A stretch of 64,000 bases of DNA from IMG/VR virus record IMGVR_UViG_3300012228_000003, positions 1 through 64,000 of that record; one strand, given 5' to 3'. Shown here in pieces: positions 1 through 64,000 of the stretch. The stretch's first letter is position 1. Each line of letters opens with the position of its first letter. The notes under the pieces are model-generated. The model saw nothing but the letters and a program-made list of their open reading frames with translations, was not told the DNA's origin and made no database searches. This DNA comes from a virus. A program made the translations under genes and the position numbers.

Positions 1-81
1 CGTCAGCGGCGCGACGAGGTAGTCTCGCCCGCCCATCTGCTGCGGCACCGCCCTGCCTAGATTGACCAAGAGGGATTCCAT
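1..81 (-). CDS. Partial prohead-protease-like protein, N-terminal 27 codons
   Basis: An open frame starts with ATG at 81 and runs off the left edge without a stop. The visible peptide contains AVPQQMGGRDYLVAPLT. From memory, this resembles the start of phage proteins carrying a DUF2213-type head-maturation domain, whose N-termini read like a short lead followed by YLVAP-type residues. It lies downstream of the portal and Mu F genes, where a prohead protease is expected. No clear Shine-Dalgarno sequence is seen before this ATG. Too little is present to see any catalytic residue, so the function is inferred from position and a weak match. Confidence 0.4.
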   Translation of the reverse strand, partial: MESLLVNLGRAVPQQMGGRDYLVAPLT

Positions 82-111
82 GAACGAAATCTAGCAAGGC
101 GGGGAAGGAAT

Positions 112-137
112 AGAAAGAGGAAACGGCGTCAAGCCGT
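112..137 (-). terminator. Weak hairpin with T-rich tail overlapping the end of the winged-helix gene
   Basis: ACGGC and GCCGT (123-127 and 133-137) pair around a 5-nt loop. On the minus strand they are followed by TTTCCTCTTTC. The stem is short and the T-run is broken, so it is at best a weak or partial terminator between the winged-helix gene and the protease gene. Confidence 0.25.
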
Positions 138-413
138 AGTCTCTAATAGAAAGGATTTGCGACGTGCTTCGCCGACCAGCTTGATCAGGCGATAGTACAT
201 CGACCGCTTATAGAACTGGCAGAGGATAGTCAGCCCTCGCTTGAGCTTCTTGCGCAGGTTGCAGATGTGAAACTTGATCGTCTCGATAGACGCCTGCTCG
301 TCCCAAATGCACTCGAACATCTCCTCGCGGGAGTGAGGCTCACCGTCCGAGAGGATCGAAAGCATCTTGGCCTCGGTAGCTGTGAGAGGAGTTCCGTTCG
401 TCAGGGTCAGCAT
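129..413 (-). CDS. Small winged-helix DNA-binding protein, OmpR/PhoB C-terminal type
   Basis: This 94-residue protein is made of little more than one winged-helix domain. LTATEAKMLSILSDG matches the start of the OmpR/PhoB effector domain, and TIKFHICNLRKKLKRG matches its recognition helix and the usual V-x3-I-x2-L-R-x-K-L pattern. There is no receiver domain. The start ATG at 413 overlaps the TGA of the Mu F gene as TGATG, so translation is probably coupled; a GTG one codon upstream is the alternative. A DNA-binding regulator inside the head module, between minor head protein and protease, is unusual. It may regulate late genes or bind host DNA, but its target is unknown. Confidence 0.7.
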   Translation of the reverse strand: MLTLTNGTPLTATEAKMLSILSDGEPHSREEMFECIWDEQASIETIKFHICNLRKKLKRGLTILCQFYKRSMYYRLIKLVGEARRKSFLLETTA

Positions 414-2305
414 CACCGCACCTCCTTGATCTTGCCCAGCGCCCTACTGAAGGCGCTCAGGTAGTCCTCGTTGCCGACCAAGCTCTGCGGCCTGTCCCTG
501 GCCGGGGTCAGGTCGGCTCCGACCCACCTACTCTCCTCACCGCCCTCCCTCTCGACGGAGATGTCGAGGGCACGGCCGATGGAGGACTTGGTGTCCTTCT
601 GGTCCTTCGAGTCCTCACCGACGTTTGCCGGCAGCCACGCGCAGCGACAATTCGGGTGACGCGGGAGCATCCCCTTGGCTTCGTCGATCTTGAGCACCAC
701 TCCTTCGAGAGGTTGGCAGAGTTCGCACACGTGGTCGTCTCCCGCCGTCGACCACTCCACCACGACCCCGACCTCCTCGACTCCAAGCTCCTCCAGCGCC
801 ATCAGCTGCCCCTCGGCATGGGCGCGGACGATCTCGGTCCGAGCGATGACCAGGCTGCGGTTCTCCCCAATGTCAAGGTCGCGGTCGAGGTCCCTGGCTA
901 TGTCTCTCGGCGAGTCGCCCTTGACAAGACCGTCGGTGAGGTGCCGGGTCATCCTGGTGGCCGTCGCGGTCGTGACGTTCTCCAGCTCGTCGAAGGACCG
1001 CGAGGCCAGCAGCTGCACCTTCTCTATCGCGACCGGACGGTTGAAGGCACTGCGCAGGAACTCGTCCCGCGAGCCGAGGTAGAAGTCTGACTTGCCGGAG
1101 AGTTCTGCCGCCACCCTCTGCGGTCGACGCGTGTCGTCGAAGGCCCTGCCCGCCCCCTTCTGGAGACCCAGCTTCGTATAGGCTTCCCACAGCTCTCTCT
1201 CACTTCTTGAAGTAAGCTCGCCCTCCATCTCCCTGCGCAGCCAAGCCTTGAACTGCCTAACCTTCTCTGGGTCCGAGGCGAACTGCCAGCGACCGGCATT
1301 GGCGGTAAGTCCCTTCTTGCCAAACAGCTCCTCGGCATCCGAGTCAATATCCTCTCCCCAGGGAGGCGTTGAGTCCTTCCACAATTCGTCGGCCAGCGCC
1401 ACCGCTTCTTGAGGAGAGAGGTCGAGGGAGATTGCCTGCGTGAAGATGGCGATGTACCAGTCGTCGTAGTCGTGAGCTTCGAGGGCATCAGCCATCAACT
1501 CGGTCAGGGATGCCTCGACGTTGCCGACCCCTTGAGGCATGACTGAGACCTTGTCGAGCAATCCACCTGCCGCCGACCGTAGCGAGTCCCGCACCAGCTT
1601 CAGCGCGGCCTTCGCGGTCTTGATTGGGCTGCGAGCCGTGCTGTACGCGAGGTAGGCTCCGGTTGCCGGAGGGACGACCCACGTCAGTGCCTGGACTCCG
1701 GTACCGACTCCCGAAGCAGAGAGACCGATGGCGACCGGCTTGAAGGCCGCGATGTCGACGGCGGCGAGGACCCCCCTCAGCCTCCTGGCCTGCTCAGGGG
1801 TCGAGCCGCGTTCTACTGCCACAGCTTCTGCCAAAGCTTGCGAGGCAGTCCATCCGGCAAAGGCGGTGTGGTAGAGAACCGAGAGACCGGTCTGGAGAGG
1901 TCGAGGCAGCAGTGCTATCTTCGAGGCGATCTGGTCCTTGAGGGCATGCTCGACCTCTCCTGCCTTGGTGCCGAGGGCCTTGAGACGGTTGGTGAAGGAC
2001 CGACCCTTATTCGCCTCGTCGGGAGTCACTCCGCTGGGGCACGGACCTGGCACCCCTGAACCCTGACCACCGCAGTTGACGTAGAGGTAATTCCTACTGA
2101 CGAACGGCCCGAACGGGTGGTCCCGCGCCGAGCTGTCCAGTCCGAAAGCGTCCTCGTCAACTAGTAGCGCCTTGAGCTTGGCGCGGAGCCTCTCGAACCG
2201 CACCCGCAGCTGTCGCTCGAAGGCCCTGCGCAGGGAGGCGGTCCTGGTCGGGTCTACGCGTAGAGGGTTCGGAGCCTTCTTCTTGCGAGGTGCGTTGACT
2301 ATCAC
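413..2305 (-). CDS. Mu F/SPP1 gp7-like minor head protein
   Basis: This is a minor capsid protein of the Mu F (phage head morphogenesis) family. These proteins sit inside the head near the portal and may be ejected with DNA. The family core is near the C-terminus: RTEIVRAHAEGQLMALEELG, then the zinc-type cysteines of DDHVCELCQPL and HPNCRC. Residues 77-91 carry NCGGQGSGVPGPCPS, nearly identical to a motif in the portal gene. The long middle part (about residues 100-400) is helical and unassigned. Start is GTG at 2305, preceded by GGGAGG at good spacing and 10 bases after the portal stop. The order portal then Mu F is typical. Confidence 0.85.
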   Translation of the reverse strand: MIVNAPRKKKAPNPLRVDPTRTASLRRAFERQLRVRFERLRAKLKALLVDEDAFGLDSSARDHPFGPFVSRNYLYVNCGGQGSGVPGPCPSGVTPDEANKGRSFTNRLKALGTKAGEVEHALKDQIASKIALLPRPLQTGLSVLYHTAFAGWTASQALAEAVAVERGSTPEQARRLRGVLAAVDIAAFKPVAIGLSASGVGTGVQALTWVVPPATGAYLAYSTARSPIKTAKAALKLVRDSLRSAAGGLLDKVSVMPQGVGNVEASLTELMADALEAHDYDDWYIAIFTQAISLDLSPQEAVALADELWKDSTPPWGEDIDSDAEELFGKKGLTANAGRWQFASDPEKVRQFKAWLRREMEGELTSRSERELWEAYTKLGLQKGAGRAFDDTRRPQRVAAELSGKSDFYLGSRDEFLRSAFNRPVAIEKVQLLASRSFDELENVTTATATRMTRHLTDGLVKGDSPRDIARDLDRDLDIGENRSLVIARTEIVRAHAEGQLMALEELGVEEVGVVVEWSTAGDDHVCELCQPLEGVVLKIDEAKGMLPRHPNCRCAWLPANVGEDSKDQKDTKSSIGRALDISVEREGGEESRWVGADLTPARDRPQSLVGNEDYLSAFSRALGKIKEVR

Positions 2306-2315
2306 GGCAACCTCC

Positions 2316-4295
2316 CTATGCGGTGAAGGGCTTCGCGTCAGCCATCTTCTGCGTCGCGGCGATCTCGCTGAGCGCGCCGTACATCTTCTCGACCAGCTGC
2401 CTCTTGCCCTTGGCGGTGAAGATGTTCAGCTTCTCAGCCTCTGCTCTCAGAGACTTCTCGTCCATCGTCGAGGCCAGTGCCAGCAGCTGGGCCTTGACCT
2501 TCTCGGAGGAAAATCCCTCCTTCTTGACCTGAGCAACCAAGTCTCCGGCACCCTTGCATGGACCTGGGACTCCGCTGCCCTCGCCCCCACAGTTGGCAAT
2601 GTTGATGCCGGCGAAGTCCTCGTCGGTGAAGGGAGATGCCCCGCCGTCGTCTCCCTCGTAGCTCTCTCCCGAGTCCTCTTCGCCATCAAACGGTTGCGCA
2701 TCGTACTCCGCCGCAGCGCTGCCGAGGATCGCCCGCGCCTGCTCCTCGGTCAGGTTGTCGAACTTCGTCATCCACTCCATCGGAGGGATCAAGCTCTCGA
2801 CGTTGCCGGAGATGTAGGTCGCGTATGCCTGAGCCTTTTGCGTCAAGATGCCTGCGCGGTCGCTGTCCGAGTGCGAGGTCAGGTCTGGCCACTGCACGTG
2901 GTAGCCCTGCGGCTCCGACAAGACTCCGACGCAGATCAGCCGGTCGATCAGCGGCATGATGATGCGCGGCGTGATGTAAGAGTTCTGCCGGAACTTGAGC
3001 CGATCGTTCCACGCTTGGTCGTCTTGAGAGGACGCCAGCTCGCCGCGCTCCGACCCCATGAACACTCGCTTGGGGATGCCCAGCTTGATACAGATCGCCT
3101 CGATCTGGACCATGATGTGGGAAGTCGGGTCGACGACGGTCGGGGCGACGGTCTTTGCAGTGAGACCTGACAGCCAGCCCCAGCGCTGGCCCCCGTCCAT
3201 GTTCTCCATCATCGTCTTGAGCGCCTCGATGTCGATCTTGACCTGACCGCCCAGCGAGGGGTGCGTCTCAAGGAAGAGCCTCATCAGCATGTTCTTCCAG
3301 TACGCCTCGGCGTCCCCGCCGTAGAGCTTGCGCAGGTCGAGGATGCGAGGCAGCACCTGCTGCATCCGAGGCTTGCCGAATATCTCCGAGGGGCCGAGGT
3401 CGTCGGCCAGGTGCAGCACCCTGCTCCAGTGGACGTAGAGCATCGAGGTGTCGACCAGCCCGCCCCCGCCGTGGAAGGTCCGGGGGTCGTTGAGGGTGAT
3501 GGCGTAGCGGATCGGCTGACCTCGGCGCGGGCTGTTCGGGTTGGTCTCGAACTGAGCGATCTGCACCAGGGATTCGGGGAAGACCCTTAGCGAGAGCAGC
3601 TCCATCCCCTCGGTCGCCTTGGGCTGGGGGTGCATCATCGCAGCCTTCGCCAGCGGGTCGTCCCCGTAGACCTCCCGCAGGTCGCTCTGCGTCGGCACGA
3701 AGTCGTTGACTACCTTGCCGCCCTTGACGATTCTCAGAGGCAGCAGCTTCGAGGGTCGCTCGTTGACCGTCAGCGCCCCGCCGACCGGAGCCGAGGTCGG
3801 CAGCTTGTCGTTGAAGCCCAGCAGCATCAGCCCAAAGGAACCAATCCCCGACACCTCATCCGCCCGCCTGACCCACTCCCAGAGAGGATTCGCATCGTCG
3901 GTTGGCAGGAACCAGGACTTCTCCCCCCGCAAGTGCCGACCGACCGCGTCGAGCCTCAGCTCGAACGGCGTCACTTTCTTGGCCGCTTCTTTTTCAAACA
4001 CCAGCGGGTTGACCTGCCAGGATTCACGCACCAGGCACTCGACGACTCTGGCCGCTATCGGGTCGAGGTCGTAGAGGTCCTGGTACTGCTGGATGGTGAT
4101 GGCGCTAACGGAGGCCGGGTGACCGCACTCGTCGGGTATCGAACGCCGAGGGTCGAAGAGCTTCTGGAACAGCGCCATCCGCGAGGTGATCTCGTTCATC
4201 ACGAGACCCTCGTTGCGTATGCTCTGCCGGCTGAACTCGCCGTCGAGAGGAGACTCTGAGGGCTTGACGCTGCCGTTACCGTTGGTCGCAGACAT
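2316..4295 (-). CDS. Portal protein, DUF1073 type
   Basis: This portal subunit of 659 residues would form the dodecameric DNA gate at the head vertex. Family features include DPIAARVVECLVRESW near the N-terminus, HWSRVLHLADD followed by FGKPRMQQVLPRILDLR, and IPKRVFMGSERGELASS. The chosen start is ATG at 4295 because AAGGAG lies just before it; an in-frame TTG six codons upstream lacks such a site. After the portal fold the C-terminus holds an acidic linker, the NCGGEGSGVPGPC motif shared with the Mu F protein, and a helical SAP/HeH-like segment (SLRAEAEKLNIFTAKGKRQL). Databases often label this family Acb1-like by name only; nothing here shows anti-CBASS activity. Confidence 0.85.
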   Translation of the reverse strand: MSATNGNGSVKPSESPLDGEFSRQSIRNEGLVMNEITSRMALFQKLFDPRRSIPDECGHPASVSAITIQQYQDLYDLDPIAARVVECLVRESWQVNPLVFEKEAAKKVTPFELRLDAVGRHLRGEKSWFLPTDDANPLWEWVRRADEVSGIGSFGLMLLGFNDKLPTSAPVGGALTVNERPSKLLPLRIVKGGKVVNDFVPTQSDLREVYGDDPLAKAAMMHPQPKATEGMELLSLRVFPESLVQIAQFETNPNSPRRGQPIRYAITLNDPRTFHGGGGLVDTSMLYVHWSRVLHLADDLGPSEIFGKPRMQQVLPRILDLRKLYGGDAEAYWKNMLMRLFLETHPSLGGQVKIDIEALKTMMENMDGGQRWGWLSGLTAKTVAPTVVDPTSHIMVQIEAICIKLGIPKRVFMGSERGELASSQDDQAWNDRLKFRQNSYITPRIIMPLIDRLICVGVLSEPQGYHVQWPDLTSHSDSDRAGILTQKAQAYATYISGNVESLIPPMEWMTKFDNLTEEQARAILGSAAAEYDAQPFDGEEDSGESYEGDDGGASPFTDEDFAGINIANCGGEGSGVPGPCKGAGDLVAQVKKEGFSSEKVKAQLLALASTMDEKSLRAEAEKLNIFTAKGKRQLVEKMYGALSEIAATQKMADAKPFTA

Positions 4296-4309
4296 AGATG
4301 CTCCTTGTG

Positions 4310-5272
4310 TCAACCGCCACCTGCCGTGAACCCGGCGAACTCCTGAGTCATGCCGAACACCGCCAGCACGACCGCGTCGGCCTCGTCGGGGGAGTGGCCG
4401 ATGATCTGAGTCAGGGTCTTGGTCAGCTTCTGCTTCCTCATCTGCTCGGACTGACCACCTTTGGGGAGCATCCAGTAGCGCCCCTTGTCGTCGAGCAGCT
4501 TGGGCATCTTGGACAGCTGGAACAGGAGCTGCTCGTACTGCTCTCCGAGGTTAGGAGGCGGCAACGCAAAGGACTCTGAGGAGGGGTCGAGGAGGTTCGA
4601 GAACTCGCCGTAGAGCTGCGCTCGGCGGTTGACGTAGACGTACCGCTCCTCGCGATTCTCTATGCGCTCCTGCACCAGCCTCATGCCGTGCTTCGGCTCC
4701 ATCATCAGGCTCTCGCCGAAGGCCAGGGTCTTGACTCCGAATCCTTCCTTGCGCAGGCGGTCGGCGTGCTGGTGGCCTCCGCCGCCGATGTCGAAGTAGA
4801 CCCGCGAGGGATCAAGGCGATGCCTGACGATCAACTCCCTGACGTCCCTCGTTATCACCGTCGTGTCCTTGGTCTTCTTCGAGATCAGGTCGATCAGCCC
4901 CAAGTAGTCGACCACCGCGTAGCTCGTGTTGTCGCCCCCCTGCGCAGAATCGACCCCCAGAGCGACGCCCAGCCTGCTCTTTGAAGAGGAGAGGTCCCTC
5001 CAGCGCTGGTTCGCTCGCTGAAGCCACGAGGGAGGAAAGAGCATCACCGAGGCGCCGACGTAGAACTTGGCGTCAAGGCCGATGGTCTGCCGCTCCTCGT
5101 CCCAGAGAGTCCTGCGCTCCAGGTACTCGTCCCAGGTCAGGACTCCCGGCAAGATCACCTCGCCGGTCGGCTCGATCCCCCACGCCCGCTGCTCAAGAGC
5201 GAGCTTGACGTTGGGGGAGTCCTCGGCGCTGATGGTGATGATCTTGCGCAGATAGTCGGTGACGGCCTTCAC
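4310..5272 (-). CDS. Terminase large subunit, nuclease half (split gene)
   Basis: This is the C-terminal RNase H-like nuclease of the packaging motor, encoded separately from the ATPase. The acidic residues expected of a TerL nuclease are visible in VALGVDSAQGGDN, VYFDIGGGGHQHADRL and HSPDEADAVVLA. It starts with GTG at 5272, whose first G is the last base of the ATPase gene's TAG. Upstream of this GTG the frame is open for only six codons before a TGA at 5293-5291, and no slippery heptamer lies in that interval. The two halves are therefore more likely joined by stop-start coupling than by frameshifting. The break falls in the interdomain linker, just before IITISAEDSPNV. Confidence 0.85.
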   Translation of the reverse strand: MKAVTDYLRKIITISAEDSPNVKLALEQRAWGIEPTGEVILPGVLTWDEYLERRTLWDEERQTIGLDAKFYVGASVMLFPPSWLQRANQRWRDLSSSKSRLGVALGVDSAQGGDNTSYAVVDYLGLIDLISKKTKDTTVITRDVRELIVRHRLDPSRVYFDIGGGGHQHADRLRKEGFGVKTLAFGESLMMEPKHGMRLVQERIENREERYVYVNRRAQLYGEFSNLLDPSSESFALPPPNLGEQYEQLLFQLSKMPKLLDDKGRYWMLPKGGQSEQMRKQKLTKTLTQIIGHSPDEADAVVLAVFGMTQEFAGFTAGGG

Positions 5273-5880
5273 TATGCCACGATCCTCCGCTCATTGATGA
5301 TGTCTCCGCCCTCGACGGCCTTCCGCACGAAGTTCTCAGTCGGGTTGCAGTTGAAAATCCAGAGCATCCTCTTGGCCCAGCCCTGTCCTTGAACCCTGAC
5401 CGAGTCGTCGAGGGCCGAGGCTTCGTCGCCTATCAAGATCGAATAGGGGCTGTGATGACCTGCCCCGCCCTCCTGCTGATCCCAGCACTGCCTCTTGAGA
5501 TAGGAAATCTCGCAGACCTTGCCCTTGACCATCCGGCGAATCTCCCTGTCGTAGACGACCAGCGGCCCCCCGTCCTTCGACTCAAGAGGATACTTCGCGG
5601 TCCTAATGAACCGCAGCAGCTCGCCCCAGAGAACGTCAGTGTGCTCATCTTTCACTGACGTGATGATTCCCCTGCAAGGCCAGTGGCGCAGGAACCAGGT
5701 CGCCCCGACGAAGCCCCCGACGAAGTCCTTGCCGGCCTTGTTCGAGGAGGGCACGTAGGTCTCGTAGTTGTTCTCGACGGACCTGACGATCTCGCGCTGC
5801 TTGTCATAGAACTGAACTTCGGGCCAGAGGAAGGCCCCCAGCTTGAGAGGGTCGCGCAGCTCGGTCAAGAGAGACTTCAT
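5272..5880 (-). CDS. Terminase large subunit, ATPase half (split gene)
   Basis: This is the DNA-packaging ATPase. The Walker A-like segment is VPSSNKAGKDFVGG, Walker B is SILIGDEASALDD, and the coupling motif is represented by MLWIFNCNPTENF. The protein ends right after the ATPase fold and the nuclease continues as a second gene in the -1 frame. The start ATG at 5880 is supported by a 4-base ATGA overlap with the preceding gene; a longer frame upstream would add a non-conserved 32-residue tail. It follows the small terminase gene by one small gene. Confidence 0.85.
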   Translation of the reverse strand: MKSLLTELRDPLKLGAFLWPEVQFYDKQREIVRSVENNYETYVPSSNKAGKDFVGGFVGATWFLRHWPCRGIITSVKDEHTDVLWGELLRFIRTAKYPLESKDGGPLVVYDREIRRMVKGKVCEISYLKRQCWDQQEGGAGHHSPYSILIGDEASALDDSVRVQGQGWAKRMLWIFNCNPTENFVRKAVEGGDIINERRIVA

Positions 5881-6161
5881 GAGGATGAGAGACCTCGATT
5901 GAATTCTTCGTCGGGAGTCTGCCACTCTCCAGTAATGGGCAGAGACATTACTCCCCAGCTTCCCTTTCGCCAGCAAACTACGGGAGACTGAACTACGATG
6001 AGAACCTTGAAGTCATCCTCCATCCTGAAGACTTCCCCGACCTTGAGTTCCCAGAGATGACAGAATCTCTCGCCATCGACGATACAGCGCCTCATCATCC
6101 GCCAATCCAAACGAACCAAGCGAATGAAGTAGAGAACGAGGTTGATGAGCAAGATTCTCAT
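5877..6161 (-). CDS. Unknown small protein between TerS and TerL
   Basis: This 94-residue protein starts and stops with ATGA overlaps to its neighbours, which supports it being translated. The N-terminus is hydrophobic (MRILLINLVLYFIRLVR), possibly one membrane segment. The rest is a small beta-rich domain with HLWELKVGEVFRME and VCWRKGSWGVMS. No family is recognised. Confidence 0.6.
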   Translation of the reverse strand: MRILLINLVLYFIRLVRLDWRMMRRCIVDGERFCHLWELKVGEVFRMEDDFKVLIVVQSPVVCWRKGSWGVMSLPITGEWQTPDEEFNRGLSSS

Positions 6162-6850
6162 GTCTTCTGCTCCTCTCCGTCCAAGGTGTCAGGACCCTCG
6201 ATGGCCGCGACCTTAGCTTCAGCAAGGCGCTTCTCTACCTGATCCTCGCTCGCTGCCGCTACCTGCTTGGCCAGCCCGTCCCAGAAGTCCGGGCCGACGA
6301 TGTTGACGTTGAGTTGAGGAGCCAGCTGCTCTAGGATGCCGACGTGCTTGGCCAGTATCTCCAGCGCGGCAGGCTTGGACCAGAACTTGATCTCGGTCGT
6401 CTGCTCGTCCTCGTCGACTCCATCGGGATCGTCAGCTTTTGCTCTTGAGATGACTCGCTTGGTCACCTTGATGGAGGAGATGCAGGCAGCGGTATCAGCA
6501 TCCATATCCTTGAGGTGAAGCAGAGTGCCAGTGATTGGGTCGATGACCTTCCTGGCGTCCATGAATCCCAGCCGAGCCAGCTCCAGGATCACCCTCTGAG
6601 GATTGAGGCCAAGCTCTTCGCAGCGCTGAGTGATCCGGCGAGCGAGGATGGTCCTGACGATGGGATGCTTCATCAGCTTGTTGGCGACCGAGGAGGGGGA
6701 GAGATAGCCGGCGCTCTTGCAAGCCTCGGTGAAGTCGAAATCTTCGCGACCCAACAATGCTTCGACGGCCATCCTCTGTTGAGCAGAGAGGCCCTCGAAC
6801 TCATCCCTCTCACCACTCCAAGGTTTCAAACAAGACGCAACCGAACTCAT
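6158..6850 (-). CDS. Terminase small subunit
   Basis: This DNA-recognition subunit of the packaging motor has 230 residues. It has the Terminase_2-like arrangement: an N-terminal helix-turn-helix region (LSAQQRMAVEALLG, then TEACKSAGYLSPSSVANKLM and HPIVRTILARR), followed by the long helical segment LNPQRVILELARLGFMDARK and a variable C-terminus. The start at 6850 is chosen because AAAGGAGG sits a few bases upstream; a frame 12 codons longer exists without a site. It stands directly before the split large subunit. Confidence 0.8.
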   Translation of the reverse strand: MSSVASCLKPWSGERDEFEGLSAQQRMAVEALLGREDFDFTEACKSAGYLSPSSVANKLMKHPIVRTILARRITQRCEELGLNPQRVILELARLGFMDARKVIDPITGTLLHLKDMDADTAACISSIKVTKRVISRAKADDPDGVDEDEQTTEIKFWSKPAALEILAKHVGILEQLAPQLNVNIVGPDFWDGLAKQVAAASEDQVEKRLAEAKVAAIEGPDTLDGEEQKT

Positions 6851-6979
6851 CTTTCCTCCTTTGCTGAACCAACCCCCGACCTGCACTTTAGATTCTTGAT
6901 AAAGTTTCTCGGACGGAGTTGCACCATCCCAGCCTTGCGGCCTCCTGTACCTCAGGAGTAGACTTGCTGAAAGTCAACA
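6851..6979 (-). other. Short intergenic stretch before the small terminase
   Basis: No gene is seen here. On the minus strand a TTGACT is present near 6977, but no convincing -10 lies 16-18 bases downstream. It contains the ribosome binding site for the small terminase at its end. Confidence 0.4.
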
Positions 6980-7174
6980 CTAAGAAACTTGAATTTTCTC
7001 CCTAAGCAACTTCGCAGCCTCGTACCAGGCCATCGAAGCCGTCTCCCAGCTCGACGAGAGCGCCACTGAGCACTCCCCGACCTTGCGGTAGACCTTGAAG
7101 CGCTGGCTCTCTGAATCCCAGACGATCCTGGCATCAGGGAAGACCGCCTTGACCTCTTGCTCGTCAGCGCTCAT
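6980..7174 (-). CDS. Unknown small protein
   Basis: The product has about 64 residues and begins MSADEQEVKAVFPDARIVWD. It has a small alpha/beta look: a strand pattern RFKVYRKVGECSVALSSSW followed by a helix TASMAWYEAAKLLREK. The start ATG at 7174 lies two bases after the preceding gene's TAG; an in-frame start six codons earlier is possible. No family is recognised. Confidence 0.5.
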   Translation of the reverse strand: MSADEQEVKAVFPDARIVWDSESQRFKVYRKVGECSVALSSSWETASMAWYEAAKLLREKIQVS

Positions 7175-7176
7175 CG

Positions 7177-7401
7177 CTACCACCAACGCCAAGAGGAGTC
7201 AGGCATCCAGTTCTCGTCAGTTAGAGCCTTCGCTTCGAGAAGCCACTCCTCCAACTTCTCCTTCTGCCCGGTCGCCATCAGCGCATCGGCCCAGCCCATG
7301 CTGTAAATCCTGACAATGTCCCGCCACTGGTAGCCGTCAGTCAAGACGTCGAGGCCGTCGGGATAGATCATCCTGATCGATTCGAGGAATGCTTCTTTCA
7401 T
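7177..7401 (-). CDS. Unknown small protein
   Basis: The 74-residue protein starts MKEAFLESIRMIYPDG at 7401, immediately after the upstream stop, and ends in a Trp-rich tail (ENWMPDSSWRWW). It is mostly helical, with WADALMATGQKEKLEEWLLEA. A longer in-frame extension upstream overlaps the neighbouring gene and is unlikely. No function can be assigned. Confidence 0.5.
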   Translation of the reverse strand: MKEAFLESIRMIYPDGLDVLTDGYQWRDIVRIYSMGWADALMATGQKEKLEEWLLEAKALTDENWMPDSSWRWW

Positions 7402-7403
7402 CT

Positions 7404-7712
7404 CTATCCCGCCTTGTTTGGCTGATCCTGAGAGGGAGCGGCAACGACCGCCACCTTCCCGTCCCAGGCGTAAACCTTCCACCTTGCCCCGAAGAAGCGC
7501 TGCGCCCTCTCTCGCAAGAGATTCGCCTGAGACTTGACCGCCTCGAAGTCCAGCGGATCGAGCGAGGTCCTGCCGCCGGTGTCAACCAAGACTCTGGCCT
7601 CTTGCGCATCGTCGTCTCGCTCCACCTCGATCAGGCAGCCGCAGAGCCGCACCGAGAGTCCCTTGTAGATCATCACGACGTCTCCCTCGTCCTGGTAGTG
7701 GTTGCTCTTCAT
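7404..7712 (-). CDS. Unknown protein, 102 residues
   Basis: The likely start is ATG at 7712 (MKSNHYQDEGDVVMIYKG), preceded by a purine-rich GGGGAGGGCGG. The product has alternating strands (LCGCLIEVERDDDA, EARVLVDTGG) and a helix with QANLLRERAQRFFGARW. It is the first gene after an AT-rich intergenic island that may hold its promoter. No family is recognised. Confidence 0.5.
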   Translation of the reverse strand: MKSNHYQDEGDVVMIYKGLSVRLCGCLIEVERDDDAQEARVLVDTGGRTSLDPLDFEAVKSQANLLRERAQRFFGARWKVYAWDGKVAVVAAPSQDQPNKAG

Positions 7713-7896
7713 GTCACCGCCCTCCCCTGAACCTGCCGACCGAAGCCGGCCTTTTTTCGATTCTAGGGGCAGCAAGGGAATTTTGCAAATTTTCTTTTTT
7801 TGGTATTGCTTTCGCGGCCTTGCTTTCATAATCTATAAGCCTAACCTGAAGAGGCTAAGTACTAGTCTACTTATATATTACTATATATATATAGTA
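7713..7896. promoter_or_regulatory. AT-rich intergenic island with an 18-bp palindrome
   Basis: This 184-bp stretch is strikingly AT-rich in a GC-rich genome. It contains a perfect palindrome at 7879-7896 (TACTATATA and its complement), several T-runs, and a TATAGATTATG on the minus strand that could serve as a -10 for the gene at 7712. It follows the TopVI-A-like gene immediately. It could be a promoter, a terminator or a replication start; the sequence alone does not decide. Confidence 0.45.
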
Positions 7897-8910
7897 TTAA
7901 GAAGAAGGCTTATTTTTTCGCTTTTTCCTTGCTTTCTTCAAGGAATCCTCAAGCTCCGAAACTTTTGCTGCAAGTGCTGAGACCTTCCTCAAAGAGGCCG
8001 CGAGGTCCTTCTTCCTCTGCGGAATCCCCTCCCACTCTCGCCCGATTTCTTTTAGCTGTTCCCGCACTCTCTCCCTCTCCTTCAGGTCGGCATCCCAGGT
8101 AGCTTGGTCTCGCAGGGGACTCAGCGCCACCTCGATCAGCTCCCGAAACTTCGACGGCTCCAGCGCGTCAAGCTCCCAGCACTCCTCGACTCCGAACTCC
8201 GCGACGTATGCCTTGTACCTACTGTCAGTCTGCTTGACCGGGTTCGGCGGCGGCTGGTGCTCCTCTACCTGAGCCATCGTCAGGGCGACCCTCTCGAAGT
8301 CGCAGTCGGCTCCGAAGGTCTGCGAGAGTCGAGCGAAGATGTCGCGACTCATGTCGACCCCCGAAGGGTCGTGGTCGCCGAAGTGGATGATGAAGGGGCG
8401 CTGCCCAGCCGAGAGCCATCGCTTAAGTCTCTCCGACGCTCGCCACATCTCGGAGAGGCTCGTGTAACCTCTGCAAGAGAAGTAGGGCACGTCGTTCTCG
8501 TCGCAGACCTTCTCGATGACGCCGGTGAGGGCGTCCTTCTCGATCCAGACCTCGGGACGCCATTGCTGGTTCTGCCAGAGGTCGACCGCGTACCACCGAG
8601 CTAGCTTGTCGAGGGCCTCCTGCGGCCCGGCGAAGTGCTCCAAGAGCTTGAGGCTACGGGTCCGATCCTCGATGGAGTCCCACGAGACTCTGCCCATCAG
8701 CCGGGCGTCCCCGATGACCCGCCCCAGCTTCTTGTAATTCTTCTGCTTGTTCGCCAAGAAGCCCCTCGCGACGAACTGGTAGTAGAGCTGGCGCAGCGTG
8801 AGCACAAGGCCCTGCGCCTCGTACTCGGCGAGGATGTCGTTGGCCCTCTTGACCATCACGCGGGCGTCGCGCCGCAGCAGCTTGGGAATCGAGTAGCGGA
8901 TCAGAGACAT
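7897..8910 (-). CDS. Spo11/TopVI-A-like protein with Toprim domain (Mini-A-like)
   Basis: This 337-residue protein resembles the A subunit of topoisomerase VI. The N-terminal winged-helix part has LTLRQLYYQFVARGF, where the paired Tyr after R-x-L matches the catalytic tyrosine region of Spo11/TopVI-A. The Toprim part has an acidic residue in VWIEKDALTGVIE and the DxD-like IIHFGDHDPSGVDMS. The C-terminus is a charged coiled coil ending in a Lys-rich tail. No B subunit (GHKL ATPase) is visible in the window. Orphan short homologues of this kind on mobile elements have been named Mini-A, as I recall. The start at 8910 has GAGGAGG upstream. It may cut or nick DNA, or act in recombination or replication. 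Confidence 0.75.
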   Translation of the reverse strand: MSLIRYSIPKLLRRDARVMVKRANDILAEYEAQGLVLTLRQLYYQFVARGFLANKQKNYKKLGRVIGDARLMGRVSWDSIEDRTRSLKLLEHFAGPQEALDKLARWYAVDLWQNQQWRPEVWIEKDALTGVIEKVCDENDVPYFSCRGYTSLSEMWRASERLKRWLSAGQRPFIIHFGDHDPSGVDMSRDIFARLSQTFGADCDFERVALTMAQVEEHQPPPNPVKQTDSRYKAYVAEFGVEECWELDALEPSKFRELIEVALSPLRDQATWDADLKERERVREQLKEIGREWEGIPQRKKDLAASLRKVSALAAKVSELEDSLKKARKKRKNKPSS

Positions 8911-9083
8911 CGAACCTCCTCAAAGAAAAATGCCGGCTCGCCTCCCTTGGACCAAAGTCGCGAAGTTCGCACGAGCCGGCGCGTCGTCGAGCAGGCAGGG
9001 ATTTTCGCATCATCCGACCCTTAGCCTTCTGAGCGTCTCCGCTCGGTACTAGCCGCAAACCGTGACGCGCCTGTTCTCGATGA
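8911..9083 (-). promoter_or_regulatory. Structured leader with terminator-like hairpin before the TopVI-A-like gene
   Basis: GCCGGCTCG (8932-8940) and CGAGCCGGC (8972-8980) form a perfect 9-bp stem. On the minus strand it is followed by ATTTTTCTTT and then at once by the ribosome binding site GAGGAGG of the gene at 8910. A second hairpin upstream, GAGCG and CGCTC (9031-9044), closes a GAGA tetraloop on the minus strand. The layout, with folded RNA then a terminator-like stem then a Shine-Dalgarno sequence, resembles an attenuator or riboswitch leader, but no known class is recognised. Confidence 0.45.
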
Positions 9084-9374
9084 CTAGAACGGAATCTCCT
9101 CATCAATAAAAGGGTCGGGCGGCGAGAGGCAATCGGCGAAGGGCTTGACGTCGACCGCCGCCCCTCGGTCGTCGGCAAGGCCCTTCCCTCCCGCAGAGAA
9201 GTCTCTTGCCAATGCCAGCAGAGCCAGGTCGGTCGGCACGACGTGAGAGACCAAGCCCAGCCTGCGCAGGACCGATGCCAGGGCAGACCTCATCAACGCC
9301 TCCCTGCTCGGCGGCGGCGCTTGCTTGGCCCGTCGAGGCTTCCTCGGTTCGAGGCTCTTGGGGAACTTCGGCAT
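9084..9374 (-). CDS. Small basic protein ending in an SSB C-terminal tip (DEEIPF)
   Basis: This 96-residue protein has a basic, proline-rich N-terminus (MPKFPKSLEPRKPRRAKQAP), a helical middle (REALMRSALASVLRRLG) and an extreme C-terminus reading DPFIDEEIPF. The last six residues match the acidic tip of bacterial single-stranded DNA-binding proteins (DDDIPF in E. coli), which docks RecO, PriA, ExoI, RecQ and others. No OB fold is evident. The TGATG overlap with the preceding gene supports the start. It could recruit or block host SSB-interacting proteins; this is inference from the tip alone. Confidence 0.6.
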   Translation of the reverse strand: MPKFPKSLEPRKPRRAKQAPPPSREALMRSALASVLRRLGLVSHVVPTDLALLALARDFSAGGKGLADDRGAAVDVKPFADCLSPPDPFIDEEIPF

Positions 9375-9577
9375 CAGTACTGACCTCCCATGTCGACCCG
9401 TCCCTTGTGGCCTCGCTTCTTGGGGACCTTGTACAGATTCGGAGAGGTCGAGCCTGCCTCATTGATCAGCGAGGAGTCGGTCCCGTATCGCTGATGCCGG
9501 TGGCAGTAGAAGCCGCTCCCGCATCGGCAGGCTTTCGTCGAGTCAATCTTCTCCTCTGTCTTCCTTCGCCTTCCCAT
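9374..9577 (-). CDS. Small Cys/His protein
   Basis: The 67-residue basic protein has a compact metal-binding-like cluster CRCGSGFYCHRHQRYG near the N-terminus. Start ATG at 9577 is preceded by AGGAGG. Its start lies inside the end of the upstream winged-helix gene and its stop overlaps the next start as TGATG. No family is recognised. Confidence 0.55.
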   Translation of the reverse strand: MGRRRKTEEKIDSTKACRCGSGFYCHRHQRYGTDSSLINEAGSTSPNLYKVPKKRGHKGRVDMGGQY

Positions 9578-9956
9578 CGCCGTACCTCCTGTTGGTGGAA
9601 ATGGTCTTGTCCCTCATCGGGGGCAGTCCCCCTCGCTCTGCCATCCAAGCTCTCAGCGCCTCTCTGCCGGCCTCGGTGATCACGTAGACCAACTCGGACT
9701 GCCCGTCGACGTCGAGGTCAATCCGCCGGACCAACTTCATCTCCAGCAACCCCGGTCGAGCCTTGCCGGAGCTTGAGTTCTCCGGCACTCCGTTGATGCT
9801 TGAGTTGATCGTCCCGCTGCCGACCGAGAATCCGGCGGCCTCGGAGAGCGCGGGCTTCGTCATTGGGGGGCAGTCCTCTCCGGCCAGGACGACGAGGAGC
9901 CTAGCCTGCGGAGTCCTGATCTTCGGCGGGGAGTCATCAGTTGGGAACGGAGGCAT
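9543..9956 (-). CDS. Winged-helix-like protein, paralogue of the gene at 11792
   Basis: This 137-residue protein shares a pattern with the plus-strand protein at 11792-12190. TPQARLLVVLAGEDCPPMTK aligns with KPQVRILKALAKHGPLSR, and the C-terminal half of both reads like a wing followed by V-x-E/T-AG-x2-A/M (here VYVITEAGREALRAW). This is typical of small winged-helix regulators. Start ATG at 9956 has GGAGA upstream. It overlaps both neighbours. A regulatory or DNA-binding role is likely; the target is unknown. Confidence 0.6.
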   Translation of the reverse strand: MPPFPTDDSPPKIRTPQARLLVVLAGEDCPPMTKPALSEAAGFSVGSGTINSSINGVPENSSSGKARPGLLEMKLVRRIDLDVDGQSELVYVITEAGREALRAWMAERGGLPPMRDKTISTNRRYGDGKAKEDRGED

Positions 9957-10134
9957 CGGGGATCGTCTCCAAGACTAGCTCGACCGGCCTCTCACAGACC
10001 GTCTCTGCCGGTCTGTGAGTGACGTCAACGAAGTAGTGTGCCCTTCCCTCAAAGTATCTCACCTTGCCGGAGTCCAAGGCTGGCTGGCTGGCTGGCTGGC
10101 CTATCGAATGCTCCATCCAGATTCTAACTCTCAT
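9937..10134 (-). CDS. Small protein with an in-frame tetranucleotide repeat
   Basis: This 65-residue product begins MRVRIWMEHS. Codons 11-19 are built from AGCC tetranucleotide repeats (about 10078-10101, five units and a partial), giving GQPASQPA. Such repeats are slippage-prone. Its ATG at 10134 would overlap the stop of the upstream gene as ATGA once that gene's poly-G tract is read in the corrected frame. It looks like the third member of a tandem set of three small related genes (10562 to 9937). Function is unknown. Confidence 0.45.
   Translation of the reverse strand: MRVRIWMEHSIGQPASQPALDSGKVRYFEGRAHYFVDVTHRPAETVCERPVELVLETIPDASVPN
10078..10101. repeat. Tetranucleotide GGCT/AGCC short tandem repeat
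   Basis: GGCT is repeated about five and a half times inside the small gene 9937-10134. Changes in copy number would shift that gene's frame. Confidence 0.8.
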
Positions 10135-10344
10135 CTTGACTCCTTGAACACCGGACTGTCAGGCGGCTCGTTGACCAGGAGCGACGGGGGGGGGCAGGGG
10201 AACCGGCGAGCCGTCGTCAGTTTCGAGCCAGTATGCCACGTCGTTGAGACTCATCGCCTGCACGGTGAAGCAGCACCTGACCGAGAGATCGAACCTACCC
10301 ATTCCGTTGTTGTGCTTGAACTTCCCGCAGAGGTAGACCTTCAT
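10131..10344 (-). CDS. Small protein interrupted by a 9-G homopolymer
   Basis: As written, the frame from ATG 10344 stops at 10159 (MKVYLCGKFKHNNGMGRFDL and onward to PPPVAPGQRAA). If the 9-base G tract at 10186-10194 were 8 bases, the frame would continue SLLVNEPPDSPVFKESR and stop with an ATGA overlap to the next gene at 10134. That tail closely resembles the C-terminus of the preceding paralogue (SLLLSEPIDSPILRDVKR). The intact product is therefore probably the longer one, made by slippage, by phase variation, or hidden by a homopolymer sequencing error. The start overlaps the upstream stop as ATGA. Function is unknown. Confidence 0.55.
10186..10194. repeat. G9 homopolymer inside a coding region
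   Basis: Nine consecutive G on the plus strand (C on the coding strand) mark the exact point where the frame of the small gene at 10344 departs from that of its paralogue. Confidence 0.85.
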
Positions 10345-10562
10345 CGCTTCACGTCCCTGAGAATCGGACTGTCAATCGGCTCGCTCAGCAAGAGAGAGAG
10401 AGGAGGACTGCCGACTGACTCTCCCTCGTCAGCGACCAGCCGCCAGTCTCCCTGGTTTCCGTCAGCGTGGCCTCTAGCATTGACGGTCTGGCAGGGGTCG
10501 TCAATCGAGGCTCTGCGCGGCTCTGACTCCTTGAACACTCGCAGCGAGAGAGCGAGGTGCAT
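10341..10562 (-). CDS. Small protein, first of three tandem relatives
   Basis: The 73-residue product starts MHLALSLRVFKESEP at 10562, one base after the stop of the CmoA-like gene, and ends with SLLLSEPIDSPILRDVKR overlapping the next ATG by ATGA. A 15-base segment of it (10524-10538) recurs at 10137-10151 near the end of the next gene, and the C-terminal peptide also recurs there, so the two genes are diverged duplicates. No function is assigned. Confidence 0.5.
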   Translation of the reverse strand: MHLALSLRVFKESEPRRASIDDPCQTVNARGHADGNQGDWRLVADEGESVGSPPLSLLLSEPIDSPILRDVKR

Positions 10563-10563
10563 C

Positions 10564-11283
10564 TCAAGCTCCCTTGATCGCGACCCAGCCGGCGAAGTTG
10601 AGGGTTCGCCAGAAGCACTCGACGTACGAAAACCCCGCAGAGGTCAAGAGGTCTTCATTCCACTGCGCCGTCACAGGGACCAAGACTCCCTCCAGCGCCA
10701 GGCGCTTTCGCTCGACGTCGTCCTTGCTGTAGCCGTTGGCCTCCTTGACTTGCCAGTAGAGAGAGTTGAGCAGGTCGTTGGTCTCGCAGCAAGACCCCAT
10801 CACCTTCTCGACCAGGATCGCCGCGCCGCCCGGCAGAGTACTGTTGAAGAGGCTTCGGACGATTCGCTGCCGATGCTCGATGGGCGTGAACTGGAGAGTC
10901 AAGACGCAGAGGGTCAGCGAGGCCAGGAAGGGCGGGTAGGTCGTCCTCAAGTCCAGCTCCTGAACGTGAGCGACTCCGCAAGAGATCAGCCCGGCGAACC
11001 TCTCCCGCGCCGCTGCCAGCATCGGAGGCGAGACCTCGACCCCGACGTATTGATTGAAGGCTCCGAACTTCGCGACGAACGGCGCAAGCGCCTCGCCCCT
11101 GCTGCAACCCAAATCGACTATTGCCGTCTGCGGCTTGACGAACTTGCAGCCTACCTCGAAGCAGAGCCTGCGCATCTCGTCGTAACTGGGAATGGAACGT
11201 GAGAGCATCTGATCAAAGTTGTTCGTGACATCTTCGTCAAAGGTCCACTTCTTGCCCTTCTCTAGTTTTGCTTCAGTCGGCAT
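10564..11283 (-). CDS. cmoA: CmoA-like carboxy-SAM synthase
   Basis: This 239-residue protein aligns along its whole length with CmoA, which makes carboxy-S-adenosyl-methionine from SAM and prephenate. Shared landmarks are KKWTFDEDV near the N-terminus, the SAM-binding VDLGCSRGEAL (residues 56-66), TLQFTPIEHRQ, PGGAAILVEK, EANGYSKDDVERKRLALEGV and the C-terminal LNFAGWVAIKG. Arg194 in ERKR lines up with E. coli CmoA Arg199, reported to bind the carboxylate of carboxy-SAM. No CmoB is visible nearby. The nearest plausible user of carboxy-SAM is the C5-cytosine methyltransferase 1 kb away, whose motif X is altered. Start has AAAGGAAAG upstream. An ordinary methyltransferase role is the alternative. 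Confidence 0.8.
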   Translation of the reverse strand: MPTEAKLEKGKKWTFDEDVTNNFDQMLSRSIPSYDEMRRLCFEVGCKFVKPQTAIVDLGCSRGEALAPFVAKFGAFNQYVGVEVSPPMLAAARERFAGLISCGVAHVQELDLRTTYPPFLASLTLCVLTLQFTPIEHRQRIVRSLFNSTLPGGAAILVEKVMGSCCETNDLLNSLYWQVKEANGYSKDDVERKRLALEGVLVPVTAQWNEDLLTSAGFSYVECFWRTLNFAGWVAIKGA

Positions 11284-11586
11284 TTTTCTTTCCTTTTGGA
11301 TGTAGTTTTCCAGTTTGACCCTTGCTGATCTTTTGCCTGTGCTCCTCGGACAAGGGAACTCCGAGATGAGCCTCGCTCAGTTTTCTCTTCCAATCTCCTT
11401 CATAGAAAATTCAGACTCTCCATACTTTCGCATCGCACGGTGCAGGAGAGTCTTCTTGTCCAATTTCGCCGAGGACCTGTGATGAATCCATCGAAAGGCT
11501 AACGTGTGACTCGTTTGCCCGACGTAGATTTTCCCGTTTACAAGGTTCGTCACCAAGTAAATCAGCCAGATTTTCTCCTCTACCAT
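11273..11586 (-). pseudogene. Decayed GIY-YIG homing endonuclease with NUMOD3 tail
   Basis: The frame from ATG 11586 encodes a GIY-YIG start (WLIYLVTNLVNGKIYVGQTS, then RWIHHRS and LHRAMRKYGESEFS) but stops at 11377 after about 70 residues, short of a full nuclease domain. Just beyond, in another frame, EGDWKRKLSEAHLGVPL and SEEHRQKISKGQTGKLHPKG form a NUMOD3 DNA-binding motif, ending at 11273 inside the start of the CmoA-like gene. The order GIY-YIG then NUMOD3 is that of I-TevI-like free-standing homing endonucleases, so this is a frameshifted, probably deleted copy. AGGAGA precedes the start. Confidence 0.7.
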
Positions 11587-11791
11587 CAAGGTCTCCTGAA
11601 AGATTGTCGAAAAAAGTTGCCCTACTTATCTCAGTATACTCCAAGAACTTGCGTTGAGAGTCAAGAAAATCTCGTGCAAAACCGGTCATCTACGCCAAAA
11701 CCCCCTTGCCATCTACAGCACCTCAGGCTATAGTGAAGACGTGAGGACGATTGATCCTCAGCACCATCAAACCCTTTCAAGGAGTCCACCC
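11587..11791. promoter_or_regulatory. Divergent intergenic region between the endonuclease remnant and the plus-strand regulator
   Basis: This 205-bp region has start sites facing away from each other. On the minus strand a strong -10-like TATACT is present near 11635, with TTGACT 20 bases upstream, too far for an ideal pair. The plus-strand promoter is listed separately. Confidence 0.4.
11706..11734 (+). promoter_or_regulatory. Sigma70-like promoter for the plus-strand winged-helix gene
   Basis: TTGCCA (11706-11711) and TATAGT (11729-11734) are separated by exactly 17 bases and lie 58 bases before the ATG at 11792. This is the best canonical promoter seen in the window and serves a single isolated plus-strand gene. 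Confidence 0.6.
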
Positions 11792-12190
11792 ATGACCGAG
11801 AACAACGTCGCCACCGTCTCCGCCCCCGCGCAAGCTGCTAAGGCCCCGAAGGTCAAGAAGGCCTCAAAGAAGGCGGCGCCGGCCCAGCGAGAGGCCAACG
11901 ACGGCCTTCGCAAGCCCCAGGTTCGCATCCTCAAAGCCCTGGCCAAGCACGGCCCACTCTCTCGCAATCCCCTCGCGAGCAAGGCCAAGGTCGGCCCGAA
12001 TCAGGTCGTCGGCTTGACCGGCTCGGCTACCCCCGAAGCTCGCAAGTCCATCGAAGCCTACCACGGCTACGTCAGCCTGATCACTCGCGGCTTGGTCCGC
12101 GACAAGGTCATCGACGTCGATGGAGTCAAGGAGCGCCTCTTCGAGGTCACGGCGGCGGGCAAGAAGATGGCCGCGAAGATCGAAGCCTAG
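11792..12190 (+). CDS. Winged-helix regulator on its own promoter
   Basis: This 132-residue protein has a Lys/Ala-rich N-terminal tail (about residues 1-38) followed by a winged-helix domain: RKPQVRILKALAKHGPLSR, an HTH-like LASKAKVGPNQVVGL, and a wing with RGLVRDKVIDVDG and FEVTAAGKKMAAKIE. It is a paralogue of the protein at 9543-9956. It is the only plus-strand gene in the left 27 kb, with a good promoter upstream, AAGGAG before ATG 11792 and a terminator just after. This suggests an autonomous regulator, possibly of the early-late switch or of the minus-strand operons on either side. The basic tail could also make it a DNA-compacting protein. Confidence 0.7.
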   Translation: MTENNVATVSAPAQAAKAPKVKKASKKAAPAQREANDGLRKPQVRILKALAKHGPLSRNPLASKAKVGPNQVVGLTGSATPEARKSIEAYHGYVSLITRGLVRDKVIDVDGVKERLFEVTAAGKKMAAKIEA

Positions 12191-12218
12191 GCAAGTCACG
12201 TCAACCTGACTTCAAAAT

Positions 12219-12238
12219 CCCCGGCCATCGAGCCGGGG
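12219..12238. terminator. Bidirectional terminator between convergent genes
   Basis: CCCCGGC and GCCGGGG form a perfect 7-bp stem around a 6-base loop. On the minus strand the stem is followed by ATTTTG, and on the plus strand by TCTCTCATTTCT. It lies between the plus-strand winged-helix gene and the minus-strand methyltransferase. Confidence 0.65.
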
Positions 12239-12242
12239 TCTC

Positions 12243-14186
12243 TCATTTCTGCCCCAGCATCTTGCATAGAGCCTTCGTCGCTGCTTCGATGTTGCTCCCC
12301 TTGTTCCACCACGAGTCGACTCCCGAAGGGTGGGGCAGCAAGAGGAACGTCGCCCCCTTGACCTGCCTGACCTCCAGGAATGCCATGTCTGCCAGATCGA
12401 AGGCTTCGGCCACCCCTCGACCTACCAAGACCACTCGCCTGCCAGAGACTGACAACAGGCAGGCAGTGCGACGTGCCTCGTCGAGGGGGAAGATGTCTCC
12501 CTTGCCGCCCTCCGAGTGACCCCGGAATCTGTCGATCAAGTTGACCGCCTCGAAGGAGGTCAAGAGATTCGCCAGCGACGTGCCCAGCACCGCAGCGAGG
12601 CGCTCCCCTGAGTTGCCGGAGGAGGCTCTGCGATCCTCTCTGGCGTCGGTCAGCACCGAGGGAGACTGGCCGACGAGGAGGGGGCGAGCGTTGGCGAGGC
12701 GAACCTTCGCAGAGAGCACCTTCCTGTCGACGGCGGGGATCAGGACGAGGTCTCTGACCGTCTCCGCGACCGCCCTCATCATCAGCGGAGGCACTGCGCG
12801 ACCGAGGCGCTCCCATTGCTGGGAATATGATCCTGTGAGCACGAAGTTGTCGGGGAAGGCGCAGATTCGGCGCAGCTCCGCGATGGAGAACTTTCGCTGC
12901 AGGGTCGGGTGACAGACCGATGCCAGCGAGGGAGTCCCACCTTCGGCAGTGACGGTCGGTGAGGCTCCATCGAGGGGGGCGCGGACTAGCTGGAAGAACT
13001 TGTCGCTCTGCTCTCCTGGCAGGAGCTTCGCGGCCTCGGCCCCGACCGCGAACCTCGACATGTCAGAATCGGACTCGACCTGCGTCAGCCGCACGTCCCC
13101 GCCCCCTGATCTGCCGTTGCCGCTGTTGGGACTGGCACCAATGGTGCCAGCCGGTTCCTTCTCTGCATCCTTCCAGCCCTCCTCGCCGAAGGCCACGTTG
13201 GCGCCAACCTCGACCTTGACCCCGTGAGAACCTGACCTCGTGCCTCGCACGGTCATCGCCGGATCGTCGGCGGAGTTCTCGACCACTCCGGCTCTCTTGT
13301 CGTTGGTGATGATCGTCTTGACCTCCGGCACTCTGTTGCCGGTAGCTTCTCGAAACGTGTGAATGATGGTCGGTGCCGGTCTTTGCCCCGCATCCTCCCA
13401 CTCCTTGTCGGTCCCCTTCTTGCTGAAGTCTCCTCCTGGCACGCGACCAACTTCGGAAATCCACGGGATCGCCTCGCGGACCGAGTAGCGATGGGGCAAT
13501 GGCTTCGGGTGAGCGGGCATCAGCGGCTTGCCGTCGGAGTCCTCCAGATCGTTCCGCACCCCGACGAAGATGCAGCGCTGCCGCTGCTGAGGGACTCCTA
13601 GCCACTGCGCATCAAGGACCTTGCAAGCTATGCGATAGCCACAAGCCTTCAGCTCCTTGAGAATCTCCAGGAAGTATCCCTTGGCCGTTCCCTTGACGAG
13701 TCCTGAGACGTTCTCGGCGACGAAGGTCTTCGGCTGAATGCCCTTGAGCAATCGTGCGAACTCGAAGAACAGGTCGTCGGTTCGCTGCGAGGTATCCGAA
13801 TATTTCTTGACCGCCCCCCAGTCCCGCTGCCGCTTGCCTGCGGTCGAGAATGATGCACAGGGCGGCGAGCCGTCTAATAGGTCTAGCTCTCCGGGCTTCA
13901 TGCCGATGATCTTCAACACGCTCTCTGGCGTCACCTCTCGTATGTCCCTCTCGTCAAGGTGCGTCCCCGGCCTCATGTTCGCTCGATAACTGTCCCTGGC
14001 GGCCTCGACGAACTCCGAGGCCAAGAGGACGCGGAAGCCGGCCATTCGATAACCCAGACTGGAGCCTCCGCAGCCGGAGAAGGTAGAGACCACCGTGAGA
14101 CCGTTCCAGGGGATCGCCGTGATCTCGGCCATGCTGGGCACTCGGTAGGGGGGCTTCTCGTCGATGTCATCGCAGAGCTTCGGCAT
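12243..14186 (-). CDS. C5-cytosine DNA methyltransferase (altered motif X) fused to a UDG-like domain
   Basis: About 500 residues form a C5-cytosine methyltransferase: motif I VSTFSGCGGSSLG, motif IV with catalytic Cys GSPPCASFS, motif VI ENVSG, motif VIII QQRQRCIFVG and motif IX SIAELRRICAFPDNF. In motif X the usual GNAVPP is GRAVPP (Arg codon 12798-12800). The target-recognition region is long and holds four imperfect repeats (RPAPTII, DPAMTVR, EPAGTIG, GASPTVT). A C-terminal domain of about 150 residues has UDG-superfamily landmarks: LLVGQSPS, GERLAAVLG, VVLVGRGVAEAF and LLPHPSGVDSWWN. Start ATG 14186 has AGGAGG upstream. With the CmoA-like gene nearby, the transferred group may be carboxymethyl rather than methyl; that is inference. 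Confidence 0.85.
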   Translation of the reverse strand: MPKLCDDIDEKPPYRVPSMAEITAIPWNGLTVVSTFSGCGGSSLGYRMAGFRVLLASEFVEAARDSYRANMRPGTHLDERDIREVTPESVLKIIGMKPGELDLLDGSPPCASFSTAGKRQRDWGAVKKYSDTSQRTDDLFFEFARLLKGIQPKTFVAENVSGLVKGTAKGYFLEILKELKACGYRIACKVLDAQWLGVPQQRQRCIFVGVRNDLEDSDGKPLMPAHPKPLPHRYSVREAIPWISEVGRVPGGDFSKKGTDKEWEDAGQRPAPTIIHTFREATGNRVPEVKTIITNDKRAGVVENSADDPAMTVRGTRSGSHGVKVEVGANVAFGEEGWKDAEKEPAGTIGASPNSGNGRSGGGDVRLTQVESDSDMSRFAVGAEAAKLLPGEQSDKFFQLVRAPLDGASPTVTAEGGTPSLASVCHPTLQRKFSIAELRRICAFPDNFVLTGSYSQQWERLGRAVPPLMMRAVAETVRDLVLIPAVDRKVLSAKVRLANARPLLVGQSPSVLTDAREDRRASSGNSGERLAAVLGTSLANLLTSFEAVNLIDRFRGHSEGGKGDIFPLDEARRTACLLSVSGRRVVLVGRGVAEAFDLADMAFLEVRQVKGATFLLLPHPSGVDSWWNKGSNIEAATKALCKMLGQK

Positions 14187-14337
14187 CTGACCATCCTCCT
14201 CTATGTAGTAGCTTCCCAGACCGAACCCGACCCCCCCCCGCACGGATGGTGCGGCAAGGTTCCTTGCTTATGTTCCTTCTCTCGACCCAGCCGTTCATCT
14301 TGCCAGCTGGTTGAGGGCAGATCAGCCAGAGCGTCAT
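14167..14337 (-). CDS. Possible small gene overlapping the methyltransferase start
   Basis: A 56-codon frame starts MTLWLICPQPAGKMNGW at 14337 with an ATGA overlap to the ParB-like gene and ends inside the methyltransferase start. It contains ISKEPCRTIRAGGG, which loosely resembles the TI/TV repeats of the methyltransferase target-recognition region, and crosses a 9-C tract at 14231-14239. It may be a translated small gene, an upstream coupling frame, or a remnant of a methyltransferase. Confidence 0.3.
   Translation of the reverse strand: MTLWLICPQPAGKMNGWVERRNISKEPCRTIRAGGGRVRSGKLLHRGGWSDAEALR
14231..14239. repeat. C9 homopolymer just upstream of the methyltransferase start
   Basis: Nine consecutive C on the plus strand lie in the leader of the cytosine methyltransferase. 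Adding one base would join the small upstream frame (from 14337) in frame to the methyltransferase. Confidence 0.8.
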
Positions 14338-15026
14338 GGCGCTTCGTCCTCCTGACCTTCCTTCGCTTGAACGTCTCCTCCGCTGAAAGCATACCCGCAG
14401 CGGGGGCAGATGTGATCGACCTCGATGTCCTCACCGACTTCGGGGAAGTCTTCGGGCGAGGCAGGCTCGGCGAAGTCCATCGCTCTCAGCACCTCTAGCT
14501 CGTCTAGGCTCCAGCCGACCATCTCCAGCCCGGCCTTCGAGACCATCTGCTCCAGCTTGGCGACTTGCTCGAAGTCCCAGCGACCGTGCTCGGCACTTCG
14601 ATTGTCCGCCATCCCGTAGGCGGCAAGCTCGGCCTCAGAGAGGTCGTCGTCTCTGGCCGCCGCGATCTTCGTCCAGCCGAGCGCCTTGGCCGCTTCGAGG
14701 CTCCCGTTGCCTGCGATGACGATGCCGTCCTTCGTTGCAGCTAAGGGCCTGCGCTGACCGAAGAGGGCGAAGGAGAGCATGATAGCCCGGATCGACTTCT
14801 CAGGATGCTTCTTCGCGTTGTTCGGATCGGGGGTCAGCGAGTCGATCTTGACCACAAGGGATTTGAGCGAGGGGGCGATCCGGTCCTTCGGCGCCTCTCG
14901 CATCACCCGCTCCTCCCGCTCCAGTTGAGTCTCGGCCTTCTTCGCGGCTTCAGGAGTCTTGACCTTGGTCACTAACCCCGCTGCTCCTCGGTTGACCAGC
15001 TGCGGTCTGTCGTCGAACTTAGGCAT
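14334..15026 (-). CDS. ParB-like nuclease-domain protein with C-terminal zinc ribbon
   Basis: This 230-residue protein has a ParB/Srx-like domain: SLVVKIDSLTPDPNNAKKHP, the core GIVIAGNGSLEAAKALGW and ELAAYGMADNRSAEHGRW. The C-terminus has CPRCGYAF, half of a zinc ribbon. ParB-like proteins of this kind usually sit beside or are fused to phage DNA methyltransferases, and here a cytosine methyltransferase lies on one side and an amino-methyltransferase on the other. It may guide or regulate modification. Start ATG 15026 follows AAGGATAGG. Confidence 0.75.
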   Translation of the reverse strand: MPKFDDRPQLVNRGAAGLVTKVKTPEAAKKAETQLEREERVMREAPKDRIAPSLKSLVVKIDSLTPDPNNAKKHPEKSIRAIMLSFALFGQRRPLAATKDGIVIAGNGSLEAAKALGWTKIAAARDDDLSEAELAAYGMADNRSAEHGRWDFEQVAKLEQMVSKAGLEMVGWSLDELEVLRAMDFAEPASPEDFPEVGEDIEVDHICPRCGYAFSGGDVQAKEGQEDEAP

Positions 15027-15030
15027 GTGC

Positions 15031-15750
15031 CTATCCTTTCTTGAGTAGTTGTTCCAAGCGCTTCCAATTCTTCTGCCGAGTCTGAGAGGCTACAGTCTGA
15101 GGGTTCAGTCTCTCCCTCTCGATTCTTTCTACTGCGATGTTGAAGTAGTGCTCGTTGATCTCGCAGCCGACGAATTTTCGCCCCAGCCTCATGCAAGCCA
15201 CTCCGGTCGATCCGGCCCCCATGTAGGGGTCGATGATCGTCTTGGCCTTGACCTTTTCGATGCACCACTGCATGAGTGCTGCCGGCTTCTGAGAGGGATG
15301 AACTGAGACCTCTCCTCTCTCACTCTCCTTGTCGAACCCGTGCCACTTGTGCTCGAAGAGATAGACCCCCACTCCACCTTTCTTCCAAGCTAACTCGGCA
15401 TCTGAGAGAAAAGTTCCAAGCTGATTGCTCCCCTTCTTGTTCCAGACGAGGACAGTGCCGACCGATAGGTGAGAGGCAAAGAACTGCCAGCCCCAGAGGA
15501 TCACCTCGGGGAACCTCAGCCACGGAGTTGGATCGAACGGTTCAGAGTCCCCCGCAATTCCTTGGTCATAGTTCTTGCTTGGAGCGATGCCGTTGGTGAA
15601 CCTCGTATAGTCGCAGTTGTTATCTACGCCATAGGGAGGGTCGGAGATGACGGCCCCCTGAGACAGAGAGGCCAACGATTCAAGGCAGTCCCCCAAGATC
15701 AGCTTGTAGCGATCCGTCTCGACGATCCTCTCCGGTTCAAGCCTTGGCAT
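15031..15750 (-). CDS. DNA N6-adenine/N4-cytosine methyltransferase
   Basis: This 239-residue enzyme has motif IV ISDPPYGVD before the SAM-binding motif I DPYMGAGSTGVACMRLGR, the order of beta-class amino-methyltransferases. Between them lies HPSQKP, usual for this family. It overlaps the end of the primase-helicase gene by a few codons. No restriction endonuclease is recognised nearby, so it likely modifies phage DNA for protection or regulation. The target base cannot be decided; DPPY fits N6-adenine best. Confidence 0.85.
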   Translation of the reverse strand: MPRLEPERIVETDRYKLILGDCLESLASLSQGAVISDPPYGVDNNCDYTRFTNGIAPSKNYDQGIAGDSEPFDPTPWLRFPEVILWGWQFFASHLSVGTVLVWNKKGSNQLGTFLSDAELAWKKGGVGVYLFEHKWHGFDKESERGEVSVHPSQKPAALMQWCIEKVKAKTIIDPYMGAGSTGVACMRLGRKFVGCEINEHYFNIAVERIERERLNPQTVASQTRQKNWKRLEQLLKKG

Positions 15751-18007
15751 CGGACATCACCTCCCCGTAAACTTCGGTCATCTTGGGGGTCAAGCGCCAG
15801 CGGTTCTTGGGGTTCTGCCCCTTGAACTTGGCCGTCGGCTTGAACATCTCGGTCACGTGAATCTTCGTCAGGAAGCGAAGGTAGTGGCGGACCTTCGCCT
15901 CCTCGTCGGGCAGCCAGACTGCGAGGCTCTCCGGCACCACCCCTACGTCTCCGGCCTTGAAGAGGTGGGCCACGTACTCGACGGTCTTGCCCTCTCCGGT
16001 GTTCAGGGCTGTCTGCCTGACCCTGCGCATCACCTCGCCGTCGGCGGCGGTCTTGGAGAGCACGGCAGTGAGGCACTTCGCCAGCCTCGTGAGCTGAGAG
16101 ACCAGGCGGTAGGGGAGTTCCTTCTCATGGCGCTCTTCCTCCTTGGAGAGTGACGGCCTGGCCCTCATGAAGGCAATGTACCTTCCGAGGTTCTTGATCT
16201 GCGTTCGAGCCTCTTGGGGAATCTCGACGCGAGAGAGCAGAGAGTCGTCGTCGCAGAGGCGGTTGATGTAGCCTCCGGTCAACTGCATCGCATGGAGCAG
16301 GGCAGGCTCGTAGTGAGTTTCCATCTCGCAGTTCGTCCTGATCTCGGCGGTGCGGTCGGCGCGGTTGATGATCCGGTCGAGGAGCAAGTCCTCGTCCTCC
16401 TCGGTCGGGTCCTTCATCACGCAGTCGAGGAACCTGGCCCCCAACTGACTCTGGTCCAAGGCCCTCAGCGCCGTCGTGCCGCAGAGAATCCAGGTCATCC
16501 TGATCCCCTCATGATCCATCCCCATGCCGTTGCGATAGTCAGAGCGAGCCGTCGTGTCGTAGAGGTCGCGGGCCTCGGAGAGGATACGGTCGCGATCTCC
16601 CATCTGGAGGATCGTGTCGCCGTCCTTGGTCACCAGAGACTTGTCCTTGAGCTTGAGGATCAGGGAAGAGTTGTCCCCCAACTCCGGGTCGCGGTAGCCG
16701 GAGTGGAATCCTCGGATCGTCGAGAGCGCCTTGACGTGACGATGGTTGACCGAGAGGGCCTCGCAAAGGGTAGACTTGCCTCCGCTGGGGGGCGACATGA
16801 TCTTGACCCAGAGCTGGTCACCGGCGCTGCGAGTCGAGAGAACCGAGGAGAGCATCACCGAGAGTGCTCGATCCAGCCCCTCGGTCCAGAACATCGCCTT
16901 GCGCCAAGCTTGGACCAGGGTGTTCCAGTCGGGGCAGAAGGCGCAGTTGATCTCAGTGCCTCCCGACGCGACCGCCGCCTCGTCCCTGCCGGGCAGCCAA
17001 TCGTCGGGGATCGGCTGAATCTTGTTGAGCAACTCGGAGAGATGAGGCAGACGGTCCTTGAGGTCAACGCCTCGCTTGAGGACGTCGCGAAGATCGGTGC
17101 CGTCGGGGAGGTTCGGGTCGAAGCCCTCCTCGCCCCAGCAGAGCCACTTGACGACCTTCGCAGGTTCCGTGCTCCTGCCGAGGCGCTTGGCCACTCGCTT
17201 CATCCCGTCATAGCCGGCGCGGAAGGTCTTGCCATTGACCTGACGAGGATGGTCCGAGTCGAAGAGCAGGTCCACCTCGCAGTCCTTGAACGTCAAGGCC
17301 CACTCGTCGCGGAAGACGTTGCAGCCCGGAACCGCCAGGACGGTTCTGTCCTTGAGCAGCGAGGCCGCCTCGCTCCCGGTGACTCCCAGGTTCCTGACCT
17401 CTCCTTCACCGACGTCCTTCGCCTGCCTCATGATCTCCCAGAGGGCCATTCCGTCCCACGGCCCCTCGCAGATCGAGAACTTCTTCTTGAGAGGATCGAG
17501 GGGGAATCGTCCGAAGATGCCGTGCGAGAGACCCGGAGAGGCCAGTAAACTCCGCTTGCCGGAGGGGGCCGTCGTCCAGCGATAGAGCTGGCAGAGCTTG
17601 CCTTGGATGTTGTGGCCGGGGATGATCCAGTCGCCGGAGAGATTCGAGACGCAGACCCCCCACTGGCGCAGGGTCTCGACGTCAAGGATGCCCCGATCCT
17701 GAGCCAAAGACTTCCAGGCAGAGGTCTCAGTCGCCGCCATCGAGGTGGCCAAGAGAGTCGAGAGGAAGGTGTAGACGTTGCCCCCGCCCTTCTCGCTTCC
17801 TGCTCCGCAGACCCAGCAGCGCCAGAGACCGGAGGTCAAGTTGACCGAGAACTTCCTCGGCTTGTCGCAGAAGGGGCAGTCGCCGACGGCCTGAGTCCCT
17901 TCGATGCTCAGGTCCAGCCCGTGGAAGGCGAAGGGCTTGATCAGCTTGTCAGGTCCCTCGACCGCAGCACCGTTCGCACTCGGCTCTTCGTCAATCAGTC
18001 TCGGCAT
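15737..18007 (-). CDS. Primase-helicase: zinc finger, Toprim and AAA+ ATPase
   Basis: This 756-residue replication protein begins with a primase-type zinc finger (CPFCDKPRKFSV to LWRCWVCG, about residues 44-68). A Toprim domain follows (ICEGPWDGMAL, LAVPGCNVF and DLLFDSDHPRQ). The C-terminal half is an ATPase with Walker A MSPPSGGKSTLCEAL and a sensor/arginine-finger-like LGARFLDCVM. The architecture is that of phage primase-helicase fusions, although the ATPase looks more AAA+-like than DnaB-like. It would prime and unwind DNA for the adjacent polymerase. The start overlaps the polymerase stop as TGATG. The N-terminal MPRLIDE is shared with other genes of this genome. Confidence 0.85.
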   Translation of the reverse strand: MPRLIDEEPSANGAAVEGPDKLIKPFAFHGLDLSIEGTQAVGDCPFCDKPRKFSVNLTSGLWRCWVCGAGSEKGGGNVYTFLSTLLATSMAATETSAWKSLAQDRGILDVETLRQWGVCVSNLSGDWIIPGHNIQGKLCQLYRWTTAPSGKRSLLASPGLSHGIFGRFPLDPLKKKFSICEGPWDGMALWEIMRQAKDVGEGEVRNLGVTGSEAASLLKDRTVLAVPGCNVFRDEWALTFKDCEVDLLFDSDHPRQVNGKTFRAGYDGMKRVAKRLGRSTEPAKVVKWLCWGEEGFDPNLPDGTDLRDVLKRGVDLKDRLPHLSELLNKIQPIPDDWLPGRDEAAVASGGTEINCAFCPDWNTLVQAWRKAMFWTEGLDRALSVMLSSVLSTRSAGDQLWVKIMSPPSGGKSTLCEALSVNHRHVKALSTIRGFHSGYRDPELGDNSSLILKLKDKSLVTKDGDTILQMGDRDRILSEARDLYDTTARSDYRNGMGMDHEGIRMTWILCGTTALRALDQSQLGARFLDCVMKDPTEEDEDLLLDRIINRADRTAEIRTNCEMETHYEPALLHAMQLTGGYINRLCDDDSLLSRVEIPQEARTQIKNLGRYIAFMRARPSLSKEEERHEKELPYRLVSQLTRLAKCLTAVLSKTAADGEVMRRVRQTALNTGEGKTVEYVAHLFKAGDVGVVPESLAVWLPDEEAKVRHYLRFLTKIHVTEMFKPTAKFKGQNPKNRWRLTPKMTEVYGEVMSDAKA

Positions 18008-20037
18008 CAGATCGCCATCCCTTCGGCCCAGGAAGATTCGTGGTACTCCATCGACACCGGCGTCGGCACGTTGATTCGCTTGCCGCTCTGCTCCATCAAA
18101 TGCCGCAGCTTGCGATAGAGCGGCAGGTTGCCCAGCTTCGCTCGCTTGGGCATCTCGATCACTAGCTCGTCATGAACCTGGAGAACGATGGCCCCGTCGG
18201 TCACTTCGTCTTGACGCCACTCTTCGAGCTGCGCATCGCACGAAGTCATCCCCAACATCATCCAGTAACAAGCCGTGCCCTGAACGTGATAGTTCAGCGG
18301 GGTCGTCGGCATGATCTTGCCCCACTGAGTCCGCTGGCAGAGCAGGGGGTAGCCCCTGGCGCAGCCCAGGCCAGAGTCGGGGATCGTCTCGACGTAGCCG
18401 AGCCTGTCGGCGCAAGACTTCATTTTATCGGAAAGCAAGGCGATGCGAGGGAAGCGGTGGCGAATCTTCTCGAAGGCTCCGTGCTGGTGATAGGTCGCAT
18501 CGGCTTTCCTCTGCTGCGCTCCGTAGATCACCGAGAAGTTTCCGTTCTTGACCCACTGGTAGAGGGTCGCCTCGAACTCGACCTTGAACCCCTTGCCCCA
18601 CTTCGCAAACTCCTTCGGCCAGAGCAAGTCGCAGATGACCAAGTGATAACTGCCGTAGTAGGGTCCGTCATCGGGATGCTCGAAGACCCACATCAAGTCC
18701 TTCTCTTGAGCCTCGAAGGTCGGGATGCGCAGCTCAAGGTTCTGCCCGTCCATCGAGACCCACTCTCTCCCCGGCCCCGGCCCGAACATCCAGCGCAGGT
18801 TCTTGCCCTTCCTCTTGAGGTCGCCCATCTCGGCGAGGTTCTTCTTCGATATCTGCTGACCGTTCGGATTGCTCATCGAGCCGCGCATGGTCACCGTCCC
18901 GGTCGGGTTGTAGTTCGGGTAGAGCCGCCGATGGTCCTCGTCCTCTCCGGGCAACCAGAACTTCTCGTAGCTCTTGACGTAGCCGAGGGCCGTCTGCCGC
19001 TTGCGATAGTGCTGAAGATTGAGGACGAACTCCTGCGCCGGACTGCCAAACTCCAGCTCGTGGACCCAGTCGTCGAGGACCTCGGCGTCCATCGCAGGCC
19101 CTCCCGTCTCGGTCCGCTTCGGATGGCTCAGCTTGAACTTGCCGAAGACGACCTCGTCGAGGGCCTTCGAGCGACCGTTGACCGGCAGCACCGCGATGGC
19201 CCCCTCGCTCAGCTCGACGCAGCGCCGGCGGCAAGCCTCCGAGGTCTTGCCGTACTCGACCTTGAGGATCTCGGCGCGGCTCTTGATCGCAGTTACCGAG
19301 GCTCGTTCCATGCGACAGATCGAGGGGAGGGCCTTGATGCACTCAAGGTAGACCTCCCAGAGGTCCCTCTCTCTCAGCTCACGCTCCATCACCTTCCAGA
19401 GCGCCAAGGTCGAGATCGAATCCCCGTTGGAGTAGTCCGAGAGGACGGTCCACCAGGGATGATTCTCAGGGTACTTCAGCGTCTTCGCCACGGCTCTGGG
19501 TAGCCACATGTCGGCTCGCCAGGTCGAACCCTCCTCGACTCCCTTGGCCTTCTTGTCCTTGTCCTTGCCCTTGATCGAGGGCATTAAGGGGTCGCCGGCC
19601 TTCGCCAGGCGCCAGAGAGGAAACTTGGCCTTGGCAATCTTCTTCGCAGCTTTGACCGCGACCTCCAGGGCATCTTCGAGGGGCTTGATATTGTGACCAA
19701 GATAGATCGAGCACATCAAGGTCAGGTCGTGAGGCTGCGAGGAGGCCAGGACGTGACCGGCTCTCAAGGTGCAGTGGCCGGGGTTCCAGGGCAGCTCGAC
19801 CCCGATTGAGGCCAGCGCGTGGAAGTCGAACTTGCGGTTCTGAAGGACGGACTCTTCTCGCAAGACCTCCCTGATCTCGCGGAGGTCCTGCGCCAAGATG
19901 ATCGGCTTGCGGGTCAGGGGGTCGACGTCCCACTGCCACTCGGTCGTGCTCAGGTCCTCGTGAGCGACGGTCACGAAGAAGGGCCTGGCGCCGTGATATA
20001 GGTCTAGCCCCGTGCACTCCGTATCTACAGCAATCAT
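18007..20037 (-). CDS. Family A DNA polymerase with 3'-5' exonuclease
   Basis: This is the replicative polymerase, 676 residues. Exonuclease motifs are AVDTECTGLD (Exo I), LQNRKFDFHAL (Exo II) and YSNGDSISTLALW (Exo III). Polymerase motif A is VSMDGQNLELR, motif B is VKNGNFSVIYG and motif C is LQVHDELVI. No 5'-3' exonuclease domain is present. In motif B the Arg four residues before the conserved Lys appears to be Tyr (YQWVK), which is atypical. The Phe in the position that governs ddNTP selection is kept. Start ATG 20037 has AAGGAG further upstream and directly follows the coiled-coil gene. Confidence 0.9.
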   Translation of the reverse strand: MIAVDTECTGLDLYHGARPFFVTVAHEDLSTTEWQWDVDPLTRKPIILAQDLREIREVLREESVLQNRKFDFHALASIGVELPWNPGHCTLRAGHVLASSQPHDLTLMCSIYLGHNIKPLEDALEVAVKAAKKIAKAKFPLWRLAKAGDPLMPSIKGKDKDKKAKGVEEGSTWRADMWLPRAVAKTLKYPENHPWWTVLSDYSNGDSISTLALWKVMERELRERDLWEVYLECIKALPSICRMERASVTAIKSRAEILKVEYGKTSEACRRRCVELSEGAIAVLPVNGRSKALDEVVFGKFKLSHPKRTETGGPAMDAEVLDDWVHELEFGSPAQEFVLNLQHYRKRQTALGYVKSYEKFWLPGEDEDHRRLYPNYNPTGTVTMRGSMSNPNGQQISKKNLAEMGDLKRKGKNLRWMFGPGPGREWVSMDGQNLELRIPTFEAQEKDLMWVFEHPDDGPYYGSYHLVICDLLWPKEFAKWGKGFKVEFEATLYQWVKNGNFSVIYGAQQRKADATYHQHGAFEKIRHRFPRIALLSDKMKSCADRLGYVETIPDSGLGCARGYPLLCQRTQWGKIMPTTPLNYHVQGTACYWMMLGMTSCDAQLEEWRQDEVTDGAIVLQVHDELVIEMPKRAKLGNLPLYRKLRHLMEQSGKRINVPTPVSMEYHESSWAEGMAI

Positions 20038-20043
20038 CCTTGA

Positions 20044-20370
20044 CTACTCCTTGTTGAGTTCTGCGACCAGTGCCTTGAGTTCCCTGACGGCCTTGGCGAT
20101 GTCCCCACTAGCGAAGTACCATTGCCTGATCCTCTTGAGCTTCTTGCTCAGGACTTCTTCTTCCCTTCGCCGTCGGTCATCGATGGCCTTCTTCTGCTTT
20201 GCGATGGCCTTCAAGCGAGGATGAGAGGCCAAGAGTTCCTTGGTGATCTCCTCTTCCTCTTCGCTCAGGGCCGCATAGTCAGGGTCCTGGTATCGATAGT
20301 TTCTCTGAGACAGTTCCCTCATCAAATTCTCGACCATCCTCTTGGATGGCATTGGTTCGATCTCTTTCAT
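20044..20370 (-). CDS. Small charged coiled-coil protein
   Basis: The 108-residue protein starts MKEIEPMPSKRMVENLMREL at 20370 with GAAGGAG upstream. It is rich in Glu, Lys and Arg with heptad-like helices (KQKKAIDDRRRREEEVLSKK). It overlaps the HNH gene stop by ATGA and precedes the polymerase. A longer frame upstream in the same register is a shadow of the HNH gene. It is possibly a replication accessory factor, but no family is recognised. Confidence 0.6.
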   Translation of the reverse strand: MKEIEPMPSKRMVENLMRELSQRNYRYQDPDYAALSEEEEEITKELLASHPRLKAIAKQKKAIDDRRRREEEVLSKKLKRIRQWYFASGDIAKAVRELKALVAELNKE

Positions 20371-20924
20371 TTGTTCTCCTTCATCGCTTTGCGAAATGCT
20401 TCCAGTGACTCGTAGAGGGGAGGAAACTCCCTGCCCTCGACGACCAGGCGCCACTCTTGCCACTCGACCGAGGACCAGGACCGATGGCGCTTGTCGTCCG
20501 GTCTCTCCAGCCCGACCTCTCTCAAGATGCTCCTGCCCCTCTCCAAGATGTCCTCCATCTCCTGCCGAGAGATGACCCCCTTCTCCACTAGACTCCTCAG
20601 AAACCCCGGATGGATGAAGCCGTGGCACTTGCCGCAGAGAGGGACGGTCTCGACGTAGGTCGAGCGACCGAGCAGCCAGTCGATCTCGTATCGCTCGTGG
20701 CATTCGAGGCGACCGATGGCGAAGTCCTTGCAGGCAATGCAGTGATAGTCGGTTGAATCTCTCGCCTTGACCTTGACCTCGTTCCACCAAGCCTCCCCCA
20801 TCACGACCCTCGGCGCGGTGCCGGAGAGGGGAACGGGAATCGGCGGGTCCAGCAGGACTTCGGGGCGAGGAGTCCAGATCGCTGGCTTGCGCTGCCGCAG
20901 GTTCTTCTTCAGAGGTTCGCTCAT
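20367..20924 (-). CDS. HNH-like zinc-binding endonuclease
   Basis: This 185-residue protein has an HNH/treble-clef layout: YHCIACKDFAIGRLECHERY followed by VPLCGKCHGFIHPGF, giving two Cys pairs and His residues in the expected order. The C-terminal half (from about residue 110) is helical and Trp-rich. It could be a free homing-type nuclease or a recombination/packaging nuclease. It is the first gene of a minus-strand run that continues into the polymerase. Confidence 0.6.
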   Translation of the reverse strand: MSEPLKKNLRQRKPAIWTPRPEVLLDPPIPVPLSGTAPRVVMGEAWWNEVKVKARDSTDYHCIACKDFAIGRLECHERYEIDWLLGRSTYVETVPLCGKCHGFIHPGFLRSLVEKGVISRQEMEDILERGRSILREVGLERPDDKRHRSWSSVEWQEWRLVVEGREFPPLYESLEAFRKAMKENK

Positions 20925-21122
20925 CGACTTGCCTTGAAAGGTGAGGGGGCCGAGGTGTCCCGACCGAGGCCGAAGGACCCAAACAATCGGCCTGGCAAGG
21001 CGGCCCCCTCATAGTAAATAGGTTGGCGACTATCATCATCCTTTGGTCCTAGCCGTACAAGCGATTTCTCTCCGGCTCGCATCAGACTACTTTCATCGCT
21101 TCCCCTACCATCGATGGATCAA
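20925..21122 (-). promoter_or_regulatory. Intergenic region upstream of the HNH gene
   Basis: No gene is seen. It contains the folded element at 20943-21010 and, on the minus strand, a TTTACTATGAG that could be a -10. No matching -35 is clear. Confidence 0.4.
20943..21010 (-). ncRNA. Candidate structured RNA, two nested stems
   Basis: GAGGGGGCCG (20943-20952 on plus) pairs perfectly with CGGCCCCCTC (21001-21010), giving a 10-bp outer stem. Inside it, read on the minus strand, AGGCCGA and TCGGCCT form a perfect 7-bp stem with a 13-base loop, followed by a short unpaired GC-rich arm. It sits in the leader of the HNH-replication gene run. It is not a tRNA, since no anticodon arm or T-arm is present. 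It may be a cis-regulatory RNA, a processed small RNA or an origin structure. Confidence 0.4.
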
Positions 21123-22403
21123 CTACTCCAACTGGCCCCACGGAATCGGATGACTCCTGCCGTCCTTGACCACCGGCTTCTCGGTCGTCAGGTTCTTGAG
21201 GGTCACCGTCTCGTTCTTGAGGTTGACGGTCAGGACCTCGTAGTCCGAGGGCTTCAGCGGCTTCTTGGTTTTCGGGTCGATCATCGGCTTACCCTCTTTG
21301 GTCTTCCAGCACCACTTGACTACCGACCCCTTGACCGGCGAGATCGGCGCTTCCTCGGCAGGAGCTTCCTCTGCCGGGGCCTCTTCGCTCGGCGCTTCTT
21401 CGCCGGGAGCCTCTCCACCCTCCGCTGCGGCACTGGCCTCCTGGCACATCGTCAGCACGATGGCCCAAGAGTCCGCGTTCTTCATCGCCTCGGCCTCTAT
21501 GCCCAGCGAGAGGCCCAGGTCAATCAGCTTCTTACAGGCGGCCTTGCCGGCGGGAGTCTTGCCTGAAGGGTCCTTGTCCGCCGCCACCGCGACCGCTTCC
21601 CAGTCCTCGCTCTCTTCTGCCGCCGCAGGAGCCTCGGCGCCTTCATCGGGAGGAGCCTCGTCCCCGGCGGCTTCGGTCTCAGGCGGCGCTTCGTCTGCGG
21701 GAACCTCCTGCGCCGAGTCGTCCATCGGAGCCTCGCCTTCATCGGCAGGGGCGTCGCAGCGCCCGTTCCACTCCTCGTTGACTCGCGGTTCGAGATCCGC
21801 ATAGGGATTCTTTTTCTTCGCCTCTTCCTTCGTCGCGTAGGGGCCGCTCTTCGTCGAGGTCCCCTGCACCGCATACCACTTGCCCTGGCGCTGGACGATC
21901 TCGGTCTTCTTGCCCTTCCAGGTCCTGAAAGTGAAGAAGGTCGGGTTCTCCGGGGCGACCAGTTCTTCCATCGAAGCCTGGAGGAAGGCGTCGACCTCCT
22001 CCGGCGTCATGTCCCCGTCGGTCGCGGCGGTGTCGACCCCCAGCAGCTTGAGGTGGTTGAGCATGTCCGCGTAGTGCTCTGCGAAGGTCGCCTTGGCCTT
22101 GCCCGGCGTGTCGCAGAGAGGGATCGGCCCGATCTTCGTGTGCAACCCTCGGCACGGTCTGCCGTCGTGAGAGACCGGGCTGCGGACGATTCCCTGCGCC
22201 ATGAAGTAGGGCTGCCCCTTGAGGTCCCCGGTCTTGTACTCGTCAATCTTGATCATGCTCAGCTTGGCGACTCCCCCTTCGATTCCCGATGGCAGGGTAG
22301 CGTTCCCTGCCTCCGGCGGCTTGTCCTTGTTTGCCTTGTGAGCTGCGGCGACCTTCGCGCCAAGCTTCTTGGCCAGCGGTGCGTTCTTCTTGACTCCCGG
22401 CAT
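21123..22403 (-). CDS. Probable ssDNA-binding/recombination partner protein with acidic linker
   Basis: This 426-residue protein has a basic N-terminus (MPGVKKNAPLAKKLGAKVAA) and a globular domain of about residues 45-200 with strands such as SMIKIDEYKTGDLKGQPYF. A long disordered acidic linker with repeated EEAP units comes next, and the C-terminus is a small beta domain ending GRSHPIPWGQLE. It lies directly after the RecA-like ATPase gene, where phages usually encode their SSB, and domain plus acidic tail fits such a role. No SSB motif is definite and the SSB tip is absent. AAGGAG precedes the start. Confidence 0.45.
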   Translation of the reverse strand: MPGVKKNAPLAKKLGAKVAAAHKANKDKPPEAGNATLPSGIEGGVAKLSMIKIDEYKTGDLKGQPYFMAQGIVRSPVSHDGRPCRGLHTKIGPIPLCDTPGKAKATFAEHYADMLNHLKLLGVDTAATDGDMTPEEVDAFLQASMEELVAPENPTFFTFRTWKGKKTEIVQRQGKWYAVQGTSTKSGPYATKEEAKKKNPYADLEPRVNEEWNGRCDAPADEGEAPMDDSAQEVPADEAPPETEAAGDEAPPDEGAEAPAAAEESEDWEAVAVAADKDPSGKTPAGKAACKKLIDLGLSLGIEAEAMKNADSWAIVLTMCQEASAAAEGGEAPGEEAPSEEAPAEEAPAEEAPISPVKGSVVKWCWKTKEGKPMIDPKTKKPLKPSDYEVLTVNLKNETVTLKNLTTEKPVVKDGRSHPIPWGQLE

Positions 22404-22463
22404 GATATCTATCTCCTTGGGTCCGCGGGTTTTGAAAGAGGCCCCGCAGTGATTGCCTCGTGG

Positions 22464-23453
22464 TTAAATCTCGCTTGCCTTCTGCTGCTTGACTCCGATG
22501 ACCAGCCTCTCAATCCTCTCGAAGATGTCGGTCCTCTTACCCTCCTGCTCTTGAGGGACCTCGATGAACTCAGGGACGTTCAGCGGAACCTCTGAGCGAC
22601 AGCCGGCCATGAAGTTCGGATGGAACATCGTACGCAGCTTGCGGATCATCTTGCCGGTCTCGACCTCGGTAGGCGTACCTGGTCGGGTCTTCTCGCTGCC
22701 CGGAATCTTGATCGACCTGCCCGGAACGACCTTGATCTCCTTCTCCTGATAGAGGTGGCAGATGTAGTCGCAGGAGTCTTGAAGCCACTTCGCGGTGGCG
22801 CCTCCGAGGTCGACCGAGAAGAAGGACTCCGAGTGAGCGCCACGCAGCATCTTCGAGATCACCCGGTCCCCCTTGATCGAGTTGTGATCCTTCATCTGCG
22901 CCAGGAAGACCGTGTGGGCGTCGACGTTGATGAAGGGCCGCAGGACTTCCCTTGTCCTCTCGGATCGCTGGCGGTACTGGTCCTCGGTGACCATCCCCCA
23001 GTTGAGCTGGTCGGCAACTTCGGGCAGGTCCAGTATCTCTTGCAGGATGAGGTCCTGAAGAGAAGTCACGGTGTCGACTATGATAGTATTGAACGGACAA
23101 CTCACCGCTTTGAGTTCCTTGGCAAGCTGGGTCAGCTTCGTCGAGGCCCACTCGTTCTGCTTGACTCCTCTATGGTCCTTCTCTCCCTTGTTGACGACGT
23201 GGATGAAGCTGATTCCCTTCTCGGCCTTGGCGGTCTTGGCGCCTCCGCTCTGCCCCGGCTCGCAGGAGATCAAGAGGGCAGGCTTGGGAAACTTCGAGGC
23301 GAGGTACGTCTTGCCCGTCCTGTTGGCGCCGTAGACCGCGATCTTGATGTAGTCCGTGACCAGTTCCGAGATGTCGATGGCCTCGGAGAGAACCGAGCCT
23401 GGCAGGGTCTTGATCGCCCTAGAAGGCGCTTGCTGAGAGATCGAAGGCATCAT
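22464..23453 (-). CDS. RecA-like phage ATPase (Sak4/AAA_24 type)
   Basis: This 329-residue ATPase has Walker A VYGANRTGKTYLASK and Walker B CPFNTIIVDTVTSLQDL, followed by a conserved block ending HTVFLAQMKDHN. It matches the phage nucleotide-binding (AAA_24, Sak4-like) recombinases, which act in homologous recombination with an SSB. The start has two adjacent Met codons; the first forms ATGA with the upstream gene's stop. The neighbouring PD-(D/E)XK nuclease and probable SSB fit a recombination module. Confidence 0.8.
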   Translation of the reverse strand: MMPSISQQAPSRAIKTLPGSVLSEAIDISELVTDYIKIAVYGANRTGKTYLASKFPKPALLISCEPGQSGGAKTAKAEKGISFIHVVNKGEKDHRGVKQNEWASTKLTQLAKELKAVSCPFNTIIVDTVTSLQDLILQEILDLPEVADQLNWGMVTEDQYRQRSERTREVLRPFINVDAHTVFLAQMKDHNSIKGDRVISKMLRGAHSESFFSVDLGGATAKWLQDSCDYICHLYQEKEIKVVPGRSIKIPGSEKTRPGTPTEVETGKMIRKLRTMFHPNFMAGCRSEVPLNVPEFIEVPQEQEGKRTDIFERIERLVIGVKQQKASEI

Positions 23454-23695
23454 TGCTCCTTTTGCTTCGCTTTGAAGGCTTCGGTGAACTTGTTGGAGGT
23501 TCCGAGATCGGCCAGTCCCATCTGAGCCAGAGCCTCCCAGGTCGTCTGCTTTGCCTCAACCAACTTCTTGGCGGTCTTGTAGCAGGTCATGCAGAGGCCC
23601 TTATAAGCTATTGGAGACTTGCCGCAGGAGGGAGTCAGGCAGGAGAGCCGCTTGCTCTCAGGGGGGCCGGCGCTGCCGAGGTCGATTGATGGCAT
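23450..23695 (-). CDS. Small C4 zinc-finger protein
   Basis: The 81-residue protein has LSCLTPSCGKSPIAYKG followed by LCMTCYKTAKKLVEA, four cysteines placed as one zinc finger. A helical tail follows (TTWEALAQMGLADLG). It overlaps the RecA-like gene by ATGA. It is likely a nucleic-acid-binding accessory factor of recombination or replication; function not established. Confidence 0.6.
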   Translation of the reverse strand: MPSIDLGSAGPPESKRLSCLTPSCGKSPIAYKGLCMTCYKTAKKLVEAKQTTWEALAQMGLADLGTSNKFTEAFKAKQKEQ

Positions 23696-23724
23696 ATCTC
23701 AATCCTAATCGAAATCAAGTAGCC

Positions 23725-24252
23725 CTAGAAAGGGCAGGTCAATTCGTGATACAGCTTTAGAAAGCGCTCCTTGGATTCTTCTGGAGTCCAAGGTTCGATC
23801 AATCCTTCAAGGGGCTGCACCCCTTCGAGACAGTCCCACGTCTGAGAATCCCCCATCAAATCTCTTCTCTCGGTCGCCAGCATTCGCAAATCCATCTCCT
23901 CCACGCGACGATCGAACCTTTCGATATTGCCAAGGGTGAGGAAGATGACGGCTTGGACGATAGCCTCGATCCCCTTGTATCTCGGCAACAGCCTCTTGAT
24001 CGGTCTCGGCAAGTCGCAGAGGTATGCCTCCTGTGCGTCGTGGAGGAGGAAGTGTAGGGCGACCTTGTTGTTCTCGAAAGCCTCGGCGCCGATCACGCAA
24101 TGTTGGGCGACCGAGTAGAACTTCCTGCAATGCCCTCCGAACCGGCAGAGATTCGAGAGGGCATGAGCTACGTCCTTGATGTCAACCTCGCAAGGTTCCG
24201 GGTCAAGGATGTGAAACTTCTTGCCGGTGAAGGTCTGAATCCACTCGCTCAT
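23725..24252 (-). CDS. HD-domain phosphohydrolase (YfbR-like nucleotidase)
   Basis: This 175-residue protein has the HD metal-site pattern: FYSVAQHCVIGAEAF (first His), ALHFLLHDAQEAYLCDLP (HD pair) and a distal Asp in EEMDLRMLATERRDL. This is the arrangement of YfbR-type 5'-deoxynucleotidases and related phage enzymes that adjust dNTP pools. It stands among recombination and replication genes. Exact substrate is unknown. Confidence 0.8.
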   Translation of the reverse strand: MSEWIQTFTGKKFHILDPEPCEVDIKDVAHALSNLCRFGGHCRKFYSVAQHCVIGAEAFENNKVALHFLLHDAQEAYLCDLPRPIKRLLPRYKGIEAIVQAVIFLTLGNIERFDRRVEEMDLRMLATERRDLMGDSQTWDCLEGVQPLEGLIEPWTPEESKERFLKLYHELTCPF

Positions 24253-24255
24253 AGA

Positions 24256-25380
24256 TCATCCTTTCTTCTCGACGTTCAATTCGGGGAAGAGTCGGCCTCG
24301 ATAGATCAGCCCGGTCGAGTTGCCGGTCTCGATGTAGGAGTCGTACTCGGTCGCCCCGGTCTCGATCAGTTGATTATAGACTCCGAAGGGCGCCCGCCAG
24401 TGAACGGGATTCTGGTAGAGGTCGATCTTCGTCCCGTGACAATTCCTGATCCAGTCGTACCAGTCACAGAGCTGCTCCAGGAGGGGAATCAGACACTCCC
24501 TGCCAAACCTCTCGACCTCCTTGGCGCTGACCTTCGAGTTCCAGCGCTTGAACCAGTTCTCTGGCTCGGCGTCGAGGTAGTCTCGCCGGAACCTGCCGAA
24601 GTATTCGTCGACCGTTTCCCCTCGTGGCTTGCTCTTGGTCGGCTGGTGCTGGCGGATCGGCATGTCCCGGCGGATGACATTGTAGCGAACGCCTTGAATC
24701 CTCATTCCTCGGAACATCTCTACCAGATTAGGAGACTTACTAGGGGCAACATAGAGAGAAGTAAGGTAGGTCATCGTCTGCAAGTCAAAGCGCAGCGCCC
24801 TTCTCAACTGAGCCTCATCAATCTTACTCTTGGTTTTGTTCTCCATAAGCCAGATTCCGGCATTCTCCCCCTCTGGAATTAAGTCTACCGAGTCCCACTT
24901 TCCTCGTAGGTAGATAGTTCGCTTGGAAGGAAGGATAATAGGGACGTGAAACTCTGCCTCTTGCAAGAGAGGTTGCCTATTGTCCTGGTCGGGATGGGTC
25001 AACCAATAGCACTGATAGCAGGGAAACTGAACCAAGCAAATCGTTGCCCAATGTTCTATGGTCTCCCGCTCAAAAGGGAACTCCTCGAACTGCTGCCTCA
25101 TATAAGCGATGAGAGGTTTCTTGTGATCCTTCTTAGCTGCCGCCGCCTCCTCACAAACGTGCCACATGTTGCCGTAGCCCATCGGCTTGGACCATCCCTG
25201 AGAGGGTTCGAGGCCCAAGAAATACTTGATGCGGAAGCGCTCCCTGCAGCAGAGGAAGCGCTGGAGCATCGATTGGGTGATGCCCCCCTTTGGTCCTGGG
25301 TCCTCCGGCCCAGCCCAGAGAGGTTCCTTGGAGCGCTTAGGTAGAGGTTTCGATTTCAACTGATTAATCAGGGCGGTCAC
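24256..25380 (-). CDS. PD-(D/E)XK nuclease, RecB/Cas4-like
   Basis: The GTG at 25380 is preferred as start because AAGGAG lies 8 bases before it; a longer frame from 25470 would overlap the upstream gene extensively. The 374-residue product has the RecB-family pattern: TQSMLQRFLCCRERFRIKYF with helices and Cys, YGNMWHVCEEAA, then the catalytic LRGKWDSVDLI and IWLMENKTKSK (D and E-x-K), and DLQTMTYLTSLY. It is likely the 5'-3' exonuclease partner of the RecA-like ATPase. Confidence 0.75.
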   Translation of the reverse strand: MTALINQLKSKPLPKRSKEPLWAGPEDPGPKGGITQSMLQRFLCCRERFRIKYFLGLEPSQGWSKPMGYGNMWHVCEEAAAAKKDHKKPLIAYMRQQFEEFPFERETIEHWATICLVQFPCYQCYWLTHPDQDNRQPLLQEAEFHVPIILPSKRTIYLRGKWDSVDLIPEGENAGIWLMENKTKSKIDEAQLRRALRFDLQTMTYLTSLYVAPSKSPNLVEMFRGMRIQGVRYNVIRRDMPIRQHQPTKSKPRGETVDEYFGRFRRDYLDAEPENWFKRWNSKVSAKEVERFGRECLIPLLEQLCDWYDWIRNCHGTKIDLYQNPVHWRAPFGVYNQLIETGATEYDSYIETGNSTGLIYRGRLFPELNVEKKG

Positions 25381-25570
25381 TTGTATGCTCCTTTCTTGCT
25401 CGCTCTTGAGAGGCTGTTCCGGATTCGATGCCAGTAGACCAGCCAATCTCCTCGTCAAAACATCTATCACAATGACTACACATTTCAGGCGGCTGCTCTT
25501 CGCCAGTCCCTTTGCAATGGCTACACAAGTCTTCTACTGGGCAATCAAACCCAATGATCTGACAGTTCAT
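25364..25570 (-). CDS. Small DnaJ-type zinc-motif protein
   Basis: The 68-residue product contains DLCSHCKGTGEE and EMCSHCDRCFDEE, the first matching the DnaJ CxxCxGxG motif. Start ATG 25570 overlaps the stop of the upstream gene UDG-ward as ATGA. Similar Cys motifs are inserted in two sugar-nucleotide enzymes of this phage. Function is unknown. Confidence 0.5.
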   Translation of the reverse strand: MNCQIIGFDCPVEDLCSHCKGTGEEQPPEMCSHCDRCFDEEIGWSTGIESGTASQERARKEHTSDRPD

Positions 25571-26130
25571 TCGTTCATCTCCTGAATTGCGGTAGCCAAG
25601 GTTACTTTGGCCATCTGCGCCATCATGTCCTTCTGTGCAATGTTTGCCCTCAGCACCGCCGAGGGATGGGTGATATTGATGATCTTGACATCCTCAAGCC
25701 CCAGTCCTGGCCTCATCTTGGCTACCCACTTTCCGGCCAAGGCGCCGACGCAGACGACCAGCTTAAGCCTCGGCTTGCACATCGCGATGAACTCTCGCAG
25801 CCGAGGTTCGCAAGCCTTGATCTGCGACGGCTCTGGCTGATAGTCCCCCTCTAGCTTGGCATCGCGAGGGAAGCAAGCTACAAGATTTGTGTAAGCGGTC
25901 TTGACCTCGCCGTCGCCGATTGCCCAGGCGATCCACTCGTCCAGCAAGTGCCCTGCCGGTCCGGCGAAGGGGTAGCCGAGGTCGTTCTCCGAGGTTCCCG
26001 GCGCCTCCCCGATGAAGAGCACGTCGCAGGGCAAGCTGCCCCGTCCGAGGCAAATCTTGTCCCGCTGGTTGCAGAGGTCGCAGCGAGTACAGGCTTCCCA
26101 GTAGAGAGAGTGCTTCTTCCAGGGGGTCAT
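25567..26130 (-). CDS. Uracil-DNA glycosylase, 4Fe-4S type (family 4/5-like)
   Basis: This 187-residue enzyme has N-terminal iron-sulfur cysteines (CTRCDLCNQRDKICLGRG), motif A VLFIGEAPGTSEND, NLVACFPRDAK and motif B INITHPSAVLRAN. Family 4 UDGs remove uracil from DNA; family 5 are broader. Removal of deaminated cytosine, or exclusion of uracil-containing DNA, would fit a phage with modified cytosines. Start overlaps a 31-codon gene by ATGA. Together with the UDG-like tail of the methyltransferase it makes two UDG-fold domains in one genome. Confidence 0.8.
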   Translation of the reverse strand: MTPWKKHSLYWEACTRCDLCNQRDKICLGRGSLPCDVLFIGEAPGTSENDLGYPFAGPAGHLLDEWIAWAIGDGEVKTAYTNLVACFPRDAKLEGDYQPEPSQIKACEPRLREFIAMCKPRLKLVVCVGALAGKWVAKMRPGLGLEDVKIINITHPSAVLRANIAQKDMMAQMAKVTLATAIQEMNE

Positions 26131-26222
26131 CGTTTTCTCGCCCTTTCCTTCTCGGCCTTGATAGCATCCTTGATCGCACTTTCGGCCATCACATCAGGAT
26201 CGTAGCTCTTATACCAGCACAT
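26127..26222 (-). CDS. Possible 31-residue helical protein
   Basis: The short frame MCWYKSYDPDVMAESAIKDA continues to a basic helix ending ERARKR. GGAG precedes the start and the stop overlaps the UDG start as ATGA, which supports translation. Nothing can be said of its function. Confidence 0.35.
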   Translation of the reverse strand: MCWYKSYDPDVMAESAIKDAIKAEKERARKR

Positions 26223-26249
26223 CTCCAGCTCGAAAACCAGCGCGCGATA

Positions 26250-26315
26250 CTACTCCAAAGTTTGCCCAATCCCGTTGACCTTCGGAGGCAGCAGAATCTT
26301 CGCGAGCCTCTTCAT
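26250..26315 (-). CDS. Possible 21-residue peptide
   Basis: MKRLAKILLPPKVNGIGQTL overlaps the stop of the preceding gene by ATGA. The coupling supports translation, but the peptide is too short for a judgement on function. Confidence 0.25.
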   Translation of the reverse strand: MKRLAKILLPPKVNGIGQTLE

Positions 26316-26701
26316 ACCACTGCCTCCGCTTGCAATGCCGGCGCCGCCAGTCGGTCCCCGAAGACCTCCGGGTTCAGCGCCGTCGAGCCATCTAACAGAA
26401 TCGTCAAGACCGCCTTGCCGGGAACCCTGACCCATCCTCTGCCAGAGTCGAGGAAGCACCGGATCAGCCTGGCCCCGGCCTCCCTGCCGTAGTTGCGAGC
26501 GAGGTCAATGATGAGAGCAGCCTGAACCAGAGGGCAGAGGAAGGCCAGGGCCGGGGACTCCTCTATCGCCTCCCTGCCCTGCACGTCCAGCCGGCAGAGG
26601 TTCGGCCCGAAGAGCTTGACTCTCATGACCTCATCTATGAGGTCGAGGTCTTCGAGGAGAATCGCCAGCCGTCTGGACTCGTCGTCGATGAGCCTTGGCA
26701 T
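26312..26701 (-). CDS. Unknown protein with shared terminal peptides
   Basis: The 129-residue protein starts MPRLIDDESRRLAILLEDL, an N-terminus shared with several unrelated proteins of this phage. It ends APALQAEAVV, nearly identical to the end of the small zinc-ribbon protein at 29483-29755. The middle is helical (FLCPLVQAALIIDLARNYGR). Start ATG 26701 overlaps the RuvC-like stop as TGATG. No family is recognised. Confidence 0.55.
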   Translation of the reverse strand: MPRLIDDESRRLAILLEDLDLIDEVMRVKLFGPNLCRLDVQGREAIEESPALAFLCPLVQAALIIDLARNYGREAGARLIRCFLDSGRGWVRVPGKAVLTILLDGSTALNPEVFGDRLAAPALQAEAVV

Positions 26702-27210
26702 CAGAGGGTCCCCGTCCTTTTCCTTCGACAATACTCGGCCAGCAGCAGCGCATCCGCCGTAGCCAGCGTGATCTTGACGTTAGGGAACAACTGCTGTGCT
26801 TTCGCCTTGAGACGCCCCTTGAACTGCGTCCTGCTCTCCTGCTTCCCCTTGCTGGCAATGCCAAGGGCCTTCTGCCAGGTTCGGGGGATCACGGCCTCGA
26901 AGGGAATCTGAGCCGCCGTCAGCGCCATCCTCAAGCCCCCGTAGGAGCAGCCGAACTTGAACATAGCAGAGCCGGGCTGCCCCGATCCCTCGCGAGGGAC
27001 GTAGCCACCGACCTGCTCGACGACTGCGAAGATTTCAACATCTCTTGACTGCCAGAAGTAGCGATCCTGATAGAACCAATTCCAGATATCTCGCTCGCTC
27101 TCAGGCATCGACAAGACTTGAGAGTCGAAGTTAGAAATTGCAGCAAGACCTCCAGAGGCTCCCGGGTCAATCCCGACGTATATGGCCGGACTCTCGATCA
27201 GATCAGGCAT
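26701..27210 (-). CDS. RuvC-like Holliday junction resolvase
   Basis: This 169-residue RNase H-fold nuclease has AIYVGIDPGASGGLAAI (first catalytic Asp), FAVVEQVGGYVP (Glu) and the final acidic cluster in ATADALLLAEYCRRK. The basic segment SKGKQESRTQFKGRL fits junction binding. It would resolve recombination or replication branches before packaging. It overlaps the upstream gene by a few bases. Confidence 0.8.
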   Translation of the reverse strand: MPDLIESPAIYVGIDPGASGGLAAISNFDSQVLSMPESERDIWNWFYQDRYFWQSRDVEIFAVVEQVGGYVPREGSGQPGSAMFKFGCSYGGLRMALTAAQIPFEAVIPRTWQKALGIASKGKQESRTQFKGRLKAKAQQLFPNVKITLATADALLLAEYCRRKRTGTL

Positions 27211-27424
27211 CTTCGACCTCCGTCGTCATGGTGAGAGACAGCCCGTCGTCGGCTATCTTGATGTGGACCTTGATCCCCTGGCGCCTGGCGGCAAAGCGAG
27301 CGGCCTGCGCCATCGTGTCAGTGCGGCCCCCGTAGTCCCTGCCCTGCCTCAAGCGGACCTGACCTCGCTTGAACCATTCGAGCCAGGGGTATCGCCGTCC
27401 GTATTTCTTCACTGCTTTGCTCAT
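27203..27424 (-). CDS. Small basic protein, first gene of the minus-strand run
   Basis: The 73-residue protein begins MSKAVKKYGRRYPWLEWFKR and has a helix TMAQAARFAARRQG followed by two strands (KVHIKIADDG, LSLTMTTEVE). Its start at 27424 opens the minus-strand replication block next to the divergent promoter region. It is likely nucleic-acid binding judging by charge; no family is recognised. Confidence 0.5.
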   Translation of the reverse strand: MSKAVKKYGRRYPWLEWFKRGQVRLRQGRDYGGRTDTMAQAARFAARRQGIKVHIKIADDGLSLTMTTEVEDA

Positions 27425-27551
27425 GCTCTCATCCTATCAAATTGCCGAAGAGCTAGATATAAGGTCGAAAAAAGATTCTTTTCTTGTCCTTTGCAAGTCC
27501 TTGCAGCTAAAGGAGTTAGGACGATTCCCCCCCTCCCTTGCAAGATTTCTA

Positions 27552-27579
27552 TTGCTTTTTTTCCGTCAGACCTTATTAT
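27552..27579 (+). promoter_or_regulatory. Candidate promoter of the plus-strand block
   Basis: TTGCTT (27552-27557) and TATTAT (27574-27579) are 16 bases apart. The -10 lies inside a 19-bp palindrome, so a repressor binding there would block transcription. Confidence 0.5.
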
Positions 27580-27586
27580 AAGGTCT
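27568..27586. promoter_or_regulatory. Candidate operator palindrome
   Basis: AGACCTTA and TAAGGTCT form an 8-bp inverted repeat around TTA, directly over the candidate -10. A half-site TATAAGGTC recurs at 27458-27466 near the minus-strand start. One of the phage's winged-helix proteins could be the ligand; that is a guess. Confidence 0.5.
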
Positions 27587-27647
27587 TAGGCAATGCCTCT
27601 GAGATGTTCGACCTCTTTCGAGGACGGCCAGAGGATCGCCGAAGGAA

Positions 27648-27674
27648 GCCGGCAGAACCTAACAAGACTCCGGC
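27648..27674 (+). promoter_or_regulatory. Leader hairpin 1 with conserved 12-nt loop
   Basis: GCCGG, a bulged C and AG pair with CT-CCGGC around the loop AACCTAACAAGA. The hairpin ends 8 bases before the ATG at 27683, which lacks a clear Shine-Dalgarno sequence. The same loop on a different stem precedes the gene at 27993. Confidence 0.55.
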
Positions 27675-27682
27675 AATGCAAG

Positions 27683-27937
27683 ATGAGAAGGGAATTGACG
27701 AAGGCCGAGATCGGATACATGAAGCGAGAGGTCGAGGCTCACATCCAACTTCATGGCGGCGGAGCTGCTCACGTCAAGTATCACAAGCAGAATCAATACG
27801 TCGAAGCATGGATCGCAGTCTACATGACTGATCGCAGAATCGCTAAGGTTCGCTTCTATGCGACTGGCGACCTCTACGAGATGACGACCGAGTCAGGCAT
27901 CCTCTCTCACAACTATCAGCAAGCTATCTGCGTTTAG
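27683..27937 (+). CDS. Small unknown protein, first gene of the plus-strand block
   Basis: The likely product of 84 residues starts MRRELTKAEIGYMKREVEAH. It has an alpha-beta pattern with AHVKYHKQNQYVEAWIAVYM and RIAKVRFYATGDLYEMT. A longer in-frame start at 27593 is only a few bases from the predicted transcript start. The ATG at 27683 has no ribosome binding site but follows a hairpin whose loop recurs before the next gene. No family is recognised. Confidence 0.5.
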   Translation: MRRELTKAEIGYMKREVEAHIQLHGGGAAHVKYHKQNQYVEAWIAVYMTDRRIAKVRFYATGDLYEMTTESGILSHNYQQAICV

Positions 27938-27959
27938 TTTCCCTTTCCTCTTTTCAAGG

Positions 27960-27985
27960 GGCAGGGAACCTAACAAGACCCTGCC
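27960..27985 (+). promoter_or_regulatory. Leader hairpin 2 with conserved 12-nt loop
   Basis: GGCAGGG (27960-27966) pairs with CCCTGCC (27979-27985) around AACCTAACAAGA. It ends 7 bases before the ATG at 27993, which again has no Shine-Dalgarno sequence. Stem bases differ from hairpin 1 but pairing is kept. Confidence 0.6.
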
Positions 27986-27992
27986 AAATTTC

Positions 27993-29045
27993 ATGCCGAG
28001 ATTGATTGATGACGTGGTCGAGGTCAAGCCCGATGACGTCAAGGTCCTCGAACCGATTGAACTCGAATGGACCAAGGACAAAGAGGGGGTCTATCACCAC
28101 GACCACTTCTGCATCGTTCCCTCCGGCGGCAAGTTCGCCCTCGAAGTGACCGAGAGCAAGGGCAAGAAGGCTCGCAAGGCGACCCAAGCCTGCAAGGGTC
28201 CCCTGAAGGTCTGCAAGGGGTTCGCCCTGGACATCTCCGAGGGCAGACTGGTCAAGACGGAGTCGGGGAACTGGGGAGCGCCTCCAGTACCCGAAGTCAA
28301 ACCTTTCAAAATGCCAGGTCATGGCAGGAAACTCAAGCTATGTCCTGAGACTACTCCCGAGGAGCTAGCAGCACTAGGTATTAATCCGATCTCTGAGGAT
28401 GACTCTGCTATCATCAATGCAGCTTGCGAGGCCGGAGCTGCGGCGGTCGAAGCGGTCAAGGCCGAGACGATCCCCGAAGCCGTCCACGTCTCCTCCCTCG
28501 TCGGCGCCATCTCGATCCTCTCCCGCGAGTATCCGATCTCCGCCCTGCCCCCCGGCTCTCACTTCTCTCAGGGGGGTCGGTTCGGGACATTTATCGAAAT
28601 GGTCGGCAGCGACGCCAAGGTCGAGTGGGACGGCAAGACGACTCAGTGGTCCGGGGCATCTCCGGTCAAGTGGGCCGCAGAGAGGCCAATCAAGACCGAG
28701 ACGAAGTCTCCGAAGCAGAAAGCCGAGCCGGAGATCGCCGTTCACAAAGATGGTACCATCTCCGTAAATACCTCCTCGACTCCCGCCACGCAGAAGGCTC
28801 CTGTAACTCCCAAGGCCGACAAGTCGATCTTCGGCCATCACGTCAAGCGAGTCATCATGGCGATGACCGTCGCCTCCTTCACGGCCAAGGAGATTGCCTC
28901 GGTAGTCAAGGCCCATCACATCGACGTCGCCCCCGCTCGGATCGCGACGGTGATGAACTACGCCAAGACGGGCAAGGAGGGTGATCCCGCAGCCCTGACC
29001 CCCGACCAGCTCAAGCAACTCAAGAACGTCGTCGGCAAGAAGTAG
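27993..29045 (+). CDS. Unknown multi-domain protein with C-terminal HTH-like region
   Basis: This 350-residue protein starts MPRLIDDVVEVKPDDVKVLE. The first 110 residues form a beta-rich domain with two Cys segments. The middle (about residues 150-240) holds a domain with SLVGAISILSREYPIS. A Thr/Lys-rich linker is followed by a helical C-terminal domain, HVKRVIMAMTVASFTAKEI, then PARIATVMNYAKTGKEGDPA, which looks like a helix-turn-helix. It could be a DNA-binding early protein. No family is recognised with confidence. Confidence 0.55.
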   Translation: MPRLIDDVVEVKPDDVKVLEPIELEWTKDKEGVYHHDHFCIVPSGGKFALEVTESKGKKARKATQACKGPLKVCKGFALDISEGRLVKTESGNWGAPPVPEVKPFKMPGHGRKLKLCPETTPEELAALGINPISEDDSAIINAACEAGAAAVEAVKAETIPEAVHVSSLVGAISILSREYPISALPPGSHFSQGGRFGTFIEMVGSDAKVEWDGKTTQWSGASPVKWAAERPIKTETKSPKQKAEPEIAVHKDGTISVNTSSTPATQKAPVTPKADKSIFGHHVKRVIMAMTVASFTAKEIASVVKAHHIDVAPARIATVMNYAKTGKEGDPAALTPDQLKQLKNVVGKK

Positions 29046-29074
29046 ACTCACCACAACCTCAAGGAGACCCAACC

Positions 29075-29284
29075 ATGCAAGCACTGCAAGCGGAACCCCT
29101 GACCCTCTGCGCAGCTCCGGCGATTAGCGCCGAAGCCGTCGCGGAGTCCGAGCTGCCTTCGGGCTACTCGGTCCTCGTCAAGACCGGCAAGGACCACGAG
29201 CTAGGACAGAGCGAGACTCCGGGCATCACCTACCAGAAGTGCGGCGGCGGACGCCGCATCCTTCGCAACCGAATAAAGGATTGA
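29075..29284 (+). CDS. Small unknown protein
   Basis: The 69-residue protein starts MQALQAEPLTLCAAPAISAE with AAGGAG upstream. The C-terminal half (GYSVLVKTGKDHELGQSE) may form a small beta domain. The LQAE string echoes the C-terminal peptide of two other proteins. Function is unknown. Confidence 0.5.
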   Translation: MQALQAEPLTLCAAPAISAEAVAESELPSGYSVLVKTGKDHELGQSETPGITYQKCGGGRRILRNRIKD

Positions 29285-29288
29285 CCCC

Positions 29289-29483
29289 ATGAATCGCTGG
29301 TCCCTGCTCTACCTGCTCTTGGCCTTCCTGTTCGCAGTCTCCGTCCTCATCGACATCTGGCTCGCCATCGTCTCCGAGGACCCCGAGGCCGCGAACTTCT
29401 GGCTGGTCATGGCGGCAGTTCAATCGGTTGCGACCGTCGGTGCCGTGGTCCTCTCAATCAACAGCAACAAGGAGTCCAAGTGA
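29289..29483 (+). CDS. Small membrane protein with two transmembrane segments
   Basis: The 64-residue product has two hydrophobic helices, WSLLYLLLAFLFAVSVLIDI and NFWLVMAAVQSVATVGAVVL, joined by an acidic loop (SEDPEAA). A holin-like or superinfection-exclusion role is possible, but its position in an early-type block makes lysis less likely. Confidence 0.55.
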   Translation: MNRWSLLYLLLAFLFAVSVLIDIWLAIVSEDPEAANFWLVMAAVQSVATVGAVVLSINSNKESK

Positions 29484-29755
29484 TGTGCTATCGATGCTCA
29501 ATCTGCGAGGCCAACGTCGGTCCGAGGATCGGCCTCAACCGTCACGTCATCTACAGGACCGTCACGAAGTGGCCCTCGACGACTCCGATCCTGGAGATCG
29601 AGCGAGAGCTACCTATCTGCGGTCCCTGCAAGACGCTGCTCGATCAGGGATTCCCCCTCGTCAAGGTCCGCTACATACGCCTGCCGAAGCCCTCGGCGGC
29701 TCCCATCAACCTGCCGTCAAGTGCCCCTGCCCTGCAAGCCGAAGCAATCGTCTAA
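29483..29755 (+). CDS. Small zinc-ribbon protein with shared C-terminal peptide
   Basis: The 90-residue product has YRCSICEANVGP and LPICGPCKTLLDQG, two CxxC knuckles of a zinc ribbon, and ends APALQAEAIV, nearly identical to the C-terminus of the protein at 26312-26701. The start overlaps the preceding stop as TGATG. It is likely nucleic-acid or protein binding. Confidence 0.55.
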   Translation: MCYRCSICEANVGPRIGLNRHVIYRTVTKWPSTTPILEIERELPICGPCKTLLDQGFPLVKVRYIRLPKPSAAPINLPSSAPALQAEAIV

Positions 29756-29763
29756 CCTCAACC

Positions 29764-29791
29764 GGCGGCCTCCTCAGTTCGAGGGGCCGCC
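29764..29791 (+). terminator. Intergenic hairpin with short T-rich tail
   Basis: GGCGGCC and GGCCGCC form a 7-bp stem around a 14-base loop, followed by TCTTTC. It lies between the zinc-ribbon gene and the ParB-like gene and could attenuate readthrough. Confidence 0.4.
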
Positions 29792-29813
29792 TCTTTCACA
29801 ACGGAGTTTCACC

Positions 29814-31364
29814 ATGCCGAAGTTGCAAGAAGAGAAGCTCTCGGTCGCCAAGAAGCCTATCGTCAACAAGCCTGCGCCGACTCCTGCGGTCGCGGCAATC
29901 GAGAAGCGAGCCGTCGTCTACTCCGAACTCAAGGCCAGCCTGATGGTCGGGGAGCAAGTCTTCACCGAGGAGCTAGCCAAGAAGATTCTCAAGTGGGAGG
30001 CCGAGAAGGACTTTCAGGCTCGGATGATCGCGGCCAACCCCAAGACGACCGAGGACTCCTGGCAGTTCAAGGAGGACTTCTTGCTCAAGGACGAGGAGGG
30101 CAACAAGGTCCGCTGCTGGAACGTCGTCAACAACCGACCCTTCGACGACACCCACTGCCGGGGCCTCGCTCAGAGCCTCCTGACCCGACGCTGGGCCGAC
30201 TCTCGGAACGGCAAGGGCTGGAGCATCAACGGCGAGTCAATCATCCTCTCGAACACGGCCAGAGTCGACTCCGGCCAGCATCGCCTCATAGCCCTGATCC
30301 TGGCCTGCCAACTCTGGCGCAAGAATCCGAAGCGCTGGAACCTCTGGACCGAGGCCCCCTCAATGGAGGGACTGCTGGTGACCGGGGTCTCGGAGGAGGT
30401 CACGCAGACGCTGGACAACGTCAAGCCCCGAAGCGTCAGCGACATCCTGATCACCTCGAACCACTTCGCGACCGAGGTCGTCAACGGCAAGAAGGTCCCG
30501 ATGAGCAACGCGGGAAAGAGGGAGTGCAGCAGGATGCTGGAGAAGGCCATCGACTTCGTCTGGAATCGGACCGGGACCGGGGCAGCCTACAAGACCCAGC
30601 AGGCTTGCCTCGACTTCCTGGCCGCTCATCCGACCATCGAACCGCTGGTCAAGCACCTCTTCGACGAGAACAAGAACCGAGGCATCTCCTTGCTGCGCCT
30701 CTCTCCTGGTCAGATGGCAGGCGTAGCCTTCCTGATGGCCGGGTCAGCCTCGGATGAGCTGACCTATCGCAAGGGGACTCCCCCTTCCGAGAAGCAGATG
30801 AGCATGAGCCGACTGTCCCAGGCTCAGGACTTCTTCGTCCTGCTCGCTGGCAAGGCGAAGCAGGTCGCGGCGGTTCATCACGCCATCGGGGGTCTCGTGG
30901 GAGATGATGCCGAAGGCTTGGGGGGTCGGCTCTCCGAGAAGCTCGCCATCTTGTCAAGAGCTTGGGCGGTCCTGGCTGCCGACCCCAAGGCCGTCGTCTC
31001 CGAGCACGACGTCGCCCTGACCTACTGGGACGACGAGGAGGGAGTCAAGCATCTGCTCGCCGGTCCCGATGGCTACGTCAACTGCTTCGGCGGGATCGAC
31101 ATGGGCGAGAAGGTCAAGAAGACCTCAAGCGAGGACGGAGTCAACGGCCAGGTCGGCGCCGAGGGCAAGTCCCCGACCCCGGCTCAGATCGAGAAGGCCA
31201 AGGAGGAGGCCAAGGCTCGCCGAGCTGCGCAGGCCCAGAAGATCATCGACGAGCGGAACAAGAAGAGGGACAACGCTCCGGTCCCGGTCAAGCCGCCAGC
31301 CCCGAAGATGCTGCCGACCGCTGCAAATAAAAAGGCCAGAGAAACGGCATCAGGCAAGAAGTAG
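29814..31364 (+). CDS. Large ParB/Srx-like phage protein
   Basis: The 516-residue protein starts MPKLQEEKLSVAKKPIVNKP. The ParB-like core is NRPFDDTHCRGLAQSLLTRR to WSINGESIILSNTARVDSGQ followed by HRLIALILAC; the GQHRL string is the family signature. The central 300 residues are helical and the C-terminus is a highly charged coiled coil ending in a basic tail. Proteins of this type are common in phage early blocks; roles range from host takeover to DNA modification control. AACGGAG precedes the start. Confidence 0.6.
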   Translation: MPKLQEEKLSVAKKPIVNKPAPTPAVAAIEKRAVVYSELKASLMVGEQVFTEELAKKILKWEAEKDFQARMIAANPKTTEDSWQFKEDFLLKDEEGNKVRCWNVVNNRPFDDTHCRGLAQSLLTRRWADSRNGKGWSINGESIILSNTARVDSGQHRLIALILACQLWRKNPKRWNLWTEAPSMEGLLVTGVSEEVTQTLDNVKPRSVSDILITSNHFATEVVNGKKVPMSNAGKRECSRMLEKAIDFVWNRTGTGAAYKTQQACLDFLAAHPTIEPLVKHLFDENKNRGISLLRLSPGQMAGVAFLMAGSASDELTYRKGTPPSEKQMSMSRLSQAQDFFVLLAGKAKQVAAVHHAIGGLVGDDAEGLGGRLSEKLAILSRAWAVLAADPKAVVSEHDVALTYWDDEEGVKHLLAGPDGYVNCFGGIDMGEKVKKTSSEDGVNGQVGAEGKSPTPAQIEKAKEEAKARRAAQAQKIIDERNKKRDNAPVPVKPPAPKMLPTAANKKARETASGKK

Positions 31365-31370
31365 CGACCT

Positions 31371-31402
31371 CTCGCGGACGCCGCAACGGACTGCGGCGCG
31401 AG
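31371..31402 (+). promoter_or_regulatory. Leader hairpin with internal bulge before the helicase gene
   Basis: CTCGC pairs with GCGAG, and inside, after a one-sided GGAC bulge, GCCGCA pairs with TGCGGC around a 6-base loop. No T-run follows, so it is more likely an RNA regulatory or processing element than a terminator. Confidence 0.4.
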
Positions 31403-31465
31403 CCGAGCGGCCGTGAGCTAATCCAATAGGGACCAGAGCCGCGAACCTTCTTTCAGGAGTCAGCA

Positions 31466-34447
31466 ATGCTGTACGTCTGCAATCTGTGCGAGATCGAGAT
31501 AGAGTCCCCGGAGCAATCGCTCTTGCCGGCTAAGACGGGAGGATGCCTTCACGTCTGGGAGGATAAGAAGAGCATGGACCCTACGTCCAAGACCTTGAAG
31601 GCAACATCGTCCCTCTCAGCGATCTCGGAGCCGACGATGACCAAGCCTTGCGAGACTACGAGCGATGGTGTGACCGCCAGCAACGCTGAACCATTCATCG
31701 TTCCCCCCTCGAAGCTCTCCTTCGGCGGCAAGACTGCCTTCCGCAATCGACCCTCTCCTCTCGCCAATCGCCTCAAGGAGCAAGCTGATAACTTCATCCC
31801 CCACCTCATCGTCGAGGCTCGCGCAGGAACCGGGAAGACGACGACCCTCGTCTGGGGCATCCTGAGCATGTTCCGCCAGCGCTGCCCCGGAATCTGGGAG
31901 AGGCTCAAGTCGGTCATCGGCTTCGAGCCGGTCCCTTCCCCGCAGCAGGCAAAGATCTGGGAGGCGATGGCTCTCTCCTCGAACGCCAAGACGATTCAGT
32001 TCACCGCCTTCAACAAGGCCCTTCGCAATGACCAACCAATCTTGACCCCTGATGGCTGGAAGCAAATCGGAGATGTAGAGATCGGAGACTTAGTTTTCGG
32101 TCCCGACGGTAAACAGTACCCCGTAATCAAGGTCAATCACCTAGGCTTGCGTCCAATCTACGAAGTTCTCTTTAGCGACGGTACGGAGGTTTTAGCAGAT
32201 GAGGAACATCTCTGGATGACAGAAACAATCAAATATCAACCTGGGAATAGCAAAGGATGGTACAAGCGAGAGCGATGGTCACTTAAGACAACTAAACAGA
32301 TCATGGACACCGTCGAAGGAGTTCATCGCGTTCCCCATCTCTCAAGCCCAGTAGAGCATCCTACGAGAGAACTGCCCCTCGATCCCTACCTCCTCGGTGC
32401 CCTGATCGGTGATGGCTCCTTCGTCTACAACGCAGTCTCGTTTTGCTCCGCCGAAGATGATATGACTGAGCTAGTTAGGCAGACTATCCCAGAAGAGTGT
32501 GAAATGATCTCTACTGGAGATGGTCGGCTCGGTTGGAGAATAGTTGCTAAGAACAGAAGGCGAACGATGGCCCTAGGAAGCAATCCTGTGCTAAATGCTC
32601 TTCACGGGCTAGGACTTCACGGCAAGAGATCAGGAGAGAAATTCATCCCTGAGAAATACCTCTTCGCCGACGTTAACCAGCGCCTCGCGATGGTACAAGG
32701 ACTGATGGACACCGATGGATGCTCCAACGGAGTTATGTCCCCCTTCGTCACGACTAGTCATCTCCTAGCCTATGGGGTACAGCACCTTGTACAGTCCCTT
32801 GGCGGAGTCTGCTCCGTATCATTCAAGAAGTCTAGCGAACCTCAGAACAGCGACTCGTACTGGGTCAATGTCAGGCTCCCTGTTTTCATGTGCCCCTTCC
32901 GGCTCCCTCGCAAGATCAACTCTTGGAAGCCGAGAGAGCGAGAGGAGCAGACTCCTCGCAAGATCATCTCAGTCTCAAGGACTGCCGATGCAGAGGCAAC
33001 CTGTATCACCATCAATTCCCCTGATCATCTCTTCCTGACTGCCGGTTGCATCCCGACGCACAATAGTATCGTCCGCGAGTTCGAGGGCAAGTGGGGGTGG
33101 GTGCAGACTGCTCTGCGAGAGGTCGGCGTGACCCTGAACTTCAACACCAACCACAGCATAGGCTTCGCTGCGGTTCGCAAGGCTTTCCCTCGCATCGAGG
33201 TCTCGGAGTATCGGGTGATGGACCTGATCTCCGAGGTGCTCGGTCAGGACATCCGCGAGCTACGCCGGAACAAGTTCGAGATGCTCAAGGGCACGGAGCG
33301 TCTGGTCGGTCTCTGCAAGATGAACCTGCTCGACGGAGAGGACGCGGATGAACTCCAGAAGCTCGTCTCTCATCACGACCTGGGCATCGACGGCTTCAAG
33401 AGCGAGGTCTTCGGCCTGGTGCCGAGGATCATCGCTCTCTGCAAGGACCCCTCGAAGGACCGGCGGATCGACTACGACGACATGGTCTGGCTGCCTGTCG
33501 TGCATCGCCTCAACATGGCCAAGAACGACCTCCTGTTAGTTGACGAAGCACAGGACCTGAACCGCTGCCAGCAAGCCCTCGCGAAGATGGCCGGGCATCG
33601 CCTGATCCTGGTCGGCGACCCGAAGCAGGCCATCTACGGCTTCGCGGGCGCCGACGTCGAGTCGATGCCGAGGATGCACCAAGAGCTTGCCGGGAATGCG
33701 AACATCCCTCGCTGCGAAGTCCTGCCCCTGACCATGACTCGGCGCTGCGGCAAGGCCATCGTCAGGGAGGCCAACAAGATCGTGCCGGACATCGAGGCAT
33801 TCCCGACGAATCCCGAAGGCGAAGTCCTGCAAGCGCTCTACCCGACCTTCGAGCGGAACGGCAAGACCGAGGAGCGGAAGTTCGAGGAGACCTATCTGGC
33901 ACTGGTGCAGGACGGCGACATGGTCCTCTGCCGAGTCAATGCTCCGCTGGTGTCCCAGTGCTTCAGGTTCCTTAAGCGGGGCATCAAGGCCAACATCCAG
34001 GGTCGGGACGTCGGGCAGGGATTGATAACGACCATTCAGAAGATGGGAGCCGAGAACCTGCCGACCCTCGTCGCGAAGATCGGAGACTGGCTGGAGCTGG
34101 AGTCGAACAAGGAGCGAGCCAAGCGCAACCCCTCGGAGTCGAGGATCATCGCCCTGCAAGACCGGCACGACTGCATCCTCGCTTTCACGGAAGGAGCGAA
34201 GGAAGTGACCGACGTCATAAAGAAGATCGAGAGCATCTTCACCGATGACCGGACCAGGGCGGGGATCAGGCTGTCATCCGTGCACAAGGCAAAAGGTTTG
34301 GAGGCAAAGCGAGTGTTTATCCTCCAGCCAAAAGGCGCTGCAATCCCTCATCCCCTCGCCAAGAGTCCTTGGCAGGTCGGACAGGAGTACAACTTGCTCT
34401 ACGTCGCCATCACCAGAGCCATCAACCAACTCTACTTCGTCAGCTAA
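31466..34447 (+). CDS. UvrD/Rep-family SF1 helicase interrupted by an intein
   Basis: The 993-codon gene encodes a helicase of about 644 residues after splicing. The N-terminus has a CxxC segment (YVCNLCEIEIE). Helicase motif I is VEARAGTGKTTTLV, motif Ia is FTAFNK then, after the intein, SIVREF, motif II is LLVDEAQDLNRCQQAL, motif III is LVGDPKQAIYGFAGAD and motif VI is LLYVAITRAINQLYF. The intein sits precisely in motif Ia (FNK, then the intein, then S). It probably serves replication or recombination. AGGAG precedes the start. It ends the plus-strand block together with a small zinc-ribbon gene. Confidence 0.85.
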   Translation: MLYVCNLCEIEIESPEQSLLPAKTGGCLHVWEDKKSMDPTSKTLKATSSLSAISEPTMTKPCETTSDGVTASNAEPFIVPPSKLSFGGKTAFRNRPSPLANRLKEQADNFIPHLIVEARAGTGKTTTLVWGILSMFRQRCPGIWERLKSVIGFEPVPSPQQAKIWEAMALSSNAKTIQFTAFNKALRNDQPILTPDGWKQIGDVEIGDLVFGPDGKQYPVIKVNHLGLRPIYEVLFSDGTEVLADEEHLWMTETIKYQPGNSKGWYKRERWSLKTTKQIMDTVEGVHRVPHLSSPVEHPTRELPLDPYLLGALIGDGSFVYNAVSFCSAEDDMTELVRQTIPEECEMISTGDGRLGWRIVAKNRRRTMALGSNPVLNALHGLGLHGKRSGEKFIPEKYLFADVNQRLAMVQGLMDTDGCSNGVMSPFVTTSHLLAYGVQHLVQSLGGVCSVSFKKSSEPQNSDSYWVNVRLPVFMCPFRLPRKINSWKPREREEQTPRKIISVSRTADAEATCITINSPDHLFLTAGCIPTHNSIVREFEGKWGWVQTALREVGVTLNFNTNHSIGFAAVRKAFPRIEVSEYRVMDLISEVLGQDIRELRRNKFEMLKGTERLVGLCKMNLLDGEDADELQKLVSHHDLGIDGFKSEVFGLVPRIIALCKDPSKDRRIDYDDMVWLPVVHRLNMAKNDLLLVDEAQDLNRCQQALAKMAGHRLILVGDPKQAIYGFAGADVESMPRMHQELAGNANIPRCEVLPLTMTRRCGKAIVREANKIVPDIEAFPTNPEGEVLQALYPTFERNGKTEERKFEETYLALVQDGDMVLCRVNAPLVSQCFRFLKRGIKANIQGRDVGQGLITTIQKMGAENLPTLVAKIGDWLELESNKERAKRNPSESRIIALQDRHDCILAFTEGAKEVTDVIKKIESIFTDDRTRAGIRLSSVHKAKGLEAKRVFILQPKGAAIPHPLAKSPWQVGQEYNLLYVAITRAINQLYFVS
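32018..33064 (+). mobile_element. Class 3-type intein with LAGLIDADG endonuclease
   Basis: The insert of 349 codons begins ALRNDQPILTPDGWK and ends CIPTHN before Ser+1. The N-terminal residue is Ala, not Cys or Ser. Block B reads ADEEHLWMT with the Trp, block F has the Cys of EATCITINSPDH, and the penultimate block has Thr before HN; this W-C-T set marks class 3 inteins. Two LAGLIDADG-like helices are visible, YLLGALIGDG and MVQGLMDTDG, so the homing endonuclease may be active. Its codons are more AT-rich than the flanking helicase, pointing to recent transfer. Confidence 0.85.
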
Positions 34448-34459
34448 GGAGAAACTATC

Positions 34460-34789
34460 ATGCAACAAGAACCGATATGCCCACCAGAAATCTTAGCAGA
34501 ACTCAAGCCAAGGAAATGCCCAGCTTGCGATGCCGACTGCATTCCAAGACAGGGGGGATTCAGCAAGCATCGCTGGTTCATGGGATGCCCGAAATACCCA
34601 AGATGCCCAGGCAAAGCTCCCTCGTTGACTTTAGACAGCAAAGGACGAGCAACCAAGAAGCTCTCTAGAACCTATGCTTTCATCAACCACATGGGGAGCA
34701 TCAAGGAAGCAGAAGCCTGGCTGAAAGTTGCTGCTCAAATCATTCTTATCCAGAAGGGCAAAACTGACGGCCCCCCCTTCGATTCCTAG
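34460..34789 (+). CDS. Small topoisomerase-type zinc-ribbon protein
   Basis: The 109-residue product has KCPACDADCIPRQGGFSKHR and FMGCPKYPRCPGKAP, closely resembling the C-terminal zinc ribbons of type IA topoisomerases and their free-standing phage relatives. The rest is helical (KEAEAWLKVAAQIILIQK). It likely binds single-stranded DNA near the helicase. TAAGGAG precedes the start. Confidence 0.65.
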   Translation: MQQEPICPPEILAELKPRKCPACDADCIPRQGGFSKHRWFMGCPKYPRCPGKAPSLTLDSKGRATKKLSRTYAFINHMGSIKEAEAWLKVAAQIILIQKGKTDGPPFDS

Positions 34790-34819
34790 CCATCCAGGGA
34801 CAGAAAGGCAAGAATCCCC

Positions 34820-34878
34820 AGAGAAGCCCCCGCGAGTCGTTCCTAGCCTGCGCTAGAACGGTTTCCGGGGGCTTCTCT
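34820..34878. terminator. Strong bidirectional terminator with nested hairpin
   Basis: AGAGAAGCCCCCG and CGGGGGCTTCTCT form a perfect 13-bp stem. Inside, GTTCCTAGC and GCTAGAAC form a second stem with one bulge. It separates the convergent plus-strand block and the minus-strand sugar operon. Confidence 0.75.
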
Positions 34879-34883
34879 CGTGT

Positions 34884-35888
34884 CTATTCGGGAAAGAAGT
34901 CGCGAAGAACGGAGAAAGCCCTAGCGACCGAAGCCTGGGTCGTGATGCCCGGCTGGATCGGCAGGTACATCACACAGGCTGCGAAGTGACTCGACCGAGG
35001 GTAGTAGCTGCTCTTGACCAGTTGGCAATCCCTGAACTCCTCCTGCTCGTGCATCGGCTTGAAGGCATGACGAGCGGCAATCCCCTCCTTCTTCAGCGCC
35101 GCGATGACTCGGTCAAAGCAGAGCAAGCCGCTGGAAGGGAGACGGAGGTCGTAGACCCACGGCGCGTCTCGCGGCGGCATCCTCCAGGTCGGAGGGCAGG
35201 CATCATCGTACCATCGCTCGATGAGTCGCCGCCCCATATTGGCGAACTTGAAAGCCTCCAAGCTCTTCAAAACCAGCTCCGCATGTGCGTTGCTCATCCG
35301 GTAGTTGTGACCGCGAGGGACGTGGTTGAAGTCGTGGGCCTCGGTGAAGCCCAGCGACCGAAGCTGCCTCGCCAGCGCAGCGTGCTTCGGGTCGCGGAAC
35401 CAGACGGCCCCGCCCTCCTCGCCGGCGACGATCTTGTTACGGTAGAAGGACCAGCAGGCGGCATCGGTATACTTGCTAGGCTTGACCCCATGAGCCTCAG
35501 CGAGGTCTTCTACTACCTTAGCAGAGATTGGGGAGGACATCCACGACTCCATATCTACTCTTCGTCCGTAGATGTGAACTGCTAATATGCACCTAACGTC
35601 ATTAGGTCTAGGCATCTGAACGATACCGCACTTGAACTTCAACTCAGAGTCCATGTTAAGGTCGTCCCCGCAATCGACGAAAACAGGCTCCAGTCCCGCC
35701 AGCACCACAGCGCGGGGGCAGGCGACCATCGTGAAGTCCGGCACCAGGACCTTCGAGCCTGGCGGGAGCTGCAAGCTCTCCAGCGCCAGGTGCAGGGCGG
35801 CGGTCCCACTGGAGCAGGCGACCATACCAACAGGGTCGAGGTCGTTGAAGGCTGCCCACTCTTGCTCAAGTCGTTGATATGCTTCCAT
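34884..35888 (-). CDS. DegT/DnrJ/EryC1-family sugar aminotransferase
   Basis: This PLP enzyme of 334 residues transfers an amino group to a keto-sugar nucleotide. Signature parts are ACSSGTAALHLALESL, VPDFTMVACPRAVVLAG, VVEDLAEAHGVKPS, and the Schiff-base Lys in WSFYRNKIVAGEEGGAVW. Start ATG 35888 overlaps the upstream TAA as TAATG. It is the last gene of the sugar operon. Substrate is unknown; with the dehydrogenase, epimerase and acetyltransferase genes it could make an N-acetylated amino sugar. Confidence 0.85.
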   Translation of the reverse strand: MEAYQRLEQEWAAFNDLDPVGMVACSSGTAALHLALESLQLPPGSKVLVPDFTMVACPRAVVLAGLEPVFVDCGDDLNMDSELKFKCGIVQMPRPNDVRCILAVHIYGRRVDMESWMSSPISAKVVEDLAEAHGVKPSKYTDAACWSFYRNKIVAGEEGGAVWFRDPKHAALARQLRSLGFTEAHDFNHVPRGHNYRMSNAHAELVLKSLEAFKFANMGRRLIERWYDDACPPTWRMPPRDAPWVYDLRLPSSGLLCFDRVIAALKKEGIAARHAFKPMHEQEEFRDCQLVKSSYYPRSSHFAACVMYLPIQPGITTQASVARAFSVLRDFFPE

Positions 35889-36076
35889 TATTGGCACTCG
35901 CAGACTGTGACGTTGTAGGCTTTGATAATTTGTATCGTACTGTCATCTATGCTATAAGTCTTGCGGAGTTCTTTGACTTTGGCTTCAGCTTCGTCAATGT
36001 CTTTGAACTCCTCGAATCCGCAATCATGGCCCTGCATGATGCAGCCACCGCAGTTCCAGTAGACAAAGATTTGCAT
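35888..36076 (-). CDS. Small unknown protein in the sugar operon
   Basis: The 62-residue product begins MQIFVYWNCGGCIMQGHDCG and ends YNVTVCECQ. It has a small alpha/beta pattern with five Cys. Start and stop are tight against the neighbours. No family is recognised. Confidence 0.5.
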   Translation of the reverse strand: MQIFVYWNCGGCIMQGHDCGFEEFKDIDEAEAKVKELRKTYSIDDSTIQIIKAYNVTVCECQ

Positions 36077-36077
36077 T

Positions 36078-37202
36078 TTACTTCTCCCAGGGCCACTTGC
36101 GACCGTTGCTCTCGAACCACTTGATCGTCCTGCGCAAGGCCTCGTCGAGAGAAGTCAGCTCGTCGAGCAAGCATCCATGAGAGTTGCTAAGGCTTCCGCG
36201 AATCTTCTTCACGTCTGCCTGAAGATGCCATATCTCCCACGGCCTTACCCTTGCCTCGTCCCTCTCGACCTTGACGTCGGCGAACCCCATCAGCTTGCCG
36301 ATCAGCTTAGCGAGGTCATACATCTTGATGCCAGTCTCGCTGCCAAGGTTGTAGACCTCTCCGAACTGCCCGCGCTCCAGCAGCTCGACCGCGATCTTGA
36401 TCGCATCGCCGGCATAGAGGAAGTCGCGGAAGCTGTCGTTGCCGAGGCGGACGACGTTAGTTCCGCCAGGTCCGTAGATGCTCTTCGACCCGCCGCAGGT
36501 GAAACACTCTTTGTGTTCATATCCGGTGGCGGTCGATTCTCTCCTCGTCCCCGTTCGATGGCACTTCATGCAGTATTGCTTGTTCAGTTGACTGATGATC
36601 TCCGGCACGATGTAGGGATGGGTCTCCCTCTCGCCGACGCAGTTGAACTGTCGTAGGGCGATGCACGGTATCTTGGCCTCCCGCCACCGAACTTGCACCC
36701 AGTTGTCCACCGCTGCCTTAGCGACCCCGTAGGAGGAGTGAGGAGTAACAGGGAATCCTTCTCCTATCCTTATATCGTCCTCTTCGGTAGGCTCTACCGT
36801 GAATGGAACATCACCGTATATCTCGGCGCTGCTAACCTGGAGGATGGCCTCGGCACCGGCCTCCTGCGCTGCGTTGATGACCTTCATCGCCCCCATGTAG
36901 TTGACGTCGGCGACGTGGATCGGTCGGGCAAAGGAGACGGGGATGTAGGGATAGGCCGCATAGTTGAAGCAGAACTGCGCTCCGAAGCCATAGAGCAGGC
37001 GCCACAGCCTATCCTCGCTGCCGGTGATGTCGTGGTGCTCGAAGGTAGCCTTCGGATGGACGAACTCCCTGCGGCCTGCGCAGAGGTTGTCGATCACCAA
37101 GACGTCGCAGCCCCGATCCTCGACGAGATGATTGACGAGGTGCGACCCTAGAAAACCTGCACCACCAACGACGACCACATTGCAATCTCGAATCGTTCTC
37201 AC
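36078..37202 (-). CDS. NAD-dependent sugar epimerase/dehydratase with inserted zinc motif
   Basis: This extended SDR enzyme has 374 residues. The cofactor loop is VVVVGGAGFLGSHLVNHL, the catalytic part is VSSAEIYGD then SSYGVAKAAVDNW (Y-x3-K), and the late family motif is FRDFLYAGDAIKI. Between about residues 208 and 240 a Cys4 segment is inserted (YCMKCHRTG and ECFTCGGSK), absent from usual family members and looking like a zinc knuckle. Start is GTG at 37202, overlapping the methyltransferase stop. It likely epimerises or dehydrates a nucleotide sugar. Confidence 0.85.
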   Translation of the reverse strand: MRTIRDCNVVVVGGAGFLGSHLVNHLVEDRGCDVLVIDNLCAGRREFVHPKATFEHHDITGSEDRLWRLLYGFGAQFCFNYAAYPYIPVSFARPIHVADVNYMGAMKVINAAQEAGAEAILQVSSAEIYGDVPFTVEPTEEDDIRIGEGFPVTPHSSYGVAKAAVDNWVQVRWREAKIPCIALRQFNCVGERETHPYIVPEIISQLNKQYCMKCHRTGTRRESTATGYEHKECFTCGGSKSIYGPGGTNVVRLGNDSFRDFLYAGDAIKIAVELLERGQFGEVYNLGSETGIKMYDLAKLIGKLMGFADVKVERDEARVRPWEIWHLQADVKKIRGSLSNSHGCLLDELTSLDEALRRTIKWFESNGRKWPWEK

Positions 37203-37684
37203 AGTATGTCTCCCTTGTCCTCTTCGTCATACTCCAGAAAAAGCACCCGCCGCGACACCCTTATCAACTCCTGCTCCATCAGGTTCCAGACGTCCTCTCC
37301 CAGGTTCCTCTTCATCATCGGGCGTATCGAGATGCAGACGGCCCAGTCGAAGGTGTCGGGGAAGTCCAGCCTGCGCAGGTCGCCGACGACGAACTCTTTG
37401 CGAGGGTGAGTCTGCTGTGCCAGCGCCACGAAGTCCGGCGAGAGGTCGACGCCGAGATACCGCCCGTCCCAGTCCTTCGGCAGCAGGGTCAGGAGCCTCC
37501 CCCACCCACAGCCTGCGTCGAGGATCGAGTCGTGTGGCAAGATTAAATCACTCAGCAGCTTGCGGTGCCTGGCCTCGATGCGCTGCCAGCGGTCGAGTGG
37601 GCAGCGGAACACAGCCTGGTGCAGTTCCTTGGCCTGCTCCAAGCGCTGCCGCCAGTAGTCAGGAGAGAGGATCGGCTCGGTCAC
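37199..37684 (-). CDS. Class I SAM methyltransferase
   Basis: The 161-residue enzyme has motif I SILDAGCGWGRLLTLLP and the following acidic YLGVDLSPDFVALAQ. Start is GTG at 37684 in a GTGA overlap with the glycosyltransferase stop; a longer frame upstream would overlap that gene. It may methylate a sugar or glycan made by this operon. Confidence 0.75.
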   Translation of the reverse strand: MTEPILSPDYWRQRLEQAKELHQAVFRCPLDRWQRIEARHRKLLSDLILPHDSILDAGCGWGRLLTLLPKDWDGRYLGVDLSPDFVALAQQTHPRKEFVVGDLRRLDFPDTFDWAVCISIRPMMKRNLGEDVWNLMEQELIRVSRRVLFLEYDEEDKGDIL

Positions 37685-38646
37685 AGCAGCTTCTCCTTGA
37701 TGGTCTGGACAAGGGTGGCGCAACGGTGACTGTAGGTATGCTTCTTCATAGTCCAGCGATGTGCTTCTCCAGCCAACTGCTCTCTCAGCTTCTCTTCTGA
37801 GAGCCACCTATCGATCACCGCGGTCAGTTCCAACTTTCGATACATTACGAGGGAGAGAGGTTCCTTGTACTGCTGATATAGTCCCTCGCTCCAAGGGTGC
37901 AGTAGGAACCCGCCGAGTCTCAAGACATTGTAAACTCGATTGCTCCAATACCGTTCCGTCACCGGCGAGTCAGGAGCGACGACGATCTTGGCCCTGTTGA
38001 TCTCGTTGGCCAGCGCGACCCCGTGGCAGCCCTTGAGGACGTGCTTGAACTTCTCGCCGTAGCGCTCCCGCAACTCCTTGACGAAGGACTCCCTACCGTA
38101 GCCGAGACCTCCGACGAAGAGGACGTCGACCGGTCGGACGACTTGAGGGCTGACGAACTCATAGTCCTCTGGTTTGTAGACCAGTTCCCTCATCCACTGC
38201 TGACCCTTAGCATTGCTCTTGATCCTAACATCTCGAACATAGTCGAAGGTCCCATCGCACGGCCTCTCGTCGGCCCCCTGGGTCAGCCAGTGCAGCTTGC
38301 CGGTCTTGTCCTGAGCCACCCAGTCACCGTCGGTCAGGAACCCCAAGTCGCAGATCGCGGTCAGCTCGGTCATCCACTTCCTGCGCTGGCTATGGCGCTG
38401 ACCGCCCTCCGGCCAATCAATGAGATCAAAACACCAGAACACCTTTGGTATCTTGACCTGGCGCAGGGCGAAGAGGTCGTGCCAGTGATGGCAGAGCAGG
38501 AAGTCGGCCTGGAGGTTCGAGACCCCCTTGGTGTAAGATTCCATGACCCTAACGACCTCGTGGCCGAGTTTCTCCAGGGCGAAGTGAATCGCGCCCTCGT
38601 CGTCATTGCCACCTGAGTCATGCTTGCCGACGTAGACGATCTTCAT
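37681..38646 (-). CDS. Glycosyltransferase, CgeB/GT1-like
   Basis: The 321-residue protein starts MKIVYVGKHDSGGNDDEGAI and has the two-domain GT-B look: VDVLFVGGLGYGRESFVKEL opens the second domain, with VVAPDSPVTERYWSNRVYNV and LRLGGFLLHPWSEGLYQQY near the donor site, resembling CgeB/YkvP-like transferases. It is coupled to both neighbours by 4-base overlaps. The acceptor is unknown. Confidence 0.75.
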   Translation of the reverse strand: MKIVYVGKHDSGGNDDEGAIHFALEKLGHEVVRVMESYTKGVSNLQADFLLCHHWHDLFALRQVKIPKVFWCFDLIDWPEGGQRHSQRRKWMTELTAICDLGFLTDGDWVAQDKTGKLHWLTQGADERPCDGTFDYVRDVRIKSNAKGQQWMRELVYKPEDYEFVSPQVVRPVDVLFVGGLGYGRESFVKELRERYGEKFKHVLKGCHGVALANEINRAKIVVAPDSPVTERYWSNRVYNVLRLGGFLLHPWSEGLYQQYKEPLSLVMYRKLELTAVIDRWLSEEKLREQLAGEAHRWTMKKHTYSHRCATLVQTIKEKLL

Positions 38647-39695
38647 TGACCCAGCACCTCAAGGTATTTCGGTTTCAGCGCGTCCCACGAGTTCTCCTCG
38701 GCCCACTGCCTGCCCTGGCGAGAGTACTCGGAGATATCGCGACCGTACCACTCGTCGATCTTCGATGCTATGTCCTTCGGGTCGATGATCGCCTCGTCGA
38801 ACTCTCGGCACCGGGTGGCAACCCTTGCCTTTTGGTATCCCGACGGCTTGACGAGAGGCTCAGTCGGCAGCCAGGCGTTGATCGGGAACCTGTCGGTTGC
38901 CATCACCAGCATGCCAGATGCATGCGCCTCTTGGAGAGGGAGGGACAGGCCATTGAAGCGCTCTGGAAATATAAATACATCGCCTTCAGAGTATAGGTCT
39001 TCGTATGGAACTGTTCCGGACCGCCAGTGGAGATTCCTACCTCGATGTCCGCTACCTTCTCCTTCTGCCTGAGTCCTAACGATCAACTTGGCTCCTGACT
39101 TGACGTATTGCATCGCTGCGTATAATTCAGCGGTTCCATTCCTGCCCCTCAGACCTCCATGACCAGCATTGTGCACAAAGACCTCGGCAGTTTCTCGCAA
39201 GCGCCATCGAGAGGCTACGGCTCTCGGAACGGGGACGGGAAGGAAGACGCTTCGAGTGCTGACAGGAATTAGAATCCTGTTGCCAAGCTGATCCTTGCCT
39301 ACCTTGTGCGTCTGCCAATGACCGTCTGGGTAGCATTGGAGGTCTAACAGTGACGGACAGATGAAGTGGTCGGGGTGCGCTGGTAGTGGATCAGGCATAC
39401 ATTCATACATCGGGCATAAGAACGTCTTGACACCAGCATCTCGACAAGCTGCGATCAGGCTCCAGTTGAATGGAGTCTCGAAGAACAATATCACATCCAT
39501 CGCCAGGCAGAAGGCCAGCAGCGCGGGATCGTTGAGGTTGCCGATCCGGGGGGAGTTCGGATACCACTCATCATGTTCCGGTCGCCGTCCGTGCCTAATG
39601 ACGGCTACGTCGGTGATGATCCCTTCGTCGTAGAAGTCCTTGGCGAGGATGCCGAGGCCCTGATCCGTCGAAAAACATAAAGTCCCGATCTTCAT
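38643..39695 (-). CDS. Glycosyltransferase, GT4-like
   Basis: The 350-residue protein has a GT-B C-terminal domain with VFIFPERFNGLSLPLQEAHA followed by SGMLVMATDR, the usual E-x7-E donor-binding region of GT4 enzymes. It is coupled by ATGA to a 58-codon gene upstream. It is one of four transferases in this part of the genome. Confidence 0.8.
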   Translation of the reverse strand: MKIGTLCFSTDQGLGILAKDFYDEGIITDVAVIRHGRRPEHDEWYPNSPRIGNLNDPALLAFCLAMDVILFFETPFNWSLIAACRDAGVKTFLCPMYECMPDPLPAHPDHFICPSLLDLQCYPDGHWQTHKVGKDQLGNRILIPVSTRSVFLPVPVPRAVASRWRLRETAEVFVHNAGHGGLRGRNGTAELYAAMQYVKSGAKLIVRTQAEGEGSGHRGRNLHWRSGTVPYEDLYSEGDVFIFPERFNGLSLPLQEAHASGMLVMATDRFPINAWLPTEPLVKPSGYQKARVATRCREFDEAIIDPKDIASKIDEWYGRDISEYSRQGRQWAEENSWDALKPKYLEVLGQ

Positions 39696-39868
39696 CTTTT
39701 CTTTCTCCTACCTTCCCGATAAGCCTTGCAAAGAGAGAAGACCGTCTTGAGCTTATGCAGATCAGTTAGGGGTTGAAGAATTTTGCGTCTCTTCCAAGCT
39801 GCTCTCAGCTTAGCTCGATGCCCCGGAGTTTTGTTCTTGTCTCCAAGAGCCGTCTGAATCTCACTCAT
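39692..39868 (-). CDS. Small basic protein
   Basis: A 58-codon gene starts MSEIQTALGDKNKTPGHRAK at 39868, continues LRAAWKRRKIL and ends in a Lys/Arg-rich tail. It has ATGA overlaps on both sides, so it is very likely translated. The TPGHRAKLRAAWKRR part recalls a NUMOD-type DNA-binding helix, but this is weak. Confidence 0.5.
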   Translation of the reverse strand: MSEIQTALGDKNKTPGHRAKLRAAWKRRKILQPLTDLHKLKTVFSLCKAYREGRRKKR

Positions 39869-40086
39869 CTTCTCGCGATGTGAAAGTCAACTATTCCTTG
39901 CAGCTTGTTCAGCCTCTCCACCATCGCCGCGTGCGAGGACCGGAGGGCGGCGAGTTCGGCAGCGAGGTGGCGAAGCATTGCGGCAGCTTCACGCAGGCCG
40001 CTATACTTGATTGGCCTGTCGCCAGCACATCCTTCAAGGTATGCCGCCACCTTCTCCTTCACCTCGATGAGGTCTTTATTGTTCAC
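39865..40086 (-). CDS. Small coiled-coil protein
   Basis: The 73-residue helical protein reads MNNKDLIEVKEKVAAYLEGC and later AAELAALRSSHAAMVERLNK, with heptad spacing. ATGA overlaps join it to both neighbours. Function is unknown. Confidence 0.5.
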   Translation of the reverse strand: MNNKDLIEVKEKVAAYLEGCAGDRPIKYSGLREAAAMLRHLAAELAALRSSHAAMVERLNKLQGIVDFHIARR

Positions 40087-40409
40087 AGCGGACCCCCCGA
40101 AGATCGAACGTACATGACTGCGTCGGCTCCGTTCTCAGCTCCGTAGAACCTGCGCAGGACTCCAGCCACCTCGAACCCGCAGGACTCGTAGAACTGCTGG
40201 GCGACCTCGTTCGTAGTCCTGGTGATCGCGAAGACCCTCTTGCCCGGCCCGACGTCTTGGAAGAGAGTAGTCAGCAGTTGCTTGCCGATTCCCCGGCGCC
40301 GATGCTCCGAGGTCACTGAGATGTCGAATATCTCCACGGTCCCTCCCCCGCCCTCTCGATAGACGAGGAAGTCTTGAGACCCCAAGAATATGGTGACGTC
40401 GGTCTTCAT
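40083..40409 (-). CDS. GNAT-family acetyltransferase
   Basis: The 108-residue enzyme has the acetyl-CoA loop SEHRRRGIGKQLLTTLF (R/Q-x2-G-x-G/A) and the late motif AQQFYESCGFEVAG. The start ATG 40409 overlaps the upstream stop as ATGA. In a sugar operon an amino-sugar N-acetyltransferase is the natural guess; self-standing protein acetylation is the alternative. Confidence 0.75.
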   Translation of the reverse strand: MKTDVTIFLGSQDFLVYREGGGGTVEIFDISVTSEHRRRGIGKQLLTTLFQDVGPGKRVFAITRTTNEVAQQFYESCGFEVAGVLRRFYGAENGADAVMYVRSSGGPL

Positions 40410-40927
40410 TGGAGTATCCACACTGCCAGCCTCTCGACTCGGTCGGTCCACTGACCGAGGGCCTCGACTGCCGCCCTCTTGACCTGGAATCCTCCGCCGG
40501 AGTCGTTGACATCATGGACCGCGATGACCTTGGCTCCGCACGCTTGAGCCTTCTCGATCTGGACGATGGTCCCGTCGTAGGAATGCTCTCCGTCGAGATA
40601 GGCAAACTCGACCGGCCTGACCTCCCACTCCTCTATTGGCTGCTTGAAGAGGACCGCATGGAACAGTTCTCTGCTGCGCATGTTGACGTGCCAAGCCTCC
40701 TCGATCTTGTCACCGTCCGTTGCCGTATCCTCTCGGTCGAAGGGGTCAACGCAGTAGAGCGGCCTGCCAAAGGAAGCAAGCAGAACTGAGCTGCGGCCCT
40801 CGTAGCAGCCGACTTCGAGAATCGGTCCCTGCATTTGAGAGCAATGCCAGTAGAGCAAGGAGGCCTCGTTCTTGGAGAGCCATCCGTTGCCAGGCAGGGT
40901 CTCATAGATTTCGGCGAAGGTCTTCAT
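40406..40927 (-). CDS. Class I SAM methyltransferase, Methyltransf_24-like
   Basis: The 173-residue protein has ILEVGCYEGRSSVLLA (motif I), YCVDPFDRED and VEFAYLDGEHSYDGT, the pattern of small methyltransferases in glycan and cephalosporin-hydroxylase-like families. It is coupled by ATGA to the dehydrogenase. The sugar or methyl acceptor is unknown. Confidence 0.7.
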   Translation of the reverse strand: MKTFAEIYETLPGNGWLSKNEASLLYWHCSQMQGPILEVGCYEGRSSVLLASFGRPLYCVDPFDREDTATDGDKIEEAWHVNMRSRELFHAVLFKQPIEEWEVRPVEFAYLDGEHSYDGTIVQIEKAQACGAKVIAVHDVNDSGGGFQVKRAAVEALGQWTDRVERLAVWILQ

Positions 40928-41820
40928 GTTCTCTCCCTGTCGATGAGGTTTCTGTCATAGGCTCCAGCGCTCATGTCAGCTCGGAGGTCATTGGTCAAGA
41001 GCTGGAAGGCGAACGAGGCAAGGTCCTTTGGCAAGCAGGTTCCGCCGAAGCCTCGCTTGCCGTCAGGTCCAGGGACTTGAGTGTGCATCGGATTGATCCA
41101 GCCCCCCGCGAGAAGAGCCTTGACGCACCGCTCCCAGTCAAGTCCCTTGAGGTCGGAGAAGGTCCGAGCCTCGTTGAAGAAGGCTATCTTGACGGCGCTG
41201 AAGGCGTTCTGGAGCAGCTTGACGAACTCGCTCTCGTCGGAGGACATCTCGAATATCTGTGCAGCTCGGTCGCCAGAGCCTTCACAAGCGTAGCATTCTG
41301 GCAATCCGCCTTGCTTCAGATATCCAAGTCCACCACACTCTTCACAGTCACCTTTGAAAGTAAAGGTCTCCTTGTACAGATCGTGCAGCGATTTCGCTCT
41401 CGTCAATGGGTTCGGGCCAGGATATCCTATCACCATCCTTGTCGGATTGCAGGCATCTTCCTTCGCGGTTCTTGCTGTAAGGAACTCCGGGGAGTGGACC
41501 AGATTCGGCAGGTCGAAAGTCTCTCGCGCCTTGCGAGTGTAACCGACCGGGACGGTAGAGCGCAAGACGAAGTTGGCCTTCTCGAATCTTGAGGGAAGTC
41601 CATACTCAAAGAAGCTGTCAATCGCGGTAGTGTCGCACTCCATCGAGTCCTCCTTCTGTGGGGTCGGGAGGCAGATGAAGATGATGCCGCTCTCCAAGAC
41701 GTCGGAGAGTTGATGGGTCTCTCGGCTGCGCAGGCGGTCCGTAATCCTGATTTCGTGATCCTTGAAAGCCTCGGCAGTGGCGCCGCCGACGACTCCGTTG
41801 CCGATGATGCCGATGATCAT
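40924..41820 (-). CDS. UDP-sugar dehydrogenase-like protein with inserted zinc motif
   Basis: The 298-residue protein has the Rossmann loop IIGIIGNGVVGGATAEAF, VLRSTVPVGYT, VHSPEFLTARTA and the catalytic Cys segment FGGTCLPKDLASF of UDP-glucose/GDP-mannose dehydrogenases. It is shorter than the usual 400 residues and lacks the C-terminal domain. Between about residues 165 and 190 it carries CEECGGLG and CYACEGSG, two exact DnaJ-type CxxCxGxG motifs not found in the family. Start ATG 41820 overlaps the upstream stop by ATGA. Confidence 0.8.
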   Translation of the reverse strand: MIIGIIGNGVVGGATAEAFKDHEIRITDRLRSRETHQLSDVLESGIIFICLPTPQKEDSMECDTTAIDSFFEYGLPSRFEKANFVLRSTVPVGYTRKARETFDLPNLVHSPEFLTARTAKEDACNPTRMVIGYPGPNPLTRAKSLHDLYKETFTFKGDCEECGGLGYLKQGGLPECYACEGSGDRAAQIFEMSSDESEFVKLLQNAFSAVKIAFFNEARTFSDLKGLDWERCVKALLAGGWINPMHTQVPGPDGKRGFGGTCLPKDLASFAFQLLTNDLRADMSAGAYDRNLIDRERT

Positions 41821-42047
41821 AAAAGTACCTCTGGAAACTTTTTCATTAACTCGTCGATCAATCCTTCGGGAGCTTGATTTTCTGCTCGCCAACCTCTATC
41901 GTATTGATAGAACCTTCTATCGCTCGCCAGTACGCTTAGCTTGGAGACCCTACCCATCCTGATACCAAATATACTAGGACTATCGTAGACCTTAGCCTCG
42001 CACTTCCATACGACATCATCCCAAGTCAAGTCAAAATTAGTCCACAT
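41817..42047 (-). CDS. Small unknown protein in the sugar operon
   Basis: The 76-residue product starts MWTNFDLTWDDVVWKCEAKV at 42047, with AAGGAGG upstream and a TGATG overlap to the preceding gene. It is beta-rich with a helical end (GLIDELMKKFPEVLL). No family is recognised. Confidence 0.5.
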   Translation of the reverse strand: MWTNFDLTWDDVVWKCEAKVYDSPSIFGIRMGRVSKLSVLASDRRFYQYDRGWRAENQAPEGLIDELMKKFPEVLL

Positions 42048-42157
42048 CACAAGAACCTCCTTGCCAACTCGATCAGAGTGGCGACGTTGATGACGGCGAT
42101 CCATCCCCAGACGATGAGGATGACGGCATACCAGACTTTGTCGTCGATGTGCTTCAT
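42047..42157 (-). CDS. 36-residue membrane peptide
   Basis: One transmembrane helix is visible (VWYAVILIVWGWIAVINVAT) with short charged ends. It overlaps the glycosyltransferase stop by ATGA and the next start by TGATG, so it is almost certainly translated. Function is unknown; a membrane anchor for the sugar enzymes or exclusion is possible. Confidence 0.5.
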   Translation of the reverse strand: MKHIDDKVWYAVILIVWGWIAVINVATLIELARRFL

Positions 42158-43251
42158 CGAAATCTCTCCATGAACTTCGAGAGCGAGGCGACGTCCGCTG
42201 AGCGATCCTTGCTCCACATCAGCTCCAGCAGCCTCGCTCGCCCGGCCTGCCCAATAGCCTGATTATAACCCGGCTCCTTGAGCGCTTCGAGATGCCCCTC
42301 GATCTCGGCGGCGCAGGAGACGACCTCCTCCGGCGAGAGGGCATCGTGGGTCTCCCGGTCGAAGACCAGGCAGGTCTCTCCTGGGATGAAGAGGTCCTCC
42401 ATCCTATTGCGCCAGATCAGCCGGCGGGAGCAGATGACCGGACAGCCTGCTGCGAGGGACTCGTATAGCGCGTAACCTGGGGCGTCGCTGCTCTTGAGGT
42501 GGACAGTGGCGACCGCCCTGCTGAGCAGCTTCGGAATCTCTCGGTGCTGAACCAGGCCGTCGGGTGAGGAGACTCCGTGACACTTGACTCCGAGGGCACG
42601 GATGCTGGGGATCAACGCACCATAGCCCCAGCCGTGGAGGTTATGGATCAGGCAGATCGGCGCCTCGAAGGGAGCATGACGAAGGACTGAGTATTCGTTG
42701 AAGCGATGGAAGGGAGGCCAGCAGGCGTAGGCACTAGCCCTCCAAGGAGCATATATTGGCGGGGGCGTATAGACTCCTGCACAATTGTAATGTCCCTGAG
42801 TCGGGTCTGGGTTGCCGCACATCTTGTCTCGATACCACAAGTTCGGCGTCAGGATCGGGCAGCCGGGGTTGATCTCGTCGCCGCAGTCCTCACCGGAGGG
42901 CTTGATGACGTGCTCCGGCTTGCCGCCGTTGATTCGATACCAGCAGACCTTGCCTGCCAGGTTCGGCCAGCGCTTGGTCACCAAGGGTCCGTTGCGATGG
43001 GCCTTGACGTCGAAGTAGATCACGTCGGTGCGAGACATGTCGGCACTGCTGGCCAGGGGCAGAGGCATCGGAGACTCATATCCCCAGCCCTTGACCAGAG
43101 ACTCGATGTCGAGGACGGTGTCGCAACCGATGGACCGAAGCTCACGTTTCAATGCTTCGTTTGGCAGCAGGCAATCGATGCCGACCGACCGGAGCATCAC
43201 GACAAGAGATTCCAACGGACCGGTATCAGCGACTTGCAAGATTGCTTTCAT
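42154..43251 (-). CDS. Glycosyltransferase-like protein, first gene of the sugar operon
   Basis: The 365-residue protein has a GT-B-like C-terminal half with PGYALYESLAAGCPVICSRR and LFIPGETCLVFDRETHDALS, matching the donor region of GT4-like enzymes. The N-terminal half includes a Cys/Pro-rich loop around GHYNCAGVYTPPPIYAPW. AAAGGAAG precedes ATG 43251. It opens an operon of 14 tightly overlapping genes. Confidence 0.7.
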   Translation of the reverse strand: MKAILQVADTGPLESLVVMLRSVGIDCLLPNEALKRELRSIGCDTVLDIESLVKGWGYESPMPLPLASSADMSRTDVIYFDVKAHRNGPLVTKRWPNLAGKVCWYRINGGKPEHVIKPSGEDCGDEINPGCPILTPNLWYRDKMCGNPDPTQGHYNCAGVYTPPPIYAPWRASAYACWPPFHRFNEYSVLRHAPFEAPICLIHNLHGWGYGALIPSIRALGVKCHGVSSPDGLVQHREIPKLLSRAVATVHLKSSDAPGYALYESLAAGCPVICSRRLIWRNRMEDLFIPGETCLVFDRETHDALSPEEVVSCAAEIEGHLEALKEPGYNQAIGQAGRARLLELMWSKDRSADVASLSKFMERFR

Positions 43252-43609
43252 CAGGCTTCCTTTGTTCGAGAGGTTCGCTTGCCTCTCTTGACTCTATCTC
43301 TTGAAAGGATCGGCGAAAAATGGCCTCTCGAACTACACCCCACCCATCCCTACCTTTAGGTAGGTTAGAAAAGCAAGGCCCGCTCTCAGGAAGTATCGGT
43401 TTGCTCCGAAGAGGTCCGAATGCTTTTTAGAGGTTTCGGTTCATCACCGCAGACTCAGGCCGCAAAGCCTGAACCCCCTTATAGAGGGCCGGGACGCTGG
43501 TGGGGAAGGCGACATCGATTAGCCGCTCGTAGCCCGGAGAAACCTGAGAGTTGAGAAGCGATTTCGTTCATCAGCTTCCCCCTTGCTCTTTCTATTCTAT
43601 CAAAAGATT
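43252..43609 (-). other. Intergenic region upstream of the sugar operon
   Basis: This 358-bp stretch has no convincing gene. It holds hairpins CCTACC-TTTA-GGTAGG (near 43371) and TCAGGC-CGCAAA-GCCTGA (near 43455), either of which may regulate or terminate transcription from the virion genes. A 30-codon frame at 43479-43571 (MNEIASQLSGFSGLRAANRC) with a weak AAGGGGG before it is possible but unsupported. No tRNA or clear promoter is found. Confidence 0.4.
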
Positions 43610-44713
43610 CTAAGGGGCCTTCGCAAGCTCTCTCTGCCCCTCCCGGTAAATCTCCAAGAGGTCGAAGTCCTCTCCCCGGAAAGAGGTCGCCTGCTTGTGC
43701 GGCTTGTTGCCCATTGAGCTGACCTCTCCGGTGTGCTGCACCAGCGAGGGATTGTGGACGTACTCTCGCCAACCGGCCTTGCGCATCGAGTCGACGATCC
43801 CGCCGTCGACTGCCTTGTGCCCCCGGTTCGCGTCCATCGGCCTGCCGACCATGTGCTCCGAGGTCAGCAGCGCCAAGACCGCCTCCCGGTTGAAGACCAG
43901 CGCCACTGCCCCCCTGCCGAACTGGTTCGAGAGATGCCAGCCGTGTCGCTGCCTGCCGGTCTGACCCTCAGTCGGGATGATCGACTGGTTCGAGGGCATC
44001 GTGTAGAGGTTCAGGTATCCCCTCTCCCTGCCGTCCTTGCCGTCGGGGTAGGAGGTTTCGAGATATACCCTCAGATTTCGTGATGTGACGAAGTCGTCCT
44101 GGAAGATCGCATAGCGCTGAGCTTGAGGGTTCCTGATGAATATCTCAGAGAGGGTCAAGACCCAGTTCCCGTGCGTGCGAATCTTGGGGGACCTGAAGGT
44201 CATCTCAAGACCAAATCTCTCCCACTCTCGACCCCCTGCGCAGCCGTCGACGAACAGCCTCGGCGCGTCGAAGCCTCCAACCTTGAGAGATGCCAGCGTC
44301 CTCGGCAGCAGGTCATCTCGACGCTCTAGGACCGTCGTCACGCCATATGCCCATATCAGCGAGGCTGAGTGAGGCGCTGGAGTCGGCGAGGTCTCCGACG
44401 TCTGCGCCGCTGCTTTGAGCAACTTCTCATGACCTTCGCTCCTCTCCTGACGATGCAGGCAGGGAGAGTAGAGATTCGTCTGCGGGTCGACATTCCCATT
44501 GCAGCAGGCGACTCCTGGAGCGGCCTTGACGAGGGTGCAGCAACCAAGGACTGCGCACTCGAAGAGCTTTAGCTCGACTCGGCCCCGGCAGGTTGGGCAG
44601 GTCACTGTCTCTCTAGTATCCGGTCCCAGGTAGACGCAGGAGCCTGGCAGAGTGCTCTTCCTGGCATCGAGCCTTGCTTGCAACTGAGCAGTCCTCTTTT
44701 CCAGGTGGGTCAT
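43610..44713 (-). CDS. GT-A-like glycosyltransferase with N-terminal Cys-rich domain
   Basis: The 367-residue protein begins with a coiled stretch and a Cys-rich part (TCPTCRGRVELKLFECAVLG, CCTLVKAAPGVACCNGN). The rest looks like a GT-A transferase: WAYGVTTVLERRDDLLPRTL, the acidic RYAIFQDDFVTSR, and VDGGIVDSMRKAGWREYVHN near the end. It overlaps the virion gene at 44710 by ATGA, so it may glycosylate a virion protein. Confidence 0.65.
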   Translation of the reverse strand: MTHLEKRTAQLQARLDARKSTLPGSCVYLGPDTRETVTCPTCRGRVELKLFECAVLGCCTLVKAAPGVACCNGNVDPQTNLYSPCLHRQERSEGHEKLLKAAAQTSETSPTPAPHSASLIWAYGVTTVLERRDDLLPRTLASLKVGGFDAPRLFVDGCAGGREWERFGLEMTFRSPKIRTHGNWVLTLSEIFIRNPQAQRYAIFQDDFVTSRNLRVYLETSYPDGKDGRERGYLNLYTMPSNQSIIPTEGQTGRQRHGWHLSNQFGRGAVALVFNREAVLALLTSEHMVGRPMDANRGHKAVDGGIVDSMRKAGWREYVHNPSLVQHTGEVSSMGNKPHKQATSFRGEDFDLLEIYREGQRELAKAP

Positions 44714-46101
44714 TCGGTGATCCTCAAGGTCGGGTTGATGCCCCCGCAGCAGGAGCCTATCGTCAAGGCGAGGCTGACGTTGCCGCTGTCGAACGGGGAG
44801 CAGCTAACGGGATAGCAGACGGCACTGTTGATGACCCCGTCGCATACGGAGTAGACGTAGAAGAACACCTCGCCGACGGGGGGAGCACACTCCATCGCCC
44901 AGTAGAGCTGATGTCCGTTGGCGGTCTCGATCTCGGTGTACCACATCGGGCCGAGGGCGCCGAGGGCATCGTAGGTCATTACTCGCGGAGTCGCCGCGCC
45001 GGAGCACCCACTGACGACGGCGAGGGAAAGGGTCGCCGGGATCGCCTCGGCACAGCAGGTCGTCGTTATCGGCTCCTCTGGAGGCAGAGAGGTGCCGGTG
45101 CCAGTCTCCGCCTGAGTTCCCGTGCCAGTAGTTGGGCTGCTACAATCTCTACGCAGCACTGCGATTGATGGCCAGTTGGTGCAATACTCATCATCGTTGC
45201 TTTCTAGCACCAACGACAATGGGGAATCGCAGTCCCAAGAGGATGCTATGTAGGTAGCATGAACGAAGCCGGCACCGGGCTGCCAGATCGATAGTCGCCA
45301 GAGAGAATCCTCTGGTATCCAGCGCAGCAGCAGCACGAAGTAGATCGTTGCGCCGTTGAGAGTGCTCTCGCAGATTGCAAGACCTTCGCTGGCGAGCAAG
45401 CAACCGTCGGCGGGTCCGGCGTAGAAGGTGTCCCTGCGCAGCTGAATCGAAGACCTCAGCAAGTCACAGTGGCGGCAGATGATCGGGTAGGCGGTTGAGC
45501 CGGGACCGTCGATAACGCCGGAGAAGGAAACCGTGTAGCAGTCACCGGGGATGCAGGGACAATCGTTAGCTCCGGTGCCGGTTCCCGTAGTTGAAGTTTC
45601 CTGGCACTCCTCGCAGGGAACGGAGTCAATCGAGGCTAATACTCCGCTGATGAAGTGCCAGGACTCGTAAGCATCCGAGCAGAGATCGTAGATCGTCTTG
45701 CAGCCGGTGAACCCGTCAGTCTCCGGGGAATGAGCCAGGGAGTGGATTGCCAGCCAGGTCCCGTACTTGTCTCTGACGACGATGATGAACGAGTCGCCAG
45801 AGATTTCAGAGAAGGAGACGTTGTGGACCTCGACCGAAGAGAAGGCTAACATGACCTGCGGGACGTCCTGACGCAGCAGCTGATAGATGTCGCAGGTCGC
45901 TCGACCGGGGCGGATCACTGCCATCGCCGGAATGCCCGAAGCAGGGACTCTGGCAACGTAGACCTCCGGTGCTTGCGAGTCCTCCCCCAGAGAGAGGCCA
46001 GAGTGCAGCGGCGGTGGGGTCCTGTTGATCCTCTCGACCAGGCGCTGGAAAATTTCCAGGTCCTTTGAAGTCAGGAATCGAGGAGTCTCGGCCACGATCA
46101 C
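44710..46101 (-). CDS. Cys-rich probable virion protein with Thr-Gly linkers
   Basis: This 463-residue protein has an N-terminal domain of about 160 residues, then Cys-rich beta modules separated by Thr-Gly linkers (TSTTGTGTGAND and SPTTGTGTQAETGTGTS). More than 20 Cys occur, many in CC or CxC pairs. It lies at the end of the tail gene block. It may be a distal tail or adhesin component. Start is a GTG near 46101 and uncertain by two codons. Confidence 0.45.
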   Translation of the reverse strand: MIVAETPRFLTSKDLEIFQRLVERINRTPPPLHSGLSLGEDSQAPEVYVARVPASGIPAMAVIRPGRATCDIYQLLRQDVPQVMLAFSSVEVHNVSFSEISGDSFIIVVRDKYGTWLAIHSLAHSPETDGFTGCKTIYDLCSDAYESWHFISGVLASIDSVPCEECQETSTTGTGTGANDCPCIPGDCYTVSFSGVIDGPGSTAYPIICRHCDLLRSSIQLRRDTFYAGPADGCLLASEGLAICESTLNGATIYFVLLLRWIPEDSLWRLSIWQPGAGFVHATYIASSWDCDSPLSLVLESNDDEYCTNWPSIAVLRRDCSSPTTGTGTQAETGTGTSLPPEEPITTTCCAEAIPATLSLAVVSGCSGAATPRVMTYDALGALGPMWYTEIETANGHQLYWAMECAPPVGEVFFYVYSVCDGVINSAVCYPVSCSPFDSGNVSLALTIGSCCGGINPTLRITE

Positions 46102-46102
46102 C

Positions 46103-46525
46103 TCACGATGGAAATATGGTGATGTTGAATTTGGCTCTGCCGGCCCTGCACCGGACGAGCAAGGTGCTCAGGTCCGACGGGCAGAATCGCATCGACTGCC
46201 CCGGCCTGACTAGGAACGGATGGGCTTCGCCTCCTCGCACAGCGACCTCGATGATCTTGGAGGCGATCACGACCTTCTCTTCGGCGGACGGAACGACCTG
46301 ATGATGCTTGCCCTCGACGTTGGAGATGCTCACCATCGATGCCTGCTTGATCCACCCTGAGTCGATTTGCTCCCACTCCTCCCCCGCGAAGCTGAAGCGC
46401 GGACCGCAGGGAGACTCGTCGCTGCTCAGCCAGGTCGAGAAGCTGCCGTCGACCGACACGGGGCGGTCCACGGACGGGGCGTGGTAGACGGTCTCGACGA
46501 CGACGAGGCGGTTGATCGGGTTCAT
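46103..46525 (-). CDS. Unknown virion-region protein
   Basis: The 140-residue product starts MNPINRLVVVETVYHAPSVD with AGGAA upstream. It is beta-rich (SFSTWLSSDESPCGPRFSF, KVVIASKIIEVAVRGGE). Its position after the structural protein at 46533 suggests a tail or virion accessory protein. Confidence 0.5.
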   Translation of the reverse strand: MNPINRLVVVETVYHAPSVDRPVSVDGSFSTWLSSDESPCGPRFSFAGEEWEQIDSGWIKQASMVSISNVEGKHHQVVPSAEEKVVIASKIIEVAVRGGEAHPFLVRPGQSMRFCPSDLSTLLVRCRAGRAKFNITIFPS

Positions 46526-46532
46526 TGAGTTC

Positions 46533-46970
46533 CTACTTTTCAAAAGCCTTGACCGTGACCTCGACGTCGGCACCGTCGGCCTTCATGAAGAACTGATTAT
46601 TCGCTGCCGTGGTCCCCGTGCCAGTCCCGACGTACTCCTCCTGGAGGTCGCGAGAAAGACGCAGGACGTAAGACTCGCCAGGCAGCAGCTCGCCAAGTGG
46701 ATAGTAGACATCAGTCTGCGGGTCATAGATGCCGTAGCTGACGTAGTTCGTGGCATCTGAGTTCTTCAAGACGCAGAGACTGGGAGTGCTCAGCTCCTCA
46801 AAGGAGACGGCCTTGCCTCCGGTCGGGATTGTCAGCGCTCCGGGGGTCGGCCCCTTCGTGCCGTCTACGTCGGCGGTGAACCCGGCACTAATGTTCTCGT
46901 CCATCAGGGTGATCGAACCGCTGAGCTTCCTGATGTTCAACCCGATGCGAACGCTTGCTTCTCTTGCCAT
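46533..46970 (-). CDS. Probable tail-associated structural protein
   Basis: This 145-residue protein begins MAREASVRIGLNIRKLSGSI and is beta-rich, with VLKNSDATNYVSYGIYD and a short GTGTGT linker also found in other virion-region proteins of this phage. It resembles small tail or decoration proteins but no family is definite. Confidence 0.45.
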   Translation of the reverse strand: MAREASVRIGLNIRKLSGSITLMDENISAGFTADVDGTKGPTPGALTIPTGGKAVSFEELSTPSLCVLKNSDATNYVSYGIYDPQTDVYYPLGELLPGESYVLRLSRDLQEEYVGTGTGTTAANNQFFMKADGADVEVTVKAFEK

Positions 46971-46980
46971 GATGTTTCTC

Positions 46981-48699
46981 TTAGAAGGTCAGGGGGATGC
47001 CGAGCTGGAGGAAGTCGACCTCGGTGTACTTCTCGACGTGAATGTGGCCCGGCTGCGTGTCCTCAGTGATCGTCTCCGTGCCGACCAGCGTCCAGCGCCC
47101 GCCGGATGTCCAAACCCCGTTCCCAGAAGAAGAGTTGAGGGTGAAGTTGTCGGCGTCGACTACAGTAATTGCATAGGTTCCGTTGGCCGCAGTGTTGCCC
47201 AATGCACCCTCAATCTGCACGGTCTGCCCCGAAGTCCTGCCGTGGCTGACGCTGTTGACGCTGATCGGCGAAGCATTCGTCGCCCCGGTGATGATCTCCG
47301 AGGGAATCGAGGATTGGCCGACGCTGCCGTCGAGGGAGAAGTGGTTCGCGTCGACGACCGTGACCACCCAGGCTCCGTCGTCGATGCCCGCAGCGCCAGT
47401 GTTCTGAACGAAGATGCCCTGCCCAGTCGCCAGTCCGTGAGCAGTCGAGGTGATCAGCACCGGAGTAACGTTGTCGGCGACCGAGTTGATGCCTCCTGCC
47501 CTGCGATACCTGCCCCCCTCCATCAGGGCGATGTCGCCGGGGTTCCCGCCGTCCGAGCCTCGCAAGCGGAACCTGATCGCGTCGACGACGTCGACGATCC
47601 ACTGCCCGTTGGCACGCTCTGCCTGGAACCCAAGAACGTCCTGCATCGTGATCGTCTGCCCGGTAGCCAGCCCGTGGGGGCCTGATGTCTCGACATTGAT
47701 CACGGCGCTGACCGGCGGACCGATGTTGCCGAAGAACCGCTGGACCGCCCCGCCGGGGTCGGTGAACCAGTCCCCGCCGGCGCCGATGGGGGCATATTCG
47801 TTGACCTGCGCAGGCACAATCCGCTGGGAGACAACTCTGACCGAGGCCGGGACCCCGTGGCCGTTGAGAACCACGCGGGTATTCTCGCCGTTGCGGTCCT
47901 TGAAGCGGATGAAGTGCTGGGGGTTGTAGTACTGCGGCAGCGCCCCGGCGATCAGGTCCAACACGTAGTTGCCGGTGATCCTGTCGAAGTGGCCTGAGAG
48001 GGCCTTGGTTCCCTCGTCGAGGATGTCGCGGTCGTGCGTGCGGAAGTCGACCCCGAACTCCAGCGTGCGCCGGTAGTAAATGTTGCAGGAACCGAAAAAC
48101 TTCCTCTCCCACGGCGAGGAGTTGAGCTTGACGCAGCGCGGGGGGATACCCCAGATCGAGAAGGCGTTGACGCAGTTCTTGAAGCGCAGCGGCAGGACGT
48201 AGCCAAGATAGGCACTAGCGACGTTCTGGACGATCTTGATAGTATCCTGCCCGACGTCCCATTCGTTCTGCGGTCCTCGGATCATCTCGTGAGAGGATGT
48301 CAAGATCGCCCTGCCGAAGCGGTCCTTGAGCGCCTCCTCGACCTTCGAGACGAAGCTGCCGCTGATCTCCGGCGGCTCCAGCAGCGGGTCCTCTATCGTC
48401 GTGTCCTGGCAGCGGCTCGGTGCCCTGGTCGAGAAGGTCTGCTCGACGGTGAAGTTGCGGTTCGGCTCGTTGGCCAGAGACGGAGTGATAGTGGCGGTCT
48501 GTTCGCAGTAGGCCCAGGGATCGATCTCTCCACCGAAGGCCCAGATCGAGCCGGGCAGCGGCAAGCCTGGAGTGTTCAAGGCGCTGAATGGGCCGTCCTC
48601 CGGGTCGCATTCGAGGAAGTGCTTCAGCTTGTACTCGCGGTGGCCATCAGCGAAGCGTTGCATCTGCCACTCGCGAGGGCCAACGATCCTGGTGGTCAT
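46981..48699 (-). CDS. Distal tail/baseplate-like protein with FCCH-type repeats
   Basis: The 572-residue protein has an N-terminal domain of about 330 residues with Trp/Cys-rich segments. At least three repeats of the pattern HGLATGQ... followed by W-x-V-x-VVDA-x-x-F-x-L follow (for example TAHGLATGQGIFVQNTG and VVTVVDANHFSLDG). Such repeats, often scored as E1 FCCH-like, are common in phage tail proteins. It follows the tape measure gene, where distal tail proteins are encoded. Confidence 0.6.
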   Translation of the reverse strand: MTTRIVGPREWQMQRFADGHREYKLKHFLECDPEDGPFSALNTPGLPLPGSIWAFGGEIDPWAYCEQTATITPSLANEPNRNFTVEQTFSTRAPSRCQDTTIEDPLLEPPEISGSFVSKVEEALKDRFGRAILTSSHEMIRGPQNEWDVGQDTIKIVQNVASAYLGYVLPLRFKNCVNAFSIWGIPPRCVKLNSSPWERKFFGSCNIYYRRTLEFGVDFRTHDRDILDEGTKALSGHFDRITGNYVLDLIAGALPQYYNPQHFIRFKDRNGENTRVVLNGHGVPASVRVVSQRIVPAQVNEYAPIGAGGDWFTDPGGAVQRFFGNIGPPVSAVINVETSGPHGLATGQTITMQDVLGFQAERANGQWIVDVVDAIRFRLRGSDGGNPGDIALMEGGRYRRAGGINSVADNVTPVLITSTAHGLATGQGIFVQNTGAAGIDDGAWVVTVVDANHFSLDGSVGQSSIPSEIITGATNASPISVNSVSHGRTSGQTVQIEGALGNTAANGTYAITVVDADNFTLNSSSGNGVWTSGGRWTLVGTETITEDTQPGHIHVEKYTEVDFLQLGIPLTF

Positions 48700-48706
48700 G
48701 AGACTG

Positions 48707-50731
48707 CTACTCCGTCACGTTAGAGGGGGAGAAGGTCACCGGAGGTCGCCCTGCCAATCGAGCGAGGTGGCCGTCGATGGAGATCAGCAGCGCCACTGTC
48801 CTGTCCCTGCCCGCGTCGGTCGGGACCGAGGTGTTAGCGGGAGTTGGACCGCTCAGGCTCGCGACGGAGGGGGAGGGGATGCCGCCGCCCATGCTCGCCG
48901 GCGCCCCTGATCCTCCTGCTCCCCCCGGTCTGACCGCCGTCAAGCGTTCCTGGTAGGCAATGATCCGAGCGACTCCCTCGGCGCTGCCTCGCAGGACGGC
49001 ATCGAATTTCTCGGCCTCCTTGACAGCCTTCTTCATCTGTTCCAGTTCTTGAGCTGCTGGACTCTTCTTGGGATATTCGGCAGCTGCCGCCAAGGTCGCA
49101 AACTCTCTGCGTCTCATGGCAACGAAATCCTCGAAGGACTCGAAGAGGCCCTCGCTCATCTGGTCGAACTCCGCTTGCAAGTTCCTGGTCAGATCGCTCA
49201 CTCCTCCGCCGAGACTTAAGGCAATGCTCTCGAAGTCCTCTCGCCACTGTTCCGATATGCCCCGGATCGGTCCAGCATCTTCACCTCGAATGACCTTCCA
49301 GAGGTCGGTGAAGGTCCTGCCCAAAGTCTTGCAAGTCGCGGCTCCAGCGGCGGCGATTCCTATGAAACCATTCCTGACGCTGTCGGCAGCGATAGAGGCA
49401 TCGAGCTTCATTGCAACCCAAACAAGGGATATGACCTCCTCGAAGTTTAGCAAGGTGAACTCAGCGAAGAGGATGACCCGCTGAATCACGTCTTGAACGT
49501 CTTCCCAGTTGATCTTGGCATCACCGAAGATGCCCTCCCAAACGGAGATGATGAAGTCCCAAGCCTGAGTTGCCGCTACGACGATGAAGTCCCAAGTCGC
49601 AATGGCTGCCGTCTTGATGATCCCCCAAGCAGTGATTGCAAAGGCAACTGCTGCGTCGGTGATCGGCTTGAGCCAGGCCCAGAACTCCAGCGCCTTGGCC
49701 TTGACCCACTCCCAGGCGACCCCGGCGGCCTTCTGCACGACCTCCCAAGCCTCCTTGACCCCTCCGAGCTTGGATATCCAGACCGCGATGGCGACTCCAG
49801 CGGTGACCACCAGGCCGATTATCAAGCCGACTCCTCCGAAGGCGGTGTTGAAGACCGCTCCGGCTACGGTGATCGCCGCGGCGACCGAGAGCACTGCGAC
49901 CGCCAGCATCGCGACGACGGTGATGCCGGTCTTGACCGAGTCCGGCAGTTGTCGGAACCAGGCGATGGTCTCGCGGACTCCGTTGATCACCGGCTTGAGG
50001 GTATCGGCGACGATCTTGCCGACATCTTCGAGCATGTTCCCATAGTCGCGCTTGAGCATCTTCATCGCTCCGGCGGAAGACTCGGTCTCGGCGGCGGCGG
50101 CCTTCATGCCGGCGGCGACCAGCTTCTGCGCTTCGGCGACGAACTCAGACTCGTCCTTGATGTTCCGCAGTTGGGGAACCATGCGCGCCATCATCATGGC
50201 TGTCTCGATGTCACCTCTGGCGATGGCGGCGGTCAGCCTGATCAGGCTCTCGGCATTCCCCTTGGTGATGGTCGCTAGGCCGATGGCGTCCGAGACCGCC
50301 TGCTCCGCGGCCCTGCCGGTGATGCGGTAGGTCTCGGCGGTCGCCAGCAACGAGAGGACGTGGTCGTCCTCCTCGGTCGTGATCCTCTCCAGAGAGGATG
50401 CGAAGTCGTTGTACTGAGCAGTCAGCACAGCGACCTCCCTGCCGTTCGACTCCAGGACCGCATTGAGATGCAGGCCGATGGTCTCGGCCTCCTGGAAGTT
50501 CCCCAGCGCATCGCGCAGCCAGTTGCCGGCGCCGAAGGCCCCCAGTGCCGAGAGCGCCCCGGAGGCGAACCCCTTGAGGCTACCGCTGAACTGCTCGATC
50601 CTGCCGGCGGCGACTTGGACCTGTGCGGCAGCCTCCAGCGTCTGCACACGAGCATCCTTGAGCATCTGCGCATAGTCCGAGCCGTCGCCGGTCAGTCTGA
50701 CCACCAGGGATTCTACTTCCGTCTCGCTCAC
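48707..50731 (-). CDS. Tail tape measure protein
   Basis: The 674-residue protein has the expected layout: N-terminal coiled region (AAAQVQVAAGRIEQFSGSLK), several hydrophobic helices in the centre (GITVVAMLAVAVLSVAAAIT and VGLIIGLVVTAGVAIAVWIS), Trp-containing helical repeats (WEWVKAKALEFWAWLKP, ATWDFIVVAATQAWDFIIS) and a Gly/Pro-rich end. It follows the frameshifted tail assembly chaperone. Length predicts a tail near 100 nm if the usual 0.15 nm per residue holds. Confidence 0.85.
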   Translation of the reverse strand: MSETEVESLVVRLTGDGSDYAQMLKDARVQTLEAAAQVQVAAGRIEQFSGSLKGFASGALSALGAFGAGNWLRDALGNFQEAETIGLHLNAVLESNGREVAVLTAQYNDFASSLERITTEEDDHVLSLLATAETYRITGRAAEQAVSDAIGLATITKGNAESLIRLTAAIARGDIETAMMMARMVPQLRNIKDESEFVAEAQKLVAAGMKAAAAETESSAGAMKMLKRDYGNMLEDVGKIVADTLKPVINGVRETIAWFRQLPDSVKTGITVVAMLAVAVLSVAAAITVAGAVFNTAFGGVGLIIGLVVTAGVAIAVWISKLGGVKEAWEVVQKAAGVAWEWVKAKALEFWAWLKPITDAAVAFAITAWGIIKTAAIATWDFIVVAATQAWDFIISVWEGIFGDAKINWEDVQDVIQRVILFAEFTLLNFEEVISLVWVAMKLDASIAADSVRNGFIGIAAAGAATCKTLGRTFTDLWKVIRGEDAGPIRGISEQWREDFESIALSLGGGVSDLTRNLQAEFDQMSEGLFESFEDFVAMRRREFATLAAAAEYPKKSPAAQELEQMKKAVKEAEKFDAVLRGSAEGVARIIAYQERLTAVRPGGAGGSGAPASMGGGIPSPSVASLSGPTPANTSVPTDAGRDRTVALLISIDGHLARLAGRPPVTFSPSNVTE

Positions 50732-51557
50732 TTCAGCCCTCTAGGTTTGACTTTCTGCACCTTCGCGATGGCGTCGGCTTTGGCCATCTCGTTGCGATAC
50801 CTCTGCACTTCTTCTCTCGTCAGCGGACCAGGAGGCCCGCCCTCCTTCCTGACGTAGACCTTGCTCGGCTCGATGTTCACGAAGGGCAGCTTGAACTGGG
50901 TCGGCTGGATGGAGTTGGGCTTCTTGGAGAGCACCCGGCGGACTTCGCAAGAGTTAGCCATGATATACCAGTCTGTCCTCGAAGGACGGTCCCACTCCAT
51001 CGCCAGCCAAGCCTGCCAGGTCCTGAACTGCCTGTGGGTCATCGGACCGGGCCAACCGAGGACCTCATGAAGATGCTTGCTCAGGGTCTGCGCTAGACGG
51101 AAGCACTCGTCATAGCGCCTCGCCCGTTTTTTGCCGACTCCCTCAACTTGGCGAGGTCGGCCTTGTTCTTCTTGAGCGCCTCGATCTGCTTGTCGATAGA
51201 GACCTCGTCCTCTTCCTCCCGCAGGCCAGTGATCTCCCGCAGCTTGTCGCGGAGCATCTTGACCACCTTCGTCGGCCAGGCCAGGACGACCTCGACGGTC
51301 ACGGGGACCTGCCCGCCTTCCGTTACCTCGAAGAGACAGGATGCCAAGAACTTCGCATTGACCAGGCCAACCCCCTCCATCGTGGTCGGCTTGCCGGTCT
51401 CCATGTTCGGCTTGGCCGCTCGCAGGGTCCCGTCCCGGTGCTCAAGCTGCGCCCCCTCGGACGCCTCCTTGAGGAGGTAGCGCTTGCCCTGAAACTTGAC
51501 GGGGACCTCGATGGGCTTGAGTCCTTCGAGGTCCATTTCCAGATTCGCTGCTTGCAT
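50728..51557 (-). CDS. Tail assembly chaperone GT fusion made by -1 frameshift
   Basis: The upstream frame (from 51557) contains GCA AAA AAC, an A AAA AAC heptamer in the right phase (bases 51132-51126). After a -1 slip the ribosome reads on in the frame RARRYDECFRLAQTLSKHLH, with no stop, through MTHRQFRTWQAWLAMEWDRP to the end at 50728, overlapping the tape measure start. This is the layout of lambda gpG/gpGT: fusion protein binding tape measure and tail tube during assembly. An internal ATG at 51042 could also give the T part alone. Confidence 0.8.
51093..51557 (-). CDS. Tail assembly chaperone, unshifted G-like product
   Basis: The 154-residue zero-frame product starts MQAANLEMDLEGLKPIEVPV and ends shortly after the slippery site (ESAKNGRGAMTSASV). 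The fold looks like an N-terminal beta domain and a C-terminal helix with EVSIDKQIEALKKNKADLAK. The preceding gene is the tail tube protein, the following is the tape measure. Confidence 0.75.
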   Translation of the reverse strand: MQAANLEMDLEGLKPIEVPVKFQGKRYLLKEASEGAQLEHRDGTLRAAKPNMETGKPTTMEGVGLVNAKFLASCLFEVTEGGQVPVTVEVVLAWPTKVVKMLRDKLREITGLREEEDEVSIDKQIEALKKNKADLAKLRESAKNGRGAMTSASV

Positions 51558-51595
51558 GGGATGCTCCTTGTGGTTGGTCAGGGGCGAATGATCGA

Positions 51596-52069
51596 CTACG
51601 TGCCGCTGACGGAGGTTAGCACGGGACCGGCCTCGGCCTTGGTGATCGGGTCGCGGTTGGTCGGCACGATGGTGAACGAGGCTTCGGGCTGCACCCCCTC
51701 CTGGAGTTCATCTGGCTCGAAGCTCTTGAGGAACCCAAAGTAGGCCAGGGTCGAGCCGTCCGAGAATATCTGCGTGATGGTCCCCTCCTGATTGATCAGT
51801 GCAATGATCTGAGAGTAGACGGCGGGGTCATAAGCGCACTTGCCGGTGCTCTCGGTCAGGGTGATCAATGCCCTTGATGCCATCGTCCGATAGACGAGGT
51901 TGTGCATCGTCGTCTGCTCGATGGCGTCTCCGCCGTCGGCGCCTGGTGGCTTCATCGACTTCTCCCAGAAGGAGACGTCGCGGTCGCGCTCGAAGGATAT
52001 CTTCGAGGAGAATCCGTCTTCGAGCATGATGCCGACCGGGGTCTGTCGAGTCGTAGCTACTGGAGGCAT
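51596..52069 (-). CDS. Major tail (tube) protein
   Basis: The 157-residue protein begins MPPVATTRQTPVGIMLEDGF and is beta-rich with TMASRALITLTESTGKCAY and FLKSFEPDELQEGVQPEASF. The latter is typical of tube proteins (D-x-x-E...A-S-F-x-I). It lies between the tail terminator and the chaperone, the standard site for a tail tube gene. Confidence 0.75.
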   Translation of the reverse strand: MPPVATTRQTPVGIMLEDGFSSKISFERDRDVSFWEKSMKPPGADGGDAIEQTTMHNLVYRTMASRALITLTESTGKCAYDPAVYSQIIALINQEGTITQIFSDGSTLAYFGFLKSFEPDELQEGVQPEASFTIVPTNRDPITKAEAGPVLTSVSGT

Positions 52070-52081
52070 TGTCTGATCTCC

Positions 52082-52531
52082 TTATGAAATCTGCTTGATA
52101 GTGGTGACTGCGTTGAGCGTGAACAAGCTCCTGGCGCTGTTGAGGTCCTTGCCCAGCGAGAGCACGTCGCCGATCTTCGAGACCGCGTGGACGAGGTAGC
52201 GAGAGGCGCCGATGACGACCGTCTCGTCGTAGACCACCTCGGCGAGGGTCGCCTGGATCGCGTGGGCCTTGATCCAGCCGACCCTGGCGTCCGTCGCCCG
52301 CACCCGCACCTGGAATCCGTAGAGGCCCATCTTCTTGCCGTCTACCATCGACCTGCCGCTGTTGACCCCCGGCGTGTCGTAGACGGTGATTGCGTTGTCG
52401 GGAGTCACCGGCTCTGCCGAGAAGTAAACCGGCCAGTTCGTCGCCGAAGCTTCAGACGCGAGCGCTCCCAGGGAGAGGTCCACTAGGAGCTTCCTGATGA
52501 CGTCGGCGGGTGAGTGCGTCAGTACTCGCAT
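52082..52531 (-). CDS. Tail terminator-like protein
   Basis: The 149-residue protein starts MRVLTHSPADVIRKLLVDLS and has NAITVYDTPGVNSGR and LYGFQVRVRATDARVGW followed by a helix, the pattern of phage minor tail/terminator proteins (N-terminal helix, then VYDTP and Q-V-x-V-R). It precedes the tail tube gene as expected. Confidence 0.7.
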   Translation of the reverse strand: MRVLTHSPADVIRKLLVDLSLGALASEASATNWPVYFSAEPVTPDNAITVYDTPGVNSGRSMVDGKKMGLYGFQVRVRATDARVGWIKAHAIQATLAEVVYDETVVIGASRYLVHAVSKIGDVLSLGKDLNSARSLFTLNAVTTIKQIS

Positions 52532-52534
52532 CTG

Positions 52535-52717
52535 CTATCCCCACATGGTCCTGTGCTTCTTCTTGACCAGCTCGACTAGAGGAGCTTCCTGCACTTCTCT
52601 CGGCGGTCGCTGGACGAAGAGGGACCTCGCTATCCTCGTCGCCGCGAAGTAGAGCAGCCCGAAGGTCGTCAGGACTCCGGCGACCCAGCCCAGGGCGAAC
52701 CACAGAGCCTCGATCAT
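52535..52717 (-). CDS. Small single-span membrane protein
   Basis: The 60-residue product has one hydrophobic helix (ALWFALGWVAGVLTTFGLLY) and a basic tail. It overlaps the neighbouring connector gene by four bases. A membrane protein among head-tail connector genes is odd. Function is unknown. Confidence 0.5.
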   Translation of the reverse strand: MIEALWFALGWVAGVLTTFGLLYFAATRIARSLFVQRPPREVQEAPLVELVKKKHRTMWG

Positions 52718-53121
52718 CTCTCGACCCTCGTGAAGGCGCTGTTCTTGAGCGCCCCGGTGTCGACCGGGACCAGCCTCTGGGCTTCGCGCTGGATGCGCAG
52801 GCCGGCGAGCAGGAGGCCCTGCATCATCGTCTTGCCCTGACGCATCACCTCGACGACGATTCGCGAGAGGACTCCGCCCTGAGACAGCTCCCTGGCCGGC
52901 TGCTCCAAGAACTTCGCCTGCCCAACGAGGTGGTAGGCTTCGAGGTTCTCGTGAACATAGATCGCGTAGTTCTGAGTGAAGCCGACTACCACCGAGCCGG
53001 AGTCCTTGAGAGCTTGCGCAGCTCTCTCTCGCAGCTCCCTGTCCAGCGCCTCTAGGTTCTTGATGCTCGCTATGTTACTGCTCCAGTGCCGGCGGGACGT
53101 CCTTGTAGAACTTGAGGCCAA
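52714..53121 (-). CDS. Head-tail connector, HK97 gp10-like
   Basis: The product has the family landmarks NYAIYVHENLEAYHLVGQAK, FLEQPARELS, and VPVDTGALKNSAF. Up to 135 residues are possible from a TTG at 53121, but that would overlap the upstream gene by 47 bases. Just after the upstream TAA an ATA at 53073 has GGAG seven bases before it and would give MASIKNLEALDREL-type residues if used as a start. The true start is unresolved. Confidence 0.75.
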   Translation of the reverse strand: MASSSTRTSRRHWSSNIASIKNLEALDRELRERAAQALKDSGSVVVGFTQNYAIYVHENLEAYHLVGQAKFLEQPARELSQGGVLSRIVVEVMRQGKTMMQGLLLAGLRIQREAQRLVPVDTGALKNSAFTRVER

Positions 53122-53461
53122 CCGTCCTCCTGACGTTCCTGTTCTTTATGTCCGGCGTCTCGTTGTAGGCGACGATCTCCATCACCGAATTGTCCATGTC
53201 AGCAGAGCCGGAGCCTAGCCAGTCTGCCAGCTCGCCCTCGAACATCGCCCCGCCGACGTTGCACTCTTGATCGACCACGACCTGTGCGTCGACCGTCACC
53301 GGGTTGCCGTCGGCCCCGCGCATCATCGCCTGCTTCCAGACCCAGCGCACGTTCAGCTCGACTGGAGCAGAGACCTGGGGTTGTCCCATGTCGTCGGCCC
53401 GAGTCACCACTGCCCAGTAGACCGCCTTCTGAAGTCGGTCCATAGTCTCGAAGGCAGGCAT
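53075..53461 (-). CDS. Head closure/head-tail joining protein
   Basis: The 128-residue beta-rich protein starts MPAFETMDRLQKAVYWAVVT and contains VELNVRWVWKQAMMRGADGN and VVVDQECNVGGAMFEGEL, consistent with phage head closure (stopper) proteins. It lies between the gp6-like adaptor and gp10-like genes. Confidence 0.65.
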   Translation of the reverse strand: MPAFETMDRLQKAVYWAVVTRADDMGQPQVSAPVELNVRWVWKQAMMRGADGNPVTVDAQVVVDQECNVGGAMFEGELADWLGSGSADMDNSVMEIVAYNETPDIKNRNVRRTVGLKFYKDVPPALEQ

Positions 53462-53895
53462 CAGCGTCGGTCCTCGTAAGGCATCTGCTCCGAGGGCGAC
53501 CTACCGAGCCACCCTCCCCCTGCGATCTTCAGCTCCTTGCCGCCGGCGGCATCGAGACAGCCTGATGGGTCCAAGCGCAGGGCTGTCTGTCCGTAGAGGG
53601 AGGACTCAAGGTACATCGCAGTCTGTCCGTCGAAGTTGCCGGAGGCTCCCTCGGTGCTGCGGCTGGAGTACCCCTTGTCGCTGACCTTGAAGTAGTGGGC
53701 CGCCAGCCAGCGCTCGATCAGCTCTAGCCTCTTTGCGGGGTATGCCGTTGCTCCCTTCGCGGCCATGCAAGAGACGACATCGTCGACCATCGCAGAAGCC
53801 GTCTCGATGAACGGGTTCAGGCTCGGCGCTTGCTCCGAGTCGTAGTCCCTGCCAGGAAGCAGGAGGGCCTTGACCGCATTGGCATTAGTTCTCAT
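53461..53895 (-). CDS. Head-tail adaptor, gp6-like
   Basis: The 144-residue helical protein starts MRTNANAVKALLLPGRDYDS and has LNPFIETASAMVDDVVSCMA and RLELIERWLAAHYFKVSDKG, the pattern of gp6/gp15-type connector proteins (DUF4054-like). It begins the connector cluster. Confidence 0.7.
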   Translation of the reverse strand: MRTNANAVKALLLPGRDYDSEQAPSLNPFIETASAMVDDVVSCMAAKGATAYPAKRLELIERWLAAHYFKVSDKGYSSRSTEGASGNFDGQTAMYLESSLYGQTALRLDPSGCLDAAGGKELKIAGGGWLGRSPSEQMPYEDRR

Positions 53896-53902
53896 GACTC
53901 AC

Positions 53903-54232
53903 CTAGCAAGGAATGATGTCCACTCCAAGGCACTCGACGACCACGGCTCCGCCCGACAGCGTCACAGTCGCCTTGATCTCATACTTGTCTCCGACCTCAG
54001 CCCCGGCGCCGACCGTGACCTTGAACTGAACGATCTTCAAGGAGGGATCAAGAGTCTGCGATGCCAAGCTCAGGCCGGTCGAGACCGAATCGTCCTTCAA
54101 CACTTCGAGGACCGCACTGCTGATCGTCTGGCCGCCATCGGCAATCTCGTGTCGAGAGGAGAAGTCGATCTCGGTCAGGATGCCCTGCTCGCCAATCCGC
54201 AGCTCTAAAATTCCGTCCAACGTCCCAGTCAT
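53903..54232 (-). CDS. Probable virion beta-domain protein
   Basis: The 109-residue protein has two strands-rich halves (LELRIGEQGILTEIDFSS, KIVQFKVTVGAGAEVGDKYE) and reads like an Ig-like or fibre-adaptor domain (ADGGQTISSAVLEVLKDDSV). It overlaps the repeat protein by ATGA. It is likely structural; no family is definite. Confidence 0.5.
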   Translation of the reverse strand: MTGTLDGILELRIGEQGILTEIDFSSRHEIADGGQTISSAVLEVLKDDSVSTGLSLASQTLDPSLKIVQFKVTVGAGAEVGDKYEIKATVTLSGGAVVVECLGVDIIPC

Positions 54233-55281
54233 GCTTCCACCTCGAACGTAGAAGGCCGATCCTCTGTCTCGAATCGAGTTTGTCGATCTACGATGACAAA
54301 ACTGCCTCGTCGATCTACGATGACAAATCTCTTGGCACCCACTGCATATAGAGGAGCTGCCGGTGCAACAAATATCAGGCTTGCCGCCAGCGCGGTACGC
54401 TGAGAAACCAGTGCCCCTGCCCCGCTGAAGATCAGCCTAAACAGCGCGTTGGCCGAGAGCGTGGACGGTTGCGAGGTCAGGGCTACGGCAGCCACGTAGG
54501 ACGGCGCCACAAAAGTAACCGACGCTGCCAGCGCGGTCTTGAGCGAGACCAATGAAACGACAGCTACGTGCCTTGACCTGAACGTAGCGCTTGCAGCGAG
54601 TATGGACGATCCGCCCGTCAGCGCAACCGCCGCGCTGAACATGGACGTCGCGAAGATCGAGGTTGCCGCAAGCATCGTCGAACCGCCAGTCAATGCAACC
54701 GTTGCCACGTAGATCGGCACTGTGAATGTCGCGGTTGCTGCCAGCATAGTTTGTTGTAACGATAGCGCCGCCGTCGCCATATGCGTCCCAGGGCTGAACG
54801 TGACCGAGGCTGTCAGAGCGCTAATCGTGGACGCCAAGGAAACCGTCGCGGTATGGGTACCGGGCGAAAACATAGCAGAGGCCGCGAGCATCGTTGAGCC
54901 TGATGCAAACGCCGCTGCGGCCGTGTGAATGCCAGGGCTAAATATAGCAGATGCTGCTAATACTGATTGGCCGCCTGCCAGCAATACCGTCACTGTATAG
55001 GTCGGTCGAACGTGTGTTGCTGTCGCCGCGAGCGTCGTGAGCTGGCTGGTTAATCCGACGGCCGCGGTGTACTTCGGCCTGAATGTGGCAGAGACCACCA
55101 AGGTCGAGGGTTGACTGGTCAGTCCAGCAGATGCCGTATGAGTACCGGGGCTGAATGTCTCGGACGCCGCGAGCGTACTGCTACCGCTGACGAGCGATGC
55201 TGCGGCTGTAAAAGTCCCCGCCCCCGCCTCAGCCGGCAGAGTCGATGTGGGCAGTTCAGAGACAGTGCCGAATCCAGGCAT
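54229..55281 (-). CDS. Repeat protein with about 12 copies of a 23-residue beta repeat
   Basis: The 350-residue protein is almost wholly made of repeats of the form THTATVSLASTISALTASVT-FSPG: a strand T-A-x-V/A-x-L, a short turn, then L-x-A-S-x-x-F. About 12 copies run from residue 22 to 300. The C-terminus holds two copies of FVIVDR. A beta-solenoid or stacked-sheet fibre is likely. It lies between the tail spike and connector genes, so it is probably a virion fibre. Confidence 0.6.
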   Translation of the reverse strand: MPGFGTVSELPTSTLPAEAGAGTFTAAASLVSGSSTLAASETFSPGTHTASAGLTSQPSTLVVSATFRPKYTAAVGLTSQLTTLAATATHVRPTYTVTVLLAGGQSVLAASAIFSPGIHTAAAAFASGSTMLAASAMFSPGTHTATVSLASTISALTASVTFSPGTHMATAALSLQQTMLAATATFTVPIYVATVALTGGSTMLAATSIFATSMFSAAVALTGGSSILAASATFRSRHVAVVSLVSLKTALAASVTFVAPSYVAAVALTSQPSTLSANALFRLIFSGAGALVSQRTALAASLIFVAPAAPLYAVGAKRFVIVDRRGSFVIVDRQTRFETEDRPSTFEVEA

Positions 55282-58200
55282 TTAGCTCCCAGGTATAAAT
55301 TCTGCGATTGCCAGTTGACGGTTCGCGCTCGGGTCAACGCCAGTCGCCACGGCGATATTGATGAGAACGCTCAGCGTGTTCGTCACCGTCGTGTCGATAG
55401 CCGACGTGCCAGCGAATGGGTTGTCCAAGTTCGTGGTCGCCGCCGGCCCGGCCAACAGGTCTCCTTGCCCGGTCGTGGCTGCGGCCATGCTGCCTTGATG
55501 GAGGATGCCCGCCAAATATTGCGAGTTCGTGGCGTTTCGGTTAGATAGGTTCAATTCCATCATGCAGATGCGCGTACCGGCCCCGACCGGCATGGCGGTC
55601 GTCGCGTCTGCCCATAGCACCGTCGCACCAAACTGCACCTTGAATGTTATAATGCGGGCCGTGCCGCTCGCGTGAGCGTAGTCGAAGTAAATCCGAACCT
55701 GCACGCCGCCGTTTAGCCCCAGCAAGTCCGCCGCGATTGCTACCGAATAAAGAGTCTGGTCCCCGGCGGCTTCCAGGAAGTTTACCGTCGTGGTCTGCCT
55801 GTCCAGGATCACCGGGCTGGGGAACGAGTCGTTGATGCCGCTTAACTGGACCCAAGTAGTTCCGTTGTAGATGAACTCGATTGAGTTGATCTTGCTCGCG
55901 GCGGTGTTCGGAGTCCACCGCCGAACGGAGTACGAATCCCCCCAAAGGATGCGCCGCCCACCAGTACCGTCCTGCGTGAACTCGAAAGAGAGTCTCTGTC
56001 CCTGGTGCTCGCTCACCGTGTTGGCGACCGGCGTGTCCGCCGTCAGCGTGAGCTGGTGGTAGATGCCTTGGTATGGATTCGGGAGCAACGGCAGCTGCAT
56101 CGTCTGCGTGCCGGTTCCAGTCCCCGTGAAGTCGATGACGGCACCGCCAGGAGTTGCGGAGAGCGTGAGTGTGGTCGAACTTGGTATCGTCTTAACGTAA
56201 TACGGTATGTTGATGACGATTTGCGGGGTGGACGCAGGGAGAGCGCCGCCACTGTTGCTGACCAAGACTGGATCATTCAGGCTCAAACCGTGGGCCGAAC
56301 TGGTCGTTATCACATCGGTCGCCGCGACGACGGTCCAGGTACGCGTACCTGGAAAGGCCGGAACTTGATACCCACCGTCGGGACCGACGTGGATGTCATT
56401 GCCCGTGACGGTGCCTTGGACGTATTGGATGCCTGAAGCAACCGAGCCGGCGCTGAACGCGATGAGCGTCTGGTTCCTCAAAGCGCTGTTGACAAGGTTG
56501 ATGATCGACGTGCTCGTGGTCCGGTTGAAGTCGAGCACCTGCCCGTAGATTTTGCAGTCTGTGCAAGCATCGAGCCGGAACGCATCGCCCGCGTTGTTGT
56601 TGCTCGTGCCGTTGGAGATCGCCGTCCGGTCGCATCCTTCCAGGAACCAACCGTGCGAAGTGCAATCCTGCGCCTCACAGCCCGACAACTCGTTGTTGTC
56701 GCCGACGATGTGGAACCCGTAGCCAAGCGAAGATGTGCGATCTCCCGGCCAGAACGACTTGACGCCGCCGAGCCGGTTCGTGCCGCCGACGAGCTTGATG
56801 TTTTGAACGCCGGAGTGCCCAACGTCGAGCTGCAAAACCGAGTGATCCGTCGATGACGTGTCGATCAGGAGGCCGATCAAGTTGCAATAAAGGATGTAGC
56901 AACTCAAGATGCGCACTTCACGAACTTCGTTGCCGAGGTAGACGCCGTTGCCGCTCCACGAGGTGATGAAGCAGTTGTGAATCGTGTAAATTTCATCGCC
57001 CTGACTCGTCGCATCTGCGAAGTGGACAGCGTCGTTGGCGAAGGTCGCATGTGAACGGAAGCCGTTGAGCGTCATGTTGTAGACGCCGCTGCCTAAGCTC
57101 GTCGTGGTGAGGTTGCTTATCAAGTGTCCGTTCGTGCCGCCCCTCTGGATCAACTGAGTGCCCCAGCCTGCGCCGTACAGCCATTGGTACGTGTCAAGTT
57201 TGAGCGTCGAGAGGATGAAGTTGCCGGGCGGCACGAAGATCATGCCAGGTCCAACGTCGATGGCTGACTGGAAAGCCGCCGTGTCGTCCCAGCCGTACAC
57301 CACGTCAGCAGATGTCACGGTGTTCGTGGCCGCATCCGCGAGATCGACCGAGGTGCTGCTGTTGAACGTCTTGATGACGGAGTTGAGCGGCCCCGCCGTC
57401 AGATTGACCGCCGGCACGGTCGCGCCGTCCGTCCGCTGCACGAGCGCCAGGTCCGCAGTCGTGCCCGTGATACCAGTCGAGTAGAGGATTTCCGTGTTGG
57501 TCGTTCCGCCGACCGGAGTCAAGTAGATGTTCGCTCCCGTCGCGTTGGCAGGCAAAGAAGGAATCGTCACCCGGGGAATATTTCCAGCCGCCGGAGTGAA
57601 CGTCGTCGATTCGCTCGTGCCGCCCGTCGTCTCGCCCCAGCTTGTAACCCAGGTGTACTTGACCCTGTAGGTTCCTGCCGCCAGTCCGCCGCCCGTTGAG
57701 CCGCCGCCGGTGATGTTGACGGTCGCAGCCGTGGTGGGATTGGCGATCTGGTTCGTGCCGGCCCATGCGACGGAGCAAACCTTGCCGACATCCGTGGCGG
57801 CGAAGCCGCTTGAAGTCAGGGTGACGCCAAGTGCCGTCATCGCGCCGTTCTGCTTCGTCGTCCCGGCACCCATCGCACCGTAGGCCATCACGTTGCGCAC
57901 GGCACCGGAGCGATCAAAGAATGCGCCTTGCAGCTTGGCGCCACTGGTGAAGATTGCTCCGCCGGTTGCTCCAGCGTACACTCGCCCGGCCGTCGAAGTC
58001 TGCGCCACGGGGATGGTGGTCAGCGACGAGTCAGCCGTGTTATCCATGTAGGTGGTGGTCGTGTTGTCCGCGATGGTGGTGAGCAAGTAGAACGGCCCGC
58101 CGCCCGCTTTGGTCCGGTAGACCTTGCGCGAGGTCACGACGTTTGCGGTGCCGGTCGCAATCGAGGTAAGAGATACCTGCCCGTTCGTGGTTTTGTTGGC

Positions 58201-58809
58201 GACGGTCAGCACGACGCCGGTTCCGAGGTCGGAGTCTCCGAGTGCCGTGGTGAACACGACCTTGTAGACATGATTGCCGTTGTCCACGTTGCCTGCGCCA
58301 AGTCCGGCTAACGCAGCGGCACAAGCGGCAGGGACGGCGACATGATCGAATCGGACGTTGCCGGTGGAGACGTGCAGGCGCTGCGCGGGGGCATTTGTGC
58401 CGAGGCCGAGGAAGTCGTTGGCTGCATCCCAGAACAGCGCGGTTGGGTCCTGACCCTGCAACCCGTTGGCCACGGCGAAAGGGATAGCTCCCGGCGTCCA
58501 GGGAGTCCCAAACCAATCCGCCGGTGCCGTGATGAAGACGTTCCTCGTCCCCGCCGCCCAACTGACCGCCGCGCCGCCGTTGCTCGAAGCGAGGATGGTA
58601 GTGCGTGCAAGCGTGGTGCCTGAGAGCGTGTAGGTGCCGACGCCGACTTCCCAATCGACGCCGTTCTCCGCGCAGTAGAAACAGGTATTGCCGTTGCCGA
58701 CGACCGAGAACGAGCGAAACCCCGTGACAGCGCCGGCGAGCGTGTACGTACCGGTGTCGGTTGTGGTTGAGGTTTCTTTAGTCCGATCAAAGATGTACGG
58801 TCCAGCCAC
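55282..58809 (-). CDS. Tail spike/fibre with right-handed beta-helix
   Basis: The 1175-residue protein starts MAGPYIFDRTKETSTTTDTG, an N-terminal adaptor common in tail fibres (FRSFSVVGNGNTCFYCAENG, then LARTTILASSNGGAAVSW). Ig-like modules follow. The block from AVRNVMAYGAMGAGTTKQNG opens a pectate-lyase-like beta-helix with rows of short strands (HVDSS-type stacks around NELSGCEAQDCTSHGWFLEG). An FCCH-like module (SSAHGLSLNDPVLVSNSGG) and a jelly-roll-like tail end it. It is the likely receptor-binding or glycan-degrading protein. Codon choice differs from the neighbouring genes, suggesting module exchange. Confidence 0.8.
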   Translation of the reverse strand: MAGPYIFDRTKETSTTTDTGTYTLAGAVTGFRSFSVVGNGNTCFYCAENGVDWEVGVGTYTLSGTTLARTTILASSNGGAAVSWAAGTRNVFITAPADWFGTPWTPGAIPFAVANGLQGQDPTALFWDAANDFLGLGTNAPAQRLHVSTGNVRFDHVAVPAACAAALAGLGAGNVDNGNHVYKVVFTTALGDSDLGTGVVLTVANKTTNGQVSLTSIATGTANVVTSRKVYRTKAGGGPFYLLTTIADNTTTTYMDNTADSSLTTIPVAQTSTAGRVYAGATGGAIFTSGAKLQGAFFDRSGAVRNVMAYGAMGAGTTKQNGAMTALGVTLTSSGFAATDVGKVCSVAWAGTNQIANPTTAATVNITGGGSTGGGLAAGTYRVKYTWVTSWGETTGGTSESTTFTPAAGNIPRVTIPSLPANATGANIYLTPVGGTTNTEILYSTGITGTTADLALVQRTDGATVPAVNLTAGPLNSVIKTFNSSTSVDLADAATNTVTSADVVYGWDDTAAFQSAIDVGPGMIFVPPGNFILSTLKLDTYQWLYGAGWGTQLIQRGGTNGHLISNLTTTSLGSGVYNMTLNGFRSHATFANDAVHFADATSQGDEIYTIHNCFITSWSGNGVYLGNEVREVRILSCYILYCNLIGLLIDTSSTDHSVLQLDVGHSGVQNIKLVGGTNRLGGVKSFWPGDRTSSLGYGFHIVGDNNELSGCEAQDCTSHGWFLEGCDRTAISNGTSNNNAGDAFRLDACTDCKIYGQVLDFNRTTSTSIINLVNSALRNQTLIAFSAGSVASGIQYVQGTVTGNDIHVGPDGGYQVPAFPGTRTWTVVAATDVITTSSAHGLSLNDPVLVSNSGGALPASTPQIVINIPYYVKTIPSSTTLTLSATPGGAVIDFTGTGTGTQTMQLPLLPNPYQGIYHQLTLTADTPVANTVSEHQGQRLSFEFTQDGTGGRRILWGDSYSVRRWTPNTAASKINSIEFIYNGTTWVQLSGINDSFPSPVILDRQTTTVNFLEAAGDQTLYSVAIAADLLGLNGGVQVRIYFDYAHASGTARIITFKVQFGATVLWADATTAMPVGAGTRICMMELNLSNRNATNSQYLAGILHQGSMAAATTGQGDLLAGPAATTNLDNPFAGTSAIDTTVTNTLSVLINIAVATGVDPSANRQLAIAEFIPGS

Positions 58810-58812
58810 GTC

Positions 58813-58899
58813 TTACCTCGCCATGAGCATGGCAATGAAGAACAGCACCATCAAAAGTACCAGGATGCGCAGGTCGTCGTGTTTTCCTTGAAGATTCAT
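58813..58899 (-). CDS. 28-residue single-span membrane peptide
   Basis: MNLQGKHDDLRILVLLMVLF continues to a hydrophobic end with MLMAR. It overlaps the stop of the preceding gene by ATGA. It could be a holin-like or regulatory peptide in this membrane-rich cassette. Confidence 0.4.
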   Translation of the reverse strand: MNLQGKHDDLRILVLLMVLFFIAMLMAR

Positions 58900-59303
58900 A
58901 GTTTGTCCGTAGTGATCGGTTCGCGGTCGAGGTCCAACTCGACGACGTGCCAGAGCAAGTGATGAGCCGCGTCGCGCAGCTCCTTCTGCTTGACTGGATC
59001 GATACCATCGAAGAGGACGCCGAATGCTTTCAACTCGTGCGACCAGGGGATGTGGTCCCACAGAGCCTTCTTGATCGGCTCGTCAAGGCCGACGATGTTG
59101 CCGCGACCGCTCGGATGCGGCTTGCCCTCGCCGACAGACTCCGGCAAATCCCACCACTGCTTGCAGCAGTCGAGCAGCTTGACCATCGCATCCCTGACCG
59201 GGAACTGAGGGTCGAGGTCGTTGACGAGCGCCTCGTACTTCATGAGCAGCTCGTCGGTCAGCGGCGGAGCGAAGGAGCCGCCGACTCTAGGAACGGTTGC
59301 CAT
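58896..59303 (-). CDS. Unknown helical protein
   Basis: The 135-residue product starts MATVPRVGGSFAPPLTDELL and is helical with VKLLDCCKQWWDLPESVGEG and ELRDAAHHLLWHVVELDLDR. It is located between the virion protein at 59316 and the spike gene. No family is recognised. Confidence 0.5.
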   Translation of the reverse strand: MATVPRVGGSFAPPLTDELLMKYEALVNDLDPQFPVRDAMVKLLDCCKQWWDLPESVGEGKPHPSGRGNIVGLDEPIKKALWDHIPWSHELKAFGVLFDGIDPVKQKELRDAAHHLLWHVVELDLDREPITTDKL

Positions 59304-59315
59304 GCGAAATTCTCC

Positions 59316-59708
59316 TCAGATAGGCGCCGTGAGAGTCAAGGACGACACGGCGATGGTCCCACCGGCGACGATGACGTTGTTGTCAAAGTTGAAGTCACCA
59401 GACCCCTGCCCACAGGTCGCGTCCGAGTGGATCGCGGCCCCGGAATCGAGCAGCCTGGCATGTCCTGCCGTGCCGCTGGCATCGGCGTTCGTGTCGCTAC
59501 TGATCGCCCCGGCAGTGACCACTCCGGTCGAAGGCACGCCGAAAGCTGTTGCCGAGAAGCCAAGGGTGCCCAGCAGCGTCCCTCCGGCGGCATCCCCGAC
59601 GTTGGTCGGCTGAGCCGTGGTCCTGATCTGAATGGTCCCGCCGTTGAGCAGGTCGCCCTCCGCATCGGCCACCGCGTTGCGAGTCGCAGTAGATCGTCTG
59701 TATGCCAT
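59316..59708 (-). CDS. Probable virion protein of a small beta family
   Basis: The 130-residue protein begins MAYRRSTATRNAVADAEGDL and has GGTIQIRTTAQPTNVGDAAG, then a Gly/Ala-rich beta part ending GGTIAVSSLTLTAPI. This resembles small phage proteins of the type N-A-x-x-D-x-L-x-x-G...I-x-I-x-x-G, which are structural in many phages. Exact role is unknown. Confidence 0.55.
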   Translation of the reverse strand: MAYRRSTATRNAVADAEGDLLNGGTIQIRTTAQPTNVGDAAGGTLLGTLGFSATAFGVPSTGVVTAGAISSDTNADASGTAGHARLLDSGAAIHSDATCGQGSGDFNFDNNVIVAGGTIAVSSLTLTAPI

Positions 59709-59750
59709 TGACAGCCTCCGTCTCTCAAGTTAAAGTTGCGTCTGTAACGC

Positions 59751-60266
59751 TCAGCCGCAACCACCTCGGCGACCCAAGAGTCTCGGCCTCGACTCCAATC
59801 GCTCTCTCAGTCGTGGAAAGATGCCGACCGCGATGGGGACCTCAGTTTGCACTTGCACTGCCGGTTGCACGACCTGAACTGGTCGAGAAGGCTTGTCGAA
59901 CAGCTTGGTGAACTCTTGGGGGGTCGACTGCACTTGAGCCGCTTGAGGAATGCCGCAAGAGCCGTCTGCGCAGCCTCCGGCGGCCTTCCGTCGAGACTGA
60001 GCCTCGGCGGGAGAGGCCAAGGCCAGCCCCAAGCCAAGGACCACCGCACCCGCGATGATCGCATTGATCAGGGCTTGCATTGCAGCAGCGATGCCTGCTG
60101 TGTTGCCCGACATCAGGGCGATGATCAATTGGATGGCGGCGCCGAGGACTCCTCCCCAGTTGACCTTGGCGATGGAGGCACCGACGGCCTCCTCTTGAGG
60201 AAGATCGAAGGCCATCGTCACGGTCTTGATAGCGACCGGATTGCCTTGAGCGTTTACCCATACCAT
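59751..60266 (-). CDS. Membrane protein with Cys/Pro-rich tail
   Basis: The 171-residue protein has hydrophobic helices (VLGAAIQLIIALMSG and LINAIIAGAVVLGLGLALAS, followed by PAEAQS like a signal cleavage site), a CADGSC pair, and a Pro/Val/Gln-rich basic C-terminus. It lies next to the protease gene. It may be a holin or an inner-membrane lysis component. Confidence 0.45.
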   Translation of the reverse strand: MVWVNAQGNPVAIKTVTMAFDLPQEEAVGASIAKVNWGGVLGAAIQLIIALMSGNTAGIAAAMQALINAIIAGAVVLGLGLALASPAEAQSRRKAAGGCADGSCGIPQAAQVQSTPQEFTKLFDKPSRPVQVVQPAVQVQTEVPIAVGIFPRLRERLESRPRLLGRRGGCG

Positions 60267-60310
60267 AGAAGTTCTCCTTCGTTGAGAGTTGTGATGATGT
60301 TAATGCTCGA

Positions 60311-61543
60311 CTACTTCTTCGGCGCCTTGAGCTTGCCCGTGATCAGGTCGAGCCGGCGCTGTATCTCGGCGAGGTCCGCCGGGTCGACCGCATAGTAGGT
60401 TCCCTTCGGGATGTCCTGCGGGATGATGAACTGGTAGCCTCCAGGTCCGGGGATCGGCGGAGGAGGCGGGGGAGATGAGCCGATGGTGGCGATGCAAGTC
60501 CCAGTCCCGACCTGGCCGAGGCTGTCAACCGCTGTGACCGTCGTCTTGTAAGACCCGGCGGCCTTGTAGGTATGAGAACCTGAGGCGTCCTGGACCCCGT
60601 CGCCGTACTCGAAGAGGAAGATGTAAGGGGCCGTCCCACCCGAAGCGCCAGGAGAAAACTTGACAGGGACCCCGACCCCTCCGGCGACATCGGCGACGTT
60701 GACCGTCAGCTTGCCCGGCGGTGGAGGGGGCGGCGGGTCAAGGCCAACGATGGTGGGGTTCCTGACCCAAGCCTCGACGCAGGTGTTCAGCAGCCACTTG
60801 TGGTCGACGACCCCGATGGTGTTCCAGGTGAAGAGCAGGTAGCCGTTGGCCGGGAAGTTGGCGGGAGCCGAGACGTTAAGCGCCTTGAACAGCTCTGCCG
60901 AGGAACCGTACCCTCCGAGGCTGACGCAGTGGTCGGTGTTCGGGAAGGCTCTTCCCCCGGCGACCGACCAGCCGTTGGCGTTGCCGGCCCCGGAGGGGAG
61001 CGCGTTCGAGGCGATGGCGATGGAGACCGGCCCCTGAGCAATGGCGCTTTTGAGGGTCTCTTCGTCGCGGTAGTCGACCGCCGAGGGCCTGCCGGCCTTG
61101 CGCACGGTCCCGACCGAGTCCTTGATCCCGTCGGCCTGCATGTCCTGGATCACGTCAAGGAGGAAAGCCCCGTTGAGCCAGCCGTGCGCTCTGGCCCAAC
61201 TGATGGCCGTCGCTTCGGGGATGAAGATTTCAGTGTCAGAGTTGCCGACGTAGACCGAGTAGCAAGCGATGGCGAAGCAGGACTCCGAGGTGACGCAGCA
61301 ACCGTACTGCGAGTTGCCCCACATCGAGAGCTTCGGGGGAATCGCGATGACCTTCGCCGGAGGAGCCTCGGCCTTGAAGACCGCAGCCTTGCCCGACTTG
61401 ACCGCTTCGAGAATCTTCGCGAAGGGGGTCGGCTTGGCGCCGGTCATGAACTTCTGCGGCTCCGGCTCCTTCTCTTGAGAGGAGACGACCATCGGCAGGG
61501 TGCCGAAGCCGGAGATCAGGACGATGATTGCAAAGCGTTGCAT
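60311..61543 (-). CDS. Secreted papain-like cysteine protease with PKD domain
   Basis: The 410-residue protein has a signal peptide (RFAIIVLISGFGTLPMVVSS). The papain-like core shows MWGNSQYGCCVTSESCFAIA (oxyanion Gln and catalytic Cys), NTDHCVSLGGYG (His) and LLFTWNTIGVVDHKWLL (Asn). A PKD domain follows (VPVKFSPGASGGTAPYIFLF, then YGDGVQDASGSHTYKAAGSY), flanked by polyproline. It sits among membrane proteins in what looks like a lysis cassette. It could degrade an outer protein layer; a virion-associated role is the alternative. Confidence 0.75.
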   Translation of the reverse strand: MQRFAIIVLISGFGTLPMVVSSQEKEPEPQKFMTGAKPTPFAKILEAVKSGKAAVFKAEAPPAKVIAIPPKLSMWGNSQYGCCVTSESCFAIACYSVYVGNSDTEIFIPEATAISWARAHGWLNGAFLLDVIQDMQADGIKDSVGTVRKAGRPSAVDYRDEETLKSAIAQGPVSIAIASNALPSGAGNANGWSVAGGRAFPNTDHCVSLGGYGSSAELFKALNVSAPANFPANGYLLFTWNTIGVVDHKWLLNTCVEAWVRNPTIVGLDPPPPPPPGKLTVNVADVAGGVGVPVKFSPGASGGTAPYIFLFEYGDGVQDASGSHTYKAAGSYKTTVTAVDSLGQVGTGTCIATIGSSPPPPPPIPGPGGYQFIIPQDIPKGTYYAVDPADLAEIQRRLDLITGKLKAPKK

Positions 61544-61585
61544 GGTTGGAACTCCTTGTGTTGTTGCTTGCAGACTCTGCGCTTC

Positions 61586-61762
61586 TCAGCGTGGCGGAGG
61601 ATTCCGCTCGAAAAAGCACCATCCCAAGATGACAACGCAGCACCAGGGGATGAAGGTGGTAGCATAGAGGCCTGGGCCTGCCTGATGATAGCCGTAGACG
61701 TAGTAGCCTCCTCCGAACAGCCAGAACATCATGAGTACGACGAATATCACGCACTTGATCAT
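61586..61762 (-). CDS. 58-residue two-span membrane protein
   Basis: MIKCVIFVVLMMFWLFGGGY and ATTFIPWCCVVILGWCFFE form two transmembrane segments with a short loop. Size and topology fit a class II or pinholin-like holin. It lies between the protease and coiled-coil membrane proteins. Confidence 0.5.
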   Translation of the reverse strand: MIKCVIFVVLMMFWLFGGGYYVYGYHQAGPGLYATTFIPWCCVVILGWCFFERNPPPR

Positions 61763-61772
61763 AACTGCACCT

Positions 61773-62228
61773 CTATTTCATGGGCAATGTCGGAGGAGAC
61801 TCAACGGCCCTTTCCGGTTCCGGCCTTGACTCTTGTCCGGTAGCAAGTCTGATGTTAGCCATCGTCGCTCGCATGGTAGCAATAAAGGCCGTCTCTCTCT
61901 GCCTTGCCGTCGAGGGCGAATGACTCTCGGACACTACCGGGGCAACGATGATCAGGGGAGGCTTGCTCTCGTATTTCTCGCGGTAGTAGTTCGCTGTGTT
62001 GATCGCCGTTTGCTGAGCCTCAACAGCGATCTCTTGATAGCTCTTCTTCATCCCTTCAAGGTCAAGTCTCTCTACTTCCTTCTGAGCCAAGAGCATGGCG
62101 AATTCACGATCCTTGGAGGCGATCAGTAGACGGAAGAGGAAGGCTATCACCGCTCCCGCTCCTCCGAAGATGCCTAGCACCGAAAGAGTGCTGATCAAGA
62201 TTCCATTCGTTTCAGCAAAGAACATCAC
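61773..62228 (-). CDS. Membrane-anchored coiled-coil protein
   Basis: The 151-residue product has an N-terminal transmembrane segment (LSVLGIFGGAGAVIAFLFRL) and a long helix (LLAQKEVERLDLEGMKKSYQ), then a low-complexity end. Layout is like an i-spanin or holin partner. Start at 62228 overlaps the upstream stop. Confidence 0.45.
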   Translation of the reverse strand: MMFFAETNGILISTLSVLGIFGGAGAVIAFLFRLLIASKDREFAMLLAQKEVERLDLEGMKKSYQEIAVEAQQTAINTANYYREKYESKPPLIIVAPVVSESHSPSTARQRETAFIATMRATMANIRLATGQESRPEPERAVESPPTLPMK

Positions 62229-62656
62229 TCTCCTCCGAGGACCTCGATCAGCGCCGAGGTCTGCCTTGAGTAGTAGTCAATAACAGCCTGCGCCCCCTCT
62301 CTACCTCTGGGAGGAGCAGGCCCCTTGACGAGTAGGTCCGACTCCCTGGACCACTTCGAGGTACTGTGCAGAGAGACTCGAAAATCCTCTGTAGTCGATG
62401 AGACCTTGGTTAGAATATCGACGTGCTTCTTGGCGACCTTGACCAGCTCCTTGGCATCCTCCGCTTGCTTTGCCGTCAAGAGCTTCTCGACCTTCTCAAT
62501 CTTCCTGCCAAGAACCTCCCTGGTCTTCTCATGCTCTCCCGCAGCGACACTTGCCTTGATCCTGAGACTCTTGTCGCAGGACAAGATGAGATGGACCGCA
62601 AGGGCAACCCAGAGACCTAGCACGACGAAGCCAATGACGAACCTGATCTTGTCCAT
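62225..62656 (-). CDS. Membrane-anchored coiled-coil protein, spanin-like
   Basis: The 143-residue product has one N-terminal transmembrane helix (VIGFVVLGLWVALAVHLIL) followed by a coiled coil (GRKIEKVEKLLTAKQAEDAK). This is the topology of an inner-membrane spanin, with no lipoprotein o-spanin seen. Function is inferred from topology and position. Confidence 0.45.
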   Translation of the reverse strand: MDKIRFVIGFVVLGLWVALAVHLILSCDKSLRIKASVAAGEHEKTREVLGRKIEKVEKLLTAKQAEDAKELVKVAKKHVDILTKVSSTTEDFRVSLHSTSKWSRESDLLVKGPAPPRGREGAQAVIDYYSRQTSALIEVLGGE

Positions 62657-62659
62657 TGC

Positions 62660-63124
62660 TCATCTCTTGTCAGAGTCTCGCCTTGCCGGGATATCTCCAG
62701 TCTGCTTGGCAGTTGCGTCAACTACAGCCTGCCTGTGCTTGACGATGATCTCGACTTCGGCGTCAGAAAGATTGACCCCACCTTTGCTCAGCACTACCTT
62801 GAACAGCTCGGTGATCTCCTTAGCACTCTGAGCCTTGCACTCAGGATGGTCAGAGGGTAGCTTGCCGACCCTCTGAGCTATCGCAATGTTCGAGCTAGAA
62901 ATGTCCTTGAGGGTCTCACCCTGAGACTTCAGATGATCGACGATCTCCTTATCAGAGATCAGCTTGGCCGTCACCCCGGCCTTGGCTACATCAAGCATCT
63001 GTCCTAAGTGCTTCCAGAGTAGAACAGCAACGGTGATGGCCATCAAGAAGGCCACCGACCCGATCACTCCCGCCTCTTGCAACATCCTGGTCAGCGCGTC
63101 TATCGTATCTGGCAACCATTGCAT
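62660..63124 (-). CDS. Membrane-anchored protein
   Basis: The 154-residue product has a transmembrane helix (GSVAFLMAITVAVLLWKHLG) and a helical domain (KEITELFKVVLSKGGVNLSD). It belongs to the same membrane cassette. No family is recognised. Confidence 0.45.
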   Translation of the reverse strand: MQWLPDTIDALTRMLQEAGVIGSVAFLMAITVAVLLWKHLGQMLDVAKAGVTAKLISDKEIVDHLKSQGETLKDISSSNIAIAQRVGKLPSDHPECKAQSAKEITELFKVVLSKGGVNLSDAEVEIIVKHRQAVVDATAKQTGDIPARRDSDKR

Positions 63125-63167
63125 CGCTCACCTCCTCTAGAGTTCCCGAGTTCGAGGAGTCGAGAGA

Positions 63168-63680
63168 TCAGTCGTCCTTGACCGCCATGATGTGGTTGAC
63201 GATCTCGGCCTTGGTGTTCTTGCCGTGGAGGTCGATGCCCTCCTGCTGAGCAAGGTTGCGCAGCTGCTGGACGTTCATGCGCTGAAGAGACGCCTCGACC
63301 TCCTCGCGAGTCTTCGGCGGAGAACCCTTCTCAGCAGTCTCTGCCTTCGCATCTCCCTCGACCTCCTTGTCCAGCGCTGGGCCGGAGATCGTGCCCTGCG
63401 GAGTCCCGGTCGCCGACTGGAAACCGGTCGAGACCTGACCGCCTGGCGCGGCAGAGGCCTCTACCTTCGGACCCTTGACCTTCTTGGGAGTCCCGCTCAG
63501 CAGGACAAACTTCGCGGCCCCGTGCTTGGCGGCCAGGTCCTCGTCAGACTCGATGGTCGAGCCTTCGGGGTAGGTCCGCGAGGGGCGCTTAGCCCCGACC
63601 TTGATCTGCTCCGGGGTCAACTCCGGCGAGTCAGGGTCAGTCGCGATGTGCTGACCGACCAGCAATTTGAACAGTGCCAT
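63168..63680 (-). CDS. Head-region protein with SAP/HeH-like C-terminus
   Basis: The 170-residue protein starts MALFKLLVGQHIATDPDSPE at 63680, with GAGGAG upstream. Its N-terminus looks like a short beta domain. After a Gly/Pro/Lys-rich linker the C-terminus reads MNVQQLRNLAQQEGIDLHGK and NTKAEIVNHIM, a helix-extended-loop-helix (SAP/Rho-N-like) motif. It follows the capsid gene. A decoration or head-completion role is likely. Confidence 0.55.
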   Translation of the reverse strand: MALFKLLVGQHIATDPDSPELTPEQIKVGAKRPSRTYPEGSTIESDEDLAAKHGAAKFVLLSGTPKKVKGPKVEASAAPGGQVSTGFQSATGTPQGTISGPALDKEVEGDAKAETAEKGSPPKTREEVEASLQRMNVQQLRNLAQQEGIDLHGKNTKAEIVNHIMAVKDD

Positions 63681-63740
63681 GCCATTTCTCCTCAAGGTGA
63701 AGTCAAAGTTATGAGGGGCGAAGTTTCTGCCGTCGTCACA

Positions 63741-64000
63741 TCAAGAGGTCGTACCGTGAATCTCGGCAACGATGCCGTTCGAGGGGGCACGCATCAGGGC
63801 GACCTGGATCATCATGACCATGAACTTCTGGAGCATGCCGCCTCGCTCGTTCCACTGCACGGTCCTCGGCTGCATGCCGTCGATGGCCTGGAACTGGCCA
63901 CGGCTGAGGTCCAGCAGCAAGAGCTGGTAGCCGGAGGTCAGGTAGTCGAGGCGCCGGATGTCGCTGATGCCGTCGATCTCCATGATCCGCTCGCGGACCA
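63741..64000 (-). CDS. Probable major capsid protein, C-terminal part
   Basis: The frame is open at the right edge and ends at 63741 with EIHGTTS. The visible 86 residues include MEIDGISDIRRLDYLTSGYQ and FMVMMIQVALMRAPSNGIVA. The closing pattern of hydrophobic strand, R-A-x-x-N-G-I and a short tail resembles the ends of HK97-fold capsid proteins, and it lies just upstream of head genes. The N-terminus lies outside the window. Confidence 0.55.
   Translation of the reverse strand, partial: VRERIMEIDGISDIRRLDYLTSGYQLLLLDLSRGQFQAIDGMQPRTVQWNERGGMLQKFMVMMIQVALMRAPSNGIVAEIHGTTS

Follow-up and report, generated by a model that had tools for sequence, protein, structure and literature searches.

Background

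The closest described system to the locus analysed here is that of Synechococcus phage S-B43. There the phage's own CmoA produces carboxy-SAM, and 5-carboxymethylcytosine is formed by CmoX, a homologue of C5-cytosine methyltransferases that has Arg in its motif X; the proof came from biochemistry and crystallography (Yang et al., Nat Commun, December 2025, PMC12783734; CmoX structure 8yf3). The R350N exchange destroyed the activity of this enzyme, SpCmoX, while the wild type took only carboxy-SAM, and ParB-like neighbours were reported across CmoX contigs (PMC12783734). An engineered methyltransferase, M.MpeI N374K, also uses carboxy-SAM (cited in PMC12783734). Host-encoded anti-phage glycosylases of the UDG superfamily, Brig1 and Brig3, act on T-even phages (PMC13160076).

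The window, i.e. the whole stretch of 64,000 nucleotides analysed here (positions 1 to 64,000 of IMG/VR virus record IMGVR_UViG_3300012228_000003, an uncultured phage), encodes a CmoA homologue together with a CmoX homologue that carries an additional domain. A sequence-only reading had proposed carboxymethylation for this gene pair and knew of no natural example; the S-B43 work has overtaken that statement, and the carboxymethylation idea as such is no longer new. New with respect to the published system are the fusion of a UDG-like domain to CmoX and the absence of CmoY from the 67-kb record. An earlier computational prediction of such chemistry may also exist, since a 2013 abstract by Iyer reportedly refers to modifications in phages that draw on altered derivatives of SAM.

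The cmoA and cmoX genes

Features of the locus (positions in the window)
Feature	Position	Strand	Basis
cmoA, carboxy-SAM synthase homologue, 239 aa	10564..11283	-	TIGR00740, PDB 4gek, phrog_4752
Insert between cmoA and cmoX	11377..12190	.	two ORFs from ORF list and translations
GIY-YIG-like ORF in insert	11377-11589	-	by reading of sequence only
ORF in insert	11654-12190	+	ORF list
cmoX-udg fusion, 647 aa	12243..14186	-	single open frame, SD AGGAGG before ATG 14186, best PDB match 8yf3
UDG-superfamily domain, residues ~500-646; GQSPS 506-510, VNLID 548-552, PHPSG 618-622	12246..12689	-	profile, fold, motifs
Putative C5-cytosine carboxymethyltransferase (CmoX) domain, residues ~1-480; Cys110 catalytic, Arg463 motif X	12747..14186	-	PF00145, SpCmoX alignment
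ParB-like gene adjoining cmoX	14334..15026	-	phrog_620 E=2e-31; ParB neighbours in relatives
N6/N4 DNA methyltransferase, DPPY type, neighbour	15031..15750	-	PF01555 E=1.5e-18

The CmoA homologue matches TIGR00740 over nearly its whole length (E=1.8e-42, model positions 8-239), with E. coli CmoA as top PDB match (4gek, E=6e-29) and a match to phrog_4752 at E=4.5e-68, which bears out the earlier description of a full-length CmoA-like protein. Its score of 145.7 bits lies below the curated equivalog cut-off of NCBIfam TIGR00740 (193.3), a score rule calibrated on the cellular equivalog that involves no biochemical feature. The Arg in ERKR had been read as the equivalent of E. coli Arg199; the alignment holds (R194, in VERKRL), but its worth as a distinguishing mark does not, because Glu occupies this position in SpCmoA, the phage enzyme with proven carboxy-SAM synthase activity, and in 47 of the ~110 relatives compared. 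Arg199 is thus neither diagnostic nor necessary for CmoA, and we rejected it as a marker.

The start codon of the methyltransferase gene has a good AGGAGG upstream, and 960 bp separate this gene from cmoA, close to the 1 kb first estimated. A C5-cytosine methyltransferase with GRAVPP in motif X had been recognized here, and the profile search agrees (PF00145, E=3e-53, residues 31-477), with SPPC at residues 107-110 and GRAVPP at 462-467. The best PDB match is SpCmoX (8yf3, E=1.3e-69), ahead by 48 orders of magnitude of the next solved enzyme, HaeIII (E=2e-21); Arg463 (codon 12798-12800) aligns with SpCmoX Arg350, and the equivalents of SpCmoX F25, E47, F48, D69, C98 and R350 are all conserved in the alignment.

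As in the published CmoX clusters (PMC12783734), a ParB-like gene precedes cmoX in the window. Profile searches including phrogs found no family match for the plus-strand ORF of the insert, and a search for a phage record resembling the primase-helicase of the window found none.

Motif X Arg and cmoA occur together

For the viral set, related methyltransferases encoded on viral contigs were grouped into 74 clusters, 66 with Arg and 8 with Asn at motif X. A cmoA gene lies nearby in 63/66 Arg clusters vs 0/8 Asn clusters, and the bacterial genomes give the same picture (32/35 with Arg vs 0/42 with Asn); motif X Arg is therefore not equally common in the absence of cmoA, so that the first proposal withstands the test it had set itself, and on these counts we rejected a chance residue change as the explanation. 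One of the Arg exceptions was resolved once its whole record was examined, while the other two clusters lack CmoA even in records of 43-62 kb; a repeat with a wider model, run without a positive control, was also empty for these two. The position directly behind the catalytic Cys changes along with motif X: Arg enzymes have A, S or, in one case, K there, and Asn enzymes have Q or V. On a tree rooted on GNAVP enzymes, the Asn clade, which is without CmoA, nests inside the Arg tree; it seems to have reverted. This tree holds no more than one or two events in which Arg gave way to Asn and CmoA was lost, so that the small Fisher P makes the Arg/CmoA association look stronger than the evidence warrants.

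These findings bear on whether the methyltransferase could be an ordinary SAM-dependent 5-methylcytosine enzyme, with CmoA serving tRNA or being a passenger, and the motif X Arg a product of drift. C5 methyltransferases are common in phages, and tRNA is the usual target of the E. coli CmoA pathway. We nonetheless regard such an enzyme as highly improbable here: cmoA accompanies Arg and never Asn, relatives conserve the order ParB-CmoX-CmoA, and the nearest solved enzyme is a proven CmoX, inactive as R350N and confined to carboxy-SAM (PMC12783734). The best reading of the gene pair is probably the one first proposed, a natural carboxymethyltransferase supplied by the phage CmoA, which the 8yf3 match, the equivalence of Arg463 and R350, and the Arg/cmoA linkage all support. 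From the sequences at hand, the chemistry proven in one phage now appears traceable in a distant lineage of metagenomic phages, and likewise in bacterial genomes (Verrucomicrobiota, Streptomyces, Nonomuraea and others), by a simple rule: SPPCA/S and GRxVP with cmoA, vs SPPCQ and GNxVP without it.

A UDG-superfamily domain fused to CmoX

The C-terminal ~150 residues of this protein form a separate domain of the UDG superfamily that was absent from the first reading. A profile (A2), of which the window sequence is itself one row, matches at 12249-12686 with E=1.7e-51; phrog_12275 matches at E=1.5e-17, and PF03167 at E=0.002, with 14/14 members matching PF03167 (best 4.7e-9). The AlphaFold model (pLDDT 85.5) has UdgX (Z 11.7), MUG (Z 11.3) and TDG (Z ~10) as its closest folds. 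Both motif 1, GxxP (GQSPS), and motif 2, HPSx (PHPSG), are present, and G, P and HPSG are invariant in 14 relatives. The acidic or Asn residue expected in motif 1 is absent, its place being taken by Gln (Q507); Gln is found in most C5-linked relatives and Glu in some; nearly all retain the catalytic-type His and the specificity-type Asn. These relatives were recovered only by a motif scan; direct tblastn and single-sequence patterns found none.

In the relatives, cmoX and udg are separate and adjacent, and the one fused copy comes from a single metagenomic record, as might be expected had an assembly or sequencing error joined neighbouring genes. The frame is, however, continuous through a linker of ~20 residues with no stop, and independent contigs carry analogous UDG fusions to other enzymes; we consider such an error quite improbable. 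Among loci chosen by the UDG motif alone, 21/119 have the UDG next to CmoX-family genes, and 10/80 loci chosen by CmoX alone have a UDG beside it. The module is fused to three base-modifying enzymes, namely CmoX (the window), a CmoY-like ligase (L033, L116) and a TAGT glycosyltransferase (L040, L050, L103), and it also sits near other phage hypermodification genes. A search of the UDG loci for TET/JBP, in which no control responded, gave no match.

Proposed mechanism

We suggest that the phage-encoded CmoA would supply carboxy-SAM to CmoX, where Arg463 in the cofactor pocket would bind its carboxylate; Cys110 would then attack cytosine C6 and C5 would receive the carboxymethyl group, giving 5-carboxymethylcytosine in DNA. 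Judged from homology, this chemistry very likely operates in the window phage. A PF00733 search of the 67-kb record for CmoY, the Asn-synthetase-like ligase, found none with controls working; this could reflect missing data, the record being linear and perhaps incomplete. As no such amide ligase was found there, the base may stay a free acid, which we slightly favour as the end product.

Flipping of pyrimidines into a pocket of its own is the most likely activity of the UDG-like domain. Our first choice for its function is quality control, in which deaminated or wrong pyrimidines, e.g. 5-carboxymethyluracil opposite G, would be removed at or near modified sites; Vsr, which acts beside 5-methylcytosine, offers an analogy. 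We propose this repair role only tentatively. With Gln at the usual acidic catalytic position, the domain may not cut, and it could instead be a module that flips bases or reads DNA and keeps the modified base in place for a modifying enzyme. The fusions to three such enzymes, the prevalence of Gln beside C5 enzymes, and a UDG-like match in the N-terminal part of the DNA polymerase of phage phiLo (9qhs), for which a literature search found no published paper, are in line with such a module; the retained His and Asn, which suggest that glycosylase chemistry persists, and the fact that CmoX flips its base itself make it rather unlikely. Less likely still, and improbable in our view, is an attack on foreign DNA by excision of host or rival-phage bases: Brig1 and Brig3 are precedents, being glycosylases of the UDG superfamily that act on modified bases of phages (PMC13160076), but the window domain is fused or linked to the phage's own modifying enzymes, self-damage would be a risk, and many different chemistries are linked.

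Given the observed homology, residue conservation, genome linkage and fold, we consider carboxymethylation by CmoA and CmoX a likely overall explanation, with quality control as the tentative role of the UDG-like domain. To our knowledge, a UDG-like module has not previously been described as part of a carboxymethylation system. We give roughly even chances to the broader idea that the phrog_12275-like module belongs generally to phage base-modification systems, as a component so far unreported, repeatedly recruited by linkage or fusion (CmoX, CmoY-like ligases, TAGT glycosyltransferases) and acting on or reading the modified base. If this idea is true, no fusion that joins a carboxymethyltransferase to a domain for flipping or excising bases would have been seen before the one in the window. 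Cytosine deamination does not readily account for the linkage of the module to thymine-hypermodification genes, a point against the repair role. The module points to a missing hypermodification step, whether the repair of modified bases that have deaminated or help with base flipping, and the natural fusions are ready material for testing its role.

Comparison with described systems

The S-B43 system and the window share a CmoA and a C5 methyltransferase with SPPC and motif X Arg. They differ in that the window CmoX, with 647 residues vs 372 in SpCmoX, is extended by the UDG-like domain at its C-terminus and has a longer variable region, in the lack of CmoY from the window's record, and in the residue at the CmoA 199 position (Arg in the window, Glu in SpCmoA). 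M.MpeI N374K likewise has a basic residue in place of the motif X Asn; it is engineered, carries Lys and has CG specificity, whereas the window enzyme is natural and carries Arg. Brig1 and Brig3 resemble the window UDG in their superfamily and in being concerned with modified phage bases, yet they are host defence genes, while the window UDG lies within the phage's own modification cluster. UdgX, MUG and TDG share with the window domain the fold (Z 10-12) and the GxxP and HPSG motifs, at a low identity of 12-20%; in contrast to them, the window domain has Gln at the acidic/Asn position and is joined to a base-modifying enzyme.

The window cluster is a new form of a published system

The sequence-only reading had proposed natural DNA carboxymethylation by a CmoA-like enzyme (a carboxy-SAM synthase) and a C5-cytosine methyltransferase with Arg in motif X. 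The reasoning was correct, but its novelty is gone, as the system has already been published: in Nat Commun (December 2025), Yang et al. reported that CmoA of Synechococcus phage S-B43 makes carboxy-SAM, and that S-B43 CmoX, a C5-methyltransferase whose motif X has Arg350 instead of Asn, converts cytosine in GC motifs to 5-carboxymethylcytosine (PMC12783734). In crystal structure 8YF3, Arg350 contacts the carboxylate; wild-type CmoX uses carboxy-SAM only, while R350N uses neither cofactor. Glycine is subsequently ligated by CmoY, an Asn-synthetase-like ligase, and the modification made by the S-B43 enzyme (SpCmoX) hinders HhaI; candidate CmoX sequences number 5,615, many with CmoA, AMP-forming ligases and ParB-domain neighbours (PMC12783734).

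The window methyltransferase does carry GRAVPP, at residues 462-467 of 647. Its best PDB match is SpCmoX (E=1.3e-69), followed by HaeIII (2e-21), and the cofactor and catalytic residues of SpCmoX as named in PMC12783734 (F25, E47, F48, D69, C98 and R350) are all conserved in a pairwise alignment. Matches to TIGR00740 (E=1.8e-42) and to 4gek, the E. coli CmoA structure (E=6e-29), show the CmoA-like protein to be full length, as had been claimed. Its Arg194 aligns with E. coli Arg199, as also noted, but this is no mark of function: SpCmoA, a proven carboxy-SAM synthase, has Glu there, and the compared CmoA set has 47 Arg (including E. coli), 47 Glu and a few others. Glu at this position marks a large divergent CmoA group paired with Arg-type CmoX (loci L041, L048, L101, L129, L150-L226 and others); the carboxylate-binding residue of CmoA must thus differ or be dispensable. 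Judged by these homologies, the window system is a real member of the CmoA-CmoX system, in a new form.

Simple ORF calls of the cluster and of two further regions in the window (bases 1-64000 of a linear, 67,049-base virus record); the first five rows follow minus-strand order
Feature	Coordinates	Strand	Remarks
N6/N4 DNA methyltransferase	15750-15031	-	
ParB-like protein	15026-14334	-	
C5-cytosine methyltransferase (CmoX)	14186-12243	-	647 aa, ATG at 14186 after AGGAGG
Insert between CmoX and CmoA genes			GIY-YIG-like ORF and one plus-strand ORF; short
CmoA-like gene	11283-10564	-	full length
Helicase-like ORF	31466-34447	+	apparent intein
Sugar/glycosyltransferase gene block	34884-43251	-	

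Genes for DNA polymerase A and a primase-helicase are found immediately upstream of the cluster. In the probable mechanism, phage CmoA would supply carboxy-SAM, from which CmoX would carboxymethylate cytosine at C5. The modified base would be negatively charged and should hinder host nucleases, as SpCmoX modification does HhaI. No CmoY was found in the 67,049-base record, which may be a fragment; modification in this phage may therefore end at the free acid.

Linkage of motif X Arg to cmoA

C5-methyltransferases related to the window enzyme on viral contigs (74 clusters) were scored for the motif X residue, for the residue that follows the catalytic Cys, and for a cmoA gene nearby. Motif X was Arg in 66 clusters and Asn in 8; cmoA lay in the examined flank of 63/66 Arg clusters vs 0/8 Asn clusters, and L139, an Arg-type locus lacking it there, has cmoA elsewhere in the same record. 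In an independent set of bacterial and archaeal genomes, cmoA was within ~6 kb of 32/35 Arg vs 0/42 Asn enzymes. Neither set thus has motif X Arg equally often without cmoA, the outcome that the sequence-only reading had named as counting against it. Directly behind the catalytic Cys, Arg enzymes have Ala, Ser or (once) Lys, and Asn enzymes have Gln or Val. A tree with its root on GNAVP enzymes places the close Asn group in a single clade (SH-aLRT 90) nested in Arg enzymes, which looks like reversion to ordinary methylation with cmoA loss. The Fisher P of 1e-8 for the viral clusters is overstated, because only one or two evolutionary events lie behind the contrast; a tree-based test had too few pairs.

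Three Bacillus loci (L276, B. safensis; L277, B. pumilus; L278, Bacillus sp.) hold CmoX-like enzymes with motif X Met (GMSVP) and SPPCS, with no cmoA within 6 kb; these possibly use another cofactor or make another base product. Among Verrucomicrobiota MAGs (L232-L249, L256), individual assemblies (e.g. JAKQDD01, JAOSKK01) have multiple separate CmoX-CmoA pairs, which would be prophages or another mobile element. Alcaligenes phage Afa-NA1 (L030, PV550095.1) has a CmoA homologue and annotated adenine methylases, with no annotated C5-methyltransferase in the 20-kb stretch; this is a possible N6-carboxymethyladenine system, a type sought by Yang et al. and not found (PMC12783734).

A UDG-superfamily module in CmoX

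With carboxymethylation itself already known, the remaining interest is the C-terminal part of window CmoX, where 186 residues follow motif X vs 20-66 in relatives. Alone, this domain matches PF03167 at E=0.002, while 14/14 relatives match, the best at 4.7e-9; it also matches phrog_12275 (function not assigned). Its AlphaFold model (pLDDT 85.5, pTM 0.79) resembles UdgX, Thermotoga UDG, Thermus UDG and MUG (Z 11-12) and TDG (~10). This UDG module is not known to have been reported as part of the system; the main text of PMC12783734 uses none of the words "glycosylase", "UDG" and "deamination". The UDG-domain model also matches the N-terminus of the phiLo phage family A DNA polymerase (PDB 9qhs_A residues 43-205, Z 10.6), whose structure was determined with a modified template.

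A UDG DNA-motif scan, blind to CmoX but favouring a single form of the domain, gave at least 119 loci. A CmoX-family methyltransferase was found by tblastn in 21 of the 119 listed, mostly within 1.5 kb, with arrangements that include CmoX-UDG-CmoA (L031, L079) and CmoX-CmoY-UDG-CmoA (L042, L113). Against a rough base rate of at most 0.2% (5,615 CmoX, published as an upper figure for three databases, over 2.9 million viral contigs) this is a large excess, as an estimate rather than a test. Conversely, 10/80 loci chosen by CmoX alone have the domain. It also lies beside five Asn-type methyltransferases without CmoA and is thus not tied to carboxymethylation; nine changes on the CmoX tree indicate repeated gain or loss. 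The nearest CmoX relatives of the window all have it in a FastTree tree, a grouping to which IQ-TREE runs give no firm support.

Fusions span three kinds of base-modifying enzyme: CmoX (the window, one contig), a CmoY-like Asn-synthetase domain (L033 and L116, near-identical) and TAGT glycosyltransferase (L040, L050 and L103, both Pfam domains in a single frame). At loci without a C5-methyltransferase, the 87 proteins within 2.2 kb of UDG include thymidylate synthase (7), TAGT (4), 5-hmdU DNA kinase (3) and amino acid:DNA transferase (3), vs 1, 0, 1 and 1 of 87 beyond 4 kb, under slightly different length filters. In L064, akin to the window phage (polymerase 42% identity, primase 32-39%), ParB-TAGT-UDG stands at the place of ParB-CmoX-UDG.

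Other features of the phage

Seven unrelated window proteins, among them CmoX, ParB, the N6/N4 methyltransferase and the primase-helicase, share an N-terminal MP(R/K)(L/F)..D(D/E), e.g. MPRLIDDE, with differing synonymous codons (starts 14186 -, 15026 -, 15750 -, 18007 -, 26701 -, 27993 +, 29814 +). For a stricter form of the peptide, the window has 6 occurrences and each of ~230 other phage loci in the ranked output has 0; the peptide may be a sorting or processing tag. Judged from its translation, the helicase-like ORF appears to contain an intein (NDQPILTPDGWKQIGDVEIGD ... LTAGCIPTHNS). The sugar block encodes a DegT aminotransferase, an NAD-dependent epimerase and several glycosyltransferases.

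Possible roles of the module and known systems

Relatives of the UDG module keep the HPSG His and the VNL Asn almost without exception. At the catalytic acid position, the window and 16/18 scorable C5-linked relatives have Gln, and the rest have Glu. A non-cutting, base-flipping helper is one reading of the module, which we consider rather unlikely. That it attacks foreign DNA, as Brig enzymes do (PMC13160076), seems improbable; it might also do something else. Our first choice, held tentatively, is that the module removes deaminated or wrong pyrimidines. The precedent is Vsr, a mismatch endonuclease preventing 5mC-to-T mutation (PMC12907096), and in PaBG a gene annotated Vsr-like lies directly upstream of the ParB-CmoX-CmoA-ligase cluster.
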